From IMG/VR virus record IMGVR_UViG_3300018043_000004, positions 1 through 25,192 of that record: a stretch of 25,192 nucleotides of DNA. One strand, written 5' to 3'. Source of the stretch: a virus. The notes below the pieces were generated by a model. That model did not search any database, was not told where the DNA came from, and saw nothing but the letters and a program-made list of their open reading frames with translations. Of this stretch, positions 1 to 25,192 are shown piece after piece; within the stretch, counting starts at the first letter, position 1, and every line of letters begins with the position of its first letter. Both the position numbers and the translations under genes were made by a program.

Positions 1-540
1 AGCCATTTCAGCTAACTTCGCCTTAATAGGATTTTCCTCTTCATAATTACCACTAGCAATCTTTGCCTTTTCTGCTTGCTTGTCAAGTAATCTTCTTATA
101 ATATTATTGGGTCCAACTCCTAATCCTATTCCACCTACTTTAGCTACATTACTAGCCCCTTCCATTAAACCTTTAGCAGCAGAAGGAATAAAAGAATCTG
201 CTTCACCGGCTGATTTATTTCCTTCCATACCAAATTTTGCTTGGTGCTGAGGAGGTTGTGAACCAAAGTCTGAAATTGGTTGCAGTTTATCTGCAAGTTT
301 TCTACTTAAGCTATCAGATTCATTTGTTGTAATTTGACTAGACCCTCTCTGCACACTTCCAGAGTATCTTTCTTTAAAAGCTTTCTTTGCTTGTTCTACT
401 TGGCTTGGGTCAGTTTTTAACCTAGGCTGCACAAATTTCTCAAATATCCTATCCATAAACAAATCAGCCTTTGGAGAAGCAAGGATCTTTGCTTTCTTCT
501 TTGGATCAAGAACATCGAGAAGTGTATAGTCTTGAGGCAT
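1..540 (-). CDS. Unknown virion-associated protein, truncated by window edge
   Basis: The frame is open for 180 codons from the ATG at 540 to the window edge, so the C-terminus is missing. It starts one base after the stop of the 538-aa gene upstream in the operon, which supports the start. The N-terminal half is charged and Lys-rich, opening with MPQDYTLLDVLDPKKKAKIL. The middle is Ser/Gln-rich. A Gly/Ala segment around residues 140-160 (AKVGGIGLGVG) is followed by a basic stretch with RRLLDKQAEKAK. I do not recognise a family. Its place after the connector, nozzle and low-complexity genes suggests a tail or DNA-ejection protein by synteny only. Confidence 0.7.
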   Translation of the reverse strand, partial: MPQDYTLLDVLDPKKKAKILASPKADLFMDRIFEKFVQPRLKTDPSQVEQAKKAFKERYSGSVQRGSSQITTNESDSLSRKLADKLQPISDFGSQPPQHQAKFGMEGNKSAGEADSFIPSAAKGLMEGASNVAKVGGIGLGVGPNNIIRRLLDKQAEKAKIASGNYEEENPIKAKLAEMA

Positions 541-541
541 T

Positions 542-2158
542 TTACTGATTCATTGTATCTAGTAAATCTTTATCTACAATACCAGACTGTGCTTTATCTG
601 CAAGATCCCTAGCTTGCTGTGCTTTCTTTTTCAAATCTAAAACAGCAGGATCATCAGTAGCTTTTGGTGAAGCACTTGCACTACCTTTCATCAGCTCAGT
701 AGCTTGCTTTTCATAAGCAATAGCAGCATCAGAATTAATCTTAGAAGCAAGCTGCAATTGTTTTTGCCCGTTACCATTAATCACAGCCTCTCTATACTTC
801 TGCATATCTGCTCTTTGTTCTTCTGCAACTTTAATACGAGCATATTCAGGACCAGCTCTCATTTTCTCAATATCTGCTTGATTTTTCATTTGAGATTCAG
901 CAAGCTTTTGCTGTTGCAAAAGCTGTCTATTCTGCAATTCAAGCTGTGCATTAAACTGTACCTGATCTTGTTGCATTTTCTTCTCATCAAGAGTGAGTCT
1001 CTTATTAGCAACTTCAATCTGCTTAGTCTCAGCAGGAGTAGCTTGTAAACTAGCTGCAATTCTAGCAGCAGCTTTTGTTTCATCAGTATCTAAAGGACCA
1101 ACAGATTGCTGTTTTAAATACTCTGGATTATTCTGCATCTCCTGTATCTGCCTCTGTTGAATCATCTGTTTAATAACATCATCAGGAGCTTGTTGCATTG
1201 TAAGAGTCTTTGGTTGTGGCAATTGCTGATTATTTCCTTGCTGTCCACCCTGTCCGCCCATCAGTTTTGCTTTAAGCATCTGCAATAAATTCTGCTTCTG
1301 TTGTGGATTCTGAGCTTGTGCAGGATTAGGAGCACCAGATGGAGAGCCTTGCATGTTCATACTTGGCTGCCCTGCATTGCTACCAGGCTGACCCTGGGAA
1401 GGCTGTCCACCCTGTGGACTCCCACTTCCCTGACTTTCCCCTGTCATTTGCTTAGCCCTGTCCGCAGTAGCAGCCTGCACAGCAGCTAATTCAGGACTCA
1501 TTTGAGGTTGCTTCTTATTCTTATTCTGCTTCTGAGCCTCTGCATCTTTTTGTTGTTGTGTTTGGTATTTATATAAATCCATTCCTGCTTTGTGGAACTC
1601 TTTCCAATTGTCATCCACGATTTTATTAGCTGTGTCATAATCTTTATTTTCAACAGCTAGAAAGTAAAGTTTTAGCTTGTATTCCAAATCTGCTTTCTTC
1701 TTCTCAAAATCTTGTTGCTTCTTTTGATTAGCTTGGTTTATAACATTATTAAAAAGCTGCTGAGCAACAGCACCAGTTCTTGCTTGCTTATTTGCAAAAC
1801 TAGAAGGCAGATTATTTTCAGGAGTTTGAATTGCCTGACTGCCTCCAGGATTTCTAGGCATTGCTTGTGTAGCTCCAGGAATACCAGAACCTGCAACACT
1901 TGGTTTTGCTTGCCCACCAGCAAGAGCCATCGGTGTACCTTGCTTGCCTGCAATATTAGTAGGTGATGCTACAACTCCAGGAATCCCTGGAATTTGTGCT
2001 CCTGTTGCTGGTCCTCTTTGTCCTTGTTGTTGCTGCTTAGCCTGTGCAAGCTTTGCTAAAAGAGCAAGCATTTGCTGTGTTTGATCTTGTTGATTAGGAG
2101 CAGTTCCAGGAGGAAGATTAGCACCAAGACCTATAATTGGATTAGCTGGTGTTGACAT
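542..2158 (-). CDS. Gln-rich low-complexity protein, putative internal virion/ejection protein
   Basis: This 538-aa protein is extremely rich in Gln, with Ala, Asn, Gly and Pro. Residues 1-130 are disordered (QQQQGQRGP-type tracts, Gly-Ile-Pro-Gly turns). Residues about 135-215 are a charged helical segment that may form a coiled coil (NQKKQQDFEKKKADLEYKL). A Gly/Gln/Pro linker follows, then a long helical region from about 355 to the end, rich in Gln, Lys and Glu. GGAG lies 5 nt before the ATG and overlaps the stop of the preceding gene. I do not recognise a family. Long helical, low-complexity proteins at this position in podoviruses are often packaged and ejected with the DNA, which is an inference here. 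Confidence 0.8.
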   Translation of the reverse strand: MSTPANPIIGLGANLPPGTAPNQQDQTQQMLALLAKLAQAKQQQQGQRGPATGAQIPGIPGVVASPTNIAGKQGTPMALAGGQAKPSVAGSGIPGATQAMPRNPGGSQAIQTPENNLPSSFANKQARTGAVAQQLFNNVINQANQKKQQDFEKKKADLEYKLKLYFLAVENKDYDTANKIVDDNWKEFHKAGMDLYKYQTQQQKDAEAQKQNKNKKQPQMSPELAAVQAATADRAKQMTGESQGSGSPQGGQPSQGQPGSNAGQPSMNMQGSPSGAPNPAQAQNPQQKQNLLQMLKAKLMGGQGGQQGNNQQLPQPKTLTMQQAPDDVIKQMIQQRQIQEMQNNPEYLKQQSVGPLDTDETKAAARIAASLQATPAETKQIEVANKRLTLDEKKMQQDQVQFNAQLELQNRQLLQQQKLAESQMKNQADIEKMRAGPEYARIKVAEEQRADMQKYREAVINGNGQKQLQLASKINSDAAIAYEKQATELMKGSASASPKATDDPAVLDLKKKAQQARDLADKAQSGIVDKDLLDTMNQ

Positions 2159-2167
2159 TTAAATCTC

Positions 2168-4204
2168 CTATTGTGTAGGCCAAAGGAAGTTGATTAAGTT
2201 TTGAATTTCAAGATCATTAATAGACTCTCCACCTAGTATTACAGAACCATCACCATTAGCACCACCACCACCTGCTCCTAAGCTTTGCAAAAGCATCAAA
2301 GTAGCAAGTTCAGTAGCAGTACCCCCAACTCCAGAATTAACATTTGGAATATTAGCATTTACACTTCCTACTGGCTCACTACTATTTTGATTCGGTAATA
2401 CAGTAGAATTAGTTTGCATTGCATTCATTAAATCAGCAAGACTTGTTCCAGTAGCCGGCCCTGTATTTGAAGCAACAATTGGATTCTGAGAAGAATAAAC
2501 ATCCTGTTGTGAATTACCTGAATTTCCTTGGCTTCCTTGGTTTGAAACAATTCCTGTACCAGCTGCTCCGCCTAAGCCTAAAAGAATTGAAAGAATGCTA
2601 CCAAATCCTCCGCTACCACCTAAAGGATTTTGTGCAGAATTTGAACCAAACAAACTAGAAACTAAACCACCAAGCCCTGCAAATGGGCTTGTACTACTAC
2701 CTTGGGTATTTAAACTAAGCAATCCAGGCAATAAAGCTCCTAACAAACTAAGACCAGTTTGATTATTAACAGTAGGCGGATAGGTTTGGCTAGCACTTTG
2801 TTCATTACTTAGCAATGGATTAGTCTGTGGCAAAGTAGCATAAAATTCATTTACAAGTCTATCAATGCTATTTTGGTCCAATGTTTGTAATTGATTCCCA
2901 AGTGTATTTGCTTGATTTGTTAAAGTTGTTCCACTTGCAAGAGAATTAGCAACATTCTGAGTATTAGTACCAAGAATGCTTGTATTAGCAGAAAGCATAT
3001 TCTCAACAGCTGTCTGCATAGCAGTAGTCTGTGCTTGTGTCAAAGCAGCATTCTGACCAAGAGCAGTTTGCTGATAGTAATTTGCAAGAGCATCTGCATT
3101 AATACTGCTATCAATATTCCCACTAGCAGCATTCTGTCCTTGTAACAAAGCAGCATTCTGTGCAATATTCTGTTGCTCAGAAGCAACCATAGCTTGCCAA
3201 GCAGGAGTTTGGTCAATTAAATCTCCTGTAGAAGCAAGCTGCTGCAGCCCAGATGGAACTTGAATATTATTATTCCCTTGAGCACTTTGCATTAACTGGC
3301 TCAAATAAGGAGTACCAGTAGTATTCCCTGTTTGCAAAGCCTGGTTTAAATTACTAAGCAGAGTCTCCAAAGGAGCACTCAAACTCCCAGGATACTGAGG
3401 AAGTCCTGTGCCTATTTGACTTTCCAAATAATCATTTAAAGCATTTGTAAGATTCGGATCTTGTGTTGAAACAATACCAAAAGCATTATTCAAAGCACTT
3501 GTAATTGTAGGAGTACTTGCTCCTTGTCCTGGTGCAGTTGGAGTTCCAGAACTTCCACTTCCTCCTAAATTATATCCAAACAATGAAAGTAATTCTTCAA
3601 GTGAATTTAAATTAATCCCAGTCCCTGTACCAGCCGCATTTCCTCCAACTGAAGTTTGATTACCTAAGACTGTAGGTAAGCTGCCTTCAGAATTTGTAGG
3701 AGCACCTAAAGTAGCTCCTCCCGAAGCATCACCACCTGGCAAAACACTAGACCCTGCAACTACTGGAGGCAGTAAAGTAGCAGGCGGAGGTGTAGTATTT
3801 GGCGGAGTATATCCAGCATTGACATTTGCAACACTATCCAAACTCCCAAAAGGATTAATAGCAGTCTCAGCACCAGAGTATTGCTGAATTAACTGATTAA
3901 ACTGCTGTAATTGCTGCGGATTCAAAGCAGCAAGCATTCCATTCCAAGACTCTGGAGTATATCCTACCGTGCTACCAGAAGACCATTGATTTGAAGCAAT
4001 TCCAGGAGCGCTAAAAACACCATTAGTCTCAGTAACCTGTGGAGCATTTTGCATCAAAGACATTAACTGCGCCCAGTCAGAAGTCCCAGCTTGGGCTGCT
4101 TGTCCAACAGTACCATAAGCTCCATTTTGAGTAGTAGAGGTATTGCTAAACAAAGTAGCAGGATTTGTAGAAGCCCCAAGATTTGGAAAAGCACCACTTG
4201 CCAT
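2168..4204 (-). CDS. Asn/Ser/Gly-rich structural protein, putative tail/ejection protein
   Basis: This 678-aa protein is rich in Asn, Gln, Ser, Gly and Thr and almost free of charged residues. Residues about 330-440 are an Ala/Gln/Asn helical zone (NAALLQGQNAASGNIDSSIN, then GQNAALTQAQTTAM), a pattern often seen in phage internal-virion or ejection proteins. Residues about 480-570 hold hydrophobic Gly-rich stretches (LSLLGALLPGLLSL and FGSILSILLGLGGAAG) that could insert into a membrane. The start is fixed by AGGAGG 6 nt upstream, placed inside the last codons of the 45-aa zinc-finger gene, and by a one-base stop/start overlap. The exact function is unknown. A role in the membrane conduit during DNA ejection is inferred from position and composition. 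Confidence 0.8.
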   Translation of the reverse strand: MASGAFPNLGASTNPATLFSNTSTTQNGAYGTVGQAAQAGTSDWAQLMSLMQNAPQVTETNGVFSAPGIASNQWSSGSTVGYTPESWNGMLAALNPQQLQQFNQLIQQYSGAETAINPFGSLDSVANVNAGYTPPNTTPPPATLLPPVVAGSSVLPGGDASGGATLGAPTNSEGSLPTVLGNQTSVGGNAAGTGTGINLNSLEELLSLFGYNLGGSGSSGTPTAPGQGASTPTITSALNNAFGIVSTQDPNLTNALNDYLESQIGTGLPQYPGSLSAPLETLLSNLNQALQTGNTTGTPYLSQLMQSAQGNNNIQVPSGLQQLASTGDLIDQTPAWQAMVASEQQNIAQNAALLQGQNAASGNIDSSINADALANYYQQTALGQNAALTQAQTTAMQTAVENMLSANTSILGTNTQNVANSLASGTTLTNQANTLGNQLQTLDQNSIDRLVNEFYATLPQTNPLLSNEQSASQTYPPTVNNQTGLSLLGALLPGLLSLNTQGSSTSPFAGLGGLVSSLFGSNSAQNPLGGSGGFGSILSILLGLGGAAGTGIVSNQGSQGNSGNSQQDVYSSQNPIVASNTGPATGTSLADLMNAMQTNSTVLPNQNSSEPVGSVNANIPNVNSGVGGTATELATLMLLQSLGAGGGGANGDGSVILGGESINDLEIQNLINFLWPTQ

Positions 4205-4341
4205 TATATCCTCCTAAGTGGACAACCAATTAAATGTCCGTTTTTAGACTTAACTTCCCAAGGAAGACGAAAGCAATAAGGACATCTTCCTTTTCCAATT
4301 TTAGCCAAAAGCTCTTGTGCTTTTTGTAGCAAAGAACTCAT
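4204..4341 (-). CDS. 45-aa zinc-finger-like protein
   Basis: A short gene fits exactly between two larger ones. Its ATG (4341) follows the preceding stop by two bases, with GGAG about 11 nt upstream, and its TAA overlaps the next ATG by one base. The translation carries GRCPYCFRLPWEVK followed by HLIGCP, giving Cys-X2-Cys-X14-His-X3-Cys, consistent with one zinc-binding site. An N-terminal helix (SLLQKAQELLAKIGKG) precedes it. Its last codons contain the ribosome site of the next gene, so translation of the two is probably coupled. Function is unknown. Small zinc-finger proteins are common among phage head and tail genes, where they may be structural. Confidence 0.7.
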   Translation of the reverse strand: MSSLLQKAQELLAKIGKGRCPYCFRLPWEVKSKNGHLIGCPLRRI

Positions 4342-4343
4342 AA

Positions 4344-5081
4344 CTATGATCTCCAAGCACTAATCCTTCTAATCCTTGGTCTGAGCATATTAGTCTCAGT
4401 GCTTCTCCAAGCTTCTCTTTCTCTTTTCTTCTTTCTTCCTTTAAGCAATCCAATAAGCCCTGGTTGGCTAGGATCACCATAAAGCTGGGATCTTATAGCA
4501 GCTGCACTATCATATTGCCCGAGATCATTAAAACCTCTAAGTGCAGCTCCGTATACAATAGCCTCCAGCCAATCATTAGGAAGCAGAATTACTGTAGTAT
4601 TTAAATTTCCAGCAGCATTAAAATAATCTGTAATCGGATGTTGCTGAATGCCTCTTGCTTGTGTTTGATAAGCTTGGTCTGGTGTAGGAAAGAAAATAAT
4701 ATTACCCCCAAACCTACACCACTCAATAGGAGTTGAAGGGATTGAAGTTTGAAGCTTATCAATTTCCTGATAGTGACTCGGATCAAGCTTCCTAGACTCT
4801 GTATTACTAGGATAATCAATCCACAATGTAATATCTAACATCGTATCCAGAATCAAACCTGAGCTAAAAAAGTCGGTTTCTGGATATGTATTTGTATTTG
4901 CTGTTAGGTTGAAAGTCGGACCCAAAACCTCAAGCTCTGCAAAGTCACTTCTAAAATCAGCATCAGAAGCAATTTCAAGCAGAGAATCTCTAATCCACTG
5001 ATCTGCTAATCCAGTATCAGAAGTTCTATTCTCTACTTTTCTAAGCACAGAAGCTTCTAAGTTTTGAATTGTTACTGACAT
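4344..5081 (-). CDS. Head-tail connector / adaptor-like protein
   Basis: This 245-aa protein has the layout of podoviral adaptor proteins such as the P22 gp4-like and gp6-like connectors. It has an N-terminal helical segment (LADQWIRDSLLEIASDADF, residues about 24-42), a beta-rich middle with LTANTNTYPETDFFSSGLIL, then WCRFGGNIIFFPTPDQAY (about 122-139). The helical C-terminal part has LPNDWLEAIVYGAALRGFNDL and ends in a very basic tail (GRKKKREREAWR). The pairing of a pattern like W-x-R-x-G-x-I-x-x-x-P-T-P with a later L-P-x-x-W-x-E-A-I-V helix is typical of this group as I recall it. It would sit between the portal ring and the tail nozzle. The adjacent nozzle-like gene supports the call. 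Confidence 0.6.
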   Translation of the reverse strand: MSVTIQNLEASVLRKVENRTSDTGLADQWIRDSLLEIASDADFRSDFAELEVLGPTFNLTANTNTYPETDFFSSGLILDTMLDITLWIDYPSNTESRKLDPSHYQEIDKLQTSIPSTPIEWCRFGGNIIFFPTPDQAYQTQARGIQQHPITDYFNAAGNLNTTVILLPNDWLEAIVYGAALRGFNDLGQYDSAAAIRSQLYGDPSQPGLIGLLKGRKKKREREAWRSTETNMLRPRIRRISAWRS

Positions 5082-5108
5082 AACTATCCGCCTTTGCTTT
5101 TTACCAAA

Positions 5109-5462
5109 TTACTCAGTATAAATAAAAGCATTCCCAGTATCTAACCTAGGAATTTGTACTCCTCCCCTAACCCAACCAATATGCCCGCTTCTTAAAGTTT
5201 TAAGATCCGCTTCTCCATGAGCTTCCCAGATTGTTTGACCTAGAGCATTTTGAACAATTAGAGTATCCAAAGCATTTAAATAATTAGCAAACTCAATCTG
5301 AGCAACTTTAATATCAACAGATCCTGTAGGAGCAATAGTAGCAGTAAAACCATTCCCTCCAATATTATCAGTAGCCTTCTTCCCCCCCAAAGGCTGATCT
5401 GGTAGAATTGATGTAGGAGCATCAGCAGAATTTATAATCCACTGTCTTGAACCAATAGTCAT
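5109..5462 (-). CDS. Small beta-rich structural protein, unknown
   Basis: This 117-aa protein begins MTIGSRQWIINSADAPTSI and has a beta-rich core ending in NALGQTIWEAHGEAD, then HIGWVRGGVQIPRLDTGNAF and IYTE. The segment G-x-x-I-W-E-A followed by G-W-V-x-G and a final hydrophobic strand resembles a small beta-sandwich seen in phage structural cassettes. I do not recognise a named family. AGGAGAGCTT precedes the ATG. It lies between the adaptor-like and 122-aa proteins, with gaps of 27 and 9 nt, so a minor tail or neck role is likely by position. Confidence 0.7.
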   Translation of the reverse strand: MTIGSRQWIINSADAPTSILPDQPLGGKKATDNIGGNGFTATIAPTGSVDIKVAQIEFANYLNALDTLIVQNALGQTIWEAHGEADLKTLRSGHIGWVRGGVQIPRLDTGNAFIYTE

Positions 5463-5471
5463 AAGCTCTCC

Positions 5472-5840
5472 TTAGAAAACAAAAATAACAAAAGCCACGC
5501 CACTTGTGGCAGTTACTTTAATCTGTGTTGATGTGTAAGCTGCACTTCTCCAAACATCCCCTGTTGCTCTTTTATCCACAACAAACCAACCAGTAGGTAT
5601 TCTCATTAACTGATGCACTAAAGTTTGCTGTGAACCAGTTCCTGTAAAAGATATAAACTGACCATTTATATTACCTTGACTCGGCGCACCGCTTGTATTT
5701 GCACCGCCTAAGCTAATATTACTATTAAAAGCTTGTGCAAGTAATCTCCAGTTTTCTCTAATCTTATTAATAACAAATTTAATATTAGGATCTTTAACAT
5801 CAGCAGTTTTAATACCTACAAGATCAACAGGAATATTCAT
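5472..5840 (-). CDS. Small tail-associated protein
   Basis: This 122-aa protein has an N-terminal helix (FVINKIRENWRLLAQAFNSN, about residues 22-41) followed by a Gly/Asn/Ser linker. The C-terminal beta domain contains HQLMRIPTGWFVVDKRATG and DVWRSAAYTSTQIKVTATSG, ending FVIFVF. The arrangement H-x-L-x-R-x-P-T-G-W-x-V-V-D, then an exposed Trp-Arg, then strands and an aromatic terminus is a recurrent small module in phage tail and fibre proteins. The helix may serve as an oligomerisation stalk. The ATG follows the stop of the 582-aa gene by two bases. The exact role is unknown; a tail appendage or adaptor is inferred. Confidence 0.7.
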   Translation of the reverse strand: MNIPVDLVGIKTADVKDPNIKFVINKIRENWRLLAQAFNSNISLGGANTSGAPSQGNINGQFISFTGTGSQQTLVHQLMRIPTGWFVVDKRATGDVWRSAAYTSTQIKVTATSGVAFVIFVF

Positions 5841-5842
5841 GA

Positions 5843-7591
5843 TTAAGTACCAAAGTTTGGATTTTTATATTCACTATTAAGTTCATAGATAAAAGCAATT
5901 TCATAAATCTTAATAATATTACTATTCCCATCTACATTAAAAGTAATAGTATACTGAAATTGCAGCCCAGAAAATCCAGCAGTAGAACCTGATGTTGAAC
6001 TGCCATTAATATTAGGCCCTTCTATTGGAATTACAGTTTCACATATTTGGCTAGTATTAAAGGTCCCATTAGGCTCAGATAAAATAAGATTTACAGTTTC
6101 AGCAGTTTCTCCTCTTTCATTTGTCAAAGAAAAACCAAGATTAACATTACCAAGCTCTCCCGAAGTAACCCAGTCATTATAACCATAAGTAATTCTGATT
6201 CTATCAATTCTCTTATTGTGTTTTCTATCTTGAAATACTAAGTTTCCTGAAACATAAGCAGGAGATTCACATTCTGTTGAAGGTAAAGAAGTTCCAGCTC
6301 CTGTTCCTAGTTGCCCAATTAAACCATTAATATCACCAACTAACAAACCATCAGGATAAGAAAATGCAGTAGGTACTATCTCACCCATAATAACAGGATA
6401 AAAAACAGTAGGAGTACCGCTTGCGGAAAAATCAGGAAAACTATACTTTGTCCAATTTTGCTCATAAAAATTAAAACACCAAGCGTTAAACTTAAGGTTA
6501 GAATCTCCACAAAATAACCAATATGCTTTGTAAGCTTGGCCAAGAGCTAAGTTACTTGTAATAAAGCCAAATATAATAGACCCTGCTAAACTACTTAAAC
6601 CAGAAGTTAAATCAGCATAAATAGCATCTCTAGCCCCTATTCTACTCCTTCCATCACTACTTGGAAAATCACCAATAGGAGTAAAAATGCTACCATTAAA
6701 ATCCCAAATATTCTCATCTCCTACATAAACCATTTCCTCTTCACCATAAACAGCAAGTGATTTAGGAAATCTAGTACCCTTTCCTTTGTCTCCAAAAGCA
6801 TCATAGCTAAAAGGAGCTAAGCCATTTCCTGTAGGAGACATTTGTGTATAACCACCATGGCGAAGAATATAGATATTGCCATATATCTTCCCCATACCCA
6901 TTATTGGCCCAAGACTATCTGCAAGATTTGTCGCTGTAGTCCCTGGAATTGAAGTACCAGTCCCCCAAGAAGTAGGATCACCTGGTAATGAAGTCATTAC
7001 CATTTGTGGAAAAGGACCACCAGAGATTCCTGCTCCAGTAGCACTTGATACATTTGCTGCTATGCAATAGCTATTAAGCTCCTGTAAGTAAAAAGCACTT
7101 GGCGCTGTAGCACTTGCAGGCTGATAATCATGTCCAGTATTTCCATCCCAAGTCCAAATAACATCAGCACCTTGACAAAAACAAAGTAGTCCATTTACTA
7201 CAGTCCAAGAAAGTAAATTACCAGAGTTAGTAATACTTCCTGTAGAAGGAGTTAATGCAGTCCAGGCTATGGGATTTAATGAAGAAGCATAATACAATTT
7301 ACCACCTTGAATAACATTTTCATGCTGACCACCAATAGCATCAAACCAAGCAGCTATCATTTGTAAATAAGAGTTAGAACCCAAAGTAGCTCCAGTAGCA
7401 GCTACTTGTGTCAAAGCAGGTCTTGTTGTTAAACCTGCTTTATTAAACAGTATATTTCTAACATCATAAAATCCACTTTGTTCAGCCAAATCAGGAGCTA
7501 CTTGAGATAATATTCCACCAAAAGGTCCTCTTATAACAAGTTCAGGACTCTCATCTTCAAGCCTTGTAAGCTGTGCTTGTCTGTTTGGCAT
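5843..7591 (-). CDS. Tail nozzle / DNA-stabilisation-like protein
   Basis: This 582-aa beta-rich protein has no obvious signal peptide. The N-terminus contains RGPFGGILSQVAPDLAEQSG and YDVRNILFNKAGLTTRPALT, resembling the start of podoviral nozzle or packaged-DNA stabilisation proteins (P22 gp10-like, T7 gp12-like), where an early G-G motif and an N-x-x-x-x-x-x-G-x-x-x-R-P segment precede a beta-propeller. Many short strand-turn units follow, for example VYGEEEMVYVGDENIWDF and FTPIGDFPSSDGRSRIGA, as expected for propeller blades. The C-terminal third is another beta domain. Its position next to the adaptor-like protein agrees. Family membership is inferred from pattern and context; a solvent-exposed tail protein of another kind cannot be excluded. 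Confidence 0.55.
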   Translation of the reverse strand: MPNRQAQLTRLEDESPELVIRGPFGGILSQVAPDLAEQSGFYDVRNILFNKAGLTTRPALTQVAATGATLGSNSYLQMIAAWFDAIGGQHENVIQGGKLYYASSLNPIAWTALTPSTGSITNSGNLLSWTVVNGLLCFCQGADVIWTWDGNTGHDYQPASATAPSAFYLQELNSYCIAANVSSATGAGISGGPFPQMVMTSLPGDPTSWGTGTSIPGTTATNLADSLGPIMGMGKIYGNIYILRHGGYTQMSPTGNGLAPFSYDAFGDKGKGTRFPKSLAVYGEEEMVYVGDENIWDFNGSIFTPIGDFPSSDGRSRIGARDAIYADLTSGLSSLAGSIIFGFITSNLALGQAYKAYWLFCGDSNLKFNAWCFNFYEQNWTKYSFPDFSASGTPTVFYPVIMGEIVPTAFSYPDGLLVGDINGLIGQLGTGAGTSLPSTECESPAYVSGNLVFQDRKHNKRIDRIRITYGYNDWVTSGELGNVNLGFSLTNERGETAETVNLILSEPNGTFNTSQICETVIPIEGPNINGSSTSGSTAGFSGLQFQYTITFNVDGNSNIIKIYEIAFIYELNSEYKNPNFGT

Positions 7592-7597
7592 AAAAAG

Positions 7598-7846
7598 TTA
7601 ATTCAAATACTCAGCTTCTGCTTTCTTCCAAGCCTCAATAAATTGTTTCTTATCATTTTCTGTAGCTTCACGAAGACCAGGTAAAATCATATGATCTAAA
7701 AAATCTTCGGCTTTAGGCATAGGTTTATTATTCAATATAGCATCTTCTCTAACCTGAGCATAAAAATCTCTCAAATTCATCTCAGTAATAGGCTCTGCCG
7801 GGTTTTGATTTAAAACCTCTTCCAATCTTTCTTTTGTAAATTCCAT
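7598..7846 (-). CDS. Small acidic helical protein coupled to ATP-grasp gene
   Basis: This 82-aa protein has no recognised domain. It is acidic and predicted helical (FTKERLEEVLNQNP, then MNLRDFYAQVREDAILNNKP, then a C-terminal helix KKQFIEAWKKAEAEYLN). Its ATG overlaps the stop of the ATP-grasp gene by one base (TAATG), so the two are probably translated together. Six bases separate it from the nozzle-like gene. It could be a virion protein, an assembly factor, or a partner or substrate of the ATP-grasp enzyme. Nothing in the sequence decides between these. Confidence 0.7.
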   Translation of the reverse strand: MEFTKERLEEVLNQNPAEPITEMNLRDFYAQVREDAILNNKPMPKAEDFLDHMILPGLREATENDKKQFIEAWKKAEAEYLN

Positions 7847-9147
7847 TAAAGTTCCAAGCTCCTTTTAATCTGTCCAAATCTTTTTTTAAAAACTTGCCCA
7901 AGATCAGTTCTATATTGCAAATCAGGCACTCTAATCTTCTCAGCTTGCTTTACACAATCATCCATTGTAGCTTCAATTGTTGCCCCACTTGCCATTGCAA
8001 TGCCTATCATGCCATAACTTGCACTTGTTACAATTTCTTCTTGGTCATTTAATTTCAAATTATAAGGATAAAAACTCGGCGAAACTAATTTCTTAGCACT
8101 CAGCCCAGTAGGAATATCTCCTGTATTTATAGAATCTTCAAAAGGCCAAGGGCTAATACTAAGTTTTAAACCTCCACCATATCTTCCATCTTGAAAATAA
8201 GCTCCTTCTTCTCTAACTTGCCCCTTTGCTCCATCAGCCAAGAAAGCACCAAGCTCTCCTGAGAGAATTGTCGACAATAAAGTAGGTGTCGCATCATATC
8301 CAAATCTAGGGGTAAATTCGAGAGCATAAATACTGCCACTTTTACTGTTTGTACTTCCTTGTCCTTCTTTGGCGATGATGGCATTGACATCTAGGCATCC
8401 TGTGTATTCGTTTTCTTTGCAAAACTTGAACATCTTTTCAATAGTCTGCTGTGTCAAAACTGTGCTATCTGTAGTCCAAACAACATTTCCAGAACACCCA
8501 CCACTTGGACCAAGATCATCATTCATTAAATGCTTAGTCTCAAGAGTATGATTTCCTGGAAATATTGGCTGTCCTTTGCTAAACCAAACTTCTGTTGAAA
8601 TATCAATTCCCGGAATAAATTCCTGTAAAACAAACTCCACATTCCCAGTCACCAGCTTTTTATAATGCTCAAACATCTTAATAAGACTTTCTGAATCTTT
8701 AGAAACAAAACTAGGAATATTACCCGAATCAGATCCAGAAGGCTTAAATACAAATCTACTATTAGGCTCCTGTTCATTGATAAATGCCTCTGCTTCTTCA
8801 AAGCTATTAAAATTCTTGCTAGGTGGTACTTTGATCTTATATTGTTTCATTATCTCTGATGCAAACTTCCTATCCATTTCTAGTTTATCTGCTAAGAGCG
8901 ATCCGCCCAGAACAGGGATTCCATGACTTCTAAACACATCTGCTATTAAACCAAACCCTGTACAATCACATATTACAATTTCTGGCTCAAACCTACCAAC
9001 CTTGCTGAGGCTATCTATTAAAATCCCCTGTCCAATAGCCTCAGCTTCTGTCCTTCTAGCAAAAAATAAAACATCATTCCCTTCTTCCTGAACTCTGTGT
9101 GCAAGTCCAAAACTATCTCCAGCATCTGAAAGAAAGAGAAATCTCAT
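7846..9147 (-). CDS. PurD-like ATP-grasp ligase
   Basis: This 433-aa protein resembles phosphoribosylamine-glycine ligase (GAR synthetase, PurD) in fold order. It has an N-terminal Rossmann-type part (MRFLFLSDAGDSFGLAHRV) and a segment matching the PurD linker (HGIPVLGGSLLADKLEMDRK, about residues 75-94). The ATP-grasp core has the adenine-side lysine in FVFKPSGSDSGN (K135), a hinge VLQEFIPGIDISTEVWF, a PurD-like HTLETKHLMNDDLGPSGG, and the metal site ALEFTPRFG (E277). PurD usually reads E-F-N-x-R-F-G here; the Asn is replaced by Thr. The reaction is probably ATP-driven amide-bond formation, but the substrate is unknown. A purine role looks unlikely because no other purine genes are visible and the gene is embedded between tail genes with stop/start overlaps on both sides. 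Confidence 0.8.
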   Translation of the reverse strand: MRFLFLSDAGDSFGLAHRVQEEGNDVLFFARRTEAEAIGQGILIDSLSKVGRFEPEIVICDCTGFGLIADVFRSHGIPVLGGSLLADKLEMDRKFASEIMKQYKIKVPPSKNFNSFEEAEAFINEQEPNSRFVFKPSGSDSGNIPSFVSKDSESLIKMFEHYKKLVTGNVEFVLQEFIPGIDISTEVWFSKGQPIFPGNHTLETKHLMNDDLGPSGGCSGNVVWTTDSTVLTQQTIEKMFKFCKENEYTGCLDVNAIIAKEGQGSTNSKSGSIYALEFTPRFGYDATPTLLSTILSGELGAFLADGAKGQVREEGAYFQDGRYGGGLKLSISPWPFEDSINTGDIPTGLSAKKLVSPSFYPYNLKLNDQEEIVTSASYGMIGIAMASGATIEATMDDCVKQAEKIRVPDLQYRTDLGQVFKKRFGQIKRSLEL

Positions 9148-9320
9148 ATCTTTTTCTCACCTATCATTCTCCCAATATATCCTACAGCAAGTACCACAAG
9201 TGTCTTAAGAGTTTCAGTAGCCTCACCAGGCTTTGCAAATCTCGTCAAAGCCCAAAGAGAAACTAAGAAAATAGTAAGCAGAATTAAAAGATCAAACTTA
9301 TCCTCTAAAAATTGCTGCAT
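9144..9320 (-). CDS. 58-aa membrane protein, holin-like
   Basis: A short gene fills the gap before the ATP-grasp gene and overlaps its start by 4 nt (ATGA). The translation has an acidic N-terminus (MQQFLEDKFD), a first hydrophobic segment (LLILLTIFLVSLWALTRF, about residues 11-28), a short polar loop (AKPGEATE), a second hydrophobic segment (LKTLVVLAVGYIGRMIG) and a basic tail GEKKI. Two membrane spans with a charged tail in under 60 residues is a typical small holin layout, and the XhlA-like gene is immediately upstream. AGGAA lies about 12 nt before the ATG. A holin role is inferred; no endolysin gene is visible in this window. Confidence 0.65.
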   Translation of the reverse strand: MQQFLEDKFDLLILLTIFLVSLWALTRFAKPGEATETLKTLVVLAVGYIGRMIGEKKI

Positions 9321-9330
9321 AGTCTAATTC

Positions 9331-9558
9331 CTATTTCCTAACCATCCCCATAATTCCTTCAATTGCAGCAAAGAGAAAGAGGATAAAAGCAATAATTCCC
9401 ATTGCTCTGTTTTGGAAACTTGTTAAATCTTCTATCTTGTCAATAACTGCTTTCTGTCCTACTTTTAAATCCTCTAGTGAAGATTCTGTATTTTCTTTCA
9501 TATTGTAAAAATTAGCCTCCAGTACACTAATCCTAGTCTCGAAATTACTCTCAGCCAT
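9331..9558 (-). CDS. XhlA-like coiled-coil membrane protein
   Basis: This 75-aa protein has an N-terminal coiled coil (FETRISVLEANFYNMKENTE and SSLEDLKVGQKAVIDKIEDL) followed by a single C-terminal membrane span (AMGIIAFILFLFAAIEGIMGMV) and a basic end. This is the layout of haemolysin XhlA-family proteins (about 70-90 aa), which associate with holins in phage lysis cassettes. It is followed 10 nt later by the 58-aa two-span protein, which strengthens a lysis or membrane interpretation. The start has a GAGG-containing site about 7 nt upstream. An alternative is a membrane-anchored structural or exclusion protein. Confidence 0.65.
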   Translation of the reverse strand: MAESNFETRISVLEANFYNMKENTESSLEDLKVGQKAVIDKIEDLTSFQNRAMGIIAFILFLFAAIEGIMGMVRK

Positions 9559-9575
9559 AACTTCCTCCGATATTT

Positions 9576-10232
9576 TTAGTTATAGTTGAAGTGAAGATGG
9601 AAACCAATTCCCTGAATTTCAATTGTTCCTGTATTTGCAAGAACAATATCAAGCTCAGCAACAAAGTTTGAAAGATCATCTACATTCATTACTGGAGTTG
9701 TTACTGGGCAAACTTGAACATAAGGCCCAGTGCTAGGTACTGTAAGTGGAAATATTGGGTTTGTTAAAGGATAATTATTTACAACATTCGCTACATTATT
9801 TGCATAAACAATCTCATCCAAAGTCACAGCAACAGAAGTAACAGATACAACACCTGGTTGGTAAATTACAACAAGGTTATCAATCTGAAGTCCTTTGTTT
9901 GGGGGAAAGTTATTTGGAGTAAATTGTGTCTGCCCCTTATAAGGTGGAAAACCTGAAACTCCTACAGGAGCATTTGCCCCACCAAATTCCTCTTGAAAAA
10001 AAGGCCCAACTTCTATAAGCCTTCTAAGCTGAGAAAGACAAGCAACTACCCTAATAGTCGCAGCCCCACTAGCAGTGCCATTAAAACTAAAATCTCCCTC
10101 AGTATTTCTAGTCAAGGCTGGATTAGAACTCCAAGAGCCACTATAAAGCAAAGAAGCATCACAAGCTCCTTTAAAAATCCACCCTCCAGCCTTTGCTGTA
10201 TCCCCTCCCCAATTTGCTGCTGATCTTCCCAT
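9576..10232 (-). CDS. Unknown beta-rich structural protein
   Basis: A frame opens at 10256, but the start chosen is the ATG at 10232 (MGRSAANWGGDTAK). AGGAGG lies 6 nt before that ATG, and the upstream start would overlap the preceding gene. The resulting 218-aa protein is beta-rich, with a Trp/Gly-rich N-terminus (WGGDTAKAGGWIFKGACDAS), a helix ACLSQLRRLIEVGPFFQEEF, a Pro/Asn loop, and a C-terminal domain ending in IEIQGIGFHLHFNYN. I do not recognise a family. It lies between a CxxC-type small protein and the membrane genes, so a capsid-associated or minor structural role is the simplest guess. Confidence 0.65.
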   Translation of the reverse strand: MGRSAANWGGDTAKAGGWIFKGACDASLLYSGSWSSNPALTRNTEGDFSFNGTASGAATIRVVACLSQLRRLIEVGPFFQEEFGGANAPVGVSGFPPYKGQTQFTPNNFPPNKGLQIDNLVVIYQPGVVSVTSVAVTLDEIVYANNVANVVNNYPLTNPIFPLTVPSTGPYVQVCPVTTPVMNVDDLSNFVAELDIVLANTGTIEIQGIGFHLHFNYN

Positions 10233-10245
10233 TGTGTCCTCCTGT

Positions 10246-10509
10246 TTAAAAATCATCCCACATATTATTGTTAGTATCTGCTCTCTTAATAGCAGTCATG
10301 TTTTGAAGCTCAGTTCCTACATCTTCCAGAACTTCTGTTCTAATCACTGGCATGATATAAGAATCTGGGTTATCATAACAGTGCTCAAAACAAAGCAGCA
10401 ATCCATTCTGCATTCCCATTTGAGGTAATCTATAAGGCCAGCCACATCTATCACAGAAAGACCAGGCACTTATATGCTTTCCTGCTCTTGCTGTAATATG
10501 TATTGACAT
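10246..10509 (-). CDS. Zinc-binding-type small phage protein (two CxxC pairs)
   Basis: This 87-aa protein contains SFCDRCGWPYRLPQMGMQNG followed by LLLCFEHCYDNP, giving Cys-X2-Cys-X17-Cys-X2-Cys, a zinc-ribbon-like core. Small proteins starting with a C-D-R-C-G-x-x-Y motif and ending the core with C-x-x-C-x-D-x-P are frequent near capsid genes in tailed phages. The C-terminal part (residues about 50-87) is helical and polar. The ATG has GAGG about 8 nt upstream. Its function is not known. By analogy it may be a minor head protein or assembly factor. Confidence 0.75.
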   Translation of the reverse strand: MSIHITARAGKHISAWSFCDRCGWPYRLPQMGMQNGLLLCFEHCYDNPDSYIMPVIRTEVLEDVGTELQNMTAIKRADTNNNMWDDF

Positions 10510-10535
10510 AAAATTACCTCAATTAACAATGAGAA

Positions 10536-11237
10536 CTAATAACCAATACATACATAAGACCAAGTATCAGAATTAGAAGTACCTGAAACAAAAGTAACTG
10601 CTGTTGCAGAAATAGCCTCTGCTCCTGTTGTATAAGCATGGCCATTGGAATTAGTTGTGCTACAACTATACGAAGTAGCAGAACTAAAAGCCGGCATTCC
10701 TGTAATAGCAAAAGTAGTAGCAGAGCTTACTGTATAAGTACCATAAACTACTTTAAGAGGTTGCCCAAGTGTAGTAGGAGAAGCACAAGAAGAAGAGCTT
10801 CCACAACTAACAAGACCAACAGAATTACCTACTCCTGCACTTGCTCCTGGGATATTACCAACATAAGTAAACGTCACACTTCCAGTTCCACTGAAAGTAA
10901 GAATATTTACTTCCACAAAATTAGAAGCAATGCTCCCAAGATTATAAACCCCAGAAGAAGTACAAGTCTGAGTAGCACCTCCTGTAAGTGCTGTATAAGA
11001 ACCTCCATAAGTAGAAGCACCTTGCAAAGCAACAGTACAAGTACTTACAGTTCCAGTAGCCGTCCAAATCAAAGTATGAGAAGTAATACCAGTCCCAGTT
11101 TGATTCATAATCGGCATTGTCACTGGACCACCTGTTGCAAGAAAAGTCTGGCTTTGCATAACAGGAACAGTTACTTGAGCCCGAGCAAAAGACAAAGAAC
11201 AAAGCAAAACCCCAAAAAACAAAACAAACTTCTTCAT
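10536..11237 (-). CDS. Secreted beta-rich protein with signal peptide, putative receptor/adhesin-like
   Basis: This 233-aa protein starts with a clear signal peptide (MKKFVLFFGVLLCSLSFARA, cleavage probable near residue 20). A beta domain follows at about residues 50-130, with STCTVALQGAS, TQTCTSSGVY and SNFVEVNILTFSGTGSVTF. The C-terminal domain has VVYGTYTVSSATTFAITGMP and ends NSDTWSYVCIGY, resembling trimeric fibre tips. The first domain is also present in the fibre gene at 20004-21326 (shared C-T-V-A, Q-T-C-T-S-x-G and N-F-V-x-x-N positions). A Sec signal on a head-cluster gene is odd: it may be exported to the host envelope or be a virion surface protein with a cleaved leader. AAGGAG lies 8 nt before the ATG. 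Confidence 0.75.
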   Translation of the reverse strand: MKKFVLFFGVLLCSLSFARAQVTVPVMQSQTFLATGGPVTMPIMNQTGTGITSHTLIWTATGTVSTCTVALQGASTYGGSYTALTGGATQTCTSSGVYNLGSIASNFVEVNILTFSGTGSVTFTYVGNIPGASAGVGNSVGLVSCGSSSSCASPTTLGQPLKVVYGTYTVSSATTFAITGMPAFSSATSYSCSTTNSNGHAYTTGAEAISATAVTFVSGTSNSDTWSYVCIGY

Positions 11238-11255
11238 ATGTCTTCTCCTTTTAAA

Positions 11256-11345
11256 TTAATTTAAACAATGCTCACAACCAATTCCTGGACCTTCTTTACT
11301 TTGTAAAAGACAAACAAAGTAAACAGCCTCATTTGGAATTGTCAT
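11256..11345 (-). CDS. Possible 29-aa Cys-containing peptide
   Basis: A short frame in the gap between the capsid gene and the secreted protein gene reads MTIPNEAVYFVCLLQSKEGP then GIGCEHCLN. Three Cys and one His (C-X11-C-X2-H-C) could bind metal, and the frame fills the gap well. No convincing ribosome site precedes its ATG, and the peptide is very short, so this may be chance. Confidence 0.35.
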   Translation of the reverse strand: MTIPNEAVYFVCLLQSKEGPGIGCEHCLN

Positions 11346-11373
11346 AATAGTTTTGACTTTAAGAGCAAGCAAA

Positions 11374-12339
11374 CTAAGGAGCATTCGTTGCCCAAGTTCC
11401 CACCCAAGAAGTTGCACCAAATACAAACCTCATAATAGCCAGTTCCTTTACACTCTGAGTATCAAAATCATCAGCAGCAGCAGTCTTGAGTTTCATTCTC
11501 TCAACATACTTCAATTGGTGACTAGATTTCTCAGGCAACAAGAACCAAGCACTCTGACTTGTTAAATACTGCCAAGTCATAAAATTAAGCCCATCACCTA
11601 GCAAGGCATTAATTTCATTATCAGTTGTATAAGGTTTATTACCAGAACCAAGAATCTCACGAGCAATCCAAGTCAATTCTGGTGGAATAAGCAAAGTCTT
11701 CGGTCGAATTTCCCAAGGAAGTCCTGAAGAAGTAATACCACGATTATATTGGTTCAAAGCAAGCTGCAAAGCACTTACAGACAAATCCACATCAGTAGCA
11801 GGGCGATTAGGATATGTTCCTGCAAGTGAAATAACATTACTAACCCCAGGCCCAAGATTGGTAGCAGCAACACCACCAAGCAAAGGATGCTGGTTATTAA
11901 ACAAAGAAACTCCATCAGTAGTAGTTACTGAAGTAGTAAAGCCAAGATTGAAGATATTAGCTGCCTGCATTTCTACAGTAAACATAGCAGCCCTAGCAAG
12001 TGCTTTAGGCATCTTTTTGATAATATCATAACACTCATCATCAAAAAGCTCAAAGCTTGCTCTCATAGCCAAGGCATAGGTAAGGGGCAAATAACGCTTA
12101 GACCCACCTTCTACGATAGTAGTATAACCTACCGAAGTCCCCTCATCCTTCAAAGCCAAAGCACCAATATCCCCATACTCTGCCTCATCTTCAAAGAACC
12201 TATCTGACTTCTCTTCATTAAAAATATGCTGCCACTTACTAGCCCGCATAGCCAGGTTTAAGAAATGTACAAAGACATGCTTAAGCCCTGGGGCCATGCT
12301 AAGAGCATACTGTTCTCTTACCATTGTTCCTGTAGGCAT
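11374..12339 (-). CDS. Major capsid protein (Mu gpT-like / HK97 fold)
   Basis: This 321-aa protein matches the pattern of Mu-type major head proteins. It has an N-terminal helical arm (MAPGLKHVFVHFLNLAMRAS), a segment rising to KRYLPLTYALAMRASFELFD, the phrase VSLFNNQHPLLGG (about residues 145-157), then DLSVSALQLALNQYNRGITS, EIRPKTLLIPPELTWIAREI and NEINALLGDGLNF, ending SAWFLLPEKSS. The run F-N-x-x-H-P-L, L-S-x-x-A-L and L-L-I-P-P-E-L is characteristic. The position after scaffold and decoration genes agrees. AGGAG lies 8 nt before the ATG. The length is usual for an HK97-fold capsid protein with no added domain. Confidence 0.85.
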   Translation of the reverse strand: MPTGTMVREQYALSMAPGLKHVFVHFLNLAMRASKWQHIFNEEKSDRFFEDEAEYGDIGALALKDEGTSVGYTTIVEGGSKRYLPLTYALAMRASFELFDDECYDIIKKMPKALARAAMFTVEMQAANIFNLGFTTSVTTTDGVSLFNNQHPLLGGVAATNLGPGVSNVISLAGTYPNRPATDVDLSVSALQLALNQYNRGITSSGLPWEIRPKTLLIPPELTWIAREILGSGNKPYTTDNEINALLGDGLNFMTWQYLTSQSAWFLLPEKSSHQLKYVERMKLKTAAADDFDTQSVKELAIMRFVFGATSWVGTWATNAP

Positions 12340-12392
12340 TCTTTTTTCTCCTTTTCAAATTTAAAAACACAAAATAAAAGCCTAACAAACAA

Positions 12393-12968
12393 CTAAGCAA
12401 TTCCCTGCTGTGAAGCCGGCAGAACGGTGAAATAAACCCCACGAGCATCTGAGGCAGTTGTGTTAACATTAGCGTCAATATTAACAATCTTAACCACAGC
12501 AGAAGCTCCTGTTTTTGTCTTATCCACATACCAATGACCATCAGTGTCAATAGACATGCCATAAGCCAAACCAATATCAGTTTGTGCAGCAGTCTGACTT
12601 GGTCCTACTTCACCAAAGAAAACAGTATCATTATTTGCAACTTCTACTGAAATCTTTCCATCTTGAACAGGAGCACCTACTGGGATCTTTACTGCACTAG
12701 CCTCATTAGGAACCCCACCAGGAATTGTAAGAGTTTGTGCAGTGCCTTTGGTTGTTAAATTATTCCCAGCGGGCAATACAAATCCTTCAATTCCAGCAGC
12801 AACAGTAGCTCCATCCCAAGCAATCAAATAACCAGCATTTGCTCCAGCAGTAGCAACTTCTACTGGAGTACCAGCTTTAAAAGTATTGCCTGCTCCTTCA
12901 AGAAGCCTTGCAATAACTGGCTGATGCTGGCTTGTAGAAAACCAACTGTGAATTTCGACACTAGCCAT
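12393..12968 (-). CDS. Probable capsid decoration protein
   Basis: This 191-aa beta-rich protein opens MASVEIHSWFSTSQHQPVIA and contains GAGNTFKAGTPVEVATAG and GYLIAWDGATVAAGIEGFVL, then Gly/Thr/Val-rich strands, ending in a domain with DARGVYFTVLPASQQGIA. The middle pattern (hydrophobic strand, G-x-P-V, then A-x-D-G) resembles head-decoration proteins that sit beside the capsid gene. It lies immediately upstream of the major capsid gene, with AGGAG 9 nt before the ATG. The family is not certain. A minor capsid protein or head fibre base is the alternative. Confidence 0.65.
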   Translation of the reverse strand: MASVEIHSWFSTSQHQPVIARLLEGAGNTFKAGTPVEVATAGANAGYLIAWDGATVAAGIEGFVLPAGNNLTTKGTAQTLTIPGGVPNEASAVKIPVGAPVQDGKISVEVANNDTVFFGEVGPSQTAAQTDIGLAYGMSIDTDGHWYVDKTKTGASAVVKIVNIDANVNTTASDARGVYFTVLPASQQGIA

Positions 12969-13007
12969 GTTTATATTCTCCTTTTTAAATTAACTACTAA
13001 ACAACAA

Positions 13008-13760
13008 CTACAAACCAGCTCTCTTAGACTCATCAAGATCAGGGAGATATGAAGTAAGTCCTTTATTGACATTCATAGCAATACTCATATGACTCTCTCC
13101 CCTCTTTGTCTCTCCTTCAATTGGAGTATCAATCTTAGGATCAGAATGAATTTCCTTTCCAGTAATAGCATCTTTCCCAACAAGAGTATTTGTCAAAGAA
13201 TCCTTAGCAACTGCATTCTGTCTTTGCAAACGAGCTTGTGGAGAAACAGCAGCAAAGGCTCTTTGGTCTTTTGCTTTAAGAGCAGCAGCATAAAGCTCCT
13301 TTGGAATCACCATTAAAACAAGCTCTCCCCAATAAAAATGCCCATCTTTTGAAGAAAGCCCTGCGACTTCTACATCATCTACTGTAGCAAGCCTTGCTCC
13401 AATTCCCTTACCTTCCCAAAATCTAACACCTACTCCAATACCCTCACTCTTGTTATGCACCCATCTTGCCATAAAAGCAGGGTTCTTACAAGTAACCTTC
13501 TCCACAGATAATTGCTCCATTGGAATGGCAACAATTGGATCTGACAAAGACCCTTCATAATCCTGTGAAAAGGGCCTTGGCTTTCTTGGTTGCTGACCGT
13601 GTTCTGAAAGAATCTGTGCAATCTGTTCCTCACTAAGCTTCGGCCTAGTATTCTGTGTAGTCATCACCGGAGATTCATTTGTTGCCATTTTGCTATCACT
13701 TCCTTCTTGTGTTTTATTTACTTCAATTTTCTGTGTTTGGTTATTGATTCCTTTTAGCAT
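13008..13760 (-). CDS. Conserved phage head-cluster protein, function unknown
   Basis: This 250-aa protein starts at the ATG at 13760 (AGGAAG about 7 nt upstream, overlapping the preceding stop), although an internal ATG at 13688 with GGAAG is also possible. The N-terminal 70 residues are polar and disordered (KLSEEQIAQILSEHGQQPRK). The core at about residues 85-165 has NPAFMARWVHNKSEGIGVGV, VDDVEVAGLSSKDGHFYWGE and LVLMVIPKELYAAALKAKDQ. Proteins with a core of this kind (R-W-V-x-N, then D-G-x-x-x-W/Y-G-x-L-V-L-M) recur between scaffold and capsid genes in podoviruses. The C-terminal third is polar. It may be a scaffold partner or minor head protein. Confidence 0.7.
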   Translation of the reverse strand: MLKGINNQTQKIEVNKTQEGSDSKMATNESPVMTTQNTRPKLSEEQIAQILSEHGQQPRKPRPFSQDYEGSLSDPIVAIPMEQLSVEKVTCKNPAFMARWVHNKSEGIGVGVRFWEGKGIGARLATVDDVEVAGLSSKDGHFYWGELVLMVIPKELYAAALKAKDQRAFAAVSPQARLQRQNAVAKDSLTNTLVGKDAITGKEIHSDPKIDTPIEGETKRGESHMSIAMNVNKGLTSYLPDLDESKRAGL

Positions 13761-13768
13761 AAAGCTTC

Positions 13769-14497
13769 CTAAGCAGTAGCAGCAGCAATGTATTCTTCTT
13801 CACTCATTCCAAACTTAGCAGCAGCTTCTTTCTGATCTTGAGTAAGCTGAATCTTTGCATTGCCTCTGCCATCATTGGCATTTCCACCAGCAGAACTCCC
13901 CACTTCCAAGCTACCCTTTTCCTTATTAATATGAGCAGCAAGCTTCTTTAAATTCCTCCCCATAACAAGCTCTACAGCTGTAGGATACATAGAAGCATTC
14001 AATCTCTGTTCTACAGTCAGAGTTTTAAACATAGCTTCACACTCATCATGCAAAACATCATAAGCAATCCTGAGATCAGGATTATTCCTAATTTGTTCCA
14101 TCCCATCTCTTAGAGCAGAATTTCCTTGAGTCATTAAGGTTGCTGTGATAATAGGACGAAGCTTCTCATTTACCCTATCCTGCAACCAAGCTTCATGGTC
14201 TTCAAGAATACTTGGGCGCTTTGGTTTGCCTTCATCTTCATTGTTATTACTAGACCCTGCCGACCTTGCAGTTTTCAATTCATTAAAGCCAACTTCTAAA
14301 TTACTCAATGTAGAAGTTACCTTTTCTAAGTTAGTCTGCAATGTAGTATTCTGACTTTCAAGAACACTAAACTTCGGTTCAAGCTCGGCAAGTTTTACTC
14401 TTGCAGCTTCTCCATCTTGAATCATCTTTAAAATCTCTTCCCTCGTCTTCCCTTGAAAGATTTCAGGAATATTCCCCACTTCATTCCATCCAGGCAT
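13769..14497 (-). CDS. Scaffolding protein (probable)
   Basis: This 242-aa protein is mostly helical. A coiled-coil region lies at about residues 30-78 (RVKLAELEPKFSVLESQNTT, LEKVTSTLSNLEVGFNELKT), followed by a charged disordered linker (SSNNNEDEGKPKRP), a helical mid-domain (EAWLQDRVNEKLRPIITATL), and a C-terminal tail with QLTQDQKEAAAKFGMSEEEY. A tail with 'T-x-x-x-K-x-A-A-x-x-x-G-M-S-x-E-E-Y' is common in phage scaffolding proteins. It sits between portal and capsid genes, as scaffolds do. AGGAG lies 7 nt before the ATG. No protease domain is visible. Confidence 0.65.
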   Translation of the reverse strand: MPGWNEVGNIPEIFQGKTREEILKMIQDGEAARVKLAELEPKFSVLESQNTTLQTNLEKVTSTLSNLEVGFNELKTARSAGSSNNNEDEGKPKRPSILEDHEAWLQDRVNEKLRPIITATLMTQGNSALRDGMEQIRNNPDLRIAYDVLHDECEAMFKTLTVEQRLNASMYPTAVELVMGRNLKKLAAHINKEKGSLEVGSSAGGNANDGRGNAKIQLTQDQKEAAAKFGMSEEEYIAAATA

Positions 14498-14531
14498 TGC
14501 TTTTCTCCTATTTTTGGATTACACTTTACTT

Positions 14532-14921
14532 CTAATGAAAAACTTCTACTCCAGGACTTGCAGGTTTCTTAACAAAAGGAAGAGCTTTCTCTTCATTCTT
14601 TGTTTTCAATTCTAAATCCCTTGCTTTCTTCAATCGCTCAGGTAAATTCATAATAACTTGCAACTCATGCTGCTTTCCTGCATTATGTCTTGAAAGCAAG
14701 CTACCATTCATAATTTCAATGAATCCTCCAGTAATAATAGCTTTACTGGATAGAACCTGGGCTGCCTGCAAACCCTCCATTTCCTCCTGGAATACCTCCA
14801 TTAATAGCTCCCATTCCGGGCAAGCCATTAGCTTGAGAAGCTGGGTTCTGTAAAGATCCACCTTGTTTATTACCTTGCTGTTGCTGTTTTGATTGCTGTT
14901 GGAGTTGCTGGAATTGTTCAT
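14532..14921 (-). CDS. 129-aa protein overprinting the portal 3' end
   Basis: This gene starts inside the portal gene and overlaps it by 179 nt in another frame, then continues 211 nt beyond the portal stop. The ATG at 14921 has GGAG about 10 nt upstream, so the start looks real. The N-terminus is Ser/Asn-rich (MNNSSNSNSNQNSNSK), followed by YRTQLLKLMACPEWELLMEV and FQEEMEGLQAAQVLSSKAII, then a helical charged part (LPERLKKARDLELKTKNEEK) ending SPGVEVFH. The L-x-x-L-x-x-x-P-E-W-x-x-L-x-x-x core resembles a small protein often found right after portal genes. An internal start at 14825 (MACPEW) has no good ribosome site. Function is unknown; a portal-associated or head-completion role is inferred. 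Confidence 0.65.
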   Translation of the reverse strand: MNNSSNSNSNQNSNSKVINKVDLYRTQLLKLMACPEWELLMEVFQEEMEGLQAAQVLSSKAIITGGFIEIMNGSLLSRHNAGKQHELQVIMNLPERLKKARDLELKTKNEEKALPFVKKPASPGVEVFH

Positions 14922-16665
14922 TATTCAAAGTCTCCGGAAGATATACACTTGGATCTTGCTTATTAAACTGCCTCAAAACATCTGTCATAAATGCTGTAAG
15001 CTTACTCGCAGCATCCCTAGCAAAAGAATTAACCTCTGGCCCAAGCTGTTGCATATTAGCATTAGTCAAAAGCTTAATAACATAATCATAATGCCTCTGC
15101 ATCATTTGAACCAGCATTACATCAGACTGCTTTTCTACTTCCCTGTTAATCGAACCATTGCTCTGTGAAGCAGAAATAACTGCTTCCTTATTATCAATCA
15201 TCTTAAGAGCAGCTGAAATATTCTTCGCATCTTCCTCTCCAAACATTGCATAGTACTTAGAATCACTCTGATACTTAGCTTTTAATCCTGTAATAAGCCT
15301 TCCTACTTTAACATGTGAGTTTCTAAAATCTGCAATGTTCAGATCAATTCTATTATTCCCTTCTTGCATAACAGAGAAGGTACCAAAAGTATTGTATACA
15401 CCTTTTTTATTAAATGACCCTGCTCCTGATCCCTGAAATCCTTGAGCATCAATCCCTGTTCTTTGCTTAGCCAAGTCTAAAGCAAGCTGCTCTTCATCAA
15501 TTCCCCCTGTTTGTGGAGCACCAAAATTCATAGGCTCAATCTCTCCAGAAGCAGCAGGTACTTGAGCACCAGGGCAGATTTGATAATTAGGAGTCAGCTT
15601 AGAATTAGGATCTACTCGAATAAAATTGCTATTAGCAACAGTCTGAGCATCTCTCCGCTGACAATGAATCTGACTAACTTCTTCTTGAAAGTTACCAAGA
15701 ATCTCGCAAAGTCCATATCCATAAAGGCATCCAGAACGCTCAAGAAGTCTAGTGGCAATAAAAATACAACGATCATACTCAGAATAAATAATCTTAAGCA
15801 ATTGCTTTGTCTCAAAATGAAACCAAGCAATGAATTTCAGCTTGTTCTTACCAAACTTATAAAGCCCATGAATCTCATGAATATCCCACTCTCTAGTCCT
15901 ATCTGAATTTTGAACCTCAATACTAGCATCAGCAAGAGTAGATTGTGTTGTTTCTGTTGGCCCAGATCTATCACTATGTTGTAAAACTGCTTCAATAGCA
16001 TCAGAATTAAAGCTATCATCGTCTTGCTTATCTTTCAGCCATTGTTTTTTAACTCTAAGAATATGAGAAATAAACTTTGAGTTATCTAAGTTCGGCTCAG
16101 TCACATCGCTAAGCAAGCAATCAAAAGGAACAAACTCTGGCTTTGGTCCTTCAAACTCAGTATCTTCAATCTCCTGTCCAAGAGTAGTTCTCTTCCATAC
16201 TTTCTTTACAAGATAAGGTGTCTTAAGAAATCCAGTACCAAAAGAAATAATATCATCCAGCCACCTAGAATAAGTAGGGTATAAATCAAACTCCCAAGGA
16301 TCTGAACTCCAATAAGACAAAGCAATCTGCAAAGCCTTAGCAGGCTTGTCTACTTTACCTTTATAAGTCCCTGTAGTCTCCACTGGCCAAATTGGCTGTG
16401 TTTTAAAAACAGCAGCCATAACCCTAGCTTTCAAAGTATCCTTATGAATCCCAGCAATAGGCACCACAAGATTACAAGCATTCGGAAAAGGAAACTCCCT
16501 CTTATCCTCAAGAGGCTTTGCCTCAAGAATCCTTCTCCATTCAGTAAGCTTAGACTCAAACATAGTCTGAGTATCAGACTTCAAGTCTTTGATGGTATCA
16601 TAGCAATACTTTATGAAATCATCTTTCTTATCTCCAAGCTTTATCTTGTTTTCAGTTTCAATCAT
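14743..16665 (-). CDS. Portal protein (P22-like)
   Basis: This 640-aa protein forms the dodecameric DNA gate at the capsid vertex. The N-terminal helical part has LTEWRRILEAKPLEDKREFP and FPNACNLVVPIAG, typical of P22-type portals, then WLDDIISFGTGFLKTPYLVK and PEFVPFDCLLSDVTEPNLDN. Mid-protein there is LLERSGCLYGYGLCEILGNF and QEEVSQIHCQRRDAQTVANS, the stem/wing region. The C-terminal quarter is helical (LVQMMQRHYDYVIKLLTNAN) and ends in a Gln- then Gly/Pro/Asn-rich tail. That low-complexity tail (last 60 residues) is encoded by DNA that also codes for the N-terminus of the 129-aa protein. The ATG overlaps the stop of the 63-aa gene by one base. Confidence 0.88.
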   Translation of the reverse strand: MIETENKIKLGDKKDDFIKYCYDTIKDLKSDTQTMFESKLTEWRRILEAKPLEDKREFPFPNACNLVVPIAGIHKDTLKARVMAAVFKTQPIWPVETTGTYKGKVDKPAKALQIALSYWSSDPWEFDLYPTYSRWLDDIISFGTGFLKTPYLVKKVWKRTTLGQEIEDTEFEGPKPEFVPFDCLLSDVTEPNLDNSKFISHILRVKKQWLKDKQDDDSFNSDAIEAVLQHSDRSGPTETTQSTLADASIEVQNSDRTREWDIHEIHGLYKFGKNKLKFIAWFHFETKQLLKIIYSEYDRCIFIATRLLERSGCLYGYGLCEILGNFQEEVSQIHCQRRDAQTVANSNFIRVDPNSKLTPNYQICPGAQVPAASGEIEPMNFGAPQTGGIDEEQLALDLAKQRTGIDAQGFQGSGAGSFNKKGVYNTFGTFSVMQEGNNRIDLNIADFRNSHVKVGRLITGLKAKYQSDSKYYAMFGEEDAKNISAALKMIDNKEAVISASQSNGSINREVEKQSDVMLVQMMQRHYDYVIKLLTNANMQQLGPEVNSFARDAASKLTAFMTDVLRQFNKQDPSVYLPETLNNEQFQQLQQQSKQQQQGNKQGGSLQNPASQANGLPGMGAINGGIPGGNGGFAGSPGSIQ

Positions 16666-16856
16666 TAGCTTGCTTTCTTGTTTAGGCTCTCTGTGAAACT
16701 TCTAATTGCAGCTGTAATAGCTGCTAAGTTATCTGTAATCAGCTCAAGATTAGAGGCGATCTTAACAATATTCGGCTTTATAAAATCTAACTGAGCCTGG
16801 ATATCATCAGACAGCCCCTGGAGTTTTGTACCTGCTTTGTCTAGTTCTCCTAACAT
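16665..16856 (-). CDS. Small helical protein, unknown
   Basis: This 63-aa, almost entirely helical protein (LGELDKAGTKLQGLSDDIQA and NLELITDNLAAITAAIRSFT) has heptad-like spacing of hydrophobic residues, so a coiled coil is likely. It has no membrane span. AGGAG lies about 6 nt before the ATG, and its stop overlaps the portal start by one base (TAATG), coupling it to the portal. I do not recognise a family. Possible roles include a portal or terminase accessory factor, inferred only from position. Confidence 0.7.
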   Translation of the reverse strand: MLGELDKAGTKLQGLSDDIQAQLDFIKPNIVKIASNLELITDNLAAITAAIRSFTESLNKKAS

Positions 16857-16864
16857 TTTTGCTC

Positions 16865-17320
16865 CTATTTAGTAGTTGTAGGATTGGTAGAAGGAGCAAC
16901 AACAGTAGAAGCACTTGGAGCCGCAGGCTCAGGAGCTAGCTTTGCTAAAGCTAGCAAGGTATTTAAACCAGTTTGCAATCCAGCAACAATTCCATTCATA
17001 ATCAACTGGCTGTGGGCATTCTTAATATTAATAGCTCCCGAATTTACCAAGGTATCTACCATCACAGCAAGAGAATTAATATCCGAAGTAACATCTCCAC
17101 CAGCAGCTTGTGCATTTTGAATTGCTGTAATTGCTGTTTGGATCTTGTTTAGTTGCAAGCTTACTGTCTGATAATCCCCAGCAGCCACATAACCACTTTG
17201 ATACAAAGACTGCAAAGTTGTAATTGCAGTTGTCAAAGGCACTTGGATCAAAGTTAGTGTAATTGTTGTTGCACGATTAGCATTTTTGAAAAGCGATTCG
17301 ATCTTTGAAATAAGACTCAT
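16865..17320 (-). CDS. Unknown helical protein with Ala/Thr-rich C-terminal tail
   Basis: This 151-aa protein opens MSLISKIESLFKNANRATTI, then an amphipathic Ala/Thr/Leu/Gln-rich helical region (TTAITTLQSLYQSGYVAAGD, LNKIQTAITAIQNAQAAGGD). A hydrophobic segment (IMNGIVAGLQTGLNTLLALA, about residues 106-125) precedes a Pro/Ser/Thr tail (PEPAAPSASTVVAPSTNPTT). AAGGA lies about 9 nt before the ATG. The hydrophobic segment could be membrane-associated. I do not recognise a family. It forms a cluster with the 63-, 69- and 54-aa proteins between the terminase and portal genes. Confidence 0.7.
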   Translation of the reverse strand: MSLISKIESLFKNANRATTITLTLIQVPLTTAITTLQSLYQSGYVAAGDYQTVSLQLNKIQTAITAIQNAQAAGGDVTSDINSLAVMVDTLVNSGAINIKNAHSQLIMNGIVAGLQTGLNTLLALAKLAPEPAAPSASTVVAPSTNPTTTK

Positions 17321-17345
17321 TGTTCTTTATCCTTTATTTAAGTTT

Positions 17346-17555
17346 TTATTTCTTCTCTGGAGGCACATAAGCTACTGATGCAGAAGTTCCATCGGGATTA
17401 TAATTATGATTCACTAATCCAAGAATCGTCTGCATTACTGAAATCCCACCAGTAACATAAATCTTATACTCCGGAGGAACAAAAGCAGAAGCAAAATTAG
17501 CTACCTGCAATCCAGTTAGAAGAACTTGTGCAATTGAATGTGTGCTTAGTTTCAT
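17346..17555 (-). CDS. 69-aa membrane-type protein, holin candidate
   Basis: The protein has an N-terminal hydrophobic segment (IAQVLLTGLQVANFASAFVP, about residues 8-27) and a second (IYVTGGISVMQTILGLVNHN, about 32-51). A tail with NYNPDGTSASVAYVPPEKK follows. N-P-D-G-T followed by A-Y-x-P-P is a recurring tail motif in small phage and bacterial membrane proteins as I recall it. Two spans and this size fit a small holin-like protein. It competes with the 58-aa protein at 9144-9320 for that role. The start is two bases from the stop of the 54-aa gene. Confidence 0.65.
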   Translation of the reverse strand: MKLSTHSIAQVLLTGLQVANFASAFVPPEYKIYVTGGISVMQTILGLVNHNYNPDGTSASVAYVPPEKK

Positions 17556-17556
17556 T

Positions 17557-17721
17557 TTATTCTTTCTCCATAGTCAAAATAATAACAAACTGTCCCTTAG
17601 CTTCTTTCTCTACTTTCCAACCATCTTGCTCATGTTGCTGTTGTATTACAGAAGCTCTGTGTACAAAATCCTCATAACTTTCACTTTCCATTCTTAAAAC
17701 ATCTATGAAGTCATAAACCAT
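17557..17721 (-). CDS. 54-aa small protein, unknown
   Basis: A short gene lies between the large terminase and the 69-aa protein. AGGAG lies about 7 nt before its ATG at 17721, a strong ribosome site near the terminase stop, and it ends just before the next start. The translation begins MVYDFIDVLRMESESYEDFV and continues with QDGWKVEKEAKGQFVIILTM, a helix followed by a beta-hairpin-like segment (G-W-K-V-E then F-V-I-I-L). This resembles tiny one-domain proteins with a G-W motif, but no function can be assigned. Confidence 0.65.
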   Translation of the reverse strand: MVYDFIDVLRMESESYEDFVHRASVIQQQHEQDGWKVEKEAKGQFVIILTMEKE

Positions 17722-17735
17722 TACTTATCTCCTGA

Positions 17736-19499
17736 CTATCCATATTTCTGCACATGCACCTTGTTTGGAATCTGAACACTCCCAGAAGGCAACCAAGCAA
17801 TCTTGCTATTTACTGAAATAGGCTTATTGATATTCTGCACCAATCTCTGATTCGCTTTATACCACTCACTCATAGTATTAGCATCCACTACTTTATCTAA
17901 GAGATTAGGACAATAAGCAAGAGCATCAAGCAGATCCCAAGTTTTGCTCTTAGGAAAGCTTAAATATTCTGAAAGAAAATCCTGCTGGCTTCTCTGCACA
18001 TAAAAAGAACCTCTTTCAAAAATAGGAGCAAGCATTGATCTTACTCTCCATTCTTTCTTTCTGCTAAGAATCCCATCAGGTCCTTCTACTTCTCCTTTCA
18101 ATTCCTTCACTTTCAAAGGCCAAGTAGCAGATTTATTCAACAACTGCAAAGCATAAGCACAATACTTCTGAGCTGCAATTATCTCAAAACCTACTTCTCT
18201 AACCCTCCACTTCTCTGCCATTCTATACAAATTGGCATAAAACTTCTCATAAGAACATCTCTCTGCAAAGTATTCAAGCAAGTAATAATTCGCACTAACT
18301 CCACTTCCTTCCATTCCAAGACAAACAATTGCATGTCTACTCCTGCCATGCCCAGCATTGCCAGAATGGTTAGGGTCAACAGCAATGACAATCCTAAGAG
18401 TTCTACAGTAAATATCCTTTTTAATCTCTCCATTTTTTACTTCAGTCTTTATTATTCTTTTCTTATCCTGATCCTCTCCTAGAGTAAAATAATTTAAGAA
18501 GCATTCTTTGAAGTCCGCGTCCTCAGCAGAAATAGGAGAATTAAGATATTGGCAACTAAAATAGTAATTCCCAAACCTCCTTTTGATCCTATCCAGCTCA
18601 GTAAAATTAAAACGCTCAGGAAAAATAATCCTATCGGCAAGGTGCATATCACAACAACCGCCAATAGCAGAGTGAGTCTCAAAAGAGAATTCAGGTTCTT
18701 GTTCTTTGATGTGTGCATTTAAATCCTGAAAAGACCATCTATTTCCAATAATTAATTCATCATTCTCTTTCCCAGCTTCGTCTTTATCAAAAGCACCTGG
18801 GAGAAGTTTATGATAATCAATTACTTTATCCATTGTAGCTTGCTGTTCAATAGCTGCTTTGCCTACAAGGTCATCTTCTACAATCATGTGATAGTGCCTA
18901 GATTGTAAAGCATTTCCTACACCAAGAAAGTCAAAAGTTCCCTCACCATGAATGCCTCTATCAGAAGACTGTCCTTTGCTAATAGGCAATCTCATTTGTA
19001 AAGACCTAGCATTCCAAGTATCTTGCTTTGTAGGAAGTGTTTCTGGAAACAACATTCTATACATGGCATTCGACATTACATGCTTAGAAATTAAACTGCC
19101 AAGAATCCTAGCATTAGAATCAGTATTTGTGACAAGCAAAATACGAATAAAAGGATTATGCATCAATTGCATAAACCTAATAAACTTGTCTGAATATCCA
19201 AGTTTCAAAAAAGCTTCTTCATCTTGTATTGTAAAAGGCAAAGCTCTCCAGAGGCTATTTCCTTCAGAATGAATTGTAGTCTTGTAATGTCCTCTAGGAT
19301 ACTCAATTACATCTTTAATGTGTTCTCTTTCAAGCCTTTCACACATGTATCTATGCAGAGTATCATTTAGTTTACTTCTTTGAAGCCCGTGTTTTATAAA
19401 GAAATAAAGAGAACCCAAGCAATTGAGTTTTAAAGCCTGTAACTGAGCGCTGTGAGTAGGCTCTTTGCTAGCATCTATTATGTGAAATTTCTCAATCAT
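17736..19499 (-). CDS. terL: Terminase large subunit
   Basis: The 587-aa DNA-packaging motor couples ATP hydrolysis to DNA translocation and cuts the concatemer. ATPase motifs visible are a Walker-A-like VIEYPRGHYKTT (residues about 64-75), a coupling segment ILLVTNTDSNARILGSLI, and a Walker B HMIVEDDLV (about 204-212, with E208-D209-D210). The C-terminal RNase H-like nuclease has the expected acidic residues in VIAVDPN (D375), VGFEI (E439) and LLDALAY (D525). The length is normal. It is the most reliable marker of a tailed phage in this window. The start has no clear ribosome site. It lies downstream of the 151-aa secreted protein gene rather than directly after the small subunit, so extra genes have been inserted between the two terminase genes. 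Confidence 0.9.
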   Translation of the reverse strand: MIEKFHIIDASKEPTHSAQLQALKLNCLGSLYFFIKHGLQRSKLNDTLHRYMCERLEREHIKDVIEYPRGHYKTTIHSEGNSLWRALPFTIQDEEAFLKLGYSDKFIRFMQLMHNPFIRILLVTNTDSNARILGSLISKHVMSNAMYRMLFPETLPTKQDTWNARSLQMRLPISKGQSSDRGIHGEGTFDFLGVGNALQSRHYHMIVEDDLVGKAAIEQQATMDKVIDYHKLLPGAFDKDEAGKENDELIIGNRWSFQDLNAHIKEQEPEFSFETHSAIGGCCDMHLADRIIFPERFNFTELDRIKRRFGNYYFSCQYLNSPISAEDADFKECFLNYFTLGEDQDKKRIIKTEVKNGEIKKDIYCRTLRIVIAVDPNHSGNAGHGRSRHAIVCLGMEGSGVSANYYLLEYFAERCSYEKFYANLYRMAEKWRVREVGFEIIAAQKYCAYALQLLNKSATWPLKVKELKGEVEGPDGILSRKKEWRVRSMLAPIFERGSFYVQRSQQDFLSEYLSFPKSKTWDLLDALAYCPNLLDKVVDANTMSEWYKANQRLVQNINKPISVNSKIAWLPSGSVQIPNKVHVQKYG

Positions 19500-19529
19500 A
19501 TAGCAAACTCGGCTGCTTAGGAAGCTTAG

Positions 19530-19985
19530 TTACCTGCCAAAACTCTTCTCAAAATTCCTATAACTCTGATAATTATGAATCACCACCCAAGTCTTCAAAG
19601 CACTCACAGCAAAAGAAACTACCTGAGAAAATCTCTCATTCCCATGATGCCTTTCTGTCCAGTTAGAAGAAGCATTTGTTAAAAGAACAGAGCCTGCTGT
19701 ATACAACCCACCCAAAGGCTCATGCCTTAGCAAAGGAGCTAGAATAGGATTTGCTTCATGGTAGCCTGAATTTACAAAAGCTTGGTTAGAAAGATAGTAT
19801 TTTGTAGAAGAATAATCTCCTACAGTAAGAACATCTGAATAGATATTCAGACCTGTGCTTAGCTTCTCAACATGAGAACACTGATCCTTTACAACAGGAG
19901 AAAAATATGAAAGCTTGCTAGGCTTCTGACAAGTCTGTGCTTGAATTGCAATTGAAAGAAAGAATAATAAAGTTAACTTTTTCAT
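19530..19985 (-). CDS. Secreted or membrane protein with Glu-Ala-Asn-Pro motif, unknown
   Basis: This 151-aa protein opens with a signal peptide (MKKLTLLFFLSIAIQAQTCQ, cleavage probable near residue 17). The body contains NIYSDVLTVGDYSSTKYYLS and VNSGYHEANPILAPLL, the D...T...G..E.NP pattern of small membrane proteins (DUF5658-like by pattern, not confirmed), then LYTAGSVLLTNASSNWTERH and a second hydrophobic stretch. Two weak membrane segments are plausible. It sits between the fibre and terminase genes as an extra insertion. It could act on the host envelope, for example in exclusion of other phages, but no function is known. Confidence 0.7.
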   Translation of the reverse strand: MKKLTLLFFLSIAIQAQTCQKPSKLSYFSPVVKDQCSHVEKLSTGLNIYSDVLTVGDYSSTKYYLSNQAFVNSGYHEANPILAPLLRHEPLGGLYTAGSVLLTNASSNWTERHHGNERFSQVVSFAVSALKTWVVIHNYQSYRNFEKSFGR

Positions 19986-20003
19986 ATAATACTCTAATTC
20001 TTT

Positions 20004-21326
20004 TTACTGTACCTGCAAGATTGTACCTGATACGTTGTATGTCACACTGGTAAATGTTCCAGATGTTTTGACAGTGATAGCTCCAGCCGTTGAAGTGTTT
20101 ATCTGCAAGGACGACCCCGCATAATTACCTGTTGTATTCGCAGTAGGCGATACCAATGTTAATGTTTGCCCGCTTCCATTGTCATCTGTATATGTAACTT
20201 GGCACGAAAAAAGATCGGTTGTAGCAGCAGTTACATTCACAAAACAGGAAACCAAGAAAACATGCTGTGCATTGCTTGGTGTAACAGATGTTACATTAGA
20301 CACTGCTGCTGTTTGTGCAGCCGAGCGTCCATAAGCTACAATGGTAGAAATTCCGAAGTTTCCAACTGTGGGCACGGTGTTCACTTCTGTAACAACTCCG
20401 TTGGTGCTCACATGAAAAATGCCACCGCCCACTGATAGGCCGCCCGATCCTGTAATGTTGGTTGTCCCAGCAGAAAGGCGAATGTCACTATTACCACCGG
20501 CGTCGCACATTTGAAACCCTATCACATTGTCAAGCTGCATACCTGCTTCAGTAAATCCTATAAACGAATACTGTGGATTGCAGGTTCCGGATGAAAGAAT
20601 CGGTGCCTGCAATTGTCCTGTGGCTCCGGTACTTCCTGTTGGTCCGCTGTAGGTGAAAGAACTACTACTAACAGTAGTTGCAGATGTAAAGACGGCAACC
20701 TGATTTGTAGCTCCATTAACACCGCCTGGTCCCGTAGAGCCTGTAGCTCCAGTATTACCAGTCTGGCCGGTTGGACCTGTACTCCCACCAGACTTAAGAG
20801 GGTTTGCTGTAAAACCTTGTAAAACAACAGTCACTGTTGAAGAATTGCTCAGAGCATTTACATTAATCCTTACAAAATTATAAGCTGCTGCTGTAGAAGT
20901 TGTAAAATAACCAGCAGAAGTACATGTTTGATTTCCAATAACATTTCCAGCAGACCATGTAGTATTATCAGCAGAGCTATCAACAGCAACAGTGCAAGAG
21001 GCTGGCCCAGAACCACTTACTACAGTAGGATAGAATAAAATCCTCCACCATAGACTCTGACTATTAAGAGTAGTAGAAGGAGGCAAAGCAGCTCCAGAAG
21101 GACAAGAGACTACCACTGAATTCTGAGTACAGGTAAAAGACCCAGAAGAAGAAGTAGTAAAAGTAATAGTCTGTGTCAAAACTGGAGGATCAGCAAAGAC
21201 TTTCTTATGCGGATTCAAAGTATCAGACAGAATAATATAGAGCATAAGACTTACAAGCCCAATATATCCTATCCAAAAAGTTCCTTGCTTTACTTTGTAT
21301 GCTAAAAACTGTTTGATATTATCCAT
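20004..21326 (-). CDS. Collagen-like fibre protein with N-terminal membrane anchor
   Basis: The start chosen is the ATG at 21326 (MDNIKQFLAYKVKQGTFWIG) with AGGA about 8 nt upstream; an ATG at 21344 also exists. The protein has 440 aa. Residues about 15-35 are a hydrophobic segment (WIGYIGLVSLMLYIILSD), an anchor or uncleaved signal. A Cys-containing beta domain follows (ASCTVAVDSSA, NQTCTSAGYF, NFVRINVNAL), shared with the protein at 10536-11237. Then come about eight Gly-x-Thr triplets of collagen type (GPTGQTGNTGATGSTG). The C-terminal beta domain ends with SCFVNVTAATTDLFSCQVTY and TYNVSGTILQVQ. The likely role is a surface fibre or receptor-binding protein. The DNA coding for the distal part is visibly richer in G and C than the rest. 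Confidence 0.7.
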   Translation of the reverse strand: MDNIKQFLAYKVKQGTFWIGYIGLVSLMLYIILSDTLNPHKKVFADPPVLTQTITFTTSSSGSFTCTQNSVVVSCPSGAALPPSTTLNSQSLWWRILFYPTVVSGSGPASCTVAVDSSADNTTWSAGNVIGNQTCTSAGYFTTSTAAAYNFVRINVNALSNSSTVTVVLQGFTANPLKSGGSTGPTGQTGNTGATGSTGPGGVNGATNQVAVFTSATTVSSSSFTYSGPTGSTGATGQLQAPILSSGTCNPQYSFIGFTEAGMQLDNVIGFQMCDAGGNSDIRLSAGTTNITGSGGLSVGGGIFHVSTNGVVTEVNTVPTVGNFGISTIVAYGRSAAQTAAVSNVTSVTPSNAQHVFLVSCFVNVTAATTDLFSCQVTYTDDNGSGQTLTLVSPTANTTGNYAGSSLQINTSTAGAITVKTSGTFTSVTYNVSGTILQVQ

Positions 21327-21774
21327 CGTAGAAATCCTCATCATTTATAAGAGAATCAAGTTCTAAACCAATCTCTCTTGCTGCTAGACATTCTATCATA
21401 TAAGCAAATTCATGTTGCTTTCTATAAGGAGCCTTTTCATGAAATCCATGTTCTGAAAAGCCATCTTTGATAACTTGCTCCTTTGAAATACCCATGTCAA
21501 AATCATCTACTTGCTTCTGAGTAATTCCTTCAAAACTACAATGCATTGCTTCTATGAATTCATGCAGAGCAAGAAGATATTCTTTCTTTGAAGAATCTGG
21601 ACCTTCTTGTTTAGAAACTAAAATACACAAAGTCCTAGATTGAAATACACCACTTTTTTCTACAAAAAACCAGTCACCTAATGTTTCATATCTCTGCTCG
21701 CTTTGAGGAATAGCTTCAATTTGAATCTTTGGAAATTCAAATTTCTTAATCTTATCTATTTTGTTCAATGACAT
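21319..21774 (-). CDS. Conserved phage protein with His-Glu helix, function unknown
   Basis: This 151-aa protein is beta-rich at its N-terminus (FEFPKIQIEAIP, LGDWFFVEKSGVF) and helical after about residue 65. Its helix LLALHEFIEAMHCSFEGITQ (H71, E72 and E75) and the later APYRKQHEFAYMIECLAARE (with H and E) suggest a possible metal site. The combination HE-x-x-E-A, G-I, D-F-D, A-P-Y-R-x-Q-H and E-x-x-A-x-x-x-G-L occurs in small phage proteins of unknown function, as I recall. It overlaps the fibre gene by 8 nt and precedes it, and sits after the small terminase. Not a typical metalloprotease, since the canonical HExxH is absent. Confidence 0.7.
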   Translation of the reverse strand: MSLNKIDKIKKFEFPKIQIEAIPQSEQRYETLGDWFFVEKSGVFQSRTLCILVSKQEGPDSSKKEYLLALHEFIEAMHCSFEGITQKQVDDFDMGISKEQVIKDGFSEHGFHEKAPYRKQHEFAYMIECLAAREIGLELDSLINDEDFYDG

Positions 21775-21791
21775 AACTATTTCCTTGGTTT

Positions 21792-22454
21792 CTATGCTAT
21801 TTGCTCTTGCAATTGTTTTGATGTTACATTTACTTCAGTAGGACTCTGCTTTGCAAATTCTTCTTTGCAGCTTTTCAAAGCTTGGTTTAGAACATTTACA
21901 GAAAGATTTACTGTGGTATCATTTGCTTTATCATTCACACTCTGCTCTGTAAAAGTCCTTCGCGGATCGAGTTTTAGAATAGTCCTAGCAGCTTCCATTC
22001 TAGTTTTCAAATCTGCCTTTGGAGATTCAATTGCTTCAAAGAATGTCTTCATAGCCCCCGGCACATGCTGAGTCCAAGCTTCATGCATTGCTTCAATATT
22101 ATCTGTCAAAGTCTCATCTACAATCTTCGCTCTCCTTTTCCTTTCGATCCGCTCTGCTTCTTGATATTCTGCCATGTTATAATACACAGATAAATTCGCT
22201 TGGTTTTTAAAACCAACATAACCAGCTATCTGAGCATCTTTCAAATCAGGTCTGTGTACTCTGAGTTTGGCAATTTCTAAGAGCTTGGATCTTACTTTAG
22301 GAGAGAGATGAAGCAAGAAGTATTCTTCTGGAATAGTAAATGGGCTAGTAGAAGGCAATGTATTAATGCATGGATTTAATACACTGCCTTGCAAACTAGC
22401 CCCAGCCGGCGCGGGTGGAGTTTGAGAAGCAATATTAGCACTTGTTATTTGCAT
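21792..22454 (-). CDS. Terminase small subunit (probable)
   Basis: This 220-aa protein probably binds the packaging site and hands DNA to the large terminase. Residues 1-45 are disordered Pro/Ser/Ala-rich. A helix-turn-helix-like segment follows (LRVHRPDLKDAQIAGYVGFK, then NQANLSVYYNMAEYQEAERI), typical of small terminases. A charged helical middle (IERKRRAKIVDETLTDNIEA) and an amphipathic C-terminal helix with oligomerisation potential (NLSVNVLNQALKSCKEEFAK) complete it. It is the first gene of the minus-strand operon, next to the divergent region, as small terminases often are. Its ribosome site is weak. Similarity is by pattern only. Confidence 0.6.
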   Translation of the reverse strand: MQITSANIASQTPPAPAGASLQGSVLNPCINTLPSTSPFTIPEEYFLLHLSPKVRSKLLEIAKLRVHRPDLKDAQIAGYVGFKNQANLSVYYNMAEYQEAERIERKRRAKIVDETLTDNIEAMHEAWTQHVPGAMKTFFEAIESPKADLKTRMEAARTILKLDPRRTFTEQSVNDKANDTTVNLSVNVLNQALKSCKEEFAKQSPTEVNVTSKQLQEQIA

Positions 22455-23020
22455 AGTCTAGCTTTCATTTTAAAACTGCAAAATTGGCATCCCGCACTTT
22501 TTATGGAGGCGGACCCTTCACCTTTTGGCCGTAAAGCATGGTCTATGACTGGCAGGATTTTCTCTCCTTATATCTCATGTTGCCTTAAGCAACGCCAGCA
22601 ACGCTTTAAGCCACTGAGTATAACTCAAGCTAAACTAAGGTTCTCATAGAACAAAGGGGCTTGTCAAGGTATTTCTTGGGATATGTTTGGGGAATAATAA
22701 GGCTGAGAATTGCATTTCAAGTGCGTACAGGAGGGCATTCTACCCCCTCCCACCCACCTTCCCAACACAAGCCAAACATATTCCATCCTCCTCACTCTGT
22801 TTTATTAAACCCATCTAGCAACAAAACAAGCAAACACAAACAATCCTCCCCTTTTTATGCTTACTCATTTTTTATATTTGCAAAAGTGCAATTTTCTGAA
22901 AAATTTTATAAGGATTCCTCAGCAATTTTATTGCCAAAGTTGGCCTTTTTGGGAGGGTGGTGGTTATTTTACATATTTTTACTTTAAGATGTAAAGCGAA
23001 AGAAAGGCGAAGTAGTAGAG
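22455..23020. other. Divergent noncoding region, left part
   Basis: I see no convincing gene here. The stretch has three visible features. An inverted pair at 22678-22693 and 22779-22794 shares GATATGTTTGG-like arms on opposite strands. A hairpin at 22730-22750 has arms GGAGGG and CCCTCC with a 9-nt loop. From about 22850 the DNA is AT-rich (TTTTTTATATTTGC, AAAATTTTATAAGG), which could be an unwinding element next to the repeats that follow. A minus-strand frame ending over the small-terminase start (about 22460-22560) has two Cys pairs but an in-frame stop and no ATG. Promoters for the two divergent operons probably lie in this region, but none is clear. Confidence 0.5.
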
Positions 23021-23259
23021 ACTAGGACTACACTAGTCCTAGGTCTTTGTTAAGTGATTGAAAACAAAGCTAGGAACATTTGAAGTACTGTGTAAAACAT
23101 TCTTACATAGTACTTGATTGCTAAGTGCTTTGTTATCAATGGGCCTAGGACTATGATGGTCCTAGGATAGTATTACTAAGTTGTAACATTGTTATTTACT
23201 ACTAAGTAACAATTACTTAGTAGTAAGTAAGGACTAGGACTAGTTTGGTCCTAGGACTA
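23021..23259. repeat. Iteron-like nested palindrome cluster (5x CTAGGACTA)
   Basis: Five copies of CTAGGACTA occur within 240 bp: 23022-23030, 23145-23153, 23234-23242 and 23251-23259 on the plus strand, and 23034-23042 as the complement. They form three short dyads: 23022-23042 (9-bp arms), 23144-23166 (8-bp arms) and 23234-23254 (7-bp arms). They also form long-range pairs. TAGTCCTAGG at 23034-23043 faces CCTAGGACTA at 23144-23153. Nested inside are 23057-23069 with 23128-23140 (one mismatch) and 23083-23095 with 23103-23115 (13-bp arms, one G-T). Together these make a dyad of about 120 nt. Phage origins and multi-operator regions look like this. Which of the two it is cannot be told from sequence. 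Confidence 0.75.
23196..23226. repeat. Perfect 14-bp inverted repeat
   Basis: TTACTACTAAGTAA at 23196-23209 is followed by CAA and then its exact complement TTACTTAGTAGTAA at 23213-23226. With a 3-nt loop this is a strong cruciform or hairpin, lying between the second and third CTAGGAC dyads. No T-run follows, so it is not a typical terminator. A protein-binding dyad or origin hairpin is more likely. Confidence 0.8.
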
Positions 23260-23289
23260 TTATTAAGTCATTGATTCTAAAAGACTTAC

Positions 23290-23830
23290 CCTTGTGTGTG
23301 CTTTGGCCAGTATATTGCTCTATTATTGGTGTACCCGGATCGTAACAAGTGCAAAGCACAAAAACAATCTGGAGTACAGCCTGCACTTTGCAGGCACCAA
23401 TGTACGCGCGAGCCGTGAGGCTCTCAACGCCTTTGTAACACTGTTAGTCTGCCAGAATGCCAGACTTGAATGCATGGTATGCTCTGCATATATGGGAGTA
23501 CACAAAGCATGATAGGAATATACTAACTATCTGAGGAGCTAAGTGTGCCTATGGATATATGTAACAGCCTTAGCAGGATTGGACACATATAAACATAGTG
23601 TTTATATGCTTAATTGGTCCTTCGGATAAAGACTCTATGGAGCTATCTAGCTAGCTTCTAACAGAGTACAGGATGTAGAGCATGGTACATAAGATATTGG
23701 TCGCTTGGTTGTCTGACGTACGCAGTCAACAGCTACAGCACACCATCCCTTAGATAATGACCGTTCCTCACAATAAGCCCCTGTACTCTGCTAGCAGCTA
23801 GCTAGGTGTGAATAGCTCTGTTGAGTCTTT
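23290..23830 (+). ncRNA. Large structured RNA candidate (about 540 nt)
   Basis: No convincing gene lies here, but the DNA is full of complementary segments. Local hairpins: 23349-23359 (GTGC-AAA-GCAC), 23379-23395 (GCCTGCA-CTT-TGCAGGC), 23410-23423 (GAGCC-GTGA-GGCTC), 23446-23466, 23478-23490 (TATGC-TCT-GCATA), 23511-23531, 23538-23574 (GCTAAG with CTTAGC) and 23586-23608 (10 bp). A 7-bp helix pairs 23325-23331 with 23395-23401. Four collinear perfect helices then close the 3' part: 23629-23635 with 23823-23829, 23640-23646 with 23812-23818, 23647-23655 with 23797-23805, and 23662-23672 with 23780-23790. The GTGA loop is a GNRA tetraloop only on the plus strand, favouring plus-strand transcription. 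Ends are approximate; no clear promoter is seen. ROOL- or GOLLD-like phage RNAs are the nearest known kind, but membership is not shown. Confidence 0.6.
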
Positions 23831-23858
23831 TATAAACTGTCTTGTTCCTTGTTTTGGA
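23820..23858 (+). repeat. Inverted repeat, left copy
   Basis: This 39-nt segment (GTTGAGTCTTTTATAAACTG at its start) is about 85% identical to the reverse complement of 24385-24424, with five substitutions and one extra T. Its first part contributes the 3' strand of the outermost helix of the RNA candidate. Similarity stops sharply at both ends. Confidence 0.75.
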
Positions 23859-23865
23859 TACAAAA

Positions 23866-23890
23866 GCAAGCTAGCAATGGCTTGCATTTT
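23866..23890. terminator. Possible intrinsic terminator
   Basis: GCAAGC at 23866-23871 pairs with GCTTGC at 23880-23885 across an 8-nt loop, followed by ATTTT. On the other strand the hairpin is followed by a TTTT run, so it may act in both directions. It would end the RNA candidate before the plus-strand genes. The stem is only 6 bp, so strength is uncertain. Confidence 0.4.
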
Positions 23891-23911
23891 CCAACAACAG
23901 GAGATAAGAAT

Positions 23912-24274
23912 ATGGCTACAGCCCCGGCACCAATCAAAAAGGATCCGGCACCAATCACAGAACAGGAACCAATCACACAACAGGGGGCACCACAACAGGA
24001 TCGTTCTCTCAACGCGTTCAACGCGCGCAAGGAAGATATTTCCAAGCTGCGCGCCCAATTCAATCTTGCAATGGATCGCAAGAAAATGCTGAATGACCAT
24101 GACTTCACAGCCAAGGTCATCGAGCAAGGAATGAAGTATTATGCTCGCCAGGTAGAAGTAGCACAGAATGGCTACATCAGCCAAGCTGTGCTAAACGGCG
24201 AAAATCTCAATGATGTTTGCTCCCGCTTGGGCATCACCCCTTTCAGCCGCAAGCCGCTTGACGAAGATCGCTAA
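23912..24274 (+). CDS. 120-aa charged helical protein, unknown
   Basis: The start at 23912 (MATAPAP) is supported by AGGAG about 9 nt upstream; a longer frame exists but has no ribosome site and would enter the hairpin. The N-terminus (residues 1-30) is Pro/Ala/Gln-rich with repeated P-A-P-I and E-P-I-T units. The rest is helical and charged (FNARKEDISKLRAQFNLAMD, RKKMLNDHDFTAKVIEQGMK), ending ENLNDVCSRLGITPFSRKPL. The second helix and its surrounding residues do not match a family I know. Codon use is more GC-rich than in the minus-strand operon. It is the first plus-strand gene after the divergent region, so an early or regulatory role is likely by position. Confidence 0.7.
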   Translation: MATAPAPIKKDPAPITEQEPITQQGAPQQDRSLNAFNARKEDISKLRAQFNLAMDRKKMLNDHDFTAKVIEQGMKYYARQVEVAQNGYISQAVLNGENLNDVCSRLGITPFSRKPLDEDR

Positions 24275-24378
24275 TGTTAGAAGTCCAAACCAAAGCGATT
24301 TTAAATCAGTACCTTGATGGAAGCATCACAGCAGAGGAAGCTGTAAATGCTCTCATTGTACTGCATTTTCAACAATAA
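24274..24378 (+). CDS. 34-aa peptide
   Basis: The ATG overlaps the stop of the 120-aa gene by one base (TAATG), so it is probably translated by coupling. The translation is MLEVQTKAILNQYLDGSITA followed by EEAVNALIVLHFQQ, a short helical peptide. The stop TAA is at 24376-24378. Function is unknown. Confidence 0.55.
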   Translation: MLEVQTKAILNQYLDGSITAEEAVNALIVLHFQQ

Positions 24379-24384
24379 CAATCC

Positions 24385-24424
24385 TCCAAAAACAAGAAAC
24401 TAGGCAGTTTATAAAGGATTCAAC
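24385..24424 (-). repeat. Inverted repeat, right copy
   Basis: This 40-nt segment is the complement-oriented partner of 23820-23858. It ends one base before the ATG of the 55-aa gene and contains its AAAGGATT ribosome site. The two copies enclose the 3' hairpin, the 120-aa gene and the 34-aa gene, a span of 526 nt. It may be a mobile-unit end, a recombination site, or a shared transcription signal. Confidence 0.75.
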
Positions 24425-24425
24425 T

Positions 24426-24593
24426 ATGACACTATCAGAACAAACAACACGCAAAATAGTTAATGCAGCTGTAGATGAATTTTGGCTTAACTGTGTTGAT
24501 TTTAATAAGAACGATGTTTTTGATCTAGCAGAAGAGATTAGAAAAACGATCAAAAACTTTCAATTTTTGACGGTTAGAGAACAAAAGGATTAG
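24426..24593 (+). CDS. 55-aa acidic helical protein
   Basis: AAGGA lies about 8 nt before the ATG. The translation begins MTLSEQTTRKIVNAAVDEFW and has VDFNKNDVFDLAEEIRKTIK then FQFLTVREQKD. It is helical and acidic with no Cys pair or membrane span. Seven nt separate it from the zinc-ribbon gene. I do not recognise a family. Confidence 0.6.
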   Translation: MTLSEQTTRKIVNAAVDEFWLNCVDFNKNDVFDLAEEIRKTIKNFQFLTVREQKD

Positions 24594-24599
24594 ACAATT

Positions 24600-24758
24600 A
24601 TGCATTATATCACTTGCCAAGAGTGCGGAAAGCATATCAAGCAATGGCCGCATGAAGAATATTTCAGAACAAATGACGGAAAGATCATTTGTTCTTTCTG
24701 TCAGAGAGAAAAAATACTCAATGTTTCAACAACCACAAGCAACAAAGAAGCTAGCTAA
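24600..24758 (+). CDS. 52-aa zinc-ribbon protein
   Basis: The translation starts MHYITCQECGKHIKQWPHEE and contains KIICSFCQREK. This gives Cys-X2-Cys-X21-Cys-X2-Cys, a zinc ribbon of the size found in small phage regulatory or DNA-binding proteins. The tail is polar (NVSTTTSNKEAS). A weak GGATT site lies about 12 nt upstream. It overlaps the next gene by 38 nt. Confidence 0.65.
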   Translation: MHYITCQECGKHIKQWPHEEYFRTNDGKIICSFCQREKILNVSTTTSNKEAS

Positions 24759-24972
24759 GCAGCCTAGTATGGCTAGTTTTTCACAGCCTGTTTCACAGTG
24801 GAAAACACAGAGGCAAGCGCGGGCAGCTATTACTAATAAGCTGTCTCATAGCTGCCCGCATGGCAAGGTGATTCTCACTGTGAAGCTTGGCATTGAAAGC
24901 ATACAGACTTGTGAGTGCCAAAAGTGCATGTATGTGTCAATGGCTAGTTTAATGGTGAGGATTAAGGGTTAG
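24721..24972 (+). CDS. 83-aa Cys-rich protein, unknown
   Basis: A longer frame begins at 24652, but the ATG at 24721 (MFQQPQATKKLAKQPSMASF) is preferred because it shortens the overlap with the zinc-ribbon gene; 24769 is another option. No strong ribosome site is seen. The protein is basic at its N-terminus and has two motif zones, LSHSCPHGKVILTVKLGIES and IQTCECQKCMYVSM. The Cys-X-His and Cys-X-Cys-X2-Cys residues could bind one zinc. Function is unknown. Confidence 0.5.
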   Translation: MFQQPQATKKLAKQPSMASFSQPVSQWKTQRQARAAITNKLSHSCPHGKVILTVKLGIESIQTCECQKCMYVSMASLMVRIKG

Positions 24973-25192
24973 GGTAGGGATTTCGAGGGTGAGTGGGATA
25001 AGATGGGGATAAGATGGGTGGATTATGTGTGGATTTCGCACAGCAAAATTTACATAGCAGCCTAGGTTGCTGAAAGCAAAGCACTTAGCAATGTGTGCGT
25101 GTGCTAATTTCTCAGAAGCAATTTGGAGGGCCACAGGCCCTTTCAAAGGCAGCCCGCCCCCTAATTTTTAAAAGAAGCAAGTTTTTAAAAAG
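24973..25192. other. Right-edge noncoding stretch with short repeats
   Basis: No gene is supported in these 220 bases. Three features are visible. A tandem 11-mer GGATAAGATGG occurs at 24996-25006 and 25007-25017. CCTAGG recurs at 25061-25066. A hairpin at 25127-25141 has arms AGGGCC and GGCCCT with an ACA loop and a short T-run. Segment 25077-25092 is the reverse complement of 23117-23132. The final 25 bases are AT-rich. Confidence 0.5.

Follow-up and report, generated by a model that had tools for sequence, protein, structure and literature searches.

We analyzed a 25.2-kb viral contig from IMG/VR (IMGVR_UViG_3300018043_000004, positions 1 to 25,192, here called the window) that derives from an uncultivated phage. 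A leftward gene block spans positions 1 to 22454 and carries the large terminase (17736 to 19499; phrog_38), the capsid protein (11374 to 12339), a probable portal, and tail genes. The first leftward gene (21792 to 22454, minus strand), which heads this terminase-bearing block, encodes a protein of 220 aa with no family match. A rightward, early-type block begins with the gene at 23912 to 24274 (plus strand; gene 23912), whose 120-aa product also has no family match. Between these oppositely facing blocks, from 22455 to 23911, we found no convincing gene. This finding includes the segment from 23290 to 23830, for which a sequence-only reading of the window had likewise noted no convincing gene.

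Window positions 1 to 14509 are matched at 100% identity by another contig of this population, which extends beyond the left end of the window. The extension contains genes resembling those for DNA polymerase, primase/helicase, and GroES (the primase assignment came from the analysis, and the polymerase and GroES assignments came from inspection by eye and the similarity of a relative). This contig stops short of the structured region described below. Within the structural gene block of the window, we also observed an ATP-grasp protein (7846 to 9147, minus strand) with a Pfam GARS_A (PurD-like) match, and it has a 30% identical counterpart in a distant relative, IMGVR_UViG_3300033149_004711.

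Extent and folding strength of the structured region

The structured noncoding region, which we propose to be a plus-strand RNA, extends from 22998 to 23910 (about 913 nt). Its folding z-score was -13.4 on the plus strand and -11.2 on the minus strand, and the 5' third alone (22998 to 23272), the strongest part of the region, gave a z-score of about -10 to -12. When the contig was scanned with 300-nt windows, z-scores were lowest at 22951 to 23850. The excess stability over shuffled sequences was -0.108 kcal/nt, versus at most -0.031 kcal/nt in 900-nt windows of the leftward block (about 3.5-fold), and 900-nt windows overlapping the structured region or the early genes showed an intermediate excess. 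In the MFE fold, 73% of the bases were paired, versus 51 to 59% in five 913-nt windows sampled from other parts of the contig, and most helices had pair probabilities of >0.9 in context. Some 300-nt windows in the genes of another phage also reached a z-score of about -6 (with few shuffles); short windows alone are therefore unconvincing, and it is the 900-nt result that is convincing. The folds are single-sequence predictions whose details are unreliable at such a length.

The sequence-only reading had proposed a large structured RNA between 23290 and 23830, with more pairing than chance would produce. The excess of pairing was upheld, with 23285 to 23845 folding at -201.9 kcal/mol, versus -158.7 ± 6.5 kcal/mol for dinucleotide shuffles (z = -6.66), and none of 100 shuffles equaled it. 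Structure is present where it was placed, but those boundaries are too narrow, with the real extent running from about 22998 to 23910. The large structured RNA itself is well supported by single-sequence evidence, namely, extreme z-scores that are unique within the contig and a plus-strand bias of modest size. A second, weaker structured stretch was seen in the early region at 24720 to 25192 (plus strand; z = -3.55), where it reaches the end of the contig, and it holds a 12-bp perfect hairpin, GCGGGCAGCTAT...ATAGCTGCCCGC.

Predicted architecture

All of the following elements are given for the plus strand. In the predicted fold, the 5' half is enclosed by a long-range helix, AAAGGCG/CGCCTTT (23003 to 23009/23428 to 23434), with a pair probability of 0.97 in a 1.1-kb context. 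Within it lies a compact five-way junction (23012 to 23263) that is closed by a stem at 23012 to 23047/23230 to 23263 and has arms at 23055 to 23142, 23144 to 23166, 23167 to 23192, and 23193 to 23229. The last arm is a perfect 17-bp hairpin, and scarcely any unpaired bases separate adjoining arms.

The junction contains three near-identical copies of a 21-nt stem-loop with the consensus CTAGGACTA-nnn-T(A/G)GTCCTAG, while 0 copies are expected in shuffles. The first copy reads CTAGGACTA-CAC-TAGTCCTAG (23022 to 23042). The second reads CTAGGACTA-TGA-TGGTCCTAG (23145 to 23165), with one T-A pair changed to T-G, and the third, CTAGGACTA-GTT-TGGTCCTAG (23234 to 23254), has the same T-G wobble. Thus, the stems are kept while the loops differ, and the wobble in two of the three copies retains an RNA stem but disrupts a DNA palindrome. 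Copies one and three can either fold into local hairpins or, by mutual pairing, make up the closing stem of the junction.

The junction is followed by a four-way junction domain with three hairpins (23294 to 23409; helix pair probabilities of 0.96 to 1.00) and then by the hairpin GAGCC-GTGA-GGCTC (23410 to 23423; pair probability of 0.99). The latter is exactly as first read from the sequence, with GTGA forming a GNRA-type loop. Two small hairpins are predicted at 23446 to 23466 and 23470 to 23510, and the loop of the second, GCATATATG, includes the self-complementary CATATATG.

The 3' half begins with a single irregular arm that is rich in G-U pairs (23528 to 23628; 8 G-U versus 1 A-C). Next to it is a predicted 200-nt arm (23629 to 23829). 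This arm contains four nested perfect helices: AAGACTC/GAGTCTT (7 bp; 23629 to 23635/23823 to 23829), GAGCTAT/ATAGCTC (7 bp; 23640 to 23646/23812 to 23818), CTAGCTAGC/GCTAGCTAG (9 bp; 23647 to 23655/23797 to 23805), and CAGAGTACAGG/CCTGTACTCTG (11 bp; 23662 to 23672/23780 to 23790). These helices, 34 bp in total, had been the core of the initial proposal, and they proved exact, with pair probabilities of 0.97 to 0.99. The inner two were recovered as one inverted repeat of 26 nt with 92% complementarity. An imperfect 16-nt inverted repeat (23273 to 23288/23822 to 23837) could form an alternative outer helix that competes with AAGACTC/GAGTCTT for the same 3' strand, and this helix is absent from the predicted ensemble.

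The terminal hairpin and gene 23912

The last predicted element is a hairpin over the Shine-Dalgarno sequence of gene 23912 (23840 to 23909, plus strand; apical stem at 23866 to 23885 with a GCAA loop). The interval from 23836 to 23911 gave a z-score of -5.5 on the plus strand and is plus-strand biased. The Shine-Dalgarno sequence AGGAG occupies 23899 to 23903, eight bases ahead of the ATG at 23912. As would be expected of a leader, structure covers the ribosome site of gene 23912 in the predicted ensemble, where the Shine-Dalgarno bases are almost fully paired, with the exception of A23902. The RNA had been described as lacking an attached gene, which is doubtful because the structure reaches 23909 and its last hairpin includes this Shine-Dalgarno sequence. 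The same hairpin resembles an intrinsic terminator on the minus strand (23885 to 23866) and, weakly, on the plus strand as well. There was no clear plus-strand terminator, the U-tract past 23885 being merely ATTTTCC, and no convincing sigma-70 promoter was found on the plus strand ahead of the structured region.

Strand of the putative RNA

Pairing that serves an RNA should show G-U rather than A-C oppositions on the transcribed strand. Helices picked by a strand-neutral score had 21 G-U and 6 A-C oppositions. For nested helices, the G-U to A-C ratio was 19:7, versus 299:239 in composition-matched shuffles. Both of these biases are of modest significance. The energy gap between the plus and minus strands for 22998 to 23910 was -38.1 kcal/mol, versus -21.3 ± 6.5 kcal/mol in shuffles (about 2.6 standard deviations). 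For 23275 to 23835 alone, there was no strand energy difference, and both strands folded equally well. The energy gap and the excess of G-U over A-C modestly favor a plus-strand RNA. The plus-strand assignment made from the sequence therefore draws its support from the domains on either side and from the excess of G-U wobbles, but the segment for which it was made shows no strand preference by itself.

Comparison with known RNA families

No Rfam family matched anywhere in the window at its gathering score, and a permissive cmscan of 22800 to 24200 returned only chance-level matches far below the gathering scores (microRNA families and similar). The ROOL covariance model had no match to the contig at an E value of ≤10, and the permissive cmscan gave no ROOL match either; 14 control genomes likewise gave none, so that the direct search was without a positive control. 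The GOLLD model, which represents the conserved 3' region, also had no match at an E value of ≤10 and none in the permissive cmscan. The phi29 packaging RNA, OLE, HEARO, raiA, and group I/II introns resemble the candidate in being large or phage-linked structured RNAs; these, along with riboswitches and ribozymes, were rejected on the negative Rfam result at the gathering score.

ROOL is an octameric RNA cage. Like the candidate, ROOL (RF03087) is large (574-position model), resides in phages and prophages, has a complex fold, and has no known protein partner, while GOLLD (RF02032) shares the 800-nt scale, carriage by phages, and multiple domains. However, the candidate matches neither model, its domain order is not comparable with that of GOLLD, and it adjoins and occludes the ribosome site of a gene. 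ROOL and GOLLD are frequently, although not universally, located near tRNA islands (PMC12286853). ARAGORN found no tRNA gene in the 25-kb window, a partial genome, and the candidate has none nearby. Together with the blank Rfam result and the failure of both models, this leaves the suggestion of a diverged ROOL or GOLLD member unsupported, and the likeness to these RNAs holds for size and phage location but for nothing beyond them.

The three repeated stem-loops, with their 3-nt loops and their position ahead of the early block, recall N4-type hairpin promoters. This candidate was rejected, as the two contigs contain no gene for a giant virion RNA polymerase.

Search for relatives

A blastn search of the region against 50,697 phage and 72,556 plasmid records found nothing similar. 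Searches of IMG/VR with the terminase and gene 23912, and of GTDB with the terminase, yielded no homologue of the structured region. A capsid profile retrieved 80 loci at about 30 to 36% identity, with no RNA match, and a hand-made terminase pattern (PRGHYKTT) retrieved relatives of at best 31% identity, with no RNA homologue. Two RNA sequence patterns also gave no homologue, since the two matches to the first both failed the RNA model, and the repeated stem-loop pattern had 13 matches, about the chance level, without wider similarity. When single-sequence covariance models of two domains were run against 1.1 Mb of related loci, the window alone matched. The phage itself is isolated, with terminase relatives of ≤31% identity and capsid relatives of ≤36% identity outside its own population. 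The terminase of MW202554.1 (9804 to 12341) is annotated as split across two genes, and the insert looks intein-like by eye.

The best relative, IMGVR_UViG_3300033149_004711 (44,604 bp), shares the capsid, portal, terminase, ATP-grasp protein, polymerase, primase, and GroES. Its two ends carry identical sequence, next to a GT microsatellite, and it therefore appears to be circularly complete. The divergent spacer of this relative (44066 to 44604 and 1 to 347, which overlap) shows no unusual degree of structure (z = -1.05 and -0.15). The best reading is that the structured region is specific to the lineage of the window, as far as the searched records go. A mobile element was rejected, as there is no second copy in the contig or its extension.

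Discussion

These roughly 900 noncoding bases are probably a real structured RNA that matches no known family. We give a probability of about 0.5 to the reading that a plus-strand structured RNA heads the early block, acts at least partly in cis on gene 23912, and has a 5' module that serves as a binding platform; we infer its transcription, its actual folding, and every functional step. A promoter lying shortly before about 23000 would drive rightward transcription of 22998 to 23910 (plus strand) into a large multidomain RNA of about 0.9 kb at the head of the rightward block, and this RNA would be either the leader of the block or a product processed from the leader. The 5' module, with its three near-identical stem-loops and tight junction, may bind a protein or further RNA molecules of its own kind. 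The ribosome site would be masked by the last hairpin, and translation of gene 23912 would have to await refolding, binding, or cleavage. HK022 put, lambda nut, and the T7 RNase III sites are examples of 5' leaders whose structure hides a Shine-Dalgarno sequence or binds a phage protein. The candidate shares with them its position at the head of an operon, a stem-loop containing the ribosome site, and repeated stem-loops, but it is far larger. Against this reading stand the lack of a homologue in the searched records, the unstructured spacer of the distant, apparently complete relative, the modest size of the strand bias and its absence from 23275 to 23835, and the lack of a convincing promoter.

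It is unlikely that the region is instead a free-standing "ornate" phage RNA, with its own transcript ending near 23893 and folding into a defined particle (perhaps a homo-oligomer), as ROOL and GOLLD do, while belonging to a different family. Its size, phage location, multidomain fold, and GNRA-type loops are consistent with such an RNA. Two apical loops also have short self-complementary cores (GCATATATG and GTACGCA), and the multimers of ROOL and GOLLD rely on kissing loops and A-minor contacts (PMC12286853). However, short self-complementary loops are frequent by chance, neither a promoter of its own nor a plus-strand terminator is clear, and the structure takes in the Shine-Dalgarno sequence of the next gene in addition to mismatching the ROOL and GOLLD models. 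We equally doubt that the region represents a new class of stand-alone, multidomain phage RNA, about 0.9 kb long and with no sequence relationship to ROOL or GOLLD, that would form a defined particle or RNP during infection.

We regard it as improbable that the pairing acts at the DNA level, with the divergent region holding palindromic operators, an origin of replication, or a cos/pac site for packaging. On this reading, a dimeric DNA-binding protein would recognize the three 21-bp palindromes. These lie between divergent blocks, one of which carries the terminase, at spacings of 123 and 89 bp, and the z-scores are strong on both strands. The lambda cosB R sites and OL/OR are repeated protein sites in phage divergent control or packaging regions, and the candidate resembles such regions in its three repeated sites, its divergent noncoding position, and the nearby terminase genes. 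DNA sites of this type leave the long unique helices and the G-U bias of the candidate unexplained; outside 22998 to 23272, most helices are unique sequence rather than repeats. The strand energy difference and the wobble-preserving manner in which the repeats differ also argue against DNA-level pairing, and an exact DnaA box (TTATNCACA) was not found beyond 22000.

It is very improbable that the region has no present function and is either left over from an inserted element or an artifact of inverted duplication in evolution or assembly: such an origin would agree with the failure to find the region in any relative, with the 16-nt imperfect outer inverted repeat, and with an assembly that rests on one contig because the only other contig of the population misses the region, but no other copy exists in the contig or its extension, no plausible target-site duplication was seen by eye, the architecture is branched rather than a simple hairpin, and the wobbles are biased.

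To our knowledge, very few structured RNAs of such size have been described in phages, and what ROOL and GOLLD do has yet to be established. If the region is a DNA-level control region, it would still be unusually rich in palindromes. If it is a plus-strand RNA heading the early block, it would be a third phage RNA of this size, unrelated to ROOL and GOLLD and located at a gene-block control region over a ribosome site; such RNAs would then gain a concrete regulatory setting, and their function would become testable.
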